This document shows, one piece after another, positions 1 to 45,607 of a stretch of 45,607 bases of DNA. The number at the start of each line of letters is the position of its first letter. Position 1 is the stretch's first letter. Both the position numbers and the translations under genes were made by a program. The stretch is from Haloarcula sp. H-GB4 (lineage in GTDB: Archaea; Halobacteriota; Halobacteria; Halobacteriales; Haloarculaceae). A model generated the notes under the pieces. The model was not told the DNA's origin. It saw nothing but the letters and a program-made list of their open reading frames with translations, and did no database searches. The stretch is from the NCBI RefSeq assembly GCF_030848575.1, contig NZ_JAVDDX010000007.1:1-45607 (forward strand), in the 5' to 3' direction.

Positions 1-36
1 AAGGACGACACTTGATGACTTCCGGGAGGAAGACAC

Positions 37-252
37 ATGAGCGACCCAATTCTGGATAAACTCCCTCCAGAGCGGTTGCTGGACGCCGACCACCTCCAGC
101 CAATCGTCGCCGGCATCAACTGTATGCACTCAATCGAAACGATCCAGCAATATCTCGCCTACGAGAACCAGCACGAGAGCCGGACGCCAGTCCAGTCTCG
201 GCTTCGACTGCGGGCACGCGAAGTCCGTCGCGATGAATCGGATGCCGAGTGA
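37..252 (+). CDS. Small hypothetical plasmid protein (71 aa)
   Basis: I do not recognise this 71-residue protein. It is acidic at both ends with a basic stretch near the C-terminus, and has no cysteine pair or membrane segment that would suggest a function. The ATG at 37 follows a purine-rich GGGAGGAAG at 24-32, a good ribosome binding site, so the start is fairly secure. The last codons lie in a block (221-369) copied, in altered form, at 823-971. Leader element L1 and the next small gene follow within 75 nt on the same strand, so it probably sits in a string of small co-directional genes. Confidence 0.6.
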   Translation: MSDPILDKLPPERLLDADHLQPIVAGINCMHSIETIQQYLAYENQHESRTPVQSRLRLRAREVRRDESDAE

Positions 253-369
253 CAAGCCGCCATGTGATTTCTGTACCCCAGTGGGGTGAGGGGCGTCCCA
301 CTGAGGGCGCTCCGCCGACCGATTATGAGTAAGAACAAGACAGACGAGACAACTGCACAGCAATGCGAC
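221..369 (+). repeat. Duplicated block, copy 1 (leader plus N-terminus)
   Basis: This block contains the end of the first gene, leader L1 and the first codons of the gene at 325. A diverged copy lies at 823-971. From the leader hairpin to about codon 13 the two are nearly identical, so the genes at 325 and 923 share the N-terminus MSKNKTDETTAQ and then diverge completely. Confidence 0.8.
266..324 (+). promoter_or_regulatory. Leader element L1
   Basis: This is the first of fourteen related leaders on the + strand. A degenerate ATTTCTGT box is followed by hairpin 1 (CCCC 276-279 with GGGG 290-293, 10-nt loop ending GGGTGA) and hairpin 2 (CGTCC 294-298 with GGGCG 305-309, 6-nt loop). The ATG follows at 325. 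Confidence 0.7.
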
Positions 370-690
370 AGCCTCGACATCGACCCCGAGGCCGTGGATA
401 TCGGCGATGGACTGAAAACGGCTGAGGGAACGTCTGCAGTCGCTGTCGTCGGTGTTGACGCTGAGAAGGAGCAGGTGAAGGTGTACTCCCCGTCCGGCGA
501 GCAGACGGTCAATCGCTGGGTCAGCATGGACCTGTTCAGCGTCCATTCTCCGAACGAGGACATCCAAACCGACGCCGACCGTGAAGAGTGGTTGAACGAG
601 ACGCTCCCGAAGAAGGCCCGGCATGTCGACGGTAATGTGTACCCACTCAGGTACACCATCGACGAAGATGGGAACGTCATCGCGACTTAA
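325..690 (+). CDS. Hypothetical protein downstream of leader L1 (121 aa)
   Basis: An acidic 121-residue protein of unknown function. The ATG at 325 is preferred over an upstream ATG at 286 because 286 lies inside leader L1, and because the N-terminus MSKNKTDETTAQ from 325 is shared with the gene at 923. The body alternates short beta-like stretches (SAVAVVGVDAEKEQVKVYSP) with acidic loops and carries no metal-binding motif. It probably belongs to the group of small plasmid proteins under the common leader. The shared N-terminus comes from DNA duplication and does not show that the two proteins are functionally alike. Confidence 0.65.
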   Translation: MSKNKTDETTAQQCDSLDIDPEAVDIGDGLKTAEGTSAVAVVGVDAEKEQVKVYSPSGEQTVNRWVSMDLFSVHSPNEDIQTDADREEWLNETLPKKARHVDGNVYPLRYTIDEDGNVIAT

Positions 691-737
691 TCGAAGAGTC
701 GTACCAGCCTCTCTTTCGCTTCCTCTCACGCTCACGG

Positions 738-793
738 TTCCCGAGCGCAAGCGCTCGGGGAACACGCTCCACCTTGGACCGGCAGGCCGGTCC
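738..793. terminator. Two tandem perfect hairpins in intergenic region
   Basis: Hairpin A has 9-bp arms CCCGAGCGC (740-748) and GCGCTCGGG (751-759) around a 2-nt loop. Hairpin B has 7-bp arms GGACCGG (776-782) and CCGGTCC (787-793) around CAGG. They lie between the stop at 690 and leader L2. No strong T-run follows, so a terminator role is only a guess; an RNA-stability or protein-binding structure is equally possible. Confidence 0.45.
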
Positions 794-822
794 GGCGGTC
801 CCGCTTATAGAGGCAGGCAAGG

Positions 823-971
823 TCCGTCGCGATGAACCGGCATCCGAAGAGCGCGCCATCGGGCAATTTCTGTGCCCAGTGGGGTGAGGGGCGTCCCACT
901 GAGGGCGCTCTACATACCGATTATGAGTAAGAACAAGACAGACGAGACAACTGCACAGAAATACGACAGTT
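823..971 (+). repeat. Duplicated block, copy 2
   Basis: Second copy of the block at 221-369. Its left part keeps GTCCGTCGCGATGAA and then drifts. Its right part, from the leader hairpin to the shared N-terminal codons, is almost unchanged. Stronger conservation in the leader than in the old coding end suggests selection on the leader. Confidence 0.8.
866..922 (+). promoter_or_regulatory. Leader element L2
   Basis: Duplicate of L1 with box AATTTCTGTG. Hairpin 1 (CCC with GGG, one pair shorter than L1) is followed by the same hairpin 2 (CGTCC/GGGCG). The ATG follows at 923. Confidence 0.7.
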
Positions 972-1126
972 ACCCCGATCCCGACGCCATCGTCCACTTT
1001 GGCGATGCCTCGGAGGCACTGGTCGAGTTGGTCGAGGAAACGTTGGAGACTTCTGAGAACCTGTCAACCTCCCGTGATCCATTGCCCGAAACGACGCTAC
1101 TCGTCGAGGAGGTCGACAATGAGTGA
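923..1126 (+). CDS. Hypothetical protein, N-terminus shared with gene at 325 (67 aa)
   Basis: A 67-residue, very acidic protein of unknown function. Residues 1-12 match those of the gene at 325 as a result of the block duplication; the remainder (VHFGDASEALVELVEETLET) is an unrelated, probably helical segment. Its stop overlaps the ATG of the next gene (ATGAGTGA at 1119-1126), so the two are likely translationally coupled. The start at 923 is set by leader L2 and the shared N-terminus. An in-frame ATG at 872 lies within the leader and is rejected. Confidence 0.65.
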   Translation: MSKNKTDETTAQKYDSYPDPDAIVHFGDASEALVELVEETLETSENLSTSRDPLPETTLLVEEVDNE

Positions 1127-1334
1127 CGACCACCTGTTCATCGTTGTCGAGGGTGTCGGGCCAGCTGATTTCCCGGAGAACGAAGCGAGTGCCACCAAGC
1201 AAGACGAGGCTGTTGCCCTCGCGAACGATATCCACGATCTGATTCGTGAAGAGTACGGCAAGGAAGAGATTGAAGGCGTTATTCCGGTGGTCAATCCTGA
1301 CGCCCACAAGCAGATGCAGGCGACCGAGCTCTGA
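1119..1334 (+). CDS. Hypothetical small acidic protein (71 aa)
   Basis: This gene starts at ATG 1119, overlapping the previous stop by 8 nt, behind a strong GGAGGT at 1108-1113. The product (MSDDHLFIVVEGV...) begins with a beta strand, continues with a helical acidic middle, and ends without any recognised motif. A longer in-frame ORF opens at 999 but runs through the preceding gene, so 1119 is the likely start. Coupling implies it is made together with the 923 product, possibly as a pair, but nothing visible says what they do. Confidence 0.7.
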   Translation: MSDDHLFIVVEGVGPADFPENEASATKQDEAVALANDIHDLIREEYGKEEIEGVIPVVNPDAHKQMQATEL

Positions 1335-1422
1335 CCGGGCGGTGAGAAGGCAGGTTCTTTAGCCACAGTGCTGGCTGCAACGTTTTCTCAGTAAACAGTG
1401 TGCCTCACCGTCATCGTTACAT

Positions 1423-1439
1423 ACTCCCTCTTCGGGAGT
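1423..1439 (+). terminator. Candidate intrinsic terminator hairpin
   Basis: Six-bp stem ACTCCC (1423-1428) and GGGAGT (1434-1439) with loop TCTTC, followed by TTATTT. It lies 89 nt after the stop at 1334 and before the ABCE1-like gene. Confidence 0.4.
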
Positions 1440-1529
1440 TTATTTCCGAATACCTCCGCTGTGAGGCGAGGTTGCAGGAGTCTTTGTGTAGAGATACCGG
1501 CCAGCGTGCAAATCACAGGACAACCATTG

Positions 1530-3320
1530 ATGACACCACCATCTGATTCACAGGACGACGAATACGTCGCAATCATCGATCAAAAAGAGGTAACGGACGA
1601 GGTCCGGGACATTGCTATCAAATATGATCCATTGAACCAATCTGGTCATGAAGGATTCCATATCACTGCTGACGATGAGCTTCATATTGACGATGCACTG
1701 GTGATGAAGGAACACGGATTAATCGAAAAAAAGATCCCAAACGATTCGATTCAGATCGTCCCACTTCCATCTGAGACGGGACAGCTAGTCAATCAATATG
1801 GCAACAATGGATTTCGACTATACAATCTTCCTGCTCCAGAAGACGGGTCCGTCATTGGATTACTTGGGCGCAATGGAATCGGAAAAAGTACTGCACTCCG
1901 TTGCTTATCTGGGCAACTTAAGCCGAACCTAGGACATCCAAATGAGGAGATAGACTGGGATCAAACAATTGAGCGGTTCCGTGGGACAACACTCCAACAA
2001 CATCTCGAGCGACTTCGAGACGGGTCTGTGACGGCTGCGTACAAAGAACAGCGTGTGGAAACTGTATCTGAATCCGACGATGAAACCGTCCGTGAACGGC
2101 TATCCAACCAGCCAAATGATGCTGGTCGGTTTATCGAAGACTTCCAGTTAGAATCGATTCTGGACCGGCCGATCGCCGACCTCTCTGGAGGGGAACGGCA
2201 ACGCGTTTCGATTGCGTTCACACTGCTGAGTGATGCGGATCTCTATCTTATTGATGAGCCTTCGTCGTTCTTGGATATCAAACAGCGCCTCACGGTAGCT
2301 AACACAATCCGTGACCACGTCAGAGAAACGGACTCAGCGGCTGTCGTCGTTGAACACGACTTGGCAATGCTGGATTTGCTTTCTGATGCAATCCATGTTC
2401 TCTATGGCAAACCGGGTGGGTTTGGGGTTGTTTCTCAACGGCTCCCTGTCCGGACAGGTGTCAACCAATTTTTGGACGGACGGTTGAAGGATGAGAACGT
2501 CCAGATTCGGCGGAATTCAATTGATTTCCCATCTGCAAACGAGCGGCGAAATCAATCTAATGAAGCACTACTTGAATATCCAAATCTTAAGAAACATTTC
2601 GACGAATTTTCACTCTCTGTTGAACCAGGCGAGATTCGGTACGGTGAATCAATTGGAATCCTCGGAGAAAACGCTCTTGGAAAAACTACATTCGTGAAAC
2701 TCCTTTCAGGCAGTCTCAGTCCTGATGAAGGGACGATTCCGGACGCCACGACAGTCTCATATAAGCCACAATATATCACACCGAACACGGCAGAATCTGT
2801 TCGAGAACGTTTCATGGAGGTCACAGATATTTATTCACAGTCCTTCCAAACTCGGATACGTGACCCATTCGATTTAGAAGAACTCTATGATAAGTCTCTA
2901 AACTCGCTCTCTGGCGGGGAATTACAGCGTGTTGGGATTGCTCTCTGTTTCGCGCGTGATGCAGATGTCTATCTTCTTGATGAACCGTCTGCCTTCTTAG
3001 ACGTTGACAGACGGGTGGCTATTGCTGATCATATCCGGCAACTCAGTGAGCGCATAGACCAACCAGTACTCGTTGTTGACCACGATCTGTTTGTAATAGA
3101 CCGAGTAGCTGACCGACTAACTGTCTTTGACGGGATCCCAGGCGAACAGGGTCATGCAATGCCACCTCAGTCGATGCGAAAAGGAATGAATACGTTCTTG
3201 TCCTCTGTTGGAATCACGTTCCGGCGGGATAATCGAACTGGTAGACCACGGGTCAATAAACCAGGAAGTCAGCTGGATAGAGAGCAGAAATCCGATGACG
3301 ACTATTATTACACAGGTTGA
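1530..3320 (+). CDS. ABCE1/Rli1-like ATPase paralogue with cysteine-free ferredoxin domain
   Basis: A twin-ABC protein of the ABCE1 (RNase L inhibitor, ribosome recycling) family, 596 aa, the usual archaeal length. First ABC: Walker A GRNGIGKST (113-121), signature LSGGERQR (218-225), Walker B LYLIDEP, H-loop VVVEHD. The hinge with LYGKPGGFGVVSQ and VRTGVNQFL is typical ABCE1. Second ABC: GENALGKTT (379-387), LSGGELQRVG, VYLLDEP, VVDHD. ABCE1 normally starts with two 4Fe-4S clusters held by eight cysteines. Residues 1-80 here align in order and length (AIIDQKE at the start, DSIQIVPLP at the end), yet the first cysteine is C125, so no cluster can form. The ATG at 1530 is chosen because alignment starts there; the upstream extension to 1398 is unlike the family. 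Codon use is AT-richer than the neighbours, which suggests transfer. It may be a ribosome-targeting paralogue, a decoy or a translation-control factor; the role is inferred. Confidence 0.88.
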   Translation: MTPPSDSQDDEYVAIIDQKEVTDEVRDIAIKYDPLNQSGHEGFHITADDELHIDDALVMKEHGLIEKKIPNDSIQIVPLPSETGQLVNQYGNNGFRLYNLPAPEDGSVIGLLGRNGIGKSTALRCLSGQLKPNLGHPNEEIDWDQTIERFRGTTLQQHLERLRDGSVTAAYKEQRVETVSESDDETVRERLSNQPNDAGRFIEDFQLESILDRPIADLSGGERQRVSIAFTLLSDADLYLIDEPSSFLDIKQRLTVANTIRDHVRETDSAAVVVEHDLAMLDLLSDAIHVLYGKPGGFGVVSQRLPVRTGVNQFLDGRLKDENVQIRRNSIDFPSANERRNQSNEALLEYPNLKKHFDEFSLSVEPGEIRYGESIGILGENALGKTTFVKLLSGSLSPDEGTIPDATTVSYKPQYITPNTAESVRERFMEVTDIYSQSFQTRIRDPFDLEELYDKSLNSLSGGELQRVGIALCFARDADVYLLDEPSAFLDVDRRVAIADHIRQLSERIDQPVLVVDHDLFVIDRVADRLTVFDGIPGEQGHAMPPQSMRKGMNTFLSSVGITFRRDNRTGRPRVNKPGSQLDREQKSDDDYYYTG

Positions 3321-3475
3321 GAAACGCAGAATCACTTCTCAGTGACCGCCTCTGTGTCGTAAACGTCAGGGATTTTTGAACCGCATCGCCGCGTTATGAA
3401 GTCGTTGTTCCATATTTTGTGGATATCTGAAACATTCGCAATCAATCATTACTAGTGGCGGACTGACGAGCGAAT
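3321..3475. other. Intergenic region after the ABCE1-like gene
   Basis: Together with the small fragment at 3476-3625, this fills the gap between 3320 and 3713. I see no full gene in it. It is AT-richer than the flanking plasmid genes, like the ABCE1-like gene itself. Confidence 0.4.
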
Positions 3476-3625
3476 ATGAGTACGTCAGTCGACCCATTTA
3501 AGAAGTCCGTGACGTGGGTCGCAGATACAGGAGTTTTCATCGCTTGTGATCATCAGCAAAATAATAAATATGCTGCTCTTGAGCGCCCCACCACTCGGAA
3601 TGACTCCACGTTCATGATTCCTTAG
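3476..3625 (+). pseudogene. Truncated PIN-domain-like fragment (49 aa)
   Basis: An ATG-initiated 49-codon ORF with VADTGVFIACDHQQNNKY, which looks like the first strand and helix of a VapC/PIN-type protein (D-T-G with a following hydrophobic strand). It then stops at TAG 3623-3625, long before the remaining acidic residues of a roughly 130-residue PIN domain. I read it as the remnant of a toxin gene cut off near the leader of the next gene. This is recognition by eye of a short stretch, so it stays tentative. Confidence 0.45.
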
Positions 3626-3654
3626 TACGCCTACGAGGGGCAGACTGTCGCGTA

Positions 3655-3712
3655 ATTTTTGCGCCCCCGTGGGTTGAGGGGCGTCCCACAGAGGGCGTTC
3701 CGCCTGTCATTC
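3655..3712 (+). promoter_or_regulatory. Leader element L3
   Basis: Box ATTTTTGCG, then a C-rich arm (3664-3668) able to pair with GGGG around 3678-3681, then hairpin 2 (CGTCC with GGGCG, loop CACAGA). The ATG follows at 3713. Confidence 0.65.
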
Positions 3713-4399
3713 ATGGCTACCACAGAATCCAGTAGCGACGCCGCCAGCACCGACGAGAGTGAGATTGCAGAGGCCAGCCCGAACAGCCGTACTGTTCGAG
3801 CGCTGACCGAAGTGATGACCGTGATGGACTCGATTGATCGGGCACGAAACGCCGACGACCTCTTCTTGGTCAACTCTGGCTCTGGTTCAGAGTACCTTGT
3901 CGACGCTCGAACAGGGAGTTGCGAGTGCCCGTGGAAGCAGTACAATCCCGGAAAGGAGTGCAAGCACGAGAAACGAGTCGCCTTCGCGACCGGCGAGCGA
4001 CCCATCCCACAGTGGGTGGACGACGACGCTCTCGACGACCAGTTCGGCTTGCACGTCGACGGCGAACCTCGAAAAGCGGTCGCTGACGGTGGAGTCATGC
4101 AGGTGCGGTTCAACGACGGCGGCGTCACAGACCCCAAAGAAGACCCATTGGCCGTTACCTCCGACGATGAACCGCGTACGAAGCGAGCGAAACGGGAAGA
4201 TATGGATGTCTCCTTTCTCGCAAAGCCCGGTCGCTACGAGGTCCACTCAGCATCGGATAGTCGGTACGAGGTTGACGTGCTTGAGGAGACGTGCTCTTGT
4301 CCTGATGAGGCAGAGCGATGTAAGCACCGTCGCCGGGTCGAGATCGAGATCGAAGCCAAGCGAGTCCCCCGCCCGGATGGAAAACTGCCCGACGCCTGA
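3713..4399 (+). CDS. Protein with two SWIM-type zinc fingers (228 aa)
   Basis: Two copies of the SWIM pattern CxCx(n)CxH are visible: C70, C72, C83, H85 and C194, C196, C203, H205. Each follows a short strand-rich stretch (EYLVDARTGS and RYEVDVLEET) as is usual for SWIM domains. SWIM fingers are thought to bind DNA or protein and occur in Swi2/Snf2 ATPases, MuDR transposases and many small haloarchaeal proteins. Residues 1-45 are acidic and low-complexity. The start at 3713 is preferred over 3659 because 3659-3712 is leader L3. The two halves look like an internal duplication. Partner and target are unknown. A second SWIM protein is at 5825-6193. Confidence 0.75.
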   Translation: MATTESSSDAASTDESEIAEASPNSRTVRALTEVMTVMDSIDRARNADDLFLVNSGSGSEYLVDARTGSCECPWKQYNPGKECKHEKRVAFATGERPIPQWVDDDALDDQFGLHVDGEPRKAVADGGVMQVRFNDGGVTDPKEDPLAVTSDDEPRTKRAKREDMDVSFLAKPGRYEVHSASDSRYEVDVLEETCSCPDEAERCKHRRRVEIEIEAKRVPRPDGKLPDA

Positions 4400-4415
4400 C
4401 CGGGCGCCGCAGCGT

Positions 4416-4454
4416 GTTTTCTGAGCCTCCAGTCGGGTGAGAGGTATCTTCTCA
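4416..4454 (+). promoter_or_regulatory. Leader element L4
   Basis: Box GTTTTCTGAG, then hairpin CCTC 4426-4429 with GAGG 4441-4444 around an 11-nt loop CAGTCGGGTGA. The ATG of the TFB gene follows at 4455. The 3' arm GAGAGG is the only Shine-Dalgarno-like stretch here. Confidence 0.65.
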
Positions 4455-5354
4455 ATGTCTTCACAAACTGTCCAGACAGAGCTGTTTGCAGCTGCACAGG
4501 GCTGTCCCAAATGTGGCGGCACGCTCGATAGCAGCGGGCGGGAAACGCACTGTGAGAACTGTGGCCTGGTAACCGAAGCAGACCAGATCGACCATGGGCC
4601 GGAGTGGCGAACGTACAATCGAGAGAAACAGAAGCGGACGGGTGCGCCCCGAACAGCCACTCGCCACGACCGGGGCCTGTCGACGAACATTGGGAGCGTC
4701 GATAGTGCAGACATCCCTTCGAGACGGCGTCGACGGCTTGCTCGCCAGCGTCGGCTCCATGGGCGGTCGAAGTACACCAGCAAGCGCGACCGGAACCTTG
4801 CCCACGGGCTCGGTGAAGTCCGACGCATTGCGAGTGCGTTGTCTGAGAGTCGGTCGGTGAAAGAGCAGGCATCCACATTCTTCCGGGAGGCACAGGATGC
4901 AGACCTGCTAATCGGACGGTCGATTGAAGGCGGTGCAGCGGCCGCTGTTTACGCTGCCTGCCGATGCAACGGGCTCGTGACGATGGAGACGGTCGCTGAC
5001 GTTGCTCGATGTTCTGCGTCGCACGCCTGGAACTGCTACCGGACGTTCCTCGTGGAACTCGAACTTCCGATTCCAGTATCGCTCCCGGTGGACTGGGTGG
5101 CACGGATTTGCTCGGATCTCCCGCTTGATGTTGCGCCGGAGGTTCGACAGCGGGCACTCGAACTGGCAGAGCAGGCGACCGAGTCCGCCGAGGTCAACGG
5201 ACGACCGGATGGGGTTGCAGCCGGTGCTCTGTATCTCGCCGGTCAGGAGTTAGACATCCGGCTCACGCAAGCGACGATAAGCGAGCCGCTGGATGTGCAC
5301 CCAGAGACGATCCGCCAGTGGTTCCAGCAGATCGAGGAACACATCGTTGACTGA
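4455..5354 (+). CDS. tfb: Transcription initiation factor B (TFB) paralogue
   Basis: Archaeal TFB (TFIIB homologue), 299 aa, which bridges TBP-bound promoters and RNA polymerase. The N-terminal zinc ribbon has C17, C20, C33 and C36 (CPKCGG, CENCG). The B-reader/linker follows (GPEWRTYNREKQKRTGAP), then a basic segment RRRRRLARQRR and two cyclin-like repeats: LIGRSIEGGAAAAVYAACR near 150-170 and a second with GVAAGALYLAGQ near 257-268. The ATG at 4455 is chosen over 4437 since 4437 lies in leader L4 and the ribbon starts a few residues after 4455. Haloarchaea carry many TFBs, often on plasmids, and they can redirect promoter choice. This copy may serve plasmid promoters, but that is inference. 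Confidence 0.93.
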   Translation: MSSQTVQTELFAAAQGCPKCGGTLDSSGRETHCENCGLVTEADQIDHGPEWRTYNREKQKRTGAPRTATRHDRGLSTNIGSVDSADIPSRRRRRLARQRRLHGRSKYTSKRDRNLAHGLGEVRRIASALSESRSVKEQASTFFREAQDADLLIGRSIEGGAAAAVYAACRCNGLVTMETVADVARCSASHAWNCYRTFLVELELPIPVSLPVDWVARICSDLPLDVAPEVRQRALELAEQATESAEVNGRPDGVAAGALYLAGQELDIRLTQATISEPLDVHPETIRQWFQQIEEHIVD

Positions 5355-5370
5355 AGCGTCGTGACGGGCT

Positions 5371-5429
5371 GTTTTGTGTGCCCCGATGGGGTGCAGGGCG
5401 GGCAGAAAGCGCGTCCTGAGAGAGAACGT
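5371..5429 (+). promoter_or_regulatory. Leader element L5
   Basis: Box GTTTTGTG, then CCCC 5381-5384 followed by GGGG 5388-5391 and a further G-rich stretch. Hairpin 1 is present but its register is ambiguous, and the second hairpin has diverged. The ATG follows at 5430. Confidence 0.55.
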
Positions 5430-5816
5430 ATGTCTGTAACTGATACTCCCGAATCGGCGGCACAGCACGACTCCGAGACTGCTCTTGGGTCGGTCCCAGC
5501 GCTGCGGTCGCCAACGAAGGTCGTATCGTTTGTCGAACGAGTTCTCGTCGAGCTTCACCACGAAGCGCTGGCTGCTCGATATGTGACCGACATAGGGCAG
5601 GAAGGGGAGAAGACAATCTGGTGTCGGGTCAAGCACACGGAACTGGACGTCGACGCGGAGTATGTTCAGATTCGGGATGATCCACGATTAGGTGTTGCTG
5701 TGGAACCGTGTTCGCGAGCGACAGTCCGAAAGCGACTGTGCCAGTGTCTTGACCACGATCGGACTGGGCGCATCGACGTTCGACCACTGGCCGGTGTCTC
5801 GATGGGCGACGATTGA
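5430..5816 (+). CDS. Hypothetical protein (128 aa)
   Basis: I do not recognise this 128-residue protein. It has a helical region around FVERVLVELHHEALAARYV (residues 33-51), then strands with KTIWCRVKHTELDVDAEYVQI, and three cysteines in the second half not arranged as a standard zinc site. The start at 5430 is set by leader L5; an in-frame ATG at 5361 is within it. It ends 8 nt before the convergent SWIM gene (stop at 5825), so the two transcripts meet tail to tail. Confidence 0.6.
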   Translation: MSVTDTPESAAQHDSETALGSVPALRSPTKVVSFVERVLVELHHEALAARYVTDIGQEGEKTIWCRVKHTELDVDAEYVQIRDDPRLGVAVEPCSRATVRKRLCQCLDHDRTGRIDVRPLAGVSMGDD

Positions 5817-5824
5817 GCTGTGCT

Positions 5825-6193
5825 TCAGGTCTGGTCTCGCATCGGCAGGCAGAGATCGCCGAGGGCAGCGTACTGACGAAGAACACAGAGATGCGGGCAG
5901 ACGGTCGTCGCCTGGAAGACTTCGCAGCTGCACCAGCCGGCGTGGGTCCCGTTGGGATGCTCGGCCAGAGAGCAATTAACCGGACAGTCGTCGTCGACGG
6001 AGACAAGGAACAGGTCCGGACGACCGCCCTCCGTTACATCGACATCGGCATCGAGCGCAGCGTTCCACGTTGCTGACCGGTCGTCACGAATCTGCCGGAA
6101 ATCAAGATGGCGGGTCCCGCTGGGCTGGCGGGATATCCATTGGTCTGGGGGCGAACACTCGCTAGTCGTGGTGGGGGACTCGGCTGTTTTCAT
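5825..6193 (-). CDS. SWIM-type zinc-finger protein (122 aa)
   Basis: A minus-strand gene with one SWIM pattern: C88, C90, C99, H101 in WCSCEVFQATTVCPH. A strand-rich stretch (DLFLVSVDDDCPVNCSL) precedes it. The rest is hydrophilic and includes another cysteine pair (C70, C74). Haloarchaeal proteins of this size with a single SWIM finger are common and lack a known function. The gene is divergent from 6300, and the 106 nt between them hold a small inverted repeat (6239-6253). It could be a DNA-binding accessory of the plasmid. Confidence 0.7.
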   Translation of the reverse strand: MKTAESPTTTSECSPPDQWISRQPSGTRHLDFRQIRDDRSATWNAALDADVDVTEGGRPDLFLVSVDDDCPVNCSLAEHPNGTHAGWCSCEVFQATTVCPHLCVLRQYAALGDLCLPMRDQT

Positions 6194-6238
6194 GATGAGT
6201 CCTCGTACTAACCATTAGATTCTCAAACAGCAAAAAAG

Positions 6239-6253
6239 TTGTCTTAGAGACAA
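6239..6253. promoter_or_regulatory. Inverted repeat in divergent intergenic region
   Basis: TTGTCT-TAG-AGACAA is a perfect 6-bp dyad between the SWIM gene (start 6193, minus) and the 6300 gene (plus). It could be an operator serving both directions. Confidence 0.35.
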
Positions 6254-6263
6254 TAGGAAGCGA

Positions 6264-6299
6264 ATTTTGTGTTTCTCTAGTGGCTGAGAGAATCCAATA
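6264..6299 (+). promoter_or_regulatory. Leader element L6
   Basis: Box AATTTTGTG, then hairpin TCTCT 6274-6278 with AGAGA 6287-6291 around the 8-nt loop AGTGGCTG. Compared with the CCCC/GGGG copies the whole stem sequence has changed while pairing is kept. The ATG follows at 6300. Confidence 0.75.
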
Positions 6300-6740
6300 A
6301 TGAGCAGTAAATACCGACGTGGTAATCGCGGTCAGAAAAAGCTAAAATGGCGCTGGAAAGACGAGTCTGACAACCGGTCGTTGCCCCAATCGTGGGCCGA
6401 CAAGGGTCGCACAGAACCTCCCGAAGAAGACGAGGTGCAACTGTACGCGATCCAGTGCCGGGCAGGGCTCCGGCTTGAGTGGTTGGTCAATACACGAACG
6501 GGGAAGTTACTCAGAGGACCACTGAGCGAGAAGCCGGGGCTTCGTGTGCTGTACGTCACCGCTGACGGTGAACACGCGCTGATGAAAGAGCTGGATGCCC
6601 GGGAAACAGACGACAGTTGGAAGCCGCCCAAGCAGTTCGCCAGTGTCATCGCGAAGGACAGAGAAGAGGTCGATCCGGTTCCAGACTCCAGTCAAGACTG
6701 CTACCGACGCTTGGCCGAAAACCTGTATAGCGTGGATTGA
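6300..6740 (+). CDS. Hypothetical protein (146 aa)
   Basis: I do not recognise this 146-residue protein. Residues 1-22 are basic (MSSKYRRGNRGQKKLKWRW), which is unusual for a halophile and suggests nucleic-acid or ribosome contact. The middle has strands (VQLYAIQCRAGLRLEWLVNTR, GLRVLYVTADGEHAL), compatible with a small beta-rich fold. The start directly follows leader L6. The next coding region (PadR gene) begins 53 nt after the stop and appears to have its own TATA-like promoter. Confidence 0.6.
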   Translation: MSSKYRRGNRGQKKLKWRWKDESDNRSLPQSWADKGRTEPPEEDEVQLYAIQCRAGLRLEWLVNTRTGKLLRGPLSEKPGLRVLYVTADGEHALMKELDARETDDSWKPPKQFASVIAKDREEVDPVPDSSQDCYRRLAENLYSVD

Positions 6741-6768
6741 AAACGGCGATTTCATACCAATATGCTCA

Positions 6769-6777
6769 TGTATATAA
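6769..6777 (+). promoter_or_regulatory. TATA-like box of the PadR gene
   Basis: TGTATATAAT lies about 17-25 nt upstream of the ATG at 6794, suggesting a leaderless or near-leaderless transcript. Confidence 0.45.
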
Positions 6778-6793
6778 TATTGTAACCGCGAAT

Positions 6794-7066
6794 ATGCATG
6801 ACCTGACAGGATTCCAACGAGACTTATTGTTCGTAGTCGCTGGGAAATCCAAACCGGCTGGTGTCGCGATCAAAGACGAAATGGAAGAGTACTACGAGAA
6901 GACGGTTCATTACGGCCGACTTTATCCAAATCTGGATACGCTCATCGACAAAGGTCTCGTCGAGAAAGGGAAGAAGGATCAGCGGACGAATGCCTACCGT
7001 ATCACCAATCGTGGGCGTCGAGAGATTCAAGCCCGGCGTGACTGGAAGAATAAGTACTACAACTGA
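6794..7066 (+). CDS. PadR-family transcriptional regulator (90 aa)
   Basis: A small winged-helix repressor of the PadR type. It begins MHDLTGFQRDLLFVVAG, continues with the recognition region GRLYPNLDTLIDKGLVEKG and the wing (NAYRITNRGRREI), and ends with a short helix. The family binds operators as dimers. The ATG at 6794 is chosen because family members start at this MxDLTxFQRD motif; the ORF extending to 6737 adds an unrelated sequence containing the promoter. A paralogue of the same length class lies on the opposite strand at 19815-20108. Its targets are unknown, and it may control its own promoter. Confidence 0.85.
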   Translation: MHDLTGFQRDLLFVVAGKSKPAGVAIKDEMEEYYEKTVHYGRLYPNLDTLIDKGLVEKGKKDQRTNAYRITNRGRREIQARRDWKNKYYN

Positions 7067-7092
7067 CCAGATTCACGACTGTCGGCAGGCCA

Positions 7093-7123
7093 GATTTTGT
7101 GACTCTCTCTGGGCTGAGAGAGC
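7093..7123 (+). promoter_or_regulatory. Leader element L7
   Basis: Box GATTTTGTG, then hairpin CTCTCT 7103-7108 with AGAGAG 7117-7122 around the 8-nt loop CTGGGCTG. The right arm ends one nucleotide before the ATG at 7124, so folding would occlude the initiation region. It starts 26 nt after the PadR stop. Confidence 0.8.
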
Positions 7124-7948
7124 ATGGCTTCGCCACAGATCGACGTCGACGAGATTGTTGAAACGCTTGAGCAGATCCGTCAACGAGGGCACAGCGCCCA
7201 CACGGTCTTCCAAGACTGGGTCAACCTCATGCTGTTTGCGCTGCAGCGCCGGGACGACCCATATCTGGAGATCGTCGACGACTACCGCGAGCGCGGCGAT
7301 ATGGACCATCCCGAGGGGCAACGGTCAGTCGACCTCTTCTCGAAAGCCTTCGGTCAGTTGCAAGAACGAATGGCATCCACCGATGCGGACGTTCTGGGTG
7401 CTGTTTACGAGGAATACGGGATGTCGAGCGATGCCTTCGGCCAGCACTTCACGCCGCATACGGTCTGCGAGATGATGGCTGAAATCGCCGGCATTGCAGA
7501 CGAGAGTGATACCGACGACCGGCAGACGGTTCTTGACCCGGCCTGTGGGAGCGGTCGGATGCTACTGGTTGCCGGTCGAAAGCAGCCAGACGCGCTACTT
7601 TTCGGGCAGGATAAGGACCCGCTGTGTGCCCGAATGACAGCTCTGAACTGCTGTTTCCTGAATCTCGATGCTTACGTTATCCAGGGCGACTCACTGACTG
7701 TCGAGTTTCAGCAAGCGTGGCAAACCTCGTACTCTGCGTTGGGCGGCAGCATTCGCGAGCTAGACGACGAGGAAATCTCTGAACTTCGTGAGTGGGTGAC
7801 CGACGCCTTCGAGAACACGGTCGAGGACAGCAACGACCCCAGTCCAGAGCAACAGACAGACACGGGCTCGGAAGGTCGAACACCTCCAGTTACGGCGTCT
7901 GTTCCGAGCGAGCAGGCCGGTCTGGATGCGTTCAAGAGCAGCGATTAG
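7124..7948 (+). CDS. HsdM-like N-6 adenine methylase domain lacking NPPF/Y
   Basis: This 274-residue protein matches the N-terminal and SAM-binding parts of type I (HsdM) N-6 adenine methylases. GQHFTP at 106-111 precedes motif I DPACGSGRML (138-147), followed by the GQDKDPLCARM segment and GDS (188-190). Type I methylases then have the catalytic NPPF/Y motif IV. Here, where it is expected after GDSLTVEF, I see QQAWQTSYSALGGSI, and the protein ends in a hydrophilic acidic tail. It may bind SAM without methylating DNA, be a subunit completed by another protein, or be a degenerate enzyme. No HsdS or HsdR is nearby. The start at 7124 directly abuts leader L7. Confidence 0.75.
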   Translation: MASPQIDVDEIVETLEQIRQRGHSAHTVFQDWVNLMLFALQRRDDPYLEIVDDYRERGDMDHPEGQRSVDLFSKAFGQLQERMASTDADVLGAVYEEYGMSSDAFGQHFTPHTVCEMMAEIAGIADESDTDDRQTVLDPACGSGRMLLVAGRKQPDALLFGQDKDPLCARMTALNCCFLNLDAYVIQGDSLTVEFQQAWQTSYSALGGSIRELDDEEISELREWVTDAFENTVEDSNDPSPEQQTDTGSEGRTPPVTASVPSEQAGLDAFKSSD

Positions 7949-7952
7949 CGGC

Positions 7953-8011
7953 TGTTTTGTGTCCCCCAGTCGGGTGAGGGGCGTTCCAGTGAGAGCGTCC
8001 TGAAAAGAACC
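7953..8011 (+). promoter_or_regulatory. Leader element L8
   Basis: Box GTTTTGTG; hairpin 1 CCCC 7964-7967 with GGGG 7978-7981 (10-nt loop AGTCGGGTGA); hairpin 2 CGTTC 7982-7986 with GAGCG 7993-7997. Compared with L1, one pair in hairpin 2 has changed from C-G to T-A. The ATG follows at 8012. Confidence 0.8.
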
Positions 8012-8266
8012 ATGTCAAACGAAACAGACGAAGATCAAGACACGGCTCCAGACTCAGTTGAGAAGGTAGAACGAACAGACATCGGCTGTAGTATGGAGGC
8101 TCGGCTGAAACGAGGAACCGGAACACGAGACGAAGACGCTGTGACGATCAAGGCGAAGGGTGAAACTGCCGAGGAGACGATTGCAGAGTTCTACACGCTC
8201 TTAGAAGAGCACGAGCAGGAGATCGGTGGCCGGCTTCGGGATGTTCAACCCGAAGAAGACAACTAG
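8012..8266 (+). CDS. Hypothetical acidic protein (84 aa)
   Basis: An 84-residue acidic protein of unknown function. Residues 33-47 (RLKRGTGTRDEDAVT) are followed by a strand and a helix (ETAEETIAEFYTLLEEHEQEIGGRLRDV), a compact alpha/beta arrangement seen in many short haloarchaeal plasmid proteins. It starts at the end of leader L8, 63 nt after the methylase-like gene, and is convergent with the recombinase gene that ends at 8294. Confidence 0.65.
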   Translation: MSNETDEDQDTAPDSVEKVERTDIGCSMEARLKRGTGTRDEDAVTIKAKGETAEETIAEFYTLLEEHEQEIGGRLRDVQPEEDN

Positions 8267-8293
8267 GAAGCCGACGAGTAGGATTCTCTGTTT

Positions 8294-9325
8294 TCATTCA
8301 CTGCCGATGATATCGTTCGCTTCGTCACGGGTGCGTTTCGCCGCTTCTTGAGCGTAGCCCTCGTGTGTTGTCTCGATAGACTTGTGCCGCAGTACGTCCT
8401 GTGCCAGCTGTGGGTTTTCGCGATAGATTTCTCGCCCGAGGCCACGACGAGCGCCGTGTGGCTTTAGTGGCTCTTCGAACTCATAGTCGGACCACTCGCA
8501 GAGCTTGGCGAGGATATCGCGGGCTGACTGCGTTGTGATTGACGGTGTCGGGTCTAGAGCCTTCGCAGCGTTGTCCAGCCGCGGAAACACGGCTTCATTC
8601 TCGTCGGGCTCTCGAAGCTGTTTCCAGCGCCGGAGTGGGCGAAGCGCGTCGTCGAGGATCGGCGCAGACTCGCGGGTTCGATTCTTTCCGAATACCTGCA
8701 TCGTGCCAGCATCGAGGTTGACGTGCCGCCACCGCAGGCCGTTACGCTCTTCATCATCGGAGACGGCGACGAGTTCCGCGCTGCGGGCTCCGGAGTAGGC
8801 GAGCAGGAAGACGAGCGCTTGGTCACGATAGGCCGCCGTCCGGTCGACGTCGTCGCTCTCGCCGGCATTGTCGACACGGGCAGTGGCAGTCGCGCAAATG
8901 GCTTCGCGGTCGCGTGTCGTCCAGTACTGTTGGTCAGTTTCAGTCTCGTCGGTCGGAAGCGGCCCCTCGGCGTGGTTAGTCTTGGCTGGGTTCGTCGGTA
9001 TCAGCCCCTCGTAGACGGCCCAAGTGAGAAACGAGCGGACATACGCGAAGTACCGCCGTGCTGTTTCCGGCGAGATATCGTCACGATCGTCGGCTCGGGC
9101 TAGATCACGAGCGTACTGCCGGCAGAGATCATCGTCAATGTCCTCGGGGCTGGTGATACCATGCTGGTCCCGACTCCATGCCGCAAATTTCCGCAGCACG
9201 CTGGCGACGTTTGTTCGGTACCGTCCGGAGTCGATATCGACCAGCCGTTTCTCGATGGCTGTTTCGAGGGCGTCATCCCCGGGAGTAGCGTCGTACTCAG
9301 GCGGAAGCCGATCCATGCTTCCCAT
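8294..9325 (-). CDS. Tyrosine recombinase / phage-type integrase (343 aa)
   Basis: Site-specific recombinase of the tyrosine family. The N-terminal SAM-like core-binding domain spans residues 20-115, and the catalytic domain follows. The catalytic residues are all present: R181 in AYSGARSAEL, K214 in the beta hairpin, H290 and R293 (HGAR), H314, and the nucleophile Y324 in THEGY. Such enzymes integrate or excise elements or resolve plasmid multimers. No tRNA gene or obvious att site lies adjacent. A TATA-like TAGTATAATAA (reading the minus strand) around 9356-9366 lies about 30-40 nt before the ATG. The start could also be the ATG three codons later (9316). Confidence 0.9.
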   Translation of the reverse strand: MGSMDRLPPEYDATPGDDALETAIEKRLVDIDSGRYRTNVASVLRKFAAWSRDQHGITSPEDIDDDLCRQYARDLARADDRDDISPETARRYFAYVRSFLTWAVYEGLIPTNPAKTNHAEGPLPTDETETDQQYWTTRDREAICATATARVDNAGESDDVDRTAAYRDQALVFLLAYSGARSAELVAVSDDEERNGLRWRHVNLDAGTMQVFGKNRTRESAPILDDALRPLRRWKQLREPDENEAVFPRLDNAAKALDPTPSITTQSARDILAKLCEWSDYEFEEPLKPHGARRGLGREIYRENPQLAQDVLRHKSIETTHEGYAQEAAKRTRDEANDIIGSE

Positions 9326-9379
9326 ACAGCGGCGGTCCGGGTAAAATTGGTGGTGCTTATTATACTAATACAAACCTAA

Positions 9380-9671
9380 ACTCAAAACCAGAATATCACC
9401 GTTTCAGGCACTCTGTATCTGAATATTCGGGCTTTCTGTGTCTGATAAATTCTATGTAGCTATATCATTCTCGCTCAAGTGGAAGTTGAGACTACAGCGG
9501 GTTTAGCGGGGCTGTAATGCGTGTATTTGGACGAATCGTCGAGCGGAAGCCGCTCCAGATTGGCTCTCAATCACTTGTTCATGTTGTACGGCTGACTATA
9601 TTGCCAGATTCCGAAGATTTTCTATAGTGTAGCCACTCAGAAACCGCGTTATCCCCTGATTGAGCCCCTCT
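9380..9671. other. Intergenic region between recombinase and transposase remnant
   Basis: I see no gene here. It is probably mostly the eroded flank of the IS remnant. Confidence 0.4.
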
Positions 9672-9860
9672 CTATCCGATTCCAGTTTCCTTCTTCAACA
9701 ACGTTAGCGTGTTATCTGCCGTCACCATCGGTGAATGTTCGTACTCTCCGGTCAACTCCACCTGCACAAGATCCACTGCTCGCCAGATCGAGTACAGGAG
9801 ACAGGCAAACGCGAAATAAAAGAACCGCAACCCGAAATCTTTCGACGTCGTCGCGGCCAT
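9672..9860 (-). pseudogene. C-terminal remnant of a DDE-type IS transposase
   Basis: The minus frame reads MAATTSKDFGLRFFYFAFAC, then a segment ending in IWRAVDL, and ends LTLLKKETGIG. Transposases of the halobacterial IS4/ISH3-like group end with the same layout: AxTxSKD, R-F-x-F-A-F-A-C, W-R-x-V-D. The catalytic D, D and E and most of the protein are missing, so this is a fragment of an insertion sequence. The exact IS group is uncertain. Its upstream edge meets the 36-nt inverted repeat at 9865-9900. Confidence 0.7.
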
Positions 9861-9864
9861 GAAC

Positions 9865-9900
9865 CGCTTAACAGTTGTTGCAAATACGATTTCTTTATTC
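9865..9900 (+). repeat. 36-nt inverted repeat, left copy
   Basis: CGCTTAACAGTTGTTGCAAA and the following 16 nt recur in reverse orientation at 14918-14953, with three mismatches by eye. Together the copies bracket the Avs-like gene. Confidence 0.75.
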
Positions 9901-9951
9901 AGTCTGCGACGTGATTTTTCGTGCCGATTCTCCCGTCACACATGAGTTATC

Positions 9952-10167
9952 TCACCCGGTGACCTTCGTCTTTTTCTCTGAGTTCTGACACTGATTCGAG
10001 CGGGATTCGACGGGCTTCACTCGTAGCTCTCCGAAGCCGTACTTCGAGTAACTGCCGACCCGGAGGATGCCGCTCTTCGCGGTCTCCACCGGGCGGTCGC
10101 CCTCGTAGGCGACCAACTGCCCGTGGTCCACCGTCTGGAGCTTGTACACCTCACGTTGCTCCAGCAC
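9952..10167 (-). pseudogene. Unrecognised fragment, possibly the C-terminal part of a lost gene
   Basis: The minus frame contains VYKLQTVDHGQLVAYEGDRP and GILRVGSYSKYGFGELRV, which have the look of real protein. The frame is open without ATG back to a TGA near 10218, and GTG at 10167 is the only start. The higher GC than the adjacent Avs-like gene suggests it belonged to the older plasmid backbone. I cannot name it. The remaining bases to 10300 hold no gene. Confidence 0.35.
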
Positions 10168-10300
10168 CTTCTCCTCGCGTTCACGGAGATCACGGCGGCC
10201 CTCCTTCCACCATCACGGCCCCAGAAAAACGCCACTCCCTAATATATTTGCCACAGAGTCGTCATTACTTGCATCTTGGTCAGGCATGTTCTTCACCCCG

Positions 10301-13300
10301 TTATACTATGTCTGGGGATGAAAGGTTCCCCCATTGCTGAACATAATCTTCATGCGGGCTAAAGAGACGGCTGAGCCATCGTACAGAATATGAGACTAAT
10401 TCCTCAGCAGCGACCTTCCCCTCCGTTTCCTTTACCACCCACACCAACTGAGGGAAAATACACTGATTGGTTTTCGTATCAAGGAAGCTTTCCTGCCAAG
10501 CACTAAGAACCGTTTGAAGCGCCTCATCGCCCTGCAACTCTAAGAGTACACGTCCTAGCTCTTCGAGTCGCCCGCGGCCGTAGGAATGCCACGACAGCAA
10601 TCGTTTCTCTGCAATTGTCTCCTTCAGTAATGAGATCGCTATTTCTTGTTCTCCTCGATCTACAAGCGTTTCTGCGATAGGTACTGCCGCTGTGGGTCGA
10701 TAGCCCAAGTTATTAACAATAGCTCGGCCAGCATTAATTATATCATCTGTTGGCTGATCTTCGAATTCGTGCTTTGTAACTGGGTCATCATATGAATGTT
10801 TCAGAAGAATTTGATGTATCTCCTTGCTGAGTGAAGCCGGCTTTTCATCTGGGCTACTGTCGTACCCTTCTGAGCCATCATCATCAGCGACGATATCTTC
10901 CGGAATCTCAACCCCGTATTCATCAGCCAGACGCTGGATTTCGGTTGCTTGACTCTCATCAACACCGTCCCTCACAAAATCACCTTTGTTCATACTCCAT
11001 AGGGCATATTTTGCTTCGTCATGCCAATTCCGCTGAACAGCTATCTGTGCAGCGTTAGCGAAATATTGCACGTACTGATTAGAATATCCAGATGATTCTA
11101 TCCATTTCTCTTGGATATAAATTAGCTCGTGCAACTCAGATTTGGTTATGCCGTTTGGGTTTCTAAGCCGCCACCGCCAAATCCTCCGTGCTGTTCCTCT
11201 ATCTGTGACAGTAGACGCAACATCACTGTAATCAATAACGTCCTCTTCCAGAAGTGTAGATAAAAATTCGTACTCAAGATGGCCTGTTTCATCACCATCT
11301 GTGAGCGAATGTAGCAGAACAGCCCAATTGCTTAGCTGAATGCTAGTTCCCAGATGAGATTCCCAATCTTCTACAATAACTTCAAGCCCATCCCAAACAT
11401 CGCCTAAGAACCGATCTTTGTGATATCCATACCGAAAGCTACGCTCCACTGCCTTTCGATAGTATTTTTCAGCAAGTTTCGTATGATCTGATTCAGCAGC
11501 ACGGAGGGCTAGATCCATCAACTCCCGTGTCGGAGGTTCCCCTTCAGGAGGTGCTGTCATTATATTCCTGAACTCTTCTTCCCAAACATCAGGCAATTCT
11601 TCATTGTCAAATACCTCATCTCTTGCGCGAAGAATATCTCTAGCAAAATTATTCAATAAGAAACTATCGTAGGCTTCTGAGTCGGCTAAAGAAAATACTC
11701 TATTGAGCAGATCCTCCGATCCGTATTCAACTACCTCATTGAATTCATAGATGGTATCTTGCAGTATGGACTGATACTCGCTTCTCTCAAGGTTCTGGGG
11801 TTCAGGATCTGCTAACTCATGGTTGTCAAGAATTTCTGTGAGTATCTCTAGAGCAGCATCCGCCCATCTCCTTGTCATTTCGATGGACCTTCGTGTAGTA
11901 GCTGCCCCGATGACCGCCACCAACTCCCTAATCCGAGGTTGCTCATCAGCAAGTTCAGTAATAGCGTCTCGGACGGCTTCGGGTGTTCTACCCATATCCG
12001 CTAGAATCGCGCCAACATAGTAGGCGTCAGTAAATCGCGGATACGATTCATTCTGATTTCGAGGCTCACCGAAAGATATATTCTCCAAACCAGCTTCGAC
12101 TCTGTGTTCGGGTGCCCCACACACCAAGATTGTATGAAGCGCTACAGGGGAGAGATCATCATAAGATTTGACTTCGTCTATGAACCGAGTTTGCCATTGG
12201 TTGGGGAGATGATGTCCAATAGTTTCAGCTGCTTCTAATGTCTTTTCTGGATTATCAAATAGCCACTCTGGTGGCGACGGTCGGTTTTTCAGATGGTGTA
12301 GATTTTCTCTAATACCCCGGAATACTTGATATGTGAAGTGTTCTTCTGCTCCTTCAGTAACAATCTCTCTAGCGTGAATCCAGAAATCATCCGAGTCAAG
12401 CAATCTTGCTGCGGTTTCAAAATAGGCCTCAGGATTCCAGTCGAAGGAGTGTTCCTCCCCCTCCTGCTCTTCAATCCATTCCATTAGCCATTCGGGCTCT
12501 AGTTTGTCCTCCCAGACCTGAGATACTGATTGCATTGCTTCAAGGACTGACCCGCTCCCTGGGGCGTTCTTACGTATCCGATTAAGATATTTGATCGCCC
12601 TTTCTTCATCTCTGATTGCTAAGAAATATTCCAATCGCTCATCAGCGTATATAGATAGCATTTCATTAGCCGTTGTTCCCAACATTATGCTATCAAGTAA
12701 AGAAAAATAGTCGGCTTCCTCTACTGCTCCATCAAAGGCAAGCTCTAGTGCGTCTATGATCTCATCAATATGTACTCCTTGACGCCACCACTCCAGAACG
12801 TTATCTTGAGTGGCAAGACCCTGAAGAACTTGGAGTCCTGGGCCTCTTTGTGCGTGATATCTCAACCTCGTTGGATAATCAGGCGCTTTTTCAAATTGAT
12901 CTAGATAGTAATCGCAAAAACTCTGATGGATACTTTTGCGCTCATCATCTGACAACGCCCCCTCAACAAATTCACGGAAACTGGCGTGGAATATCCGATA
13001 GCGGTCTGGTTTCGTTTCTTCAAGTGTGTGTGCAAGCACGCCGCTGTCTAATCTCGTTTGATTCTGAAGCCAAGGTAAATCAAGTATCCGGTGGACATGT
13101 TCAGATTCTAATGCCGTTTGACTGACCGCAATGAGAGATAGAACGTCCCGAGAACGGGGTGTTGTTGGATCCCACAACTCCTCGTAGTACTCTTCTAACT
13201 TACCGTGAACCTCAGGAGCATCAGCGACGGCATTGCGAAGCCCTTCTTTTCGATCTCCCTCTTCTTCCGCTGTTCTAAGGAGGTGAGACAGTATCACTGG

Positions 13301-14737
13301 AAGACCTTCTGAGACATCGTACACGGAAGAAAGAAGTTCGGATTCTATGTCAATGCCGTTCTGCTCATAGTATGTTCCAACTTCATTTTTTGTCCAATAT
13401 GGAACCACCTGACGATCATCAATTTTTAGCACGTCACGGCCGTCAGATGACAGTTCTCGCCCGACCATCAGAAGACCAAGTGGATCGGGGAAGGTTAGAT
13501 TTCCAATCTCTTCAATAACAGTCCCTTTTATGTCATCAAAGGAGTTCATCCCCTCTGAATGGGGTAACGCATGATCAAGTCCGTCGATTATTATTAAGCC
13601 CTGTTGATGGTGTTCATCAGCCCATTTAGCAACTGTATCTATATGCTCCTGTAACTTCTCTGTGCCAGTCCAGATTGGATATTCGTCCGGTGAGAAGGCT
13701 TCCGGAAATTTTCTCTGAAGTTCTGCTGCTAACTGATTACGAAACCAATTCGGATCAATTCTATCTCTTTTCTGTTCTGGTGTGTCTGTAGGATCATGGA
13801 GATAATACCGAATAGTCTGAACATTTTCTTGTTCAGTAACACCATCAGAGAGTAACTCAATCCCAGTTGATTTCCCGCTTCCCGGGTCACCCTCTATGAG
13901 TCTGCGGTCACCGGGACTGACGAGAGTACCTTGTAAATTATGAACCCAGCTAGGGATGATGCAATCCTCATCGACTGGGAAGTTTTGGGGTATCTCTTCC
14001 GCAGACGGGGATACCTCAAGGCGATCTGCAATAGCCGGACGAGTGAGCTCGTCACCTGGGTCTTCCCGTACTCTCTGCGCAAGACTAATTGCTCGCTTTA
14101 CAAGGGTTTCGGCGCTTCCGATTCGCGGATTTTCTTTTTCACCGAAAATTGGCTGAACACTCTGAAGAATCTCCTGAAAAACTTTTGTCTTCGACAGCTT
14201 GTATTCTGTATCGACTCCAATCCCTTGGCCTAAGTAGGGGACATCGAATATGAACTCAATCTCTGAGTTTTCAGAAACAGTACCTGCGCTACCTTGGATA
14301 GTTCGAGTATTGAACTCAAAATCGCCGAATAGCGATAAGGTCTCTGTTTTGTCCGATAGTTGTATCTCAGATGGACGTGGTTCATTATACGATGTTAATA
14401 CAATGAACCGAGAACCTGCATCTCCTTCTTGCCTGGCTTGAGCTGATTTGACCATCTTCTCAACATTGAGTCGTCCTGATCGATCATTTAAATCAATCTG
14501 TAACAGTCTATAGTCTGGGCTGTGTTTTACTTGAATACAGATGGTCTCACTACCGGTTTCTAAGACGACGTCATCAAATCGATCATCATCGTCGTAAGCC
14601 GCTTCGATTTTTACACTCTCTGAATCACCAAATAGAACGGTTAGAATACAAATACCCCCAATGATATCCTGAAACAGATCCCCGCGTGAAGCTCCCGCCT
14701 TTTGTCGTGATTTTGCTGCCACCTCTGATTCACTCAT
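10301..14737 (-). CDS. Avs-like STAND NTPase with Cap4/DUF4297-type nuclease domain (1478 aa)
   Basis: A large predicted antiviral sensor. Residues 15-110 look like a PD-(D/E)xK nuclease of the Cap4/DUF4297 kind: E45, D55/D56 in RFDDVVLE, and the Q69-V-K71 strand ICIQVKHS. A STAND-type NTPase follows: Walker A GDPGSGKST (283-291), Walker B LIIIDGLDH (381-389), sensor LLMVGREL near 422-429 and a winged-helix-like segment. Beyond about residue 600 the protein is helical repeat, probably TPR-like, where Avs proteins recognise phage proteins. In the Avs (AVAST) family, target binding triggers oligomerisation and the effector domain cuts DNA. The gene stands alone, is AT-richer than the backbone, and lies between an IS remnant and a frameshifted gene, all signs of transfer. 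The ATG at 14737 is preceded by a TATA-like TTCTATACTGG about 25-35 nt upstream. The Avs subtype cannot be assigned by eye. Confidence 0.82.
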   Translation of the reverse strand: MSESEVAAKSRQKAGASRGDLFQDIIGGICILTVLFGDSESVKIEAAYDDDDRFDDVVLETGSETICIQVKHSPDYRLLQIDLNDRSGRLNVEKMVKSAQARQEGDAGSRFIVLTSYNEPRPSEIQLSDKTETLSLFGDFEFNTRTIQGSAGTVSENSEIEFIFDVPYLGQGIGVDTEYKLSKTKVFQEILQSVQPIFGEKENPRIGSAETLVKRAISLAQRVREDPGDELTRPAIADRLEVSPSAEEIPQNFPVDEDCIIPSWVHNLQGTLVSPGDRRLIEGDPGSGKSTGIELLSDGVTEQENVQTIRYYLHDPTDTPEQKRDRIDPNWFRNQLAAELQRKFPEAFSPDEYPIWTGTEKLQEHIDTVAKWADEHHQQGLIIIDGLDHALPHSEGMNSFDDIKGTVIEEIGNLTFPDPLGLLMVGRELSSDGRDVLKIDDRQVVPYWTKNEVGTYYEQNGIDIESELLSSVYDVSEGLPVILSHLLRTAEEEGDRKEGLRNAVADAPEVHGKLEEYYEELWDPTTPRSRDVLSLIAVSQTALESEHVHRILDLPWLQNQTRLDSGVLAHTLEETKPDRYRIFHASFREFVEGALSDDERKSIHQSFCDYYLDQFEKAPDYPTRLRYHAQRGPGLQVLQGLATQDNVLEWWRQGVHIDEIIDALELAFDGAVEEADYFSLLDSIMLGTTANEMLSIYADERLEYFLAIRDEERAIKYLNRIRKNAPGSGSVLEAMQSVSQVWEDKLEPEWLMEWIEEQEGEEHSFDWNPEAYFETAARLLDSDDFWIHAREIVTEGAEEHFTYQVFRGIRENLHHLKNRPSPPEWLFDNPEKTLEAAETIGHHLPNQWQTRFIDEVKSYDDLSPVALHTILVCGAPEHRVEAGLENISFGEPRNQNESYPRFTDAYYVGAILADMGRTPEAVRDAITELADEQPRIRELVAVIGAATTRRSIEMTRRWADAALEILTEILDNHELADPEPQNLERSEYQSILQDTIYEFNEVVEYGSEDLLNRVFSLADSEAYDSFLLNNFARDILRARDEVFDNEELPDVWEEEFRNIMTAPPEGEPPTRELMDLALRAAESDHTKLAEKYYRKAVERSFRYGYHKDRFLGDVWDGLEVIVEDWESHLGTSIQLSNWAVLLHSLTDGDETGHLEYEFLSTLLEEDVIDYSDVASTVTDRGTARRIWRWRLRNPNGITKSELHELIYIQEKWIESSGYSNQYVQYFANAAQIAVQRNWHDEAKYALWSMNKGDFVRDGVDESQATEIQRLADEYGVEIPEDIVADDDGSEGYDSSPDEKPASLSKEIHQILLKHSYDDPVTKHEFEDQPTDDIINAGRAIVNNLGYRPTAAVPIAETLVDRGEQEIAISLLKETIAEKRLLSWHSYGRGRLEELGRVLLELQGDEALQTVLSAWQESFLDTKTNQCIFPQLVWVVKETEGKVAAEELVSYSVRWLSRLFSPHEDYVQQWGNLSSPDIV

Positions 14738-14867
14738 TAGTTAGAAATTGGGAACCACCAGTATAGAACTAGTGAACTATAATCATCATCTGAGCCAATG
14801 TTTACACCATAGAGGAAGTGAGTCGTCCCCCATATCAGGTTTCTGAACATAAATTGGCAACACTATT

Positions 14868-14888
14868 ATTCCATTCTAAGAATGGAAT
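14868..14888. promoter_or_regulatory. Perfect 21-bp palindrome upstream of the Avs-like gene
   Basis: ATTCCATTCT-A-AGAATGGAAT has 10-bp arms around a single base, 131 nt upstream of the Avs start. It could be an operator or a terminator-like structure. Confidence 0.5.
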
Positions 14889-14896
14889 TTAATCTA

Positions 14897-15192
14897 CTAT
14901 ATTTCACCCCATATATTGGATAAAGGAATCGTATTTGCAACAACTGTTAATCGACCCGTAGCCACTTCAATTTCCCAGCGATACCCATACTCGGTGAGAA
15001 AGGCACTGCTAGTATTCGTCAATACACTAACGTCCTTTGCGTGGCAGTGCAACCCCGCTATTCGACTCAATCTTTTAGCGCGAATTTCAGATGTTCGATG
15101 TCCTGTGGGAGAATAGCAGCCGGCGCGGGGAGTTCCTCGTGGTCAATGTATGCGAGGGCTGGATGGTCTGGTTCGTCACCGGCCGGGGCCAT
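14897..15192 (-). pseudogene. Small gene broken by a frameshift
   Basis: The minus strand has an ATG at 15192 opening 41 codons (MAPAGDEPDHPALAYIDHEE...LKFALKD) that stop at 15067. A second frame continues without ATG through HCHAKDVSVLTNTSSAFLTE and YGYRWEIEVATG to a stop at 14897-14899. Inserting one A in the AAAA run near 15072-15075 joins the two into one reading frame of about 97 codons. I do not recognise the family. Its 3' end contains the right copy of the 36-nt inverted repeat. It is either a genuine frameshifted pseudogene or a sequencing error. Confidence 0.5.
14918..14953 (-). repeat. 36-nt inverted repeat, right copy
   Basis: Reverse-oriented copy of 9865-9900. It overlaps the 3' part of the frameshifted small gene, whose C-terminal residues LTVVANTI are also encoded by the left copy read on the + strand. 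Confidence 0.75.
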
Positions 15193-15269
15193 TTAGTAAT
15201 TGACCCGTGGAAGCACCTGTACTCAATACTCCGCCTACCACTGATATCGCGGGCTCTGACTTCAAACGG

Positions 15270-15286
15270 CCCCCGGGTGTTTCCGC
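15270..15286 (+). repeat. Origin recognition box, copy downstream of orc1
   Basis: CCCCCGGGTGTTTCCGC, identical to the copies at 16617 and 16696, lies 8 nt beyond the orc1 stop codon. Confidence 0.8.
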
Positions 15287-15294
15287 ATAACAGG

Positions 15295-16524
15295 TCAGTC
15301 GGTATATTCCTGAATCGACCGATTCGCCGTGACAAGCTCGATAGCATCACCGATTCGAGAGTCTTCGGAGAGGATATCGAGCGTCATTCCAAGGTCGGAG
15401 GCCAGATCAAAGACGTAGTGGGGGCCGCCACGATTACCAGTCTGTTTTTTTGTCGCGGTGATGACGCCCATCAAATCGAGTTCAAGAAGGTGGTCGCGAA
15501 CGCTCCGTTGGGTTCGAATGTCTGCGTCGATCTCTGTAGCAATATCCTTATATCGAGCGTACAGTTCGGTTGTCTTCGCTGGCGTCTGTCCCTCTACTTC
15601 TAGTGCGACGACAGCTGTCAGTGTGAGTTGGTCCTGTACCGTCATCTCACGAATCCCCTTTTCGATGTTCTTCCTGTCGATGCGGTCTTGAGCCGTCCGC
15701 ACATGCTGCTCAGTGACCATATTACTCCCAGTGTTCGACGCCAGTTCACCGGCTTTATACAGGTAGCGAAGGGCCTGTCTCGCTGACCCCTTGTCCTGGG
15801 CTGCGTGCGCGGCACAGAGTGGAATTACCTCATCCTCTAAGACGCTTTCTTTGAATGCCTGATCGGCACGCCGCTCCAAGATAGACCTCAGTTGATTCGC
15901 GTCATACGGAGCGAAGTGTATCTCTTCGTCGAACAGGGTGTCTTTGACTTTCGGGGACAGGTTGTCGCGGAATTTAAAATTATTCGAGATTCCGATGACG
16001 CTCAGGTGCATATCGTCGGGGATATTGCCGTTGGACTTGGCACGAGGAATCGAGTACAAGATTTCGTCCGACGTCCCGATATTGTCAATCTCGTCCAGCA
16101 CAATGATAACTGTTCCACCGATGTCCGTCACAGCATCAAAGAACTCGTCAGTAATCTTACTTATCGGGTGCCCGTTTAGATTGTCGCCAGTGAGGCGCTC
16201 AACGAGGTTGATCAGCACATGGTAAGAGGACGAGTCACCAGCGCAATTGTACTGAACCGTCGTAATATTTAATCCCGCCTCGTCGGCAGCTGCGACGAGA
16301 TCGTCAAGTTTGAATTCGACACCTGCTGTCTTCCCTTGTCCGGTTTTCCCGAAGAGAAACATATTGTGTGGACCGACACCGGTGTTGCGAATTGCAGGTG
16401 CGAGCGCATTGTGGATCTGGCCTAATTCTTCATCACGTTCAGGCAGTTCTTCTGGGTCCCAATCATCAGTGAGTGGACGCTCATCCTCAAATATCGGAGA
16501 ACCGCGTTCAAATGTCCGTGACAT
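15295..16524 (-). CDS. orc1: Orc1/Cdc6-type replication initiator (409 aa)
   Basis: Archaeal Orc1/Cdc6 initiator, which binds origin recognition boxes and recruits the MCM helicase. An AAA+ domain spans residues 30-280 with Walker A GKTGQGKT (59-66) and Walker B IIVLDEID (140-147). A lid region with GSARQALRYLYKAGELA follows, then a C-terminal winged helix (TELYARYKDIATEID, RSVRDHLLELDLMGVI). Length is typical. The gene is divergent from the origin region and flanked on both sides by the same 17-nt box, the classic layout of a haloarchaeal replicon carrying its own initiator. An 8-bp dyad (16542-16567) surrounds a likely TATA box about 25 nt before the ATG, suggesting autoregulation. Confidence 0.93.
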   Translation of the reverse strand: MSRTFERGSPIFEDERPLTDDWDPEELPERDEELGQIHNALAPAIRNTGVGPHNMFLFGKTGQGKTAGVEFKLDDLVAAADEAGLNITTVQYNCAGDSSSYHVLINLVERLTGDNLNGHPISKITDEFFDAVTDIGGTVIIVLDEIDNIGTSDEILYSIPRAKSNGNIPDDMHLSVIGISNNFKFRDNLSPKVKDTLFDEEIHFAPYDANQLRSILERRADQAFKESVLEDEVIPLCAAHAAQDKGSARQALRYLYKAGELASNTGSNMVTEQHVRTAQDRIDRKNIEKGIREMTVQDQLTLTAVVALEVEGQTPAKTTELYARYKDIATEIDADIRTQRSVRDHLLELDLMGVITATKKQTGNRGGPHYVFDLASDLGMTLDILSEDSRIGDAIELVTANRSIQEYTD

Positions 16525-16541
16525 ACGGTGGTTCTTTCACC

Positions 16542-16567
16542 CCGAACACATAAGACTAGGTGTTCGG
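16542..16567. promoter_or_regulatory. Dyad over the orc1 promoter
   Basis: CCGAACAC (16542-16549) and GTGTTCGG (16560-16567) are perfect 8-bp arms around ATAAGACTAG. Read on the minus strand the spacer begins CTAGTCTTAT, a TATA-like sequence about 25-32 nt before the orc1 ATG. Confidence 0.6.
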
Positions 16568-16616
16568 TTGTATCGATTGGTTCGTTTACTACGCCCGTTA
16601 CGGGTACTTCTGCAAA

Positions 16617-16633
16617 CCCCCGGGTGTTTCCGC
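16617..16633 (+). repeat. Origin recognition box 1
   Basis: CCCCCGGGTGTTTCCGC, direct orientation, 93 nt upstream of the orc1 start. Confidence 0.8.
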
Positions 16634-16695
16634 GTTCCTCAGCTCAAGGGTGTGAATCAAGAATAGGATACAAGAAGTGGAAAACAACCCACCCG

Positions 16696-16712
16696 CCCCC
16701 GGGTGTTTCCGC
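16696..16712 (+). repeat. Origin recognition box 2
   Basis: CCCCCGGGTGTTTCCGC in the same orientation as box 1, followed by ATAA as in the 15270 copy. Confidence 0.8.
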
Positions 16713-17047
16713 ATAATCTGATAGATGGTATGTGCTGTGTGGAGGGGTCGTGAACTTCAGGAAGAGGGGGTTATGGACGATATTGTCATTGAAAGTGTTC
16801 TCTACCACGGAATTTCTTATTGTGGTGAACTGACGATATTTCCATTCTGAAGTTGTTTTATATTCTTTTCTTTCTAGCTAGTTATTGCCTAGAGTAGTAT
16901 AGAGGGCAACCGGTCAAACCTCCGCTTATTGCGGTTCTATATCCTTTTTCTCTTCTTTGGAGTCTTCCCCCCTTCCAGTCTTCTCTCGTATTTATATGCA
17001 ATCTCTCGATATATTCATCTGGCCTGCCTTGCTTATGCAGAGTTTAC

Positions 17048-17064
17048 CCGGAAACACCCGGGGG
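17048..17064 (-). repeat. Origin recognition box 3, inverted
   Basis: CCGGAAACACCCGGGGG is the reverse complement of the box with one change at its outer end. It lies at the far side of the AT-rich stretch. Confidence 0.75.
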
Positions 17065-17212
17065 AGGGGGCCCCGAATCTTAACATCCCTCGTAACTGCT
17101 CTTACCGACGCCTGTTTCCGCCGGTGCTTTCGGCTCCGGCATGGGAGGGTCAAAGACATCTGCGGGGTGACGCATCTCAGGCGTTCATTGTTGTGACTCC
17201 CTTGTGTGATTC

Positions 17213-17398
17213 TTATGCGTTTCTCAGGTTGTGACTTGGATTGTTTGTCGCCGCTGTGACCGTCACCTCTTTCGAGGACCGCCCTGACCGGATGTGGAAC
17301 ACACGTTCGGCCCCGGAAGTCGGCCGATAGCGCTCGCCCTGATACTCGTTGATCTGTGCGAGCAGCGTGTTCAAGACTCGGCGTTTGGTCTTATCCAT
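17213..17398 (-). CDS. Small basic protein, third gene of the par operon (61 aa)
   Basis: A 61-residue basic protein (MDKTKRRVLNTLLAQINEYQ...) beginning 5 nt after the stop of the gene at 17404. Together with ParA it appears to form a three-gene operon read toward the origin. The N-terminal helix followed by charged strands would suit a small DNA-binding or adaptor protein, but no known motif is visible. The tight spacing and the ATG at 17398 are the main support. Confidence 0.5.
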   Translation of the reverse strand: MDKTKRRVLNTLLAQINEYQGERYRPTSGAERVFHIRSGRSSKEVTVTAATNNPSHNLRNA

Positions 17399-17403
17399 CC
17401 TGG

Positions 17404-17775
17404 CTACTCATCAGCGAGGCCCAGTTCTTTTTCAATTGTCGTATCCCGTAGCGATGACTCAATAACGGCTGGGTAGAACTCGTCGTTTTTCGGAAGGTCC
17501 TCGCCGTTTTCACGACGCCACTGGACGTTCAACTCGGAATAGCGCAATTGCAAATCGTCAACAAGCCCGTCAGGCAGGTACATGTTAACGTTCCGTCGCT
17601 CGCGAACGCCGCCACCCTCTACCGTCTCATCGCTCTTTTCACTCTCTTCTGTCTCTGCTGTCTTTGACGTCTTTGATGTCTTTGTTATCTTTGAGGAATT
17701 TGACTGGGTGTCATTGTCGTCACCGTCCTCGTCATACCGTTGGTCGAAAGGGTCACGGTCGCGTTTGTCAGCCAT
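17404..17775 (-). CDS. Partition-associated protein downstream of ParA (123 aa)
   Basis: The second gene of the par operon. Its ATG at 17775 overlaps the ParA stop (ATGGCTGA), a coupled arrangement seen with ParB-like centromere-binding partners. Residues 1-60 are acidic and low-complexity (DEDGDDNDTQSNSSKITKTSKTSK shortened here), consistent with a disordered tail. Residues 60-123 contain RRNVNMYLPDGLVDDLQLRY, which resembles the strand and first helix of a ribbon-helix-helix DNA-binding domain. It is a plausible ParB-like or CopG-like partner, inferred from position. The start at 17886 would add sequence entirely within parA. Confidence 0.65.
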   Translation of the reverse strand: MADKRDRDPFDQRYDEDGDDNDTQSNSSKITKTSKTSKTAETEESEKSDETVEGGGVRERRNVNMYLPDGLVDDLQLRYSELNVQWRRENGEDLPKNDEFYPAVIESSLRDTTIEKELGLADE

Positions 17776-18547
17776 CAATCTGTTCCTCCAAGTGATACGC
17801 GATATCGAGATAGACGCTTTCCATGTCACAGTCCTCCTCGTGTTCAAAAATCGAGACGCCGTTATTCCACGCTCGCTGTAATGCAACTCGCTTTCTTATT
17901 TCAAAGACTTCACAGTCCTCTTTGTCGTCAAAGACGTCTTTGAACCAATCCATCATCTCATCAGCCTCACCGTCGACGCCGACCTCGTTGGCTACGAGGC
18001 CAACTTCGTGAATGTCACCGAACGCCTGCTCCATGCTTCGCAGCTGCTGGAACAGGAGCTCTATGGCACGGATGGACGTCGACTTCGCTTGCGCCGGGAT
18101 CAAGACATGACCTGTCGCCACAATCGCGTTGTCGGTCAGAACGCCGAGGTTCGGTGGACAGTCGACGATGATGAAGTCATATTCGTCGTCGGCACTATCA
18201 AGAAGCATATTGAGGCGCTCCTCCCGGCGCATCACGTTCGACAGTTCGTCTTCAGCGTTGATCATCCGCACGTGGGATGGGACACAGTCCATCTCTTGGT
18301 GTTCGACAATCAGATCCTCAAGATCGTCCATCCGGTCGAGGTCGGGGAGCACCTCAAAAAGCGAGTCTTGCTCTGGATCATCGTACAGGTCCTCGAAGCC
18401 TAAGCCCTCCGTCGCATGCCCCTGTGGGTCAAAGTCGATTAGCAGTACCTCACTGCCCAGCTCGTTCAATGCACCGGCCACATTGAGCGCTGTCGTCGTC
18501 TTTCCTGCGCCGCCTTTCTGATTACTGACGCTAAGTCTCATAGCCAT
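17768..18547 (-). CDS. parA: ParA/Soj-family partition ATPase (259 aa)
   Basis: ParA-type ATPase for plasmid segregation. The deviant Walker A KGGAGKTT is at residues 11-18, DFDPQGHAT follows, and Walker B-like DFIIVDCPPNLG lies in the middle; IPAQAKSTSIRAI continues as usual. ParA proteins bind DNA nonspecifically with ATP and move plasmids through a centromere-binding partner, here probably the overlapping gene at 17404. The ATG at 18547 (or 18541) is chosen since the family begins a few residues before KGG. An upstream extension to 18586 would run through a dyad (18549-18569) that looks like an operator. Confidence 0.9.
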   Translation of the reverse strand: MAMRLSVSNQKGGAGKTTTALNVAGALNELGSEVLLIDFDPQGHATEGLGFEDLYDDPEQDSLFEVLPDLDRMDDLEDLIVEHQEMDCVPSHVRMINAEDELSNVMRREERLNMLLDSADDEYDFIIVDCPPNLGVLTDNAIVATGHVLIPAQAKSTSIRAIELLFQQLRSMEQAFGDIHEVGLVANEVGVDGEADEMMDWFKDVFDDKEDCEVFEIRKRVALQRAWNNGVSIFEHEEDCDMESVYLDIAYHLEEQIDG

Positions 18548-18548
18548 C

Positions 18549-18569
18549 TTTGCTCTCTTTGAGGGCAAA
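18549..18569. promoter_or_regulatory. Inverted repeat immediately upstream of parA
   Basis: TTTGCTCTC-TTT-GAGGGCAAA has 9-bp arms with one mismatch and ends 2 nt from the parA start codon. It is a candidate operator or centromere-like site. Confidence 0.5.
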
Positions 18570-18647
18570 ACTGTCGGAAACCTCAAAAAGGTGCGTCAGA
18601 CATAATCTTGAACAATACTTTTGCGAGAAGGTTGTGTATACGTATTC

Positions 18648-19271
18648 ATGCGACAAGAGGGGGTAGTTGAATGGGCTCAGACGCTGCTGACTATCGGATT
18701 TATCCGGTATTTGCGACGTGGGGACTATATCGAGAAGAGTGATATATCACTCGGGGATCGGAACGTAGAGGTCTACAAGTTCTGCCAAGGTAACGGGCCA
18801 CCCGCACAAAAGACGCTGTGGGACACAATAATATGGGATAAGTCTTCACTTGAAAGTATAACAGTGGAAGAGCAGGAACTTGTCTTAGAGCATGAGCTAA
18901 GCCATCGTGATCGGAACCCAGTGTACAAGGGGATCTTTATCGGTGCTCTGTTGATGCTCGCACCTGGGCTTTTCATTTTATTGTACAGTCCGCTACACCT
19001 ACTCAATGGAGCCCCACTAACGGAATTGGTTGACTCAGTCGTTGCAGGGTTCTCAATAGTGGCCGGTTTTGTGCTCATCTGGCGGATAGAAGAGATGTGG
19101 GCCGATTACGATGCCATTTGTGCGCTCGGAGAGGACAAGTTCATGACCGCATATCGGCGCTTCAAAACAGGCAGTGATGCTTCAATGGCTCATAAGATTC
19201 TAGAGAAAGTTGTCTATACCAAGCCAGAGAACACGCGTCGTTTATATCGAAGACTTCACCAGAGCGATTAA
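18648..19271 (+). CDS. Membrane M48-like zinc metallopeptidase (207 aa)
   Basis: A short peptidase of the M48 (HtpX/Ste24) type. The zinc site is HELSH (H82, E83, H86), and the third ligand is likely E148 or E149 in RIEEMWADYDAICALG, matching the usual E-x-x-A-D-x-x-A pattern. Two membrane segments span about 94-116 and 126-146, between the metal motifs. The protein lacks the longer N-terminal membrane part of HtpX. The ATG at 18648 is preferred over 18621 because TAT-rich promoter-like sequence lies just upstream. It is divergent from parA. Its substrate is unknown. Confidence 0.75.
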   Translation: MRQEGVVEWAQTLLTIGFIRYLRRGDYIEKSDISLGDRNVEVYKFCQGNGPPAQKTLWDTIIWDKSSLESITVEEQELVLEHELSHRDRNPVYKGIFIGALLMLAPGLFILLYSPLHLLNGAPLTELVDSVVAGFSIVAGFVLIWRIEEMWADYDAICALGEDKFMTAYRRFKTGSDASMAHKILEKVVYTKPENTRRLYRRLHQSD

Positions 19272-19376
19272 AACCAACTTTAGCCGAGCCAATTGAAGTA
19301 CGGTACCTGAGCCGTTTTTTGCACCTTACATATGAGACAGTAGAGTTAGAAACACATCCATAGCGGGAGTGCTGAT

Positions 19377-19417
19377 CTAACCAACACAGACTGATTCGGC
19401 CCGCCGCTGTTGGTTAG
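19377..19417. repeat. Inverted repeat element, copy 1 (10-bp arms, 21-nt spacer)
   Basis: CTAACCAACA (19377-19386) and TGTTGGTTAG (19408-19417) flank a 21-nt spacer containing GGCCCG. A second copy with identical arms, the same spacer length and the same GGCCCG at the same place is at 33879-33919. Both are preceded by CTGAT. Confidence 0.75.
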
Positions 19418-19459
19418 CGTATGGACAACGATGGATACGCCCAATAAGCTTTAGTGACG

Positions 19460-19768
19460 TTAAACATGAGCGCCATCAAGGCTGAGGAACAGGCCGTTCG
19501 CGGTATCTGCGAGGAGGTGATGACTCGTCAACGCCCCGTCATCAGGGCTCGGATAGACTGACGAGCAGTCAGCGTCGAGGCACCCAAGAAGTGAGTCGGC
19601 GGAGAAATCGAGTGGGACAAAAAACCCACGAGGTATACGGAGCAAAAGAGATTCTATCTCGAAGAAAACAGTGGCACGAAGGTAATTGCCAAACAAGATA
19701 TTATAATCTGCAATACCGCGAATGTGAGGCAATTGAGAGGCAGTCTGTTTCACCGTTCTGTCCAGCAT
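19460..19768 (-). CDS. Possible hypothetical protein (102 aa)
   Basis: A minus-strand frame downstream of the PadR gene, starting at an internal ATG at 19768 (MLDRTVKQTASQLPHIRG...). It contains a hydrophobic helix-like stretch (NYLRATVFFEIESLLLRIPR) and an acidic end. The frame extends back to 19891 but overlaps PadR there, so the later start is used. It resembles no family I know. It could be a gene, or a remnant. Confidence 0.3.
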   Translation of the reverse strand: MLDRTVKQTASQLPHIRGIADYNILFGNYLRATVFFEIESLLLRIPRGFFVPLDFSADSLLGCLDADCSSVYPSPDDGALTSHHLLADTANGLFLSLDGAHV

Positions 19769-19814
19769 GGGGCGTTTCTCCGGAAATTCCCTGTCTATCT
19801 CCTTCAAAAATTCA

Positions 19815-20108
19815 CTATGGGGATAGCTCACTAATCGGTGCCAAGTACTCGTCTTCCCACTCTCGATGGGCCTGAAGCTCTCGCACGCCACGCTTCGTCA
19901 ACTGATATTCGTTCTCTCGTCCGTTCTTAGCCTTCTTTTTGATAAGTCCCTTTGCAACCAAATCATCCAACTGCGGATAGACACGTCCTACTGTGATTTC
20001 TTCGGAGTAGTATTCCTGCAGTTCCGCAGTCAGTTCTGTCCCCATCGGACTGTCCATGCCTGCGATAACGACCATCATGTCACGCTTAAAGCTGTTCACG
20101 TCGTACAT
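19815..20108 (-). CDS. PadR-family transcriptional regulator, second copy (97 aa)
   Basis: A paralogue of the 6794 gene: MYDVNSFKRDMMVVIAGMDS, recognition region GRVYPQLDDLVAKGLIKKK, wing ENEYQLTKRGVRELQ. The ATG at 20108 is chosen by analogy with MHDLTGFQRD of the first copy; the ORF extends to 20141. It faces away from the 20264 gene, so an operator for both may lie in the roughly 155 nt between them. Two related PadR regulators on one replicon may divide control of its small-gene clusters, though this is only inference. Confidence 0.85.
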   Translation of the reverse strand: MYDVNSFKRDMMVVIAGMDSPMGTELTAELQEYYSEEITVGRVYPQLDDLVAKGLIKKKAKNGRENEYQLTKRGVRELQAHREWEDEYLAPISELSP

Positions 20109-20263
20109 CCTGTCAATACAAATACCACTTTCGACAGTCATAATCTTATCTGTTCGTACTTGGCAGAAACCATCTCAATACTCTTCTCAAGCACTGTATT
20201 GCCATTTCACCTTATTCGCAAGGTTCGTTTTATGCACACCCTGTCAAGTGGAGGCTCCAAACG

Positions 20264-20548
20264 ATGTCCAATCCAACAGACGAGGAATTGCTGACCGAAC
20301 TCGCAACCTACCAGAACCGGAAGCTCCTCCTCTGGCAGCTTGCAGCAGACGGGCGCACATTCTGTGGCATCCGGTTCATCGCCCGGGAGTATGACCTGCA
20401 GGCCGCGCCCGTTGACGAACAAGTCCAAGCCTTCGTTGCGGATATGCTCTCGGACGGAGAGATCCGCCCAGAATACGATTCGATGGCTGACTGGGACGCT
20501 CTAGAAGCGAAGCACGGCGACACTGCCGACGAGTACCTCTCAACCTAA
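20264..20548 (+). CDS. Hypothetical acidic protein (94 aa)
   Basis: A 94-residue protein of unknown function, helical and acidic (ELLTELATYQNRKLLLWQLA near 8-27). The start at 20264 lies 9 nt after TGGAGGCTCCA, an 11-nt palindrome that contains the Shine-Dalgarno-like GGAGG, so here too the ribosome site sits in a small hairpin, although without a TTTTGTG box. A TTTTATGC box near 20229 may be the promoter. Leader L9 and the next gene follow. Confidence 0.65.
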   Translation: MSNPTDEELLTELATYQNRKLLLWQLAADGRTFCGIRFIAREYDLQAAPVDEQVQAFVADMLSDGEIRPEYDSMADWDALEAKHGDTADEYLST

Positions 20549-20562
20549 CGCTGCCTCAGAGC

Positions 20563-20599
20563 GATTTTGTGCGGCCTCACTGGCTGGAGGCTTTCCAGT
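20563..20599 (+). promoter_or_regulatory. Leader element L9
   Basis: Box GATTTTGTG, then hairpin GCCTC 20574-20578 with GAGGC 20587-20591 around the 8-nt loop ACTGGCTG. The right arm and the preceding G form GGAGG, a strong Shine-Dalgarno sequence 9 nt from the ATG at 20600. Confidence 0.8.
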
Positions 20600-21430
20600 A
20601 TGTTGCCGACAGCCGAACCACCGTTCGATCCGATCTTCGTCGAGGAACCGCCACTCAGTCCAAACTACGAACAGACGATCATCGACAACGTCGGCTTGCC
20701 ATTCTATGCCGACGTTGACCGTCCAGACGAAGCGCCTGCTGACGAGCGTGGGCGAACCATCGACCTCGCGGAACGAATCCTGCGCGCCGGCGGCGTCCGA
20801 ACCGGTTTCGGCCATCACGAGGAAGTCAGGACCTCGATGGAATCGTGGGCTCCCGATGCCGGTGAAGAGTGCGACGCTGACCCCGGCTACTGGCGGTCAT
20901 CAGTTCTCTTGATGTCTCCCAAGGAGATGAACTTCGGGCAGCTAAACGGCGAACCCGAGGAGAGGTACAAGAAGGCTAAGACAGTGCTTGCGTGGGCCAG
21001 AGAGTGTATCGACAGCGACGTGCTTCAGGAGATCGAGCAGTCTCAAGCCGAGGATATCAAACAAGCGTGGCGGGATGCAGCAGAGGCCGAATTGACCCAG
21101 CGTGAGATCGAGCAGTTCGCTGAGGACCCGCCGGACGAACTCGATGGCTGGACGAAACTTGACGCTGACCACGACGCTGTCAAGGTGGCCTACGTCGCTG
21201 ACAATCACGGAACACCATCGGTTTCGACCGTCTTCGAGAGTGCTGACGGCGAGTTGAAGACGCTTGAGTTCACGCTGGAAGACTGGAAGGAGAACGACGG
21301 CAACCCTCGCGAGGCGAGGCCAAATCGGTACTGTGTGACGACCGACGGCGACGGGGCCTACGCCCGTCTTCGGTCCCATCTGCTGACTTTCGAGGTTGAG
21401 CAACTGGAACAAGACGCAATCGTCCAGTAG
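20600..21430 (+). CDS. Hypothetical protein (276 aa)
   Basis: A 276-residue acidic protein I do not recognise. Visible features: a proline-rich beginning (PTAEPPFDPIFVEEPPLSP), SSVLLMSPKEMNFG near residue 100, a long helical middle (AWARECIDSDVLQEIEQSQAEDIK shortened), and a strand-rich C-terminal part (VKVAYVADNHGTPSVSTVF). It may have two domains. The start at 20600 is fixed by leader L9. It is the second gene of a run (20264 to 24272) in which most genes are preceded by the leader. Confidence 0.65.
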   Translation: MLPTAEPPFDPIFVEEPPLSPNYEQTIIDNVGLPFYADVDRPDEAPADERGRTIDLAERILRAGGVRTGFGHHEEVRTSMESWAPDAGEECDADPGYWRSSVLLMSPKEMNFGQLNGEPEERYKKAKTVLAWARECIDSDVLQEIEQSQAEDIKQAWRDAAEAELTQREIEQFAEDPPDELDGWTKLDADHDAVKVAYVADNHGTPSVSTVFESADGELKTLEFTLEDWKENDGNPREARPNRYCVTTDGDGAYARLRSHLLTFEVEQLEQDAIVQ

Positions 21431-21440
21431 CCCACACTGG

Positions 21441-21497
21441 ATTTTTTGGCCCCGATCAGGTGAGGGGCGTTCCAGTGAGAGCGTTCTTGACCACACC
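21441..21497 (+). promoter_or_regulatory. Leader element L10
   Basis: Box ATTTTTTGG, hairpin 1 CCCC 21450-21453 with GGGG 21464-21467 (loop GATCAGGTGA), hairpin 2 CGTTC 21468-21472 with GAGCG 21479-21483. The ATG follows at 21498. It begins 10 nt after the previous stop. Confidence 0.8.
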
Positions 21498-22085
21498 ATG
21501 GCATCGAAGACCACCAAAGGCGATCAGGACGGAGAACAGCACCCAGAAACCGAATCCACCGAAGCGCAGTTTCCAGAACTCACAGTCCAAGCCGAAGGGA
21601 CTGCGAACCGACTTCGGTGCGTCGACGAAAGTTCGCAAACCGATTGTCTCGAAACGACCCAAGTCGAGCTAGTTGTCGAGCACGAGATCGGCTCCCTCGA
21701 CGAGTGGAAAGACCTAATCAATACAAACCATCGCGAACACACACGAACGGTTAACCAGGGGGCTATCATTGACGGGTTACTCAACAGAGTTGAGGGACAC
21801 TACCGCCGGCAGTCGTCGTCAACGGTTAAAGCCCCTGACTGGGACCTCACAGTGACTGGTTCGTCAACCGCCTGGAGACGCCTCTTCATGGAGTTTTACC
21901 AGCTCCGTGGTGAAGGCTACGACCGTGCCGCGAAAACTGTGATTCGTCTCCGACAGTTGGTCAACGCGGACCTTGCAGGCACAAACGCGGCCTTGGCCGC
22001 GCTGGAACTGGTCAACCAGTACGACATCGACGGGGCGACAGACTCGCTTGTATCGGAAGTAGCCGAAAGCACGAGCGCTGAATAG
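21498..22085 (+). CDS. Hypothetical protein (195 aa)
   Basis: A 195-residue acidic protein with no recognised domain. Residues 25-65 form probable strands (FPELTVQAEGTANRLRCV, TTQVELVVEHEI), and the C-terminal half is helical (TAWRRLFMEFYQLRGEGYDRA). The gene sits between leaders L10 and L11 in a string of similarly organised genes. The start at 21498 is favoured over 21396 because the latter overlaps the previous gene and the leader. Confidence 0.65.
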   Translation: MASKTTKGDQDGEQHPETESTEAQFPELTVQAEGTANRLRCVDESSQTDCLETTQVELVVEHEIGSLDEWKDLINTNHREHTRTVNQGAIIDGLLNRVEGHYRRQSSSTVKAPDWDLTVTGSSTAWRRLFMEFYQLRGEGYDRAAKTVIRLRQLVNADLAGTNAALAALELVNQYDIDGATDSLVSEVAESTSAE

Positions 22086-22115
22086 CAGGCTCTCTCCTCG
22101 TCTCGGTCTCGACTA

Positions 22116-22151
22116 GTTTTGTGCTCCCCTCGGGGCTGGAGTTTAAATACG
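22116..22151 (+). promoter_or_regulatory. Leader element L11
   Basis: Box AGTTTTGTG, hairpin CTCC 22124-22127 with GGAG 22138-22141 around a 10-nt loop CCTCGGGGCT. GGAG is the ribosome site, 10 nt before the ATG at 22152. Confidence 0.75.
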
Positions 22152-23177
22152 ATGACGAACGCAACCATGCGTGTGACTGACCCAAATCCTGAATACGACC
22201 CTGCTGATATCCTCGGTGCAGCGAGTTCCGACCCTGAAACGAGAGGGAACGGGCGGGAACGTATGCTTAAATCCACCAGGTATCCCGACCGTACAGAGGA
22301 TGATACCCGTATCTGTCGGACCTGTGGGAAGGATATCCCCCAGAATAAACGCCAGTGCCCATTCTGCACTCAAACCGGTATCTCAGAGACTTCGTCCGAC
22401 GATCAAGATAACAGCCCACTCGGAGAGTGGACATTCGGCCGAGTCGTGCTCGCGCTCGTCGAGGCGAACACTACCTTCCACGCACGAGCCCTCGGCGCTG
22501 CGGCCTTCTCCGTGTCCGATAGTCTCGCAAGCGGCGAGGACACCTCTCACGGAACGGTGAAGTGCCGTGCAGCGTTCGGGACCGAGCCAGCCACCAATCT
22601 CACGAAGGGATGGCCCGAGCTTCCGACCGAAACCACAGTCGACGAGGAACGCGGACAGACGCTCTTGGAGACGGCCGACGAGCAGACCGATTGGGATGAG
22701 TCAGACGTCCAGCCACGAATCTATCTTGAGGACGGGTCGCCGGTCACCGACCGCTCGGAGTTCCAGCGCCTCAAAGACGAGTTCCAGCAAGACGACAGCA
22801 CGTACTGGCTTGTTCCCGGCATCGTGCAGCGTCATCAGGCGAGATCCGAGCTGGGGACACTCGGCGTTGAGTTCCACTGTCGGCAGTGTGGCGCCATAAC
22901 GGGTCACGAGTCACATGGGCTCGACGGGTTCGAGTGCCACTCACATCTTGACCGCATGATCTGGACCTGCAGAGAGTGCGGGCAGCACCGCCACGAGCCC
23001 GAGCAGGAGGACGACACAGAGGAGGACACAGAAGAAGCCACGAGCTATGAACATCTTCCCGACGGTGTCTCACCGGAAGACATCCACGGCGACGAGCCTG
23101 ACTTCCAGGAGCAGGAGTTTCAGGACCAGATCGAAGCCTATCGCAAGCAGCACGGTTCCTTCCCGTGGGAGCGGTAA
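22152..23177 (+). CDS. Zinc-ribbon protein with two Cys clusters (341 aa)
   Basis: A 341-residue protein with two zinc-binding modules. The first is a ribbon (C55, C58, C69, C72: CRTCGK and CPFC). The second, around 235-275, holds CRQCG, a histidine/cysteine stretch (GHESHGLDGFECHSH) and CRECG. Between them is an alpha/beta region (WTFGRVVLALVEANTTFHARA), and the C-terminus is very acidic. Zinc ribbons usually contact nucleic acids or proteins; nothing more specific is visible. The start at 22152 follows leader L11 directly. Confidence 0.7.
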   Translation: MTNATMRVTDPNPEYDPADILGAASSDPETRGNGRERMLKSTRYPDRTEDDTRICRTCGKDIPQNKRQCPFCTQTGISETSSDDQDNSPLGEWTFGRVVLALVEANTTFHARALGAAAFSVSDSLASGEDTSHGTVKCRAAFGTEPATNLTKGWPELPTETTVDEERGQTLLETADEQTDWDESDVQPRIYLEDGSPVTDRSEFQRLKDEFQQDDSTYWLVPGIVQRHQARSELGTLGVEFHCRQCGAITGHESHGLDGFECHSHLDRMIWTCRECGQHRHEPEQEDDTEEDTEEATSYEHLPDGVSPEDIHGDEPDFQEQEFQDQIEAYRKQHGSFPWER

Positions 23178-23198
23178 TCCCCACTGTTGAGTGCGTGG

Positions 23199-23459
23199 TC
23201 AGTCTGATAATAAGTGGGCCAAAACGACACTTGTCCCATCCTCAGTCCGGGGTACTGTATTTTCCAGTAGATGCTCATCGCTTTCGTCGACATCAAGGAC
23301 ACCGGTTTCGACGATACGGGGACCGTCTTCCCGCTCACCGGTGAGGGTCAGGCACAGCTGGCCGTCAACTTTGCCGCCAGCGACCGAGATCGAGTCGACT
23401 GCGTCGGGAAACGAAACGGTTGTCCAGCCATCGGGTTTCCGGACCCGGAACTCGGTCAT
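23199..23459 (-). CDS. Hypothetical small beta-rich protein (86 aa)
   Basis: A minus-strand gene between two + strand genes. The product (MTEFRVRKPDGWTTVSFPDA...) is acidic and rich in strands (SISVAGGKVDGQLCLTLTGE, RIVETGVLDVDES). The amino-acid composition is typical for a haloarchaeal protein, whereas the opposite-strand frames are not. It is convergent with 22152-23177. Function unknown. Confidence 0.6.
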   Translation of the reverse strand: MTEFRVRKPDGWTTVSFPDAVDSISVAGGKVDGQLCLTLTGEREDGPRIVETGVLDVDESDEHLLENTVPRTEDGTSVVLAHLLSD

Positions 23460-23510
23460 TACCGCTTCTTCTGTCGGCGAAAGACATCAGCGCTCTGGCT
23501 GCCTGCAAGC

Positions 23511-23542
23511 GATTTTGTGTCTCCTTGTAGCCGGAGGAGATC
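23511..23542 (+). promoter_or_regulatory. Leader element L12
   Basis: Box GATTTTGTG, hairpin TCTCCT 23520-23525 with AGGAGA 23535-23540 around a 9-nt loop TGTAGCCGG. The right arm is itself the ribosome site, 2 nt from the ATG at 23543, so pairing would mask initiation. Confidence 0.8.
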
Positions 23543-23788
23543 ATGAGTACGACAGAGCCTTCCTTCGAGAAGTATGAGTTCGGCCGCGGTGACCGTGTCC
23601 GAGTTGACTGGACAGACGGCAACAGCCCACTCGATGAGGTCATTGGAACCGTATCTGGTATCTCGCGCTCCGGCGGCAACGTGATCGTTGCTGTCGAGGT
23701 TGACGATGACCAGTATCCCGAGAACTCGATCTACGGTGGCACCCTCGACGCTGCTCCCGAATGGGTCGAGCCGCTAGAGCAATCTTAG
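23543..23788 (+). CDS. Hypothetical SH3-like small protein (81 aa)
   Basis: An 81-residue acidic protein with RGDRVRVDWTDGNSPLDEVI, GTVSGISRSGGNVIVAVEVD and YGGTLDAAPEWVEPL, a pattern of four or five strands with glycine turns that resembles KOW/SH3-like barrels such as those of ribosomal or Hypervirulence-type small proteins. No catalytic residues are apparent. The start is fixed by leader L12. It may bind a protein or nucleic acid partner, but this is only a fold guess. Confidence 0.65.
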   Translation: MSTTEPSFEKYEFGRGDRVRVDWTDGNSPLDEVIGTVSGISRSGGNVIVAVEVDDDQYPENSIYGGTLDAAPEWVEPLEQS

Positions 23789-23811
23789 TCTGACGGGGAG
23801 ACTCGCCCCTC

Positions 23812-23849
23812 GTTTTGTGTGCCCCTGTGGGGTGAGGGGTTTTCCGAAC
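23812..23849 (+). promoter_or_regulatory. Leader element L13
   Basis: Box GTTTTGTG, hairpin CCCC 23822-23825 with GGGG 23836-23839 around TGTGGGGTGA. The second hairpin is missing. The ATG follows at 23850. Confidence 0.75.
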
Positions 23850-23990
23850 ATGAGACCCGAACACCAGTCCGTCGGCGAACAGTCAGCCAGTGATACCGAG
23901 ACCAATGAGCAACCAGACATTCATGCCCAACATCGGCAGGCACAGGCCAGTGGCGAGGTTTTCCAAGGCCAGCTTCACAGTGGCAAATAG
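23850..23990 (+). CDS. Micro-protein downstream of leader L13 (46 aa)
   Basis: An ORF of 46 codons with a polar, Gln/His-rich product (MRPEHQSVGEQSASDTETNE...). The main support is its position immediately after leader L13, exactly where every other copy has a gene. The sequence is hydrophilic, has no cysteine and is likely disordered. It could be a truncated gene, but leader plus clean start codon favours a real short protein. Confidence 0.5.
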   Translation: MRPEHQSVGEQSASDTETNEQPDIHAQHRQAQASGEVFQGQLHSGK

Positions 23991-24092
23991 ATGTCCCGTT
24001 TCGACTGACAGCAGCACACTCAGTGGCCGCATATATCCAGACGATTTCACAGTGATCGGCCTAGAAAAATACCCACCTCCGACAGTTGAGAA

Positions 24093-24272
24093 ATGGTTAA
24101 TCAAGTGGATAAGAAAGTCGAGCGTGTGACGGTTGACGAGGAGGTCCGCCAGTTGTACGAGCGATACCAAGCGGCCGAAAGCGACACCGAACGCCACGAG
24201 ATTGCGCTTGAGATGGCGATACTTGACGGACGCCGCCACGCAAACATCTACGCAGCGCTCAAAAACGAGTGA
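24093..24272 (+). CDS. Small helical protein (59 aa)
   Basis: A 59-codon ORF (MVNQVDKKVERVTVDEEVRQ...) with a charged helical pattern and the segment ERHEIALEMAILDGRRHANIYAALKNE, shortened in family terms to two amphipathic helices. Composition and codon use look genuine compared with the other frames. It could be a small DNA-binding or antitoxin-like protein, or a regulator. It has no leader element. The 102 nt between it and the previous stop hold no other signal I can identify. Confidence 0.5.
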   Translation: MVNQVDKKVERVTVDEEVRQLYERYQAAESDTERHEIALEMAILDGRRHANIYAALKNE

Positions 24273-24521
24273 GAAGTACCATGTTCTACGCTTGCTTGTA
24301 CAGCGTTGTTCAGGACTAGGGGCTGCTTGGTCGCCTCTTGTGAACGCCTTTGTCCTCCTTCAGCCTGGCTGCGGGGACTCTTACCCTGTCTTGTGTGCCT
24401 CTGGTGGTGTGGTAGGTGTTCTGGCGGTTCGCCCGTTCAGCGAATGCTGATTAATACAAAATACACGCGTGGCTAGTCGATTTCTTCCGAAATTGCCCCC
24501 GGTGATGGCACACCGAGGCGC

Positions 24522-24749
24522 GTGGTTCCACCAGAACCGATAGTAACTACGCAATCCAATCCACAAGAACGTACCGCACGCGAACTACTCACCCAAGGCC
24601 GACCACTGTTTCTCGTCGTCAACGGTGAGGGAGCTGCCCGCTACTGGGACAGCCATGAATTCGCCGTGGTCGTTGTGGAGGCTAACGATGATGCTGGGAG
24701 GGCTGTGTTAGCCGAGACGCCCTTCAGAACGTGTCCGTGCGCACATTGA
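24522..24749 (+). CDS. Possible small hypothetical protein or fragment (75 aa)
   Basis: This frame carries ERTARELLTQGRPLFLVVNG and EFAVVVVEANDDAGRAVLAE, which look like protein from a halophile. There is no ATG; GTG at 24522 is the only start, and no ribosome site is apparent. It is therefore either a GTG-started gene or the remnant of a longer one. The 249 nt before it contain a sequence resembling a decayed leader element near 24388. Confidence 0.35.
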   Translation: MVPPEPIVTTQSNPQERTARELLTQGRPLFLVVNGEGAARYWDSHEFAVVVVEANDDAGRAVLAETPFRTCPCAH

Positions 24750-25903
24750 GGTCGCCCGCGGTTGAAGGCGAAAGGGACACGACTGCACTGAAGATGGCAG
24801 TCGGTCCCTCTCAGCGTGGGGCAGACGGCCAGGCGAAGCAGAAGTATGCCTGATGGATAACAACGTGGGGCTGGCAGGCCGGCTGAGAACGCGAGAGACG
24901 AGCGTGTGTCGGCGTGGGACTGACGGCCGGGCAGGAACGGAAGGCTGGCTGGTATGCTCTCTGGCCGCCGGGCAGCCGCCGCTGGGCGGCACTCTCGCTC
25001 TTTCCCGTGCCGGGACGGGAACAGAGGCTGGACGAGACGGGTGCAGAGTGGAAGGGTCGCGTGTCTGGCAGGAGATGGGTTCTGGCATTGCTATGCCTGG
25101 AGTCGAGTAGTGTGGCACTCGTGACGGTCTGGAGGGAGGCAACAGTACAGACAGTAGTAATCACGGCACTGCTAGCGCCGGAACTCGTGGCACTACCTTC
25201 GGAGGCACTACTGACTATCGCAGAAATGCTGGGACTTGCTGTACTGGAACCACTGCAAACAGTGTCGCGACGACGAGTTCGGTGTCGGACCAGCACACCT
25301 CGAAAGCCCCACGCCGCTGGCGGTCGCTCAGCGACATATCCTCACTCCGTTCGGATAGGGGTCGCTGAACCGACTCCAGCAAGCGCCAGCGGCGTGCCCC
25401 TTTCAGTCCCACCCGACTACTGCGGCACAGCACAACAGTAGTCGACGCACGCGTCAGAGTCGCGCGCGGTCTGGATGAGGAACCCTCGCGGCCGGCGCTC
25501 CCTCGCCGGAACGAGGACGGGCACTCCGTGCCCTGTGTTCCGGGCTGCTCACTGCGTTGCGCTGCCGGGCTTTCACCCATCCGGCACTCGCTTGGCCGCG
25601 CGGGATGCTGGCTCACCGCAACCGCACACGATGGGACCGCCTGCCGGGGTGTCAAACCCACACCTCCCTTATATACTAATTTTCCCCAAAGACGAAAACA
25701 CAATACACCGCTTAGACACCATTCAGACACCCGAATATTGCACTTGAAACAATCTATTTTGTCCGTTAGCTTTAAGTGATATGCACCCGTGCCATTAAGT
25801 ACGGAAAGGCACGACGCACGCGGCGCTCACGAAGCAGTTTCACGCCGCAGAAATCGGGTGTTGTCGCACCCGACAAATGTCTTTCCGTGGTGCCAGAAAG
25901 ACA
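24750..25903. other. 1.15-kb stretch with no convincing gene
   Basis: I see no complete gene. The centre (about 25100-25310) has a frame with alternating GGCACT-rich codons and hydrophobic residues (TVVITALLAPELVALPSEAL) that might be a membrane-peptide remnant. 25440-25660 is GC-rich and repetitive. CGGGTG-TTGTCG-CACCCG (25856-25873) is a 6-bp hairpin just before the OB-fold gene. Confidence 0.4.
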
Positions 25904-27043
25904 ATGTACGCTACCAATTCCAGCGGTAAGAAAGCATCGCCCAGCAACCAGACGGTTACCCTTTCGGCCCACGTTGAGGGCGGTCCCGAGCAACTTCTAG
26001 AGCAGGTCGCAGCAACCGAGAACGGCGACGAACTCGATTTCCGGATGAACAAAGGGAGCGATAGCCGTGGCAACTACTACGCCCGTCAGGAGGAGGCATA
26101 CGACTGGACCCGTTCGACCGAGGTGGGGCCGGACCGATACTTTGGCGAAACTCTGGAACAGCAAGAGGAGCGCCACGGACGCGAGGCCGAGCAAGCCCGA
26201 CATTCCGAGGTCGCACGCGCTCACGTCGACGGTCCCGACCGCGAAGCCTCGGCTCGCCAGCTCACCGACGCCGAGGCGGAACGTGCCGACGGTTTCCGCT
26301 CGCCGGCTGACCCACGGCAGTGGATGGACCGCGACACGCTGGCCCGAGTCAACCAGCAGGCCGCGACGCTCGCAGACAAGACCAATATGTCACGGGCGGC
26401 GGCGAGCCGCCGGCTCGCGGCCCTTGTGTCCGGGCAGATGGGCGACTGTGATAACCTGTATGACGCCTCGTTTACCCTGTTCAGAGACGCCCGCGAGGAA
26501 CTACAATCGCCCACGCCTATCGCGGATGTCTCGCCCTACGGCTACGAGTGTACCGTCGAGGGTGAAGTCACCCACATCATTGAGGAGCCAGACGCTCGGA
26601 ACCAGTACCAAGTGCTGTACCTCGAAGACGACGAGGGTACGAGCGCGAAGGTCACGGTCTGGGGCAAGTCCATGCACGGCGGCGAGATGGTCCGCACGCT
26701 CCACGAAGGCGACCGGGTGCGAATCTCCGGGGGCAAGCCCGACGAGTACAACGGTATCAAGACCGTGGCGGTCACGAGTGACACGCTCATGTGCATCATC
26801 GAGCGCGGCGACGGTCCCGCGCCCACCGGACACGCTGGCTGTGCTTTTGGCACCTCCGGCGAAAGCCGAACGGTGGCGTCGTGGGAAGCAGAGTCAGACA
26901 CCCATCAATGGGCCAACGAGCGGGATACTAACCGCGCGGTCACCGTGACGCTCGGGAAGGCCCGCTGTCCCGAGTGTTCGGACCTCTTCGACACTGAGCA
27001 TGGGGCCGCCACCCATCAGGGTCTCGTCCACTCCGCAGACTGA
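25904..27043 (+). CDS. OB-fold and zinc-finger DNA-binding protein (379 aa)
   Basis: A plasmid-type single-stranded DNA-binding candidate related to RPA/SOSS-B OB-folds. The OB-fold covers about residues 208-300: ECTVEGEVTHIIEEP, QYQVLYLEDDEGTSAKVTVW, LHEGDRVRISGGKPDEYNGI, KTVAVTSDT. Near the C-terminus a C2H2-like finger, CPECSDLFDTEHGAATHQGL followed by VH, is present. The middle is charged and probably flexible. Such proteins are common on haloarchaeal plasmids and presumably assist replication or repair. The start at 25904 is favoured because the extension to 25877 has unusual residues (FRGARKT) and abuts the hairpin; 25877 remains possible. Confidence 0.75.
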   Translation: MYATNSSGKKASPSNQTVTLSAHVEGGPEQLLEQVAATENGDELDFRMNKGSDSRGNYYARQEEAYDWTRSTEVGPDRYFGETLEQQEERHGREAEQARHSEVARAHVDGPDREASARQLTDAEAERADGFRSPADPRQWMDRDTLARVNQQAATLADKTNMSRAAASRRLAALVSGQMGDCDNLYDASFTLFRDAREELQSPTPIADVSPYGYECTVEGEVTHIIEEPDARNQYQVLYLEDDEGTSAKVTVWGKSMHGGEMVRTLHEGDRVRISGGKPDEYNGIKTVAVTSDTLMCIIERGDGPAPTGHAGCAFGTSGESRTVASWEAESDTHQWANERDTNRAVTVTLGKARCPECSDLFDTEHGAATHQGLVHSAD

Positions 27044-27939
27044 CGCCCGATAGCGGGGGCGTCCCCCATCGAGCGGGGGCTTCCTCGGGCGGTGCGACGG
27101 TACTCGCGCACGCGGCCTCGCCGCCGCCTCCGGCGACCCGGGCGGCGGCGAGACAACCGCGCGCACGGACTGGAGCACCAACGGCAACGGCGCGTCGACA
27201 TGGGTCAGTCTGAGAGAGGCTGTGAGAACACTCGTGTCCTGGTGTGTGCGTGGACGTGGGCCAGCCGGCCCGGGAGACACTGGACTGGGTGGCTGGTGGA
27301 CGCGACAGCGCGCGACGCCACCGACAGACTCGCGCTGCTCGTCTGTCGAGCCCTCGTTCGCTACCGCTCACGAGGACGACGGGACGCTCCGCTCGGCGCT
27401 ATCGCGCGCCTCGCGGCGGTCCATCGTGCCTGCAGTAGCGGGCGCGATCCCGGCCTGCCGCCGGGATGCGGACGGGAACCGCTCTTTCGCTAGTCTGTTG
27501 CCAGCGTGCGGCCCAACTGGAGTTCAAGTACGTGAAATGGCATCGAGAAAAAGCGTCTCGTAGAACAGTTCTCATGGTCTATCTTCTTCCAATAGAAATT
27601 CTTTCGATTAGTGGTTAGTATTATCCACGCAAGATTTACTTAGACTTTGTCGAGTGGTTTGAATTCGCATGGCCAGTGAGAACTATTCTCGTCATCTGCT
27701 TTTTTGTTGGTCTTTTCGACGATGCCAGTGGTCAAGATTTTCCTAAGCCATCTGCCGTCGCCTTTCTCCACCTCGTTCGTTGCCGGTCGCCGCGCTAGAA
27801 TTAGTCTCCAGAACCGACATACTGCGTAGTATCAAACACGACTACGGCGGCACCATCGTGACAGTTCATGCTGAGACCACGGTCCAGTGAGGTGCCAATC
27901 TGAGGGTTTAGAATATGGAATCGGCAGAAACTGACATTG
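27044..27939. other. 0.9-kb intergenic region with GC-rich repeat
   Basis: No gene is supported. The left half is extremely GC-rich and includes repeat DR1 (27291-27465). The right half is AT-rich with a short plausible protein end on the minus strand (27801-27900, GTSLDRGLSMNCHDGAAVV) that has no start. CTGAC-ATT-GTCAG (27931-27943) overlaps the end of the membrane gene and may help termination. Confidence 0.4.
27291..27465 (+). repeat. Long direct repeat DR1
   Basis: GACAGCGCGCGACGCCACCG begins about 175 nt of sequence found again at 34699-34863 at roughly 85-90% identity by eye, in the same orientation. The two copies enclose the Argonaute cassette and the genes at 34021 and 34149. Confidence 0.8.
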
Positions 27940-29256
27940 TCAGAACGCCATAAAGAATGCTTGGATGTCGGCCCAGAGGTAGCCGACCACACCAGCCCCG
28001 ACCAATCCGAACAGGAGTCGGAGAATCCATGCCGGCCAGTTCCGGTCCTCGACCATGTTGACCACGTCCCGGACCATCGGCACCGAATCGGTCAGACCGA
28101 AGTCCCTGCTGATATCCTCCAGCCGCCATTCCATGTGCATCAGCAGGAACACTGTAATGCCCTGCACGAAGTGTGACGCATCCATGAACGACGCTGATGG
28201 TGGGTAGGCAATCACGACATCGACTAAGATGAACCCGATCAACATCGCGGCCCCAACCTCGATGATGTTCTTCCGACGCCGGTTTTCCCGAATCGTCTGG
28301 TCTTTCCCCTCAGCTACCTCGTCCTCGTGCTCCTCCAGTTGCTCAGCCGAGAACACACGGATGCTGTTGTCCAATCGGCCGAGCAGTTGGTCAAGCAACG
28401 CGAGTTGCTGTACGTCCGGAGTGAACTCATAGTCGATCTCATCCGCCAGATACAGCTCGAACGGCAATTCGTCGTACAGCCGCTGCCACAGGTGTTGGCG
28501 TATCTCGTTCACGACCTCCTGTGCGAACTTCTCCTCGCTCAACGCGTCCCGCATCGCGTCCTGTTGTTCTTGGAAGAACCAGGCGAGCGGGATCATCTCG
28601 TACTCGTTCAGGTCCTCCTCGTCCACGCGCCGCATCTTCTGCAGCACGTGGCGACACTCTTCGGCGTCGTATTCAGCGACCTCCAGGGCGACAGTCTCGA
28701 CGAATGCCATCCGGTCGTACTCCGTCCACGTCGCCTCTCGATGGCCTTCCACTTCGTCAGCGAGGAAATCGCGGTACTCGTCCAGCGCATCGTACGCCTT
28801 GATGCCGACCAAGGCGCAGTACAGGTAGACGTAGGAATTGAAGAACTGGAACCGCGCCGCGTCCGGCCCGCCGCTCTCCTCGCGTCGAGCGATATCTTCA
28901 TCGATCTGGGCGAAGAACTGGTCCTGGATATCGTCGTAGATCGGACGGCCACGGTCGTACTGTTGGAAGAACTCAGCCATCAAACCAAGGGCTGCGACCT
29001 GGTACTCGTGCGATATCTGGGCGTCATCGAACCAGGTTTCAAGTTCATCGACGATCTCGGCTATATCATCCGTGTGGCCATCGTGGGTCTGTAACGCGAG
29101 GCCGACCCAAGCCGTGCTAAGCGGGTCGCCATACCAGCCGGGCCGTTCCTCTTCCCGGCCGAGAAGCTGGTGGGTCGTCCGATGGATGATGAGCTTCAGG
29201 TCGGGCTGGGACTGCTCTCCCTGCGACTGCTCGCCGGCCGTGGTTAGAGGAACCAT
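27940..29256 (-). CDS. Membrane protein, predicted effector of the Argonaute operon (438 aa)
   Basis: The last gene of the Argonaute operon; its ATG at 29256 overlaps the end of the PIWI gene by 13 nt, so it is co-translated. Residues 1-325 are helical, acidic and soluble (EEERPGWYGDPLSTAWVGLA near the start, a helix-repeat-like middle). The C-terminus has three membrane segments, about 332-351 (VGAAMLIGFILVDVVIAY), 361-375 and 410-430 (LLFGLVGAGVVGYLW). I know of no named domain. In the Sulfolobus SiAgo system a dead Argonaute activates the membrane protein Aga2, which depolarises the cell; the gene order and the membrane tail suggest a similar job here. This is inference from context, and a receptor or anchoring role is possible. 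Confidence 0.7.
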   Translation of the reverse strand: MVPLTTAGEQSQGEQSQPDLKLIIHRTTHQLLGREEERPGWYGDPLSTAWVGLALQTHDGHTDDIAEIVDELETWFDDAQISHEYQVAALGLMAEFFQQYDRGRPIYDDIQDQFFAQIDEDIARREESGGPDAARFQFFNSYVYLYCALVGIKAYDALDEYRDFLADEVEGHREATWTEYDRMAFVETVALEVAEYDAEECRHVLQKMRRVDEEDLNEYEMIPLAWFFQEQQDAMRDALSEEKFAQEVVNEIRQHLWQRLYDELPFELYLADEIDYEFTPDVQQLALLDQLLGRLDNSIRVFSAEQLEEHEDEVAEGKDQTIRENRRRKNIIEVGAAMLIGFILVDVVIAYPPSASFMDASHFVQGITVFLLMHMEWRLEDISRDFGLTDSVPMVRDVVNMVEDRNWPAWILRLLFGLVGAGVVGYLWADIQAFFMAF

Positions 29257-30554
29257 GGGATATCCCTGAGGCGTGGGCTCACCATCCGGCCTATGTTAAT
29301 TTTTGACATACCGTCATCATTAACCTTCTGGGCATTCTCGATGATATCTGCGATATCCTCGGCGTACTTGATTGTGATCGGCATATTTGATCCGAACTGG
29401 TCCTTCCAGTACACCGAGCACAGGTCATAGATGCCCTGCGCGACCTCCTCAATCTCCAGGCTGCCCTCGACTTCCAGCTCGATCGGGACTGGCGATCCCG
29501 GGCGGAAGTTGCGGCGGCCGCCCGTCATGACGAATCCCTTGTTCCCGCCGGTTCGGATCCACAGCCCACGTTGCGACAGACCGGTTTTGTGCCGGTCGTC
29601 GTAGATCCGGAAATCGTGGCTGTCGTTAAGATGCGCCAGCGTGACGTCGAGGCTATCGAACTCGTCCTCTAACCGTTCCTGTGCGTCACGCTCCGCCGGG
29701 CCGATCCGCTTGTAGCTGTGGACCACGATATGCCCCGGTGCGTTCTCTTGCTGGGCATACGTCTCGGCGGCCTCCACAATTCTCTCTGTCAATTGGTCGT
29801 TAAACGAGTCGTAAGACCTGGTCGCCTGCGTCGAGTCGAACCAGAGGAAAGCGCCGTTGCTCTGGTAGGCGGCAGCGAACCCGAGTGTCCGTGTCGTCCC
29901 GCCGACCCGGCCGGCGCGGTACTCGCTTTTCCCGACGCCGATCACCAAGTCGACCGGTGACTGGGGCCGATGGATGACCCACGGCGTCCCACCGAGCTTC
30001 GCGTAGATCTGGCTGACAACATTGACAATCAGGTACTTCAGCGGGACGTGGTGCGGTGAATGCCGCCGAAGCTTGTCAACAAGTACCATCTGGGTAGGAA
30101 TACCGGCCTGCGTGAGAAGCGCCTTCACCGCCCAGTACGGCGACCGGTATCCGCGGCTGCGCATCTCGTTCGACATGAACACGATCGCCAGATCGTCATC
30201 GGCGGCTTGGATATCGTCGACGGCGTCCACGTAGGTATCGAGGTCAGTGTCGTCCAGTTCGATGGTGTTCGCGACGGAGACGCTGTCCATTCGGAAGAAC
30301 GACCGGAAGCCGTTCGGGTAGTAGCTCGAGTGGCCGTTGATCAGCGCATCCTGGAACCCTTCGGCGTCCGACCGCCAGCTTGCCGGGTACACGATGGTGA
30401 ACGTGGCGTCGGTGAAATCGCGAGACGTGGAGGAGTCGAACGGACCGTTCCTGCCCAGCCCTTTACCGACGTTACTGTTCGTGATGCTGGGGTTGGTGTA
30501 GTCGAATCTGTGGGTCGGTGAATCGAGTTGCTCGGCGTGGAACTGAGTGGGCAT
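29244..30554 (-). CDS. Argonaute MID-PIWI subunit, catalytically inactive (436 aa)
   Basis: A short prokaryotic Argonaute half. It opens with NVGKGLGRNGPFD, the segment that begins the MID part of many pAgos. MID pocket residues for the guide 5' phosphate fit the Y-K-Q-K pattern: Y140, K144, Q155 (in GIPTQ) and K185. The PIWI domain starts at DLVIGVGKS (202-210). NgAgo has IGID here, so the first catalytic Asp is G208. A later position equivalent to the HRDG Asp of NgAgo is Y281 in HIVVHSYKR, so target cleavage is not expected. KTGLSQRGLWIRTGG, PVPIELEV, MPITIKYAED and the C-terminal IPWFL match the PIWI end. It starts 3 nt after the N-lobe gene and overlaps the membrane gene. Like Archaeoglobus AfAgo it should need a separate N-lobe subunit. 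Confidence 0.88.
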   Translation of the reverse strand: MPTQFHAEQLDSPTHRFDYTNPSITNSNVGKGLGRNGPFDSSTSRDFTDATFTIVYPASWRSDAEGFQDALINGHSSYYPNGFRSFFRMDSVSVANTIELDDTDLDTYVDAVDDIQAADDDLAIVFMSNEMRSRGYRSPYWAVKALLTQAGIPTQMVLVDKLRRHSPHHVPLKYLIVNVVSQIYAKLGGTPWVIHRPQSPVDLVIGVGKSEYRAGRVGGTTRTLGFAAAYQSNGAFLWFDSTQATRSYDSFNDQLTERIVEAAETYAQQENAPGHIVVHSYKRIGPAERDAQERLEDEFDSLDVTLAHLNDSHDFRIYDDRHKTGLSQRGLWIRTGGNKGFVMTGGRRNFRPGSPVPIELEVEGSLEIEEVAQGIYDLCSVYWKDQFGSNMPITIKYAEDIADIIENAQKVNDDGMSKINIGRMVSPRLRDIPWFL

Positions 30555-30557
30555 GGG

Positions 30558-31556
30558 TCAGGTGAACACCTCCATGGGCTGGTCGGCGATAGTAAGCGTC
30601 TGCCCGGTCAGCAGTTCGACGTCCCGGTCGATCTGGTCCATCAGATCGTTCAGCTGGCCGAGTTCGTACTTCGCCTCCCGCTCCGAGGCCTTCTCCTCGC
30701 TCAACCGGTCCGGGATACCAAGACGGCCCCGACCGATGTCTTCGATGATGCCGGAGTGGCGGCTGCCGTACTTGTCCGTCGCCCACTGACGGATGTTCGC
30801 GTAGCTGGCTTCCATCGCGACTCGTTGGACCGGCGGGTTGGCGTCGATACCGTCGACAGCCGGTGACAGCGACACGTACCGGCCGGACCCGTCTGCAGCA
30901 TACTGGCACGCCTCGCCGCTACCAGTGAATCCGTCGAACTCCCCGATCAGCCCGTCATGGCCGTGGAACGTGCAGTCCCCGTGTGTACAGTCAGCAGGGC
31001 AGTCCATCTTAAGCCAGAACTCTCGATTGTTGACGCCGTCCAGCACGCCTTCAAGCGGTTCCGTGAAGATGTTCGTGGTCGTGTACGCGAAATTGACGCC
31101 GACGAACGGCCCCTGGTCCGGGAAATTCCAGAACCGTGACCGGACCTTCAGTCCTTGACGGATCTCTAGGCCGTCCACCGGTTCGGCCACGGGATCGGTC
31201 AGGTAAACCTCGTTCACCCGGTGGGTCTGGGCCTCAGTCTGGTCGACCTGCAATGGGGTGAAGTCGTGGTTCTCGATAAGATGGCGGATTACGCTGTACT
31301 GCACCAAGTTCGAGTAGATCCAGAGATAGTCTTGCCACGGAACGCTGTTCTGCTCGTACTCGGTCTCATCCTCGAGCACCTGCCGCCCCTCGTCGTTGGT
31401 CGGGACGGCGATCATGGGCGAGGCCTCGGTGTCGGTCGTAACGGAGTCGTACCGCTCGTCGATGATCTGAGGAATATCGCGGTTGTTAGAGGGATATCGC
31501 CAGATCCGGAGGTCGTCGCCCGGAAGCTGGCACTCGTACACGTTCAGATGGACCAT
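30558..31556 (-). CDS. Argonaute N-lobe subunit (332 aa)
   Basis: The gene before MID-PIWI. It looks like the front part (N-L1 and a PAZ/L2-like region) of a long Argonaute split into its own protein: VNEVYLTDPVAEPVDGLEIR, then GLKVRSRFWNFPDQGPFVGV and NFAYTTTNIFTEPL, similar in order and pattern to the N domain and linker of NgAgo. After it comes an unusual Cys/His cluster (C186, C190, C195, H198, H200) that could bind zinc. Residues 270-310 (SGIIEDIGRGRLGIPDRLSEE) are helical. The 3-nt gap to the next ORF implies equal production. AfAgo-N plays this role in Archaeoglobus. Sequence similarity is weak by eye, so the assignment rests on position, length and a few motifs. It has its own promoter (31583-31589). 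Confidence 0.72.
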   Translation of the reverse strand: MVHLNVYECQLPGDDLRIWRYPSNNRDIPQIIDERYDSVTTDTEASPMIAVPTNDEGRQVLEDETEYEQNSVPWQDYLWIYSNLVQYSVIRHLIENHDFTPLQVDQTEAQTHRVNEVYLTDPVAEPVDGLEIRQGLKVRSRFWNFPDQGPFVGVNFAYTTTNIFTEPLEGVLDGVNNREFWLKMDCPADCTHGDCTFHGHDGLIGEFDGFTGSGEACQYAADGSGRYVSLSPAVDGIDANPPVQRVAMEASYANIRQWATDKYGSRHSGIIEDIGRGRLGIPDRLSEEKASEREAKYELGQLNDLMDQIDRDVELLTGQTLTIADQPMEVFT

Positions 31557-31582
31557 TCATCCTTGTATACTGATAGACACGG

Positions 31583-31589
31583 CTTATAT
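31583..31589 (-). promoter_or_regulatory. TATA-like box of the Argonaute operon
   Basis: ATATAAG on the minus strand lies 27-33 nt before the ATG at 31556, the distance expected for a leaderless haloarchaeal transcript. It separates the Argonaute genes from the PIN gene upstream. Confidence 0.55.
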
Positions 31590-31632
31590 CTTGCCGGTTC
31601 GACGCCCGGTAGCACACCGCTTGGGCCGGCCG

Positions 31633-32427
31633 CTATGCGAACTCGTCTTTCAGGTAGAGGACGCGGAGATCGGTGACGTTGCTTATGACCTCGCGGCTGT
31701 TGTAGATCCCGACTTTCCCCGATACCGGGGTACCGTCCTCGTACCGCACGACATCCCCGTCCTCGTCGCGAAGTGCATCGCCTTTGTCGCCGGTGACCAT
31801 CCGCGTTAGCAGGCCTTCGTCGCACATATATGAGGCGTCACATACGACCTCGATGTCCATATCGTCGGACAGAGTACGTTCCAATGTAGAAACGCGCGAG
31901 TCCGGGATATCGCCGCGTTCCGGACCGAGGTTCACTCGCTTCCGGAGTTCGTCCTTTCGCTCCCATGCGTAGTCCTGCAGGCCCTCGACCAGCAGTTTCT
32001 GGATCTTCCGCACGTTCTCGACAGTCACCTCAAGGTCCAGTTGGTCCAGTTTCTCCTCGAAGTACCTGCGGATATCCGGTTTCGAGGACGGCTTGATATG
32101 GTACGACTCAACGAACAGCTCCACGGCAGTCTCCATGTCCAGATCGTCGCAGTTGAAGATCGCGTCCTCGAACAAGAACCGGCTGTCACGGAGTTCCGCC
32201 ATCTTTGATTTGAAGTTCCCCTTGTCCTCGTTCCAGGAAAGTTCGGAGCGGTCCCACTCGTATTCGATCTCGTCATCGGTCACCGGTCTGTTGCAGTACT
32301 CGAAGAAAACAGTGTCCCCGATGTAGAGCTCATTGTCCGAATCGAGCAGGCGGTTAGCGTCGCTGTGCCACCAATCCTGGAAGAAGGTGTATCCGGTCAG
32401 GCAGTTCGTGTCCAGATAGTACCGCAT
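31633..32427 (-). CDS. PIN-domain nuclease (264 aa)
   Basis: Probable metal-dependent ribonuclease of the PIN superfamily. It begins RYYLDTNCL (D6) and has E43 in VFFEYC. Near the C-terminus are VVCDASYMCD (D197) and the VTGDKGD strand (D214, D217), so the acidic residues for metal binding appear complete. The domain is larger than VapC toxins because of a helical insertion of about 140 residues and ends with a VSGKVGIYNSREVI segment. Its ATG directly follows the stop of the 32428 gene (zero gap). A 76-nt gap and promoter separate it from the Argonaute genes. It may be the toxin of a pair with the upstream gene, or an effector of the Argonaute complex. Confidence 0.72.
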   Translation of the reverse strand: MRYYLDTNCLTGYTFFQDWWHSDANRLLDSDNELYIGDTVFFEYCNRPVTDDEIEYEWDRSELSWNEDKGNFKSKMAELRDSRFLFEDAIFNCDDLDMETAVELFVESYHIKPSSKPDIRRYFEEKLDQLDLEVTVENVRKIQKLLVEGLQDYAWERKDELRKRVNLGPERGDIPDSRVSTLERTLSDDMDIEVVCDASYMCDEGLLTRMVTGDKGDALRDEDGDVVRYEDGTPVSGKVGIYNSREVISNVTDLRVLYLKDEFA

Positions 32428-33306
32428 CTATTGGCTGGGAGCGAATCCGACAAGTGCCTCGGCAACAGCGTCCTGTGCATCACGTACGACCTCATTCCGT
32501 TCGAGCTGCGCTCCGAACTTGGTCTGCTCACGCTCTTTATTTTCAAGTCGAGCCCGCATCTGCTTCTGGTAGCTGTCCACGTCATCCGAGATGGCATCCC
32601 TGACCTCTTCGACGGTGAGATCGCTGTGTTCCTGCTGACCGACCTCGATCATGAATACCGCCCAGAACGCGTCACAGAGGCTAAGCATCTCGTTGACGCT
32701 GTAGAACTGGTCGGTCTGGTCAAGCTCGGTGCTCATCACTGTGTACCAGAGATGAAGATCGGATTCCAAGTTCGGAAACTCGTCCGTGGGGAAGGTCTTG
32801 ACTACGTGGGAGAGGGTGCGCCGGATGTCGTCCTTATTATAGCCGTCGTCAAGGAGATCCGGGTGGTTGTCCGCGGCGGTGCGGAGCTGCTTATCAAGCT
32901 GCCGAAACTCGCGCTGGACATCATACGGGGCGTCCTCGTACATCAGGTCGGTCAGCGGTTCTAACCCGCCAATCTGATAGTACCGGAGCAGCACTTCCTG
33001 CACCACGTCTCGGACCTGGTCGATTTCGTTATCCGATGCGTCGATGGAATCTGGTTCGACAGGGCAGACGACCTGCGAACCGCCGTCTTTGGATTTTTCG
33101 ACGGTCACAGAAGAGTCGGAGATGGGTGTCACCGTACCGTACCGGTACCAATAGTATGGAATGTCAGCTTTGATACCTTCTTCTTCCAGTTCCTGCTTGG
33201 TGAAGTACAGCAGCTTGTGAAACTCCTTCTCCCGAAGTGGGCTGTCGTATTTCCTCTCATCAAGGAGGAGCGCGGTTACGTCGTCCACCCCGAACTCGGG
33301 AGTCAT
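32428..33306 (-). CDS. Hypothetical protein, possible partner of the PIN nuclease (292 aa)
   Basis: The first gene of the cassette. Its stop touches the PIN start codon, so they are coupled and likely function together. The N-terminal region SPLREKEFHKLLYFTKQELE, then YYWYRYGTVTPIS, resembles in layout the Panacea/SocA-type antitoxin module (KLLYF...YG...G), although that is a pattern match only. The C-terminal half is helical and charged, with coiled-coil potential at the end (YQKQMRARLENKEREQTKFG). The ATG at 33306 is preferred over 33390, since a TATA-like ATTTAAG (33332-33338) lies 26-32 nt upstream. Antitoxin, adaptor or structural subunit all remain possible. Confidence 0.6.
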   Translation of the reverse strand: MTPEFGVDDVTALLLDERKYDSPLREKEFHKLLYFTKQELEEEGIKADIPYYWYRYGTVTPISDSSVTVEKSKDGGSQVVCPVEPDSIDASDNEIDQVRDVVQEVLLRYYQIGGLEPLTDLMYEDAPYDVQREFRQLDKQLRTAADNHPDLLDDGYNKDDIRRTLSHVVKTFPTDEFPNLESDLHLWYTVMSTELDQTDQFYSVNEMLSLCDAFWAVFMIEVGQQEHSDLTVEEVRDAISDDVDSYQKQMRARLENKEREQTKFGAQLERNEVVRDAQDAVAEALVGFAPSQ

Positions 33307-33331
33307 ATGTGTGACTTCTACTGCCTTCTCA

Positions 33332-33338
33332 CTTAAAT
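33332..33338 (-). promoter_or_regulatory. TATA-like box of the PIN-pair transcript
   Basis: ATTTAAG on the minus strand is spaced 26-32 nt from ATG 33306, which fits a leaderless transcript and supports that start. Confidence 0.5.
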
Positions 33339-33390
33339 GTAGGTAGGACGTTATTCCGAGTGAGGAATCCAAACCACCATTTTGAGGCAT

Positions 33391-33878
33391 ATAAGAGGAT
33401 GTTTACACGCTGAGGGGTCATTCACCACCCTCCGAAAGTTCGGAGTCGATGAACCGGATTCACCAGAGGTGTTCCGGGCTGACGCTCTTCACTTTATTTA
33501 TATTTATTCTAGTAATATGGCGTGACATTAAGCGTTCTTCCTCCACCTCTTTCGTTTCAAATAATCTGCTGAATACAGCCTCTGAGGGCGCAGTAAAAAG
33601 GTTCTTTCCGGGTTGAGATAAGGGAGCCAAGCGCTCTACCGCCGAATATTACGGGGCAGATTTCCATCTGACCCCCTTCTTACCGTGCCCTCATCCTCTA
33701 TATCTTGTACTGGCTTTCATAACCATCTCTATCTCATCCCTTCACCAGTCAGGATGCGCCAAAGTAAATCGGCTGTGCATGTTTCTATGATACCCTCTCA
33801 GAAAGTACGCGACAAGCTTGGACCCGACCGTGTGGTTGTGGTCGGAATCGGCGACGAGCGTGGGCGTGCCGACCTGAT
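33391..33878. other. Intergenic region right of the Argonaute cassette
   Basis: No convincing gene. CTCCGAA-AG-TTCGGAG (33430-33445) is a perfect 7-bp hairpin 40-55 nt beyond the cassette. The middle is AT-rich. A 42-codon + strand frame (33754-33882) ends in the inverted-repeat element. Confidence 0.45.
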
Positions 33879-33919
33879 CTAACCAACATTGGTCGGTATG
33901 GCCCGTGCCTGTTGGTTAG
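33879..33919. repeat. Inverted repeat element, copy 2
   Basis: CTAACCAACA (33879-33888) and TGTTGGTTAG (33910-33919) with a 21-nt spacer containing GGCCCG, as in copy 1 at 19377-19417. The preceding CTGAT is shared also. Confidence 0.75.
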
Positions 33920-33957
33920 TTGTTTTCTGGGCTCGGAATCCGGACGATACTCACCCC

Positions 33958-34020
33958 TGATTTTGTGTGGCCGCAGGCAGGTGGCGGCCAACTCAGGGCC
34001 ACCGGGAGGTGATATCTTAG
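33958..34020 (+). promoter_or_regulatory. Leader element L14
   Basis: Box GATTTTGTG, hairpin TGGCCGC 33968-33974 with GCGGCCA 33984-33990 around a 9-nt loop AGGCAGGTG. A near-perfect Shine-Dalgarno GGGAGGTGAT (34004-34013) follows, 7 nt from the ATG at 34021. It is the only copy in the right half of the window and has the longest stem. Confidence 0.8.
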
Positions 34021-34173
34021 ATGGGAGAAATCCAGTGTCCCCGGTGCGAGAAGGTATTCAATACCTTCCTTGACGAGGTACGAATGCGCTCGGGGTCGTT
34101 CTACGATAGCGAGCGTGCAGAATCGTTCAACCAACTGTGCGAGGAGTGCTACCGGGTCGTGATGGACAAATAG
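34021..34173 (+). CDS. CxxC micro-protein (50 aa)
   Basis: A 50-residue protein with two CxxC pairs, CPRC at residues 6-9 and CEEC at 42-45, enough for one zinc ribbon-like knuckle. Between them is FNTFLDEVRMRSGSFYDSERA. Small haloarchaeal zinc-finger proteins of this kind are common and some control growth or stress traits. It starts after leader L14 and a strong ribosome site. Its last 25 nt overlap the end of the convergent gene 34149-34547. Confidence 0.7.
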   Translation: MGEIQCPRCEKVFNTFLDEVRMRSGSFYDSERAESFNQLCEECYRVVMDK

Positions 34174-34547
34174 GGCTGGTCACCCCTCTCATTTTTTTGT
34201 GGAACTGGATCGTTGATCTCGTCAAGCTTCGCTTCTAAGAGGAGTGATTCATCATCGGTTTCCGTGTCTTTCTCCAGCAGGTATCCTTTGACGACCTCGC
34301 GGTCGCTGTGGTACTGGATTACTGATCGGTGGCCGTACCGGGTCGTGACCCCAGCTGGGTACCAGTGCTTGGCACGCACTTTGAACGTCCCGTCTTCCCA
34401 GGTCCAGATCTTGACCGAGATGGGTTGCTTGAGATGTTCGCGGGCAATGTCGATCACTTCGTCGACGACTGGCCCAATCGTTTCCATACTTGGAATCTGA
34501 CGCTGGTTAGATGGCTGTTGCTCTGGGGAAAGTTGTGGCTGTGACAT
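34149..34547 (-). CDS. Hypothetical protein (132 aa)
   Basis: A minus-strand gene with a polar, Gln/Pro-rich beginning (MSQPQLSPEQQPSNQRQIPS) and a well-formed alpha/beta body: VVDEVIDIAREHLKQPISVK, FKVRAKHWYPAGVTTRYG, EVVKGYLLEKD. Such a mixture looks like a real protein. I cannot name a family. The true start may be the ATG at 34487 (METIGPVVDE). It overlaps the micro-protein gene tail to tail. Confidence 0.6.
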   Translation of the reverse strand: MSQPQLSPEQQPSNQRQIPSMETIGPVVDEVIDIAREHLKQPISVKIWTWEDGTFKVRAKHWYPAGVTTRYGHRSVIQYHSDREVVKGYLLEKDTETDDESLLLEAKLDEINDPVPQKNERGDQPYLSITTR

Positions 34548-34698
34548 GAGAACGGTGCGATCTACACTTGTCTGTCATCGCTCAAAAAGCTCCGGGTGGG
34601 TAGGGACCCGGCTGGCACCTGGGCTGGTAGTCCCACAGGGTCACAGATATCTCGGATGCATGGGTCTGCCGGCCGGGGCAAACTGAGGGTGGGTTACC
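34548..34698. other. Spacer left of repeat DR2
   Basis: No gene. It includes GC-rich sequence weakly similar to that before DR1 (GGTGGGTTACCGGTGGA against GGGTGGCTGGTGGA), so the duplicated unit may have been longer originally. Confidence 0.35.
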
Positions 34699-34863
34699 GG
34701 TGGAGCGTACCAGCGCGCGACGCCACTGCCAGACTCGCGATGCTCGTCTGTCGTGTCCTCGTTCGCTAGCGCTCACTCGGACGACGGGGCGCTGCGCTCG
34801 GCGCTATCGCGCGTCTCGCTTCGGTCCAATCGTGCCTGCGGTGGCGGGCGCGATCCCCGCCGG
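34699..34863 (+). repeat. Long direct repeat DR2
   Basis: Second copy of DR1 (27291-27465), starting ACCAGCGCGCGACGCCACTG and ending at CGCCGGGA, with a 9-nt gap relative to DR1 near its end. Confidence 0.8.
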
Positions 34864-35654
34864 GAACTGTCTGGGTCCCAGCTGAATGCCACACTAAATT
34901 ACGCTACTGAGTAGATGGGAAACAAGGTGCATTGTACCTGTTGGTGATCAGATACAAAGCTCCGGACAAAGTGGAGTGGTTCCTCGTCGATGGGCGACAA
35001 CGTATGCGCCACGAGGGGGCGAAGTGAGCGAGGGTCGAGCGTGGGTCTGCCAGCGCTGGCTCAGTTTGAACGAGGTTGTGATCGGCGTGACCTTGGACGT
35101 CGGTGGCCGGCGACGTGCGTGGCACAGTAGACTCACATGATGCTCGGTGGGGCTGGCCCGCCGTGTACAGTCCCGATCGGACTCTGGGGAGTGAGCCGAG
35201 AAATATCTGTTCTCCAATAGTTGTAGCCGGGGGCTGAGTGGGCGGGCTTTACTCGATCCGAGGTCTGCTGTTCGTCACCAGTTCCTATGTACTATTGCTT
35301 ATGTATCGCTGTTTCCAGCGCCCGGCTCACGACTGAATCACTATAGGACAAGATAAAGAGTGTCTTACATCGGCGGTTTTCGGTGAATAATTCGACCGCA
35401 GTCTTGCGATTTGGATTTGTTTCAGTCGGGGGTGGTGATTCACTGCCAGTGATTCAAACCAGGAGAAAACCGCCGCCATCTTGCGATTTCAGCGATATAA
35501 TAGTAGCAATAAAGGTAAATATTGAAATTTGATAGAACGGAGGATGTGCGTACTTGCAATCCACTCTTGCCAACGTAGTAGAAAGAATTACAGTCGCAGA
35601 ACAGCACAAAAGTATTAGATACTCTATATACAGAAACGAGTTCACAACGGCGGA
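34864..35654. other. 0.8-kb noncoding region downstream of the coupling-protein gene
   Basis: No gene is seen. It becomes AT-rich to the right and contains the repeat cluster at 35334-35489, which could be a transfer origin. The last 60 nt before the coupling-protein stop are AT-rich and may hold its terminator. Confidence 0.45.
35334..35489. repeat. Cluster of inverted and direct repeats, possible oriT
   Basis: CGGCGGTTTTC (35371-35381) pairs with GAAAACCGCCG (35465-35475). TCTTGCGATTT occurs at 35402-35412 and 35479-35489. GTGATTCA occurs at 35435-35442 and 35449-35456, and inverted (TGAATCAC) at 35334-35341. Dense nested repeats next to mobilisation genes are typical of transfer origins. 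No nick-site homology can be judged. Confidence 0.4.
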
Positions 35655-37880
35655 TTACATGAACTCAGATACGTCGCGCTCCTCCTCTTTTGACTCAGTT
35701 TCGTCCCGCTCTTCAGTCTCGTTTGAGTCTCCCTCTGCATCTGATTCAGTGGGTGAGTCACCGCCTTCCTGCTCGGCAGATTCCGCCCCACCTAAGCTGG
35801 GATCTGGGTCCGGATCAGAGAAGAGTCCCCCGGTGTTGTCGTCGGACTGCTGGTCGTGATCGCCACCGTCGTACTCATTTTCTTCATCTGATAGGTCTGG
35901 GCGGTCTGTGTCCGGAGATGTGACGGCAGTGTTTGCTGTTGTCTGGTCGAGTGGGTCACTGGAATCGTCGTCGCCCAACCCGTCTGTCGCGTCGACGGTC
36001 GGCTCGACTTCAGGGTCACGATCCGGGCCACTATCTCTGGACTCATCGCCGTCGGTCTCACCAACTGACCCACGGAGTACATCGTCAAGTCGAGCCCGAG
36101 TAAACGAGAACCAACTGTCGTTCTCTATGTCGGTGTCATCTTCCGTTGGCTCTGGTTCCGAACTGCTCGGCGACTCCGCGCCCTGCGCCGGGAGGCTATC
36201 GCGAACGTCCGCCAGTTCGTAGGACTGCCCATGAACCCACGTCGTCCGAGAGACGGCAACGCACTCACCGGGCTGGAAGTCTCGGAGCAGGCCGGAGGTG
36301 ATCGGCGTTTTGTCCTTCTCTTTGTACGTGTCCCGAGCCTGCGTTCGTGGGTTCTCGCCGCGCCCCTGATGACTCATCGACACCATCTCGGAGCGATCAT
36401 ACTGACGGCTTTCGCCGAGTTCGTCGAGGATGAAGTCCGTCGACTCGCTGTCACCCGGACCGAAGTAGACTCCTTGCGGGCAGTTGCCGACAATCCCAGA
36501 GATCGTGCTGTATGTGTCTTTGAGCTGGCCGATTGTCTGCACGCCGACCAGTGCCCGACCCTTGTGTTTCCGGCCTCGGGCCGTGAGGTTCGTTACCTGC
36601 GTGAGCGCCGGCAGCGCGTCAATCTCGTCGAGGATATGGACCGTCGGATTCGAGGCGTTCATCGCGTAGCGGATCGACCAGTCTACGAGCAGTTGGTACA
36701 TTGGCCCGAGCGTTTCCAGTTCCGTTGGATTCGAGTCGATAATGAGGACTCGGCCTTCCGGGTTCTCGATGTACTCTTGCAGCGAGAACTCCCCGTAGTC
36801 TCCGAAGTCGCCGGTGAAGACGGGATCGACATTCTCCTTGATCGTCTGGTAAACGTTCTGTGCGCCTTTCCCTTTATCAGGGTCGATATGACCCGAATCC
36901 AGTCGGTCGAACTCGTCAAGAGCTTTCTTGAGGGCAATGTGGCCCTCGTTGAGTAGTGAGACGATATCGGCGTGACAGAGCGCATGGCGGCGATTGTTCT
37001 TTTTTGCGCTAAGATGCAGATACATCAGCATCTCCACGAAGGTCTGTTTGGCGGGCCGGTGGAATGGGTCGTGACCGTCGGCTTCGCCGAAGATCGCGCC
37101 GGCGACCTCACGGAAGTCTGACTCGTCGTAGGCGTCCTTGAACAAATTCCAGACCACGTCGCTATCCTCGTGGCGGATGCGCTGAACCTCAAAGCCCAAG
37201 TCCTCGTAGAATGCTTGGAAGTCCTCGCCGGTATCGTGAGCGACGACCGCCGTGTCACTGTAGTACGGGAACTGGTAAGCCAGCAGCTTCATCATCGACG
37301 TCTTCCCGCTTCCAGTCTCGCCCACGACAGCTGTTGAGACATCTTGATCGAGCGTGAACGGCATTTCAGCCTCGTTGTGTTCGTGAGAGACCTCTTCCAG
37401 CGGGACGACGGACTCCCCGTCGTCGTGGTCCCACTGGTTCATCGCGAGCATTTCCGGCGAGGTCCGGCGGAGCAGTTCCCCGGAGAACACGATACCGATT
37501 GAGATAGCATACAAGATCACCGTATTCGAGTACGAGACCATCGGCAACGACAGTCCGGGCACAGTGAAGTCAGCAAACAGTGTCCCGACCGAGATGGCAG
37601 CCAGAACGTGTGCGAACGGGAACAGCAGTGCGACGCTGGGCGTCTGGACAAGCATGTCGTAGAAGAACGCCGCGCTAATGAGTCCGAACCCGAGGTAGAT
37701 GTAGCGCCATGCCCAGAACCGCTTCGGAAGTATCTTGTCGCTATCGACGATCATCGGCGGGAACAACAGCATAAATCCGGCCCAGACGAACCCAACGACG
37801 TTGTCGTACTTGAGGCTATTCGGGACTTCGCCGGAGCGTTGTCCTGGTGGTGCAGAGGAACTCGAACTCACTGCCACCAC
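35655..37880 (-). CDS. VirD4/TraG-like coupling protein (741 aa)
   Basis: Type IV coupling ATPase that would bring the relaxase-DNA complex to the transfer channel. N-terminal membrane segments lie near residues 27-45, 58-76, 83-104 and 118-134. Walker A GETGSGKT (187-194) and Walker B VHILDEIDAL (414-423) frame the TrwB/VirD4 motor domain, with the LTARGRKHKGRALVGVQTI segment typical of the family. The last 180 residues are a very acidic, low-complexity tail. The start at 37880 overlaps the relaxase gene by 13 nt, making it the last gene of a compact transfer operon. Confidence 0.88.
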   Translation of the reverse strand: MVAVSSSSSAPPGQRSGEVPNSLKYDNVVGFVWAGFMLLFPPMIVDSDKILPKRFWAWRYIYLGFGLISAAFFYDMLVQTPSVALLFPFAHVLAAISVGTLFADFTVPGLSLPMVSYSNTVILYAISIGIVFSGELLRRTSPEMLAMNQWDHDDGESVVPLEEVSHEHNEAEMPFTLDQDVSTAVVGETGSGKTSMMKLLAYQFPYYSDTAVVAHDTGEDFQAFYEDLGFEVQRIRHEDSDVVWNLFKDAYDESDFREVAGAIFGEADGHDPFHRPAKQTFVEMLMYLHLSAKKNNRRHALCHADIVSLLNEGHIALKKALDEFDRLDSGHIDPDKGKGAQNVYQTIKENVDPVFTGDFGDYGEFSLQEYIENPEGRVLIIDSNPTELETLGPMYQLLVDWSIRYAMNASNPTVHILDEIDALPALTQVTNLTARGRKHKGRALVGVQTIGQLKDTYSTISGIVGNCPQGVYFGPGDSESTDFILDELGESRQYDRSEMVSMSHQGRGENPRTQARDTYKEKDKTPITSGLLRDFQPGECVAVSRTTWVHGQSYELADVRDSLPAQGAESPSSSEPEPTEDDTDIENDSWFSFTRARLDDVLRGSVGETDGDESRDSGPDRDPEVEPTVDATDGLGDDDSSDPLDQTTANTAVTSPDTDRPDLSDEENEYDGGDHDQQSDDNTGGLFSDPDPDPSLGGAESAEQEGGDSPTESDAEGDSNETEERDETESKEEERDVSEFM

Positions 37881-38623
37881 CCACGCTTACGTTCGGGTTC
37901 CTGCTCGCGTTCAAGATCAACTTCGGGTTCGCGTTCAGTTGCCGCCTGTTCTTCGGCCCTCTCCCCAGCACGTTCTGAGAGTGTCTCAGTTTGGCGCTCA
38001 TCGGTCGCTTTCTCAGCCGTGGGCTGTCCGGCGTCTTTCTGCTGACTCTTCTCAGTCGCCCGTTTGAGCGCTTTTTCCGCTTCGGGGTTCAGCGCTAGTT
38101 CTGCCTCGTGGTACTGCTCCCGTGCTTCTTCATCCACGACCCGGCCAATGTCCTCGGGAGAATCACGGGCGGCAGCCGTTGGGTCGCGTGTTCGAGCGGG
38201 TTCTTCAAACGCAGTCGCTGCTTGTTCGCGCATCTGTCGGATATCTTCCCGACCCATTTCTAATTCCGCACGCTCGCCAGTCGCCGCGATATGTGCATGG
38301 GGAAACTCTGTGTCTCGGTGAACACCATACACGCAGTCGGTTGTCGGTTGTTGAGCCAGCCCGCTATTCACCAGTTCCCGAGTGTTATCACGGACTTCCT
38401 CTGGCGAATATTGTCCTGTGGGATCTGGCGAGACGATTACATGCCGCTGGAATCCGAACTCGCGGCTCTTGTCGACAAACCGATTCACCTCTGAGTCAGA
38501 CAGTTCTCGCCCGGCTGGGTTTCGGAGGTCAACTGTCACGCCGGCGTCCTGTTCGCGATCACGCTGAATGTAATCGACGAGGTTCCCTGCACCACCCTCC
38601 TGATAATCTGTTTTCAGCATCAT
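37868..38623 (-). CDS. Relaxase, MobA/VirD2-like (251 aa)
   Basis: Candidate transfer-initiating nuclease. The N-terminus MMLKTDYQEGGAGNLVDYIQ supplies the possible nucleophile Y18. The HUH-like metal motif is in VHRDTEFPHAHIAA (H102, H109, H111), preceded by the RHVIVSPDPTGQYSPEEV strand, the usual order in MobA/VirD2-type relaxases. The protein is short; residues 150-251 are charged coiled-coil or disordered, so there is no helicase or primase domain. The ATG overlaps the stop of the upstream small gene by 4 nt (ATGA). Confidence 0.82.
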   Translation of the reverse strand: MMLKTDYQEGGAGNLVDYIQRDREQDAGVTVDLRNPAGRELSDSEVNRFVDKSREFGFQRHVIVSPDPTGQYSPEEVRDNTRELVNSGLAQQPTTDCVYGVHRDTEFPHAHIAATGERAELEMGREDIRQMREQAATAFEEPARTRDPTAAARDSPEDIGRVVDEEAREQYHEAELALNPEAEKALKRATEKSQQKDAGQPTAEKATDERQTETLSERAGERAEEQAATEREPEVDLEREQEPERKRGWWQ

Positions 38624-39093
38624 ACACTCTCACCTGCCGGCTCGGCGGCAGTCGAGGCATCTGACTCAGGGTTGCCTTCCTCGTCTGGTGTTTGCGATTC
38701 TGTGTCTGGATCTCTCCCAACATGCTCGCCGGCAAATTTCAGCGCAAGCCGTCGCTGTTCAGCTGAGTAGTCATCTTGAATCAATTTCCAGATCGCGATA
38801 GTGTATGCTGTCCGGACTTTTTGGACGGTTTTTACCTCCTCCATTGTTCCAGACTCAAATTCTTCTAACAGCTCTGTCACCTCGCGCTTTGCCTCCTCCA
38901 GCAAGACTTCGATTTTTGTGTTAGTGCTGTACCGCTGATACTGACTTTCTCCAGTCTCCCACTCAATGTATTCCTCGATAACCTCGTGTCCGTATTCGGA
39001 GGTGGATGTCCCCGCGGCGTCAGCCAACTGGTCAAACAATTCTTTGTTCTCTTCACTCGTATAAATCTGGAGTAGAGTGTCTCTCTCAGTCAT
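38620..39093 (-). CDS. Relaxosome accessory-like protein B (157 aa)
   Basis: Second small protein before the relaxase. LLQIYTSEENKELFDQLADA, then GTSTSEYGHEVIEEYI, resembles the N-terminal half of ribbon-helix-helix/MobC-like proteins. A helical middle (EVLLEEAKREVTELLEEFES) and an acidic disordered tail follow. It is coupled to its neighbours by ATGA overlaps at both ends (39090-39093 and 38620-38623). It is related in layout to the 39090 protein, suggesting a diverged pair that binds oriT or the relaxase. The role is inferred from position. Confidence 0.65.
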   Translation of the reverse strand: MTERDTLLQIYTSEENKELFDQLADAAGTSTSEYGHEVIEEYIEWETGESQYQRYSTNTKIEVLLEEAKREVTELLEEFESGTMEEVKTVQKVRTAYTIAIWKLIQDDYSAEQRRLALKFAGEHVGRDPDTESQTPDEEGNPESDASTAAEPAGESV

Positions 39094-39467
39094 TCCTGAC
39101 CCTCCTTGTTTCGGATGGTTTCAACCTCATCCTCTAGTTTATCTGTCGCTTCTTCCATCGCAGTAGCGCGCTTGTCTGCCGGGAACTCAGAGGAAATTAA
39201 ATCCCACAGAGCGACCGAGTAGAACAATTCCTGATCCGTGTCAACGCTTGTTGCTTCGTCAACGTCTTCTACGACGGCATCAGCGATGTACTCCAGTTCC
39301 GATCCAAGGTTTAATTCCCCCGCACGCTGTTCCTGTAGTTCGCTCGAAATACGCCGTTCCGCAGCTTTCAGAATGTACTCTGAAACCCCTTCACCCGCTT
39401 TGTTAGCCTGCTTCACGATCTGTTTTCGCTGCTCTGCACTCATCCGAATTGTAACTTTTTCACTCAT
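39090..39467 (-). CDS. Relaxosome accessory-like protein A, RHH-type (125 aa)
   Basis: Small protein beginning MSEKVTIRMSAEQRKQIVKQ, then GEGVSEYILKAAERRI: a strand, helix, turn and helix that fit a ribbon-helix-helix (MobC/CopG-like) DNA-binding domain. The C-terminal part is helical and acidic. MobC-type proteins melt or mark oriT for the relaxase. The ATG at 39467, 6 nt after the VirB4 stop, is preferred over GTG 39476. The gene order VirB4, A, B, relaxase, coupling protein supports a relaxosome role. Confidence 0.7.
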   Translation of the reverse strand: MSEKVTIRMSAEQRKQIVKQANKAGEGVSEYILKAAERRISSELQEQRAGELNLGSELEYIADAVVEDVDEATSVDTDQELFYSVALWDLISSEFPADKRATAMEEATDKLEDEVETIRNKEGQE

Positions 39468-39472
39468 ATGAA

Positions 39473-42400
39473 TCACTCCGTAGTGCCGAACTCGAGATCA
39501 GTCCCTGCCTCGATACCACCATCAGCGACAACTGCATCCGGCTGTGTCTGGTCAAGTGCTACAGACACCACGTCCACCAACTCCTCTTCGCTGAGTCCGT
39601 TGAGGACGTGTTCAGCCTTCTCAGGCGATAATCCGTGATTCGTTAGCTCTTGCTCGACCGCTTTGGAATGGACGAACTCTTCGAAGTCAGCAGCGCGAGA
39701 GTCAACCTCGTGAGCAACAACGTCGAGCGCATCTTCCGCGTCAGCGTCGAGGTCAATAATCTGCTTCTCTTCCCACGAGGTCTTGATCGTCAGTGGGTAG
39801 TCACCATGTTCGTCGACGCGAACCAGCGCTTGTGAGTAGCCCTGACCGTCGCCTAGTGACTCTTTCCCGGCTTCCGCGTGCTGGATGTAGGACTGCTGTT
39901 CGCTCGTCAGTCCAGCGCTTTTCGCTGTCTCATCACCTAGCTCTGGCTCGCGGTGATGGACCTTGATCGGGCACATTCCCGCGATTTCCTCGGCTGCACC
40001 CTTGTCCTCAAACTCGGAGAGCGTCTGGGACAGCATCACCAGCCGCAGCCCGGCGTGGCGCTGGTGCCGAGCAATCTGGTTCAGCGACTCCAGATTCGCG
40101 TCGTCGTTGAACAGGTAATGGGCCTCATCGATGATGATCTCGACCTTCTGCTGCATATTTTTCGCCTGCTGGTACAGCGTCGACAGCAGCAACTGCATGA
40201 TGAACGACTGTTTGCCGAGGCCACTGCCCGAGCCTTCGACTTGCTGGAGGTCCAGATAGACGGCCTTGCTGCTGTCGTCGATCAGCCGCAGGTCCGACTC
40301 TTTCGAGAGATTGCCGAACGTACTTCCCGGCCGGAACGGATGCAGCGCAATCGAGAGTTCGTTTGCGTACTGCTGGATTTTCTGCTGGGAGGACTCCGTC
40401 GTCGCTCCAGGGAACATTCCAGGCTCTTCCTGGAGGCGGTCAACGACTTCTAGGAAGTCACTCAGATCCGGCGAGTTCTCCGGCGTGTGCGTCGACGGGT
40501 CCGCTGGGTCGATATCGGACTCCGAGAATATCTTGTCGATCAGGAACGTGATCAGGCCGCTGTGCATCTCCAGATCGACATCCCGCGACTGCAGGAAGTT
40601 CTCGATAACCCCGTACACTTCGTCTTTCTTCGCTGAGACGGGCTGCATATCCGGGGACTGTTCAAGGACATGAGGCGGCGTCGGATGCATCTCGCACGGG
40701 TTCAGCGGCGTCTCGCCGCTGATCGTGATGGTCTTTGCGTCCAGCATCTTCGCGCTGCCGTGCATATCCCCGACCGGGTCGATGTAGATCTGCTTGACAT
40801 CCGACCGCTTTTTCAGCATCCGCATCGCCCGAGCCTGCGTGCCGTGTGTCTTTCCGCCGCCGGGCATTCCAGTCACTAGCTCTGAGTGGCCGGTTTCCAG
40901 TTCCCACGGGTCGATCAACAACGAGGAGTCGTTGTGTCCGTGCAGCCCGTACTCGATGCCGTCCTCCATCCGCAGGTAGTTCGACGAGAACGGGAACAGC
41001 GCTCCAAGGGCTTCCCCAGTCATCGACGAGAGCCGGTTCCGCCCGAGTTCGTTGGCCCCGATCGGCGAGACTGTCACCAGTCCGGCTTCCTGCCGGCGGG
41101 TCGTTCGCTTAACCCCACAGTTCGACGGGGAGTCCCGCAGTAGCGTTTCGAGCCGGTTCGTTTGCTTTCGGAGTTCCTCTTCAGTCTTGGCAGTCAACCG
41201 GATGAACGCGCCGACACGGAACAGCGACGTGTGGTTCCGCCGGACCATCTGCCGGATGTACTTCGCCTGATTGACCTCCTGCTCGATGTCTTCCGCTTCC
41301 AGCTCCCCCTTGTCGTTTTGCAGCATCTTCAGCGAGGAGATCCACTCCTTCATCACCGACACTGCTGTATCAGCGTCGTATGGGTCGATATGGATTGAGA
41401 CATCGACGGCAAGCTCCGTATCCAGCAGCAGTTGTTCCAGCATCCCACTCGTCGGATGCTCCGGATACGTCTCGATCCAGAAGCACCGTGTGTACGTCTC
41501 TTGGTCGATCAGAGCATGGTCGGCTTCCCACTCGATATCTGTTGGGGCGACCAGTGACCGGTGGTTCTCTCCCGGTCTATGCAACTGGGAGACGAAGTCA
41601 GTCTCGTCGACCTCGTAGTCGGTCCCACCGACGTCATCGGTCTCCATGCCCTCCGCGGCGTCGTGGGCTGCGGCACCCTCGCCGTGCTTGATGAGTTCCC
41701 GCGCGGAGTATGTCACCGGGGAGACGGAGGCCGCCTCTTCGTACTCGCGTTCCGACCGGGTTTCGCAGGCCCAGTAGTCCTCGGTCAAGTGGGCCAGTTC
41801 GTGGGGGCTGACCGACCGGCTGCGACACCGGAACATATTGTTGACTGCTCTGTCGACGGTTTCGAGCCGGTCGTGGAGTTTCTTGGCCTTGAACTCCTCT
41901 CGCTCGGCGTCAGTGAGCGTGTCACTGTCGAATCGAGTGAACAGCCGACCAATGACCGGTATCCCAGTCAAATAATCCGCGATGGAGTCGCTGTTCATCT
42001 GGAGGTCGTGGATATCATCGTCGGTCACCCAGACGATGATGTAGTACTTGCGCTGGAGTTCAGTCTCAGTCTCAACGTTGCCGCTGTCGTCGGTGTAGCG
42101 GTTGACGAACTCCATGAGGACTCCCCGGAAGATCGAATGGCTCTCCGCGTCGGGGTCGTCGAGTCGGTCGACGTGTGCCTGGATATGGGACTCGTTATCG
42201 ACCTCGGCCGTCGTGACGTGGAGTTTCGCACGGCCAGTCAGCGATTCAGACAGGCGTGTGAGTGACTTGACGGCTTTCTCCCATTTCTCGTCGTCCTGCA
42301 ACGACATATTGGCGGGCTCGACCTCAACCGCGCCGACGTACGCTCCGTCGACGCGCTCAATGCCGTGGGGCATGACCCGCTCTAGTCGCGTGACCTGCCG

Positions 42401-42727
42401 AGTGTCCTGATTCCCTTGGCCGTGAGTGTACTGTCGCTTTTTGACGAGCCAGAACAGTTTGACTCGCAGCCACTCTGTCAGGCGATAGTGGTCCGGGCGG
42501 ACTTTATGCAGGATGTACAGGAACACTTCCACGATCGCTGTGAGAGCCAACGTTGGGAAGAACAGCGCCGCTGGCACGAACGGCATTCCCATCGCGACGA
42601 GGAAGCCAAACGGCGGGATGAGGAACAGGATGAGTTCCCCCAGCGTGTAGTCTCCCCAGAAGTTGGTCGAATCTCCGAGGGATTCGTGAATGATGTTCGT
42701 ATTGTATTCGTCTTGTGAGTCAGCCAT
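39473..42727 (-). CDS. VirB4-like conjugation ATPase (1084 aa)
   Basis: The main motor of the type IV secretion channel. Two membrane segments at about 29-48 and 53-73 precede a VirB4-type body, so the protein may include a VirB3-like part fused at the front. Walker A is GMPGGGKT (620-627) and Walker B IIIDEAH (864-870), followed by an arginine-rich helix and VMLSQTLSEF. The overall length exceeds bacterial VirB4 (about 800) because of the membrane part and an acidic C-terminal extension. Its start overlaps the stop of the VirB6-like gene by 1 nt (TAATG). Confidence 0.88.
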   Translation of the reverse strand: MADSQDEYNTNIIHESLGDSTNFWGDYTLGELILFLIPPFGFLVAMGMPFVPAALFFPTLALTAIVEVFLYILHKVRPDHYRLTEWLRVKLFWLVKKRQYTHGQGNQDTRQVTRLERVMPHGIERVDGAYVGAVEVEPANMSLQDDEKWEKAVKSLTRLSESLTGRAKLHVTTAEVDNESHIQAHVDRLDDPDAESHSIFRGVLMEFVNRYTDDSGNVETETELQRKYYIIVWVTDDDIHDLQMNSDSIADYLTGIPVIGRLFTRFDSDTLTDAEREEFKAKKLHDRLETVDRAVNNMFRCRSRSVSPHELAHLTEDYWACETRSEREYEEAASVSPVTYSARELIKHGEGAAAHDAAEGMETDDVGGTDYEVDETDFVSQLHRPGENHRSLVAPTDIEWEADHALIDQETYTRCFWIETYPEHPTSGMLEQLLLDTELAVDVSIHIDPYDADTAVSVMKEWISSLKMLQNDKGELEAEDIEQEVNQAKYIRQMVRRNHTSLFRVGAFIRLTAKTEEELRKQTNRLETLLRDSPSNCGVKRTTRRQEAGLVTVSPIGANELGRNRLSSMTGEALGALFPFSSNYLRMEDGIEYGLHGHNDSSLLIDPWELETGHSELVTGMPGGGKTHGTQARAMRMLKKRSDVKQIYIDPVGDMHGSAKMLDAKTITISGETPLNPCEMHPTPPHVLEQSPDMQPVSAKKDEVYGVIENFLQSRDVDLEMHSGLITFLIDKIFSESDIDPADPSTHTPENSPDLSDFLEVVDRLQEEPGMFPGATTESSQQKIQQYANELSIALHPFRPGSTFGNLSKESDLRLIDDSSKAVYLDLQQVEGSGSGLGKQSFIMQLLLSTLYQQAKNMQQKVEIIIDEAHYLFNDDANLESLNQIARHQRHAGLRLVMLSQTLSEFEDKGAAEEIAGMCPIKVHHREPELGDETAKSAGLTSEQQSYIQHAEAGKESLGDGQGYSQALVRVDEHGDYPLTIKTSWEEKQIIDLDADAEDALDVVAHEVDSRAADFEEFVHSKAVEQELTNHGLSPEKAEHVLNGLSEEELVDVVSVALDQTQPDAVVADGGIEAGTDLEFGTTE

Positions 42728-44403
42728 TAGTCGTCATCCTCCCGGTGGGGCAGGCCGTCGCGGTACACATCCGGTCCTAATACATCGTCATCAGTTGCAA
42801 ACACGTCCTGCAGCGAGTCATACGACTCGGACTCATCGGAGTCAGTGGTCTCAGTATCGTTCTCGTCGAAGTCGTCGTCGGAGAACGGTGGGTCACCCTC
42901 AGACTCGAACACTCTGGTATCGCCGGAGTTGATCTGCGTCTGGCGCTCCATCTTGGTTTGCTGCTCCATCTTCGTCTGGCGTTCACTAGTCGGAGTGTCG
43001 TCACTCTCAGAGTCCCCGGACGAACTCCCATTAGTGAACCTGCTGTTGAGGACACTTCCGGCAGATGAGCCACTCAACCCGCCAGAGGGCGGTGAGCCAC
43101 CAGAGCCACCGGACCCGCTACTGCCACTGCCGCCGCCAGAGGGCGGAGCGGAACCGCCTGAACCGCCTGAGCCACCGCCGCCGGAACCACTGTTGCCGCC
43201 ACCTCCGGAGCCGGTGGGACTACTGCCGCCACTGGAACCGGTAGGGCCAGTGTTATTGGAACCCCTCTTCATGCCAGCGGGGTTAGCAGCCATCTGGCGG
43301 TGGACCATCTGGGCACCCGTGGCAGCACTGCCAATGCGTCCTTTTGCGGCACCTGAAGCCGCTCGAATCGTGCCACCCGTCGCCATCGCTGCGCCGGGTC
43401 CACCGACCGCTCCAGCGCCGGCTGTCGCCGCTGCGCCAGTGGCCGCCGCACCCACCTTGAGTGGCTTTTTACCGCCGGCGAGAGCCTGTTCGCTGACTTG
43501 AATCGCAACGCGGCTACTACGCTGGATGAGGATCTTCTGTGATTTTGCCGCCAAGTACAGCGTCACGAGGCTGATGAACAGCGATAACTTAGAGGGGAGT
43601 CCCCAGTTCGTTGCCTCGAAGCTCATTCGTATCAGGATTGCAGGTGGGATGCCCGCAGCAAGGACTCCGGGATACGCGCCGGCGACCTGTTTTGCCAGCC
43701 CCGAGAAGCGGTTCAGTGGCCAGACTTCCACTGCCCAGAACGTCGCGACCAGCGGCATCGAGAGGGTCATCAGGAAGACCAGCAGCCACCGGGTGATGAA
43801 GATGAACGCCGCCTTCAGGTAGACGTACAATCCGACGATCATCAGAACGACGAATATCCCCAGACTGAGCTCCGCAATTTGCTCGGCTGAGCTGATTAGT
43901 GTAGCGATCTCTTCTTTCGACTGACCGGAACGGTAGATTACATTTCCGATAGCGTCGAAGAACTGAGTCCCCAGTGAGGCCACTGGGAGCCAGAAGAACA
44001 GCGAAAGAAATGCGACTCCGAGGCGACGTAGGAGTTTCTTCCGGATAACCGGGTTCATCGAACCATATCTAAGCCCAATCATCGCCAAGACGATGAACTG
44101 CAGTCCGAGCGCCAGGCCGACTACCCCCTCAAAATAGATACCCGATATTAGCGAGTCCCATGGGGCATTACTCGCAGACTCAAATGCAATGTCGACAGGG
44201 GCTGCTGAATTCGGTCCTTCAGGAGCAGGCGTCCGCACCATCGGATCAATAATGGCTTGGAAAAACCCATCAAGATAGTTGATTATCTGCGTTTTAAGTT
44301 GAGCAAAGAAGCCGCTGATACCAGCTGTAATTGCCGATGAGAGTTCTCTAATTGCCCTCTCGACGATTTCCTTAACGATTTCTTCACCAATTTCCGACTG
44401 CAT
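42727..44403 (-). CDS. VirB6/TrbL-like membrane protein with Gly-rich tail (558 aa)
   Basis: A polytopic membrane protein of the channel core. About six hydrophobic stretches cover residues 20-300, including GLALGLQFIVLAMIGLRYG, ELSLGIFVVLMIVGLYVYL and LLVFLMTLSMPLVATFW. Residues 330-380 are an Ala/Gly-rich segment, 385-450 is nearly pure Gly/Ser/Pro, and the last 100 residues are acidic and include the short repeats QTKMEQQTKMERQTQI. VirB6/TrbL proteins also combine membrane spans with a variable hydrophilic tail. Located directly before VirB4, as in other archaeal conjugation clusters. Confidence 0.78.
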   Translation of the reverse strand: MQSEIGEEIVKEIVERAIRELSSAITAGISGFFAQLKTQIINYLDGFFQAIIDPMVRTPAPEGPNSAAPVDIAFESASNAPWDSLISGIYFEGVVGLALGLQFIVLAMIGLRYGSMNPVIRKKLLRRLGVAFLSLFFWLPVASLGTQFFDAIGNVIYRSGQSKEEIATLISSAEQIAELSLGIFVVLMIVGLYVYLKAAFIFITRWLLVFLMTLSMPLVATFWAVEVWPLNRFSGLAKQVAGAYPGVLAAGIPPAILIRMSFEATNWGLPSKLSLFISLVTLYLAAKSQKILIQRSSRVAIQVSEQALAGGKKPLKVGAAATGAAATAGAGAVGGPGAAMATGGTIRAASGAAKGRIGSAATGAQMVHRQMAANPAGMKRGSNNTGPTGSSGGSSPTGSGGGGNSGSGGGGSGGSGGSAPPSGGGSGSSGSGGSGGSPPSGGLSGSSAGSVLNSRFTNGSSSGDSESDDTPTSERQTKMEQQTKMERQTQINSGDTRVFESEGDPPFSDDDFDENDTETTDSDESESYDSLQDVFATDDDVLGPDVYRDGLPHREDDD

Positions 44404-44405
44404 TG

Positions 44406-45254
44406 CTACGTCTCCATCTCCGTCTTTGTCGGGGTTGTGGTGACCTCTTCTGGCTCACCAGCTAGGGTTCGTTTGCACCCGTTACCGGTGCTGTCAAACC
44501 TGTCGGTATACTGTATAGTTTGGATGACAGTAACCGGGTCACTCCAGAGGAATCCAACAGTCAATTCCTCCTCTCTTAGAGTTGTTTCTTCAACTTTTAC
44601 GCAGTGTGGGCCATCAGCGAGGAGAAAAGTAAATTCGACAATCCCGGTTTCACCCGGCTTTATTGGTTCAAATGCCTTGCTGTCTTTGTTTTCTCCATTG
44701 AGGATTGTCCGCGTTGCTGCGCCAGTTCGCTGGCCGATATTCCGAACAACAACCCCCAAGCTATCGTCGCGGATCTCTTCATGCTCAGTCCCAGGAACAG
44801 CTTCTTCAAATTCAAACGTAGTGCCCAGTTCGAGTGGGAGTTCAGTTTCAACGTCATCCCCACGGAGATAGAGTGTATGCTGACCCCGAGGCAGCGGTTC
44901 GTACGAGTCCTCTCCTTCTGTTAACGAGAGGCGTGTCCGGGTCTCGCCAGGACTGAAATAGTCACTGGAGAACTCCCGACCAGACTCTGTGATGATGCTA
45001 ACCGATGACGGCTCGATTTCATCAGTCACAGTCACTTCCAGAGCCAATTGGCGGCCGTTCTCTACAATCTTAATCGACGTCTCTTCGATGTAGTCGGACT
45101 GATCTTCTGGCGGGCCGGCGCTTCCGTCACCTCCGTCACTGTTATCAAACAGCCCGCCACTGCATCCTGCAAGAGCAGCAAGACTCCCGCTGAGGAGTCC
45201 AAGCACTGTTCTGCGGTCGATACTGCTGTTTCGTGGTATATCTTGCTTTGTCAT
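44406..45254 (-). CDS. Tat-exported lipoprotein of the conjugation cluster (282 aa)
   Basis: A secreted, lipid-anchored protein. The N-terminus holds RR (residues 14-15) in SIDRRTVLG, a hydrophobic stretch and the lipobox LAGC with C31, typical of haloarchaeal Tat lipoproteins. A Gly/Asp-rich linker follows and then about 230 residues of strand-rich sequence with Ig-like character (QLALEVTVTDEIEPSSVSII, GLRD-type loops, VEFTFLLADG). Two Cys (about 217 and 257) may be paired. Two nucleotides separate its stop from the VirB6-like start. It may be a surface or channel accessory protein. Confidence 0.8.
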   Translation of the reverse strand: MTKQDIPRNSSIDRRTVLGLLSGSLAALAGCSGGLFDNSDGGDGSAGPPEDQSDYIEETSIKIVENGRQLALEVTVTDEIEPSSVSIITESGREFSSDYFSPGETRTRLSLTEGEDSYEPLPRGQHTLYLRGDDVETELPLELGTTFEFEEAVPGTEHEEIRDDSLGVVVRNIGQRTGAATRTILNGENKDSKAFEPIKPGETGIVEFTFLLADGPHCVKVEETTLREEELTVGFLWSDPVTVIQTIQYTDRFDSTGNGCKRTLAGEPEEVTTTPTKTEMET

Positions 45255-45607
45255 GGATTATACCAACCAACAAATTGGCCTCTCGTCCAGACGTCGTAGC
45301 CGTACACCGCCAGCACAGCCGGCAACAACGTCAGGAGCGTCACCACAACGAGGTCGATGAACTCCGAAAGGTCCGGAAGATCCACCTCATACGCAACGCG
45401 TTCTTGCGTGTCCCGAACCGGGACAGCACGCCCTTGCTCCCACCAGATTTGGGTCGGACGATACGTGACTATCGCCGAGGAGACCTCGCCCTGGTCGACG
45501 GTGACCGTAATCTCGTCAGTTCCGGAAAACGGCCGTTCGACCCGGGACTGTCCCGTTGCGACAGTGACGTTCCCTGCCGCAATCGGGAAGCCAGCCTTCG
45601 GTTCAAC
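45251..45607 (-). CDS. C-terminal part of a membrane protein (partial, 118 aa seen)
   Basis: The reading frame enters from the right edge and ends at TGA 45251-45253, overlapping the lipoprotein ATG by 4 nt. What is seen is a strand-rich extracellular-like segment (NVTVATGQSRVERPFSGTDE, ITVTVDQGEVSSAIVTY, TQIWWEQGRAVPV) followed by one membrane helix (LVVVTLLTLLPAVLAVYGY) and a short tail. A large exported protein anchored at its C-terminus would fit. The overlap ties it to the conjugation operon, but its start and family are outside the window. Confidence 0.75.
   Translation of the reverse strand, partial: VEPKAGFPIAAGNVTVATGQSRVERPFSGTDEITVTVDQGEVSSAIVTYRPTQIWWEQGRAVPVRDTQERVAYEVDLPDLSEFIDLVVVTLLTLLPAVLAVYGYDVWTRGQFVGWYNP

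Follow-up and report, generated by a model that had tools for sequence, protein, structure and literature searches.

Contig C7, a stretch of 45,607 nucleotides (hereafter the window) in a haloarchaeal genome of 4.19 Mb, carries a gene for a protein that descends from ABCE1, keeps its ATPase, helix-loop-helix (HLH) and hinge elements, has replaced both of its cluster-binding loops, and accompanies a normal ABCE1 wherever it occurs. We propose, with moderate confidence, that this cysteine-less form, here called type P, is a horizontally mobile, Fe-S-independent paralogue that may stand in as a spare when the supply of clusters to canonical ABCE1 fails.

An ABCE1 by descent and motor

Read from an ATG start, the open reading frame at 1530-3320 on the forward strand encodes 596 residues, with homology to ABCE1/RLI over nearly the whole length. 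Searches with phmmer recovered full-length ABCE1 structures (4.8e-161 to 3j15/5lw7 and 5.1e-161 to 3bk7, the Pyrococcus protein), and the product passes the NCBIfam RLI equivalog NF009945 with 689.8 bits against a cut-off of 469. A longer frame, from a GTG at 1398, is unlikely, as the extension has no counterpart in relatives other than the closest copies. An earlier note on this DNA had described both ABC domains and the hinge as intact, and the alignment agrees: both ABC domains, the HLH insert, hinge 1 and hinge 2 are whole, and with K119, E243, H276, K385, E485, H518 and both LSGGE motifs kept, all ATPase residues are in place (Table 1). ATP binding by type P is plausible on these grounds.

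The same note had proposed an ABCE1 paralogue devoid of Fe-S cysteines, and this holds. The protein has only two cysteines, residues 125 and 473, both within the NBDs; residues 1-124 contain none, the alignment fills 0 of the 8 Fe-S cysteine positions, and Pfam Fer4_RLI (PF04068), which matches the canonical proteins and the type S proteins described below, finds no match here. Type P is an ABCE by descent and motor, and the databases annotate its genes plainly as RLI; we do not file it as canonical ABCE1, because the two-cluster domain that defines the latter was looked for and is absent.

A canonical ABCE1 with all eight cysteines is encoded in the same genome (L002, G000:C2:755483-757147) and is 47% identical to the window's protein. 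In this canonical copy, DEITPYLD follows the NBD1 Walker B glutamate in place of the usual DEPSSYLD. GC3 is 0.44 in the window's gene versus 0.86 in the chromosomal one, so the AT-rich codon use that had been read as a sign of recent acquisition is real; that the acquisition was recent does not follow from it, since two Haloarcula sinaiiensis copies that lie ~0.49 apart in synonymous distance have the same GC3.

Table 1. Features of the type P gene in the window, with the evidence for each.
Feature	Position	Strand	Evidence
Cluster-free ABCE1 paralogue (type P), 596 aa	1530..3320	+	ORF, phmmer, NF009945; type in 19/391 genomes
Former Fe-S (ferredoxin-like) domain, residues 11-81, 0/8 cysteines	1560..1772	+	alignment, models, Foldseek, conservation, dN/dS
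NBD1 Walker A GRNGIGKST, residues 113-121	1866..1892	+	P-family conservation
Helix-loop-helix insert FRGTTLQ..., residues 150-176; R151 = S. solfataricus R144 equivalent, kept	1977..2057	+	conservation, contact mapping
NBD1 signature LSGGERQRV, residues 218-226	2181..2207	+	P-family conservation
NBD1 Walker B / D-loop, catalytic Glu243, residues 238-249	2241..2276	+	P-family conservation
Hinge 1, residues 293-327, incl. N323 = S. solfataricus N316	2406..2510	+	conservation, contact mapping
NBD2 Walker A GENALGKTT, residues 379-387	2664..2690	+	P-family conservation
NBD2 signature LSGGELQRV, residues 460-468	2907..2933	+	P-family conservation
NBD2 Walker B / D-loop, catalytic Glu485, residues 480-491	2967..3002	+	P-family conservation
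Hinge 2 region GMNTFL...ITFRRDNRTGRPRVNKPGSQLDREQK, residues 552-587	3183..3290	+	P-family conservation

A remodelled N-terminal domain

Modelled with AlphaFold from an alignment of 29 sequences (the window and locus proteins), the full protein reaches a mean pLDDT of 86.8, with block means in the range 81-90 across residues 11-80, and a TM score of 0.90 to 3bk7; the N-domain on its own is modelled less well (pLDDT 64.7). The domain is predicted to have a ferredoxin-like fold, although the input alignments contained canonical ABCE1, so that the prediction is not fully independent and this fold may have been favoured. In the model, the order of elements is beta-alpha-beta-beta-alpha-beta, and helices at residues 23-31 and 60-68 stand where the cysteine loops were, one for each loop. 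Structure prediction had been suggested as a check, and the isolated domain does find its best Foldseek matches in the PDB among ABCE1 Fe-S domains, with ferredoxins next among the top matches, at E-values of only 0.03-0.09; it superposes on the ABCE1 domains with an rmsd of 1.6-2.4 Å and ~24% identity. Another type of domain at the N-terminus, which the earlier note had allowed for, finds no support in the alignment or in this fold search.

Residues that contact the ribosome were mapped from S. solfataricus ABCE1 (PMC7196836). The equivalents of the uS12-contacting P25 and S29 are kept in type P, S29 varying in one subclade; that of R28 is kept in most members and is Q37 in the window's protein; those of I68 and N316 are also kept. 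Lost are the equivalents of the h44-contacting K15, N17 and E19 and of the cantilever residue N70, while that of R2 is already missing from the canonical ABCE1 of haloarchaea. With the h44-contact residues and Asn70 gone, the N-domain must dock differently; ribosome binding is nonetheless plausible, given that the uS12-contact motif and the hinges are retained.

Distribution and constraint of type P

The survey took in 391 haloarchaeal genomes; an RLI match is present in 389 of them and type P in 19, with 20 copies in all. The cysteine-less N-domain recurs in more than 20 other loci, at 53-93% identity, and every intact type P N-domain lacks all eight cysteines; a sequence error hiding the cysteines, which had been raised as a way in which the first reading could fail, is thereby excluded, and the same recurrence together with dN/dS values of 0.02-0.08 excludes a decaying copy. 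An eight-cysteine ABCE1 stands alongside type P in the window's genome and in 18/18 other carriers, which answers the question of coexistence that the note had posed.

The suggested association with plasmids also stands, as type P is often plasmid-borne. Ten plasmids in PLSDB have strong matches, eight of them type P and two (L015 and L016) canonical eight-cysteine copies, with some overlap between plasmid and surveyed-genome records (L012 = L063, L018 = L073). Copies occur on chromosome-sized contigs as well (G172, G280, G174, G360 and G128). In L015 and L016, from Halarchaeum and Natronorubrum plasmids, the eight-cysteine ABCE1 gene lies less than 10 kb from an aCPSF1 gene, and L015 also has a ribonuclease Z gene. 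No type P was found outside the haloarchaeal order in a phylum-wide sample. A phage or virus origin was considered and rejected: an IMG/VR search with this query yielded no relative, and a phage collection gave only weak, ABC-F-like matches.

Throughout 23 type P proteins, the catalytic residues, the signatures, the Q-, H- and D-loops, the HLH insert and the hinges are conserved. It is the former Fe-S domain, however, that is best conserved within the type (mean identity 75.8%, versus 60.8% for NBD1 and 57.9% for NBD2), despite being the region least like canonical haloarchaeal ABCE1 (30.9%), and it has a consensus of its own, DEVRNIAxKYDPLNRSGxEGFHxT...EHKLIEKKIPNDAI. Compared with its nearest homologue, the window's gene has a dN/dS of 0.077 overall, and of 0.023 for the N-domain, where 2 nonsynonymous changes stand against 18 synonymous ones. 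The N-domain is thus the part of type P under the strongest purifying selection, and its conservation and low dN/dS mean that the domain is in use, for something that does not need the cysteines. At the same time, at least 3 of the 20 copies are broken, by an in-frame stop in G280, a shortened C-terminus in G375 and a frameshift in G080, and type P is therefore dispensable. The broken or shortened loci are L060 (G280), L063 (G375), L070 (G080) and L075 (G090), the last lacking its N-terminal part near a contig end.

A possible halfway stage

In four haloarchaeal genomes (G021, G382, G217 and G285), which belong to two small families and are draft assemblies of 88-98% completeness, the one ABCE1 found is of another type, here called type S (L037-L040). 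These proteins keep the cysteines C1, C2, C3 and C8 only, C4-C7 being gone. In two-cluster ferredoxins, one cluster is bound by the first three cysteines of one motif and the last of the other, and by this pattern the four cysteines of type S are exactly the ligand set of one cluster. Type S appears to mark an intermediate step at which a single cluster remains. It is the best-supported sister of type P (100/99); the two have both lost C4-C7, and where the fourth cysteine motif would be, both have DPLNRS. They differ in that type S retains four cysteines and is the only ABCE1 found in its genomes, whereas type P, without any of the eight, in every case accompanies another ABCE1. Type S could conceivably be an in-place orthologue of canonical ABCE1; its gene neighbourhoods are unlike that of the canonical locus.

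Types P and S also group together when the N-domain is left out and NBD columns only are used; in that tree, however, type P does not itself form one group (34% of bootstraps), nor is a topology that joins type S to the canonical proteins rejected (p-AU 0.11). A stepwise loss of clusters in haloarchaea, from two to one to none, is likely, and for these two reasons stays short of proof.

Genomic neighbourhood

No constant neighbour gene sits beside type P, and no family is conserved across its subclades. For 9/20 type P genes, in five type P lineages, there is a DUF2249 gene no more than 10 kb away, where gene number and genome size would predict 0.31; replicon bias may inflate this enrichment. 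The island in L011, L012, L017, L061 and L062 adds genes for a cupin, a universal stress protein, a CGCGG peptide, a 2-oxoacid:ferredoxin oxidoreductase, an SdhB-like Fe-S protein, a ferredoxin, a peroxiredoxin and a tryptophanyl-tRNA synthetase; not all are present in each locus. DUF2249 genes of Haloferax mediterranei are induced under denitrification (PMC11218638). The denitrification promoter motif from the same study, CGAAYATDKTYG, is absent from the 250 bp upstream of 25/25 type P genes tested, nor do carriers have nirK significantly more often (13/19, versus 197/372 of the others; P = 0.24). On both counts, we rejected membership of type P in the denitrification regulon, and keep the DUF2249 link as genomic proximity only.

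The window's own type P gene has no DUF2249 or redox genes around it; nearby are genes for a SWIM protein and a TFB, a methylase fragment and an integrase. Upstream of the type P gene, two small genes each have at their start a copy (277-371 and 875-969) of a 95-nt direct repeat, 94% identical between the two, and a related 71-nt copy (3634-3704) precedes the SWIM gene downstream; we read these as duplicated leader segments. With a Cdc6/Orc gene (15295-16524), an integrase gene (8294-9325) and, on the reverse strand at 35655-42727, genes for a type IV secretion coupling protein (TrwB/TraG) and a VirB4-like ATPase, the window looks like a conjugative plasmid or an integrated element. Its reverse strand also encodes a split prokaryotic Argonaute (29244-31556), made up of a Piwi half (29244-30554) and an adjoining frame (30558-31556) with a weak match to the N-terminal part of class II pAgo, as well as a 1478-aa ATPase (10301-14737) with a weak Avs1b-like match (2e-8).

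Proposed function and alternatives

How might an ABCE1 work without its clusters? We posit that protein-only helices would take the structural place of the clusters in the N-domain, that ATP-driven closure could still swing this domain towards uS12 on the 30S subunit, and that type P would thereby split ribosomes or hold 30S apart. Its use would be that of a spare when clusters are scarce or damaged, be it by iron limitation, by oxidative or nitrosative damage, or by redox shifts. Reactive oxygen is reported to have, as a primary target in living yeast cells, the clusters that are destined for Rli1, and these clusters are regarded as structural, a redox-catalytic role being thought unlikely (reviewed in PMC8153317); on the other hand, the clusters are held to be essential in yeast (PMC8153317, PMC6088178), which counts against a cluster-free spare. 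More tentatively, we consider it possible that ABCE1 as such can work without clusters, as the passage from two to one (type S) to none would suggest, and that type P is a mobile ribosome-splitting ATPase which sustains translation when clusters are damaged. The earlier note took the Fe-S domain to be required for splitting; where the clusters are concerned, that premise may be too strong, as the type S lineage lives with the ligands of one.

Type P could instead be a specialised regulator that binds 30S or 70S through its hinges and HLH insert. It would then be a slow factor for anti-association, for hibernation or for the recycling of selected targets (favoured, for instance, by a single A-site factor), and its remodelled N-domain would supply a new docking surface. 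The conservation of the N-domain to its own consensus, the loss of the h44 contacts with the uS12 ones kept, and the retention of canonical ABCE1 in every carrier genome would all fit; yet the ATPase sites bear no sign of a stalled or slow enzyme, no partner gene is conserved, and the sister type S is evidently a general ABCE1 despite its changed domain, so we consider such a role somewhat unlikely. A redundant dosage copy, active under all conditions and fixed by plasmid or island hitch-hiking with no new role, would account for the patchy occurrence, the broken copies and the lack of a uniform neighbourhood. We find this improbable, considering that the family is old (53-93% identity), that its dN/dS is 0.08 with the N-domain most constrained, and that such a copy would be expected to keep its cysteines, as the plasmid RLI copies L015 and L016 do.

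The earlier note had leaned towards a dominant-negative protein or translation silencer, or else a plasmid-addiction or defence factor, any of which would jam ribosomes. The frequent plasmid location, the split pAgo and transfer genes in the same window, and the loss of clusters from a domain considered essential for splitting speak for a jamming factor, but we now regard it as highly improbable: the catalytic glutamates, signature and His-switch are conserved, and the N-domain is under the strongest purifying selection. No antidote or other partner gene travels with type P among its carriers, broken copies persist (G280, G375, G080), and several copies lie on chromosome-sized contigs. As for defence, the best PADLOC match (mad3) spans parts of the NBDs only, as it would for any ABC ATPase, and we rejected that reading of the gene. 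Lastly, the role of the clusters might have passed to another cofactor or metal bound by the N-domain, or to a protein that binds there, and conserved acidic and His positions (GFHxT, HIDD, EH) could be taken to hint at this; with helices packed where the clusters lay in a cofactor-free model, no conserved Cys/His pattern of the sort seen at Zn or Fe sites and no constant neighbour gene, we consider the idea scarcely credible.

Relation to known systems

In reviews, ABCE1 as a rule has eight cysteines and binds two clusters (PMC6088178, PMC8153317), and the need for these clusters in translation has been offered as a molecular reason for mitochondria being indispensable to eukaryotic cells (PMC8153317). 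In the open literature, we found no description of a cysteine-less, single-cluster or second haloarchaeal ABCE1. Why should a mechanical ATPase need clusters that seemingly perform no redox chemistry? Natural proteins with one cluster and with none are ready material for testing what the clusters do. If types P and S split ribosomes, the clusters would be a scaffold, possibly a sensor, and not the mechanism; if they fail to, these proteins define what the clusters are for.

Type P resembles the ABC-F factors (EttA, ARE-ABCF) as a soluble twin-ABC ATPase of a kind that acts on ribosomes, but it scores only 113-183 bits against ABC-F cut-offs of 380-807, and has the hinges and HLH insert of ABCE. 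A parallel in kind is offered by the metal-free paralogues of zinc proteins, such as DksA2 and the C- ribosomal proteins (e.g. bL31B), in which a domain is likewise kept without its ligands beside a ligand-bearing original; there the metal is zinc and induction by metal starvation is known, whereas in type P it is [4Fe-4S] clusters that are missing. With canonical ABCE1/Rli1/RLI of archaea and eukaryotes (3bk7, 6tmf), type P shares full-length homology, twin NBDs with every catalytic residue, the HLH insert, both hinges, the C-terminal RPRxNKPGS motif and the predicted overall fold. From the canonical protein it departs in lacking the eight cysteines, in an N-domain only 31% identical with its cluster loops modelled as helices and its h44 contacts lost, and in its standing in the genome: canonical ABCE1 is usually a single essential gene, and type P an accessory second one.

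Follow-up and report, generated by a model that had tools for sequence, protein, structure and literature searches.

In the accessible part of PMC10954474, fAfAgo of Archaeoglobus fulgidus is described as an AfAgo-N/AfAgo/Af1317 operon in which an N-L1-L2 protein is encoded upstream of a MID-PIWI chain and a gene of the helical/TM type lies downstream; the guides of AfAgo are RNA. In the SiAgo-Aga1-Aga2 system of Sulfolobus islandicus and in BPAM, an inactive Argonaute goes with a partner protein anchored in the membrane by its C-terminus; the TM region of EabAgaM is its C-terminal 106 aa (PMC10620215, available in part). For BPAM, the same partial text reports that contact between the Argonaute and the membrane protein was not detected and that the test plasmid was dispensable for killing. 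PanAT systems are two-gene modules of a Panacea-like domain and a nuclease partner, and the nuclease pairs validated with NetFlax include PIN/VapC-like toxins (PMC8832971, PMC10440598, both in part). Haloarchaea also carry a short pAgo with REase-APAZ (PADLOC pAgo_I + Aga_REase_Archaea; SPARDA-like), the effector of which is a nuclease-APAZ protein. These systems are the nearest known counterparts of the locus described here.

The window is a 45,607-nt stretch of contig NZ_JAVDDX010000007.1 from Haloarcula sp. H-GB4. All five same-strand genes proposed in a first-pass annotation were found as minus-strand ORFs at 27940-33306 and in the order given, with a TATA-like box upstream of each half of the cassette.

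33332..33338, minus strand: TATA-like box ATTTAAG of the Panacea-like/PIN transcription unit, ~31 nt upstream of the ATG, partly invariant in a four-cassette alignment
33306-32428, minus strand: Panacea-like protein (putative antitoxin), 292 aa, with an ATG start common to relatives
32427-31633, minus strand: PIN-domain nuclease (putative toxin), 264 aa
31583..31590, minus strand: TATA-like box GATATAAG of the Argonaute unit, ~32 nt upstream of the N-lobe ATG
31556-30558, minus strand: N-lobe (N-L1-L2-like) subunit of a split long-B Argonaute, 332 aa
30554-29244, minus strand: MID-PIWI subunit, 436 aa
29256-27940, minus strand: membrane effector candidate, 438 aa

The coordinates bear out the coupling that had been claimed within a leading pair and a following trio. 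The Panacea-like and PIN genes (hereafter the pair) are separated by 0 nt and the N-lobe and MID-PIWI genes by 3 nt, the MID-PIWI and membrane protein genes overlap by 13 nt, and 76 nt lie between the PIN and N-lobe genes, that is, between the two halves. The mechanical ORF of the Panacea-like gene begins further upstream, at 33390. From its position, the ATTTAAG box would serve the Panacea-like/PIN unit. The T-A-T and A-G positions of the GATATAAG box are invariant across the four aligned cassettes, and the N-lobe, MID-PIWI and membrane protein genes probably have a promoter of their own, separate from that of the pair.

A Piwi domain in the MID-PIWI chain is certain (PF02171 at 1.8e-16 in the Pfam scan). 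The chain covers positions 287-724, the C-terminal part, of the PADLOC pAgo_II model and matches EcAgo (4.3e-33), RsAgo (2.2e-26) and AfAgo (3.5e-14) in PDB sequence searches. MID pocket residues Y140, K144, Q155 and K186 align with RsAgo Y463, K467, Q478 and K506. The first PIWI Asp position, the only one compared in this alignment, is Gly208, and the GxD motif reads G-V-G there, as in RsAgo. For the N-lobe, PDB sequence searches gave no usable match. In PADLOC, residues 3-170 of the window protein match positions 2-157 of the 724 in pAgo_II (E 1.8e-4) and residues 3-320 of the L032 homologue match positions 2-276 (E 5.2e-4); the L031 and L128 homologues gave no pAgo_II match, so that two of the four homologues match. 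These hits weakly support the assignment of the N-lobe as the N-terminal part of an Argonaute split across two genes. By sequence, the two chains make up a split Argonaute of long-B type, akin to AfAgo/SiAgo (PMC10954474, PMC10620215), with a PIWI domain predicted to be inactive and a 5'-phosphate pocket predicted to be intact.

The membrane protein consists of a soluble N-terminal part followed by two strong hydrophobic C-terminal spans, at about 329-358 and 409-429 by hydropathy. A simple hydropathy scan found C-terminal hydrophobic spans in 4/4 homologues, their number and exact place varying. Pfam, PADLOC and NCBIfam scans returned no family match for the protein, and PADLOC returned none for its homologues. 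Likened by gene position and C-terminal spans, it is a candidate effector of the BPAM/SiAgo-Aga2 type. The MID pocket residues and the C-terminal spans both fit the initial suggestion, in which the Argonaute binds a guide and a membrane protein is the effector.

Gene order and the MID-PIWI match to AfAgo place the locus close to fAfAgo. The likeness to AfAgo-N and Af1317 is one of gene layout, the N-lobe having 332 aa versus 250 aa in fAfAgo, and the accessible part of PMC10954474 mentions no Panacea/PIN pair for AfAgo. The BPAM Argonaute, unlike the split one in the window, is described as full-length, and the SiAgo and BPAM descriptions in the available part of PMC10620215 are without a toxin-antitoxin pair. 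Membership of SPARTA, SPARSA or SPARDA was ruled out: Pfam, PADLOC and NCBIfam scans found no APAZ fusion with nuclease, TIR or Sir2 within the cassette, which has the N-lobe and the membrane protein instead. The REase-APAZ profile likewise had no match in the long-B cassette genome G000.

All five genes occur in identical order in 4/4 long-B cassettes found, those of the window and three further genomes, with protein identities in the latter ranging from 94.5% down to 32%. Retention of this order in three further genomes argues that the arrangement is not due to chance. DNA similarity forms one block ending at the cassette edges (window 27942-33312 for L031 and 27939-33338 for L128).

The same pair was found beside the short pAgo/REase-APAZ system. 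The PIN profile matched 37 of 391 haloarchaeal genomes: 33 with a REase-APAZ gene adjoining the pair, two with long-B cassettes (G000 and G288), and two others in which the match was an 84-aa fragment (G080) or a segment inside an unrelated 471-aa protein (G324). REase-APAZ genes are present in 33/391 genomes, and 33/33 carry the adjoining pair. Six-frame search of 34 fetched loci, a set excluding G361 (weak Panacea-like match, in-frame stop) and the second G341 pieces, identified REase-APAZ in 34 and pAgo in 33; L119 is a decayed locus in which an APAZ fragment and remnants of the pair are left but no pAgo. In short-pAgo loci the pair is divergently transcribed from the pAgo genes across a gap of 71-167 nt. 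PIN adjoins the Panacea-like gene in 4/4 long-B and 34/34 short-pAgo loci, the latter including L126, which is ended by a contig edge, and L119, where the Panacea-like gene is in two pieces. Two of the 34 loci (L109 and L123) keep a full-length pair beside interrupted pAgo genes, and the pair can therefore persist without a working pAgo; the L120 pAgo aligns full length. All four genes were within the length limits in 28 of the 34 loci, and removing near-copies left 15; in these 15, pair and pAgo distances correlate with r of 0.87-0.91, a value as high being reached in 0/2000 permutations. Matches on plasmid records numbered 19 for PIN and 21 for the Panacea-like gene, with five regions examined in detail.

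The co-occurrence of the two halves, on which the original proposal had been made to depend, thus holds in 4/4 cassettes, and the PIN half also lies beside a second pAgo type in 33/33 genomes. The claim of a new system stands in part. The Argonaute and membrane half is not new, whereas the linked Panacea-like/PIN pair is conserved and no description of it was found in a search of the literature as partially available; the pair is the surprise of this cassette.

The Panacea-like protein of the window, previously listed as unknown, has no Pfam, PADLOC or NCBIfam match at E<=1, PF13274 included, and no usable match in PDB sequence searches. Relatives scanned against PF13274 with hmmscan gave no match at E<=10 in one scan and at E<=1 in the others, a first Panacea search among 21 relatives found none, and neither gene of the pair had a PADLOC match worth naming. 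In hhalign comparison, a 61-row family profile aligned with eight PF13274 proteins, taken from 22 chosen genomes, at 96.2% (E 2.4e-9), and five unrelated controls reached 0.1-0.2%. The pAgo-linked rows alone reached just 77.6%; the far-only profile additionally left out L145. Block shuffling gave 52.7% in one of 29 controls, and the best shuffled score was 34.0 versus 63.4 for the real profile. The formerly unknown protein can now be given a putative Panacea-type antitoxin domain, its N-terminal about 140 aa appearing remotely homologous to SocA/Panacea. The C-terminal half is probably a helical extension according to a low-confidence model; structure models of the two proteins of the pair had pLDDT values of 42.8 and 45.2, too poor for use. 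The pair differs from PanAT modules in that its Panacea likeness is very remote, below PF13274 detection, in its long extra C-terminal part and in its tie to defence systems.

The window PIN protein alone has no PF01850 match at E<=1; it was unnamed in single-protein Pfam, PADLOC and NCBIfam scans and lacks a usable PDB sequence match. Among 21 family members, 10 match PF01850 at E<=1 (best 4.2e-5), and the five acidic positions are conserved in 20/21 (D6, E43 and D197) or 21/21 (D191 and D214). Its relatives thus support the earlier call of a PIN nuclease, here a putative toxin. Because a putative Panacea-type antitoxin domain is joined by a PIN partner with conserved acidic residues, the pair resembles, and is best read as, a toxin-antitoxin-like module.

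Distant relatives of the pair sit away from these Argonautes, in haloarchaea and other archaea, and 30/30 such loci had no pAgo or REase-APAZ match. The partner gene appeared PIN-like by eye in 11/11 distant haloarchaeal loci, with only 123 aa in L140, and in 10/16 loci of the phylum set. Related pairs lie between DrmE and DrmA-DrmB in one DISARM locus (L134) and divergent from DrmA-DrmB in another (L138); some distant pairs have neither Argonaute nor DISARM. In a 61-row tree of the pair, from which L119, L150, L156-L159 and L160 were excluded, the pAgo clade comprises 39 rows with an SH-aLRT of 99, each from a locus that carries either Argonaute system. The sister clade includes the DISARM-linked pairs, which are related but have no Argonaute match. 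Two scans of viral contigs found no relative. Passage of the pair from short pAgos to long-B, suggested by nesting with quick-tree support of 80-88, was dropped: holding the short-pAgo rows together cost 3.4 log units (AU p 0.39).

We favour, as a reading about evenly poised between right and wrong, a mobile haloarchaeal two-unit abortive-defence cassette with Panacea-like/PIN as an obligately linked toxin-antitoxin arm. The N-lobe and MID-PIWI chains would probably join to form a single guide-loaded sensor, of fAfAgo/long-B type and without catalytic activity. On recognising nucleic acid of an invader, this sensor would activate the membrane protein, which would permeabilise or depolarise the cell and cause abortive infection. 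Panacea-like/PIN would be a toxin-antitoxin module and constant companion of inactive haloarchaeal Argonautes, most likely a second arm in which the antitoxin restrains an RNA-cutting toxin; this arm would reinforce the Argonaute response while also making loss of the cassette difficult. In this scheme the two promoters are inferred, as are the type of guide, the activation of the effector, the toxicity and its neutralisation, and any signalling from one unit to the other.

An alternative account is addiction, in which an ordinary toxin-antitoxin module stabilises pAgo islands or plasmids and has no role in the Argonaute response. It would suit the copies on 19 plasmid records, the 2/34 loci where the pAgo genes are interrupted but the pair is full length, and the distant relatives found away from pAgos (30/30 loci without a pAgo or REase-APAZ match) or in DISARM loci; separate TATA-like boxes for the pair and the Argonaute unit also allow mere hitch-hiking. 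We nevertheless consider it somewhat unlikely, as a generic module would be expected next to cargo of various kinds, but the 39-row pAgo clade (SH-aLRT 99) holds Argonaute loci only and the pair is present in 33/33 REase-APAZ genomes.

The pair might instead act in guide biogenesis, with the PIN RNase, under the direction of the Panacea-like protein, cutting transcripts into 5'-phosphorylated RNA guides for both inactive Argonaute types. One RNase family would then stand beside two architectures that share little except guide-dependent sensing; the MID pocket for the 5'-phosphate is kept, and AfAgo uses RNA guides (PMC10954474, in part). If true, the pair would be a long-missing guide-RNA factory for inactive prokaryotic Argonautes of haloarchaea, one RNase module serving both short pAgo/REase-APAZ and split long-B/membrane effector, overlooked because it is divergently transcribed in most genomes. 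However, DISARM is not known to use a guide and the sister clade includes DISARM-linked pairs, the Panacea homology suggests a toxin-antitoxin role, and other pAgos, to our knowledge, load guides without a gene of this type; we regard guide production as improbable. CreTA is reportedly a guard of CRISPR-Cas, and the pair could similarly monitor the Argonaute system and kill the cell once a virus or mutation disables Argonaute. Constant pAgo linkage and the DISARM-linked relatives would agree with a guard, but the two genomes in which a full-length pair accompanies interrupted pAgo genes (L109 and L123) make it very improbable.

Whichever role applies, the pair touches on two open questions, the guide supply of inactive Argonautes and the safe keeping of their suicide effectors. 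Its fixation beside two Argonaute systems (33/33 REase-APAZ genomes and 4/4 long-B cassettes) suggests that in haloarchaea the functional unit extends beyond the two or three genes so far catalogued, and that single-strand operon surveys would miss it. The pair also offers a connection of toxin-antitoxin modules with Argonaute immunity that can be tested directly, in hosts that are harmless and amenable to genetics.

The five open reading frames that the first-pass annotation had placed at 27940-33306 on the minus strand were present as claimed, encoding, in transcription order, an unknown (Panacea-like) protein whose start at 33306 is suggested by relatives, a PIN protein, an N-lobe, a MID-PIWI protein and a membrane protein. 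All five genes, with order kept, were also found in Halegenticoccus soli (locus L031, on a 936-kb contig), in genome G288 of another family than the window genome (locus L032), and on the Haloplanus rallus plasmid pMBLA003601 (locus L128).

Protein identity (%) to the window cassette: Panacea-like, PIN, N-lobe, MID-PIWI, membrane protein
L031: 84.2, 89.0, 84.0, 94.5, 90.6
L128: 71.8, 71.2, 68.4, 74.1, 68.7
L032: 57.6, 43.6, 43.9, 43.7, 32.0

At the DNA level, the window shared a single similar block with L031 (27942-33312) and with L128 (27939-33338), with no further match outside the cassette within the compared DNA; matches to L032 were fragmentary and confined to the cassette, and L032 and L128 had one 383-base stretch in common (78%) several kb upstream of it. 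Because the similarity is one block stopping at the cassette edges, the cassette seems to move as one unit. Among 391 haloarchaeal genomes, 46 matched the window MID-PIWI protein, strongly only in the window genome (E 9e-304) and G288 (1.5e-119), the remaining matches being 1.3e-18 or weaker and mostly within longer open frames. Alignments of the four cassettes revealed two partly invariant TATA-like boxes:

31583-31590, minus strand: box of the Argonaute unit, about 32 nt upstream of the N-lobe ATG
33332-33338, minus strand: box of the pair, about 31 nt upstream of the ATG of the Panacea-like gene

Since a box precedes each, we infer two transcription units, the pair (Panacea-like and PIN genes) and the trio (N-lobe, MID-PIWI and membrane protein genes).

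The window is a complete 45.6-kb contig, and a family search identified Orc1/Cdc6, ParA, a relaxase, a coupling ATPase and a VirB4-like ATPase, the last a weak match (9.5e-4) under the Pfam cut-off. These genes suggest that the contig is a plasmid or element of conjugative type, and its conjugation-type block hints at the cassette being carried by transferable DNA; PLSDB classes each of the 19 plasmids that have a PIN relative as non-mobilizable. Other genes of this plasmid-like contig include a possible second, STAND-type defence gene (the 1478-aa protein) and an ABC protein that in general resembles ABCE1/RNase L inhibitor.

35655-42727, minus strand: TrwB/TraG-like coupling ATPase, MobA/VirD2-type relaxase and VirB4-like 1084-aa ATPase
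10301-14737, minus strand: 1478-aa protein whose P-loop NTPase region matches PADLOC Avs1b (2.1e-8)
1398-3320, plus strand: 640-aa protein in which the family search found two ABC ATPase stretches

The MID-PIWI protein matches PF02171 (1.8e-16), and its closest solved structures in a profile search were EcAgo (4.3e-33), RsAgo (2.2e-26; 5awh/6d8a) and AfAgo (3.5e-14). The MID pocket residues Tyr-140, Lys-144, Gln-155 and Lys-186 align with RsAgo Tyr-463, Lys-467, Gln-478 and Lys-506, and the first PIWI aspartate position, located by the GxD motif and the one catalytic position compared, is a glycine (Gly-208), as it is in RsAgo. The MID-PIWI protein covers positions 287-724 of the PADLOC pAgo_II model. 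The 332-aa N-lobe weakly matches the N-terminal part of that model (positions 2-157 at 1.8e-4 in the window, 2-276 at 5.2e-4 in L032), with no match to it in two of the four homologues. Taken together, the matches of the two proteins point to a putative long-B Argonaute divided into two chains. Such a two-chain arrangement has been solved structurally for AfAgo/AfAgo-N, and several split systems have a downstream effector gene, transmembrane proteins included; 5awh/6d8a is identified there as RsAgo (PMC10954474, in part). The putative window Argonaute would likewise be split into N-lobe and MID-PIWI, and an effector-candidate gene follows it. Two or three hydrophobic spans, not always at matching places, lie towards the C-terminus of the membrane protein in all four homologues; in this architecture it resembles the BPAM effector, in which the last 106 residues span the membrane. 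In the available part of the BPAM report, physical contact between Argonaute and effector was not detected, and killing was independent of the test plasmid (PMC10620215).

Besides the trio, the pair accompanies a second Argonaute system. Three-row profiles matched in 37 (PIN) and 46 (Panacea-like) of the 391 genomes, and 34 further pair loci (L093-L126) were fetched from 33 genomes. By gene calls, the pair is divergent from a 414-492-aa gene across a 71-167-nt gap in 33 of the 34 loci, and that gene is followed by a pAgo gene in 32 (in two pieces in L109). Four examples of the former scored 9.4e-171 to 1e-58 against the PADLOC model Aga_REase_Archaea, and two of the latter 2.1e-145 and 6.3e-144 against pAgo_I. 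In a six-frame profile search, able to pick up fragments as well, all 34 loci had the APAZ gene and 33 had pAgo, including L117, where it runs past the contig end; the exception, L119, is decayed, its Panacea-like gene broken in two and its APAZ gene present as a fragment. Asp-46, Glu-63 and Lys-65 in the nuclease part of the REase-APAZ protein are invariant in 15 rows and fit what a PD-(D/E)XK site would require. A 15-row REase-APAZ profile, built from genes adjoining pairs and so able to favour such genes, matched in 33 of the 391 genomes, all among the PIN genomes; below the L119 fragment (1.5e-57) its sole further match (1e-14) was the remnant of a split gene in genome G065. The four PIN genomes without REase-APAZ are the window genome and G288, with their long-B cassettes, G080, whose match is an 84-aa fragment, and G324, whose match lies inside a seemingly unrelated 471-aa protein. 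Both short-pAgo genes are also present in two plasmid loci opened for PIN (L129, L132) and in pNG600 (L130). Pair and pAgo distances covary (r 0.87-0.91, none of 2000 permutations as high, 15 non-redundant loci), showing co-inheritance in a test that does not control for the species tree. A 23-24-residue insertion at PIN residues ~218-240 (window 31633-32427) is common to the four long-B-linked PIN proteins and absent from the 17 aligned short-pAgo-linked rows; it could mark partner specificity.

Across 21 PIN rows, Asp-191 and Asp-214 are invariant, Asp-197 is kept in 20, and Asp-6 and Glu-43 in 20 (Glu or Asp otherwise); 10 of the 21 match PF01850 at E<=1 (best 4.2e-5), other families being matched by at most one member each. 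We compared a profile of 61 Panacea-like relatives with eight archaeal PF13274 proteins, seven of them over the Pfam cut-off. hhalign gave 96.2% (E 2.4e-9 for a single comparison) over Panacea alignment positions 1-145 of 159, with 96.8% for distant relatives alone and 77.6% for pAgo-linked rows alone, against 0.1-0.2% for five other protein families, 1.2% for the reversed profile and 52.7% for the best of 29 block-shuffled profiles (score 34.0 versus 63.4). The Pfam PF13274 model itself matched no scanned member of the family. We read the pair as a putative Panacea/PIN toxin-antitoxin-like module; Panacea is described, in the parts of two reports available, as an antitoxin domain that takes many partners and has been put forward as a sensor (PMC8832971, PMC10440598).

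Relatives of the pair extend beyond Argonaute loci. In all 11 distant haloarchaeal relatives (ten from the genome search and one plasmid, L131), the gene directly downstream is PIN-like by eye, at only 123 aa in L140. Three lie within or beside DISARM-type loci: L134 has the order DrmE-Panacea-like-PIN-DrmA-DrmB (pair at 6608-8258), the L138 pair (5395-7040) is divergent from DrmA-DrmB, and the L137 pair (6700-8362) adjoins a DrmD/BREX-type helicase and a methylase. In the wider phylum, relatives occurred in 28 of 392 genomes; 16 of 17 fetched loci had a recognisable Panacea-like gene, directly followed by a PIN-like gene in 10, and five of the six without one (L149, L150, L156-L159) came from family f12. 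Six-frame pAgo and REase-APAZ profiles, blind to some pAgo kinds, matched none of 30 loci (L131, L133-L161). In a 61-row tree, the 39 pAgo-linked rows formed one clade (SH-aLRT 99), as did the four long-B rows (99), the latter nested within the short-pAgo rows at a support no higher than 80-88; a constraint holding the short-pAgo rows together was not rejected (AU p 0.39), so the pair may, but need not, have passed from one Argonaute system to the other.

The first-pass annotation had taken the whole cassette for a possible new defence system. Its Argonaute and membrane half stands but is of an already known kind, with published split and transmembrane precedents; what is new is the PIN half. 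Open-access searches found no paper joining Argonaute with a PIN domain in haloarchaea, SPARDA and APAZ with a PIN domain, or Panacea and Argonaute with an antitoxin. In literature on Argonaute and toxin-antitoxin systems in haloarchaea, the pair is undescribed in the available parts of PMC4158269 and PMC11442185, and among the matches listed from the broader literature no title or abstract opening names it. A 2018 survey, as far as its available part goes, defined pAgo operons by same-strand genes, and a divergent pair would therefore go uncounted (PMC6299218).

What the pair does beside an Argonaute can be read in several ways. That it strictly guards the Argonaute system is very unlikely, as full-length pairs persist beside short pAgo systems interrupted by a 330-aa gene (L109, 4820-7311) and a 388-aa gene (L123, 10840-14792). 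The boldest reading, that the pair produces guides for Argonautes, is improbable too, if somewhat less so; the DISARM-linked pairs speak against guide-making as the original job of the family. We give an even chance to a scheme in which Argonaute sensing and the membrane effector would lead to abortive infection, the Argonaute half resting on published relatives, and the pair, to judge from linkage and remote homology, would be an antitoxin-held RNase arm that may also guard the cassette against loss.
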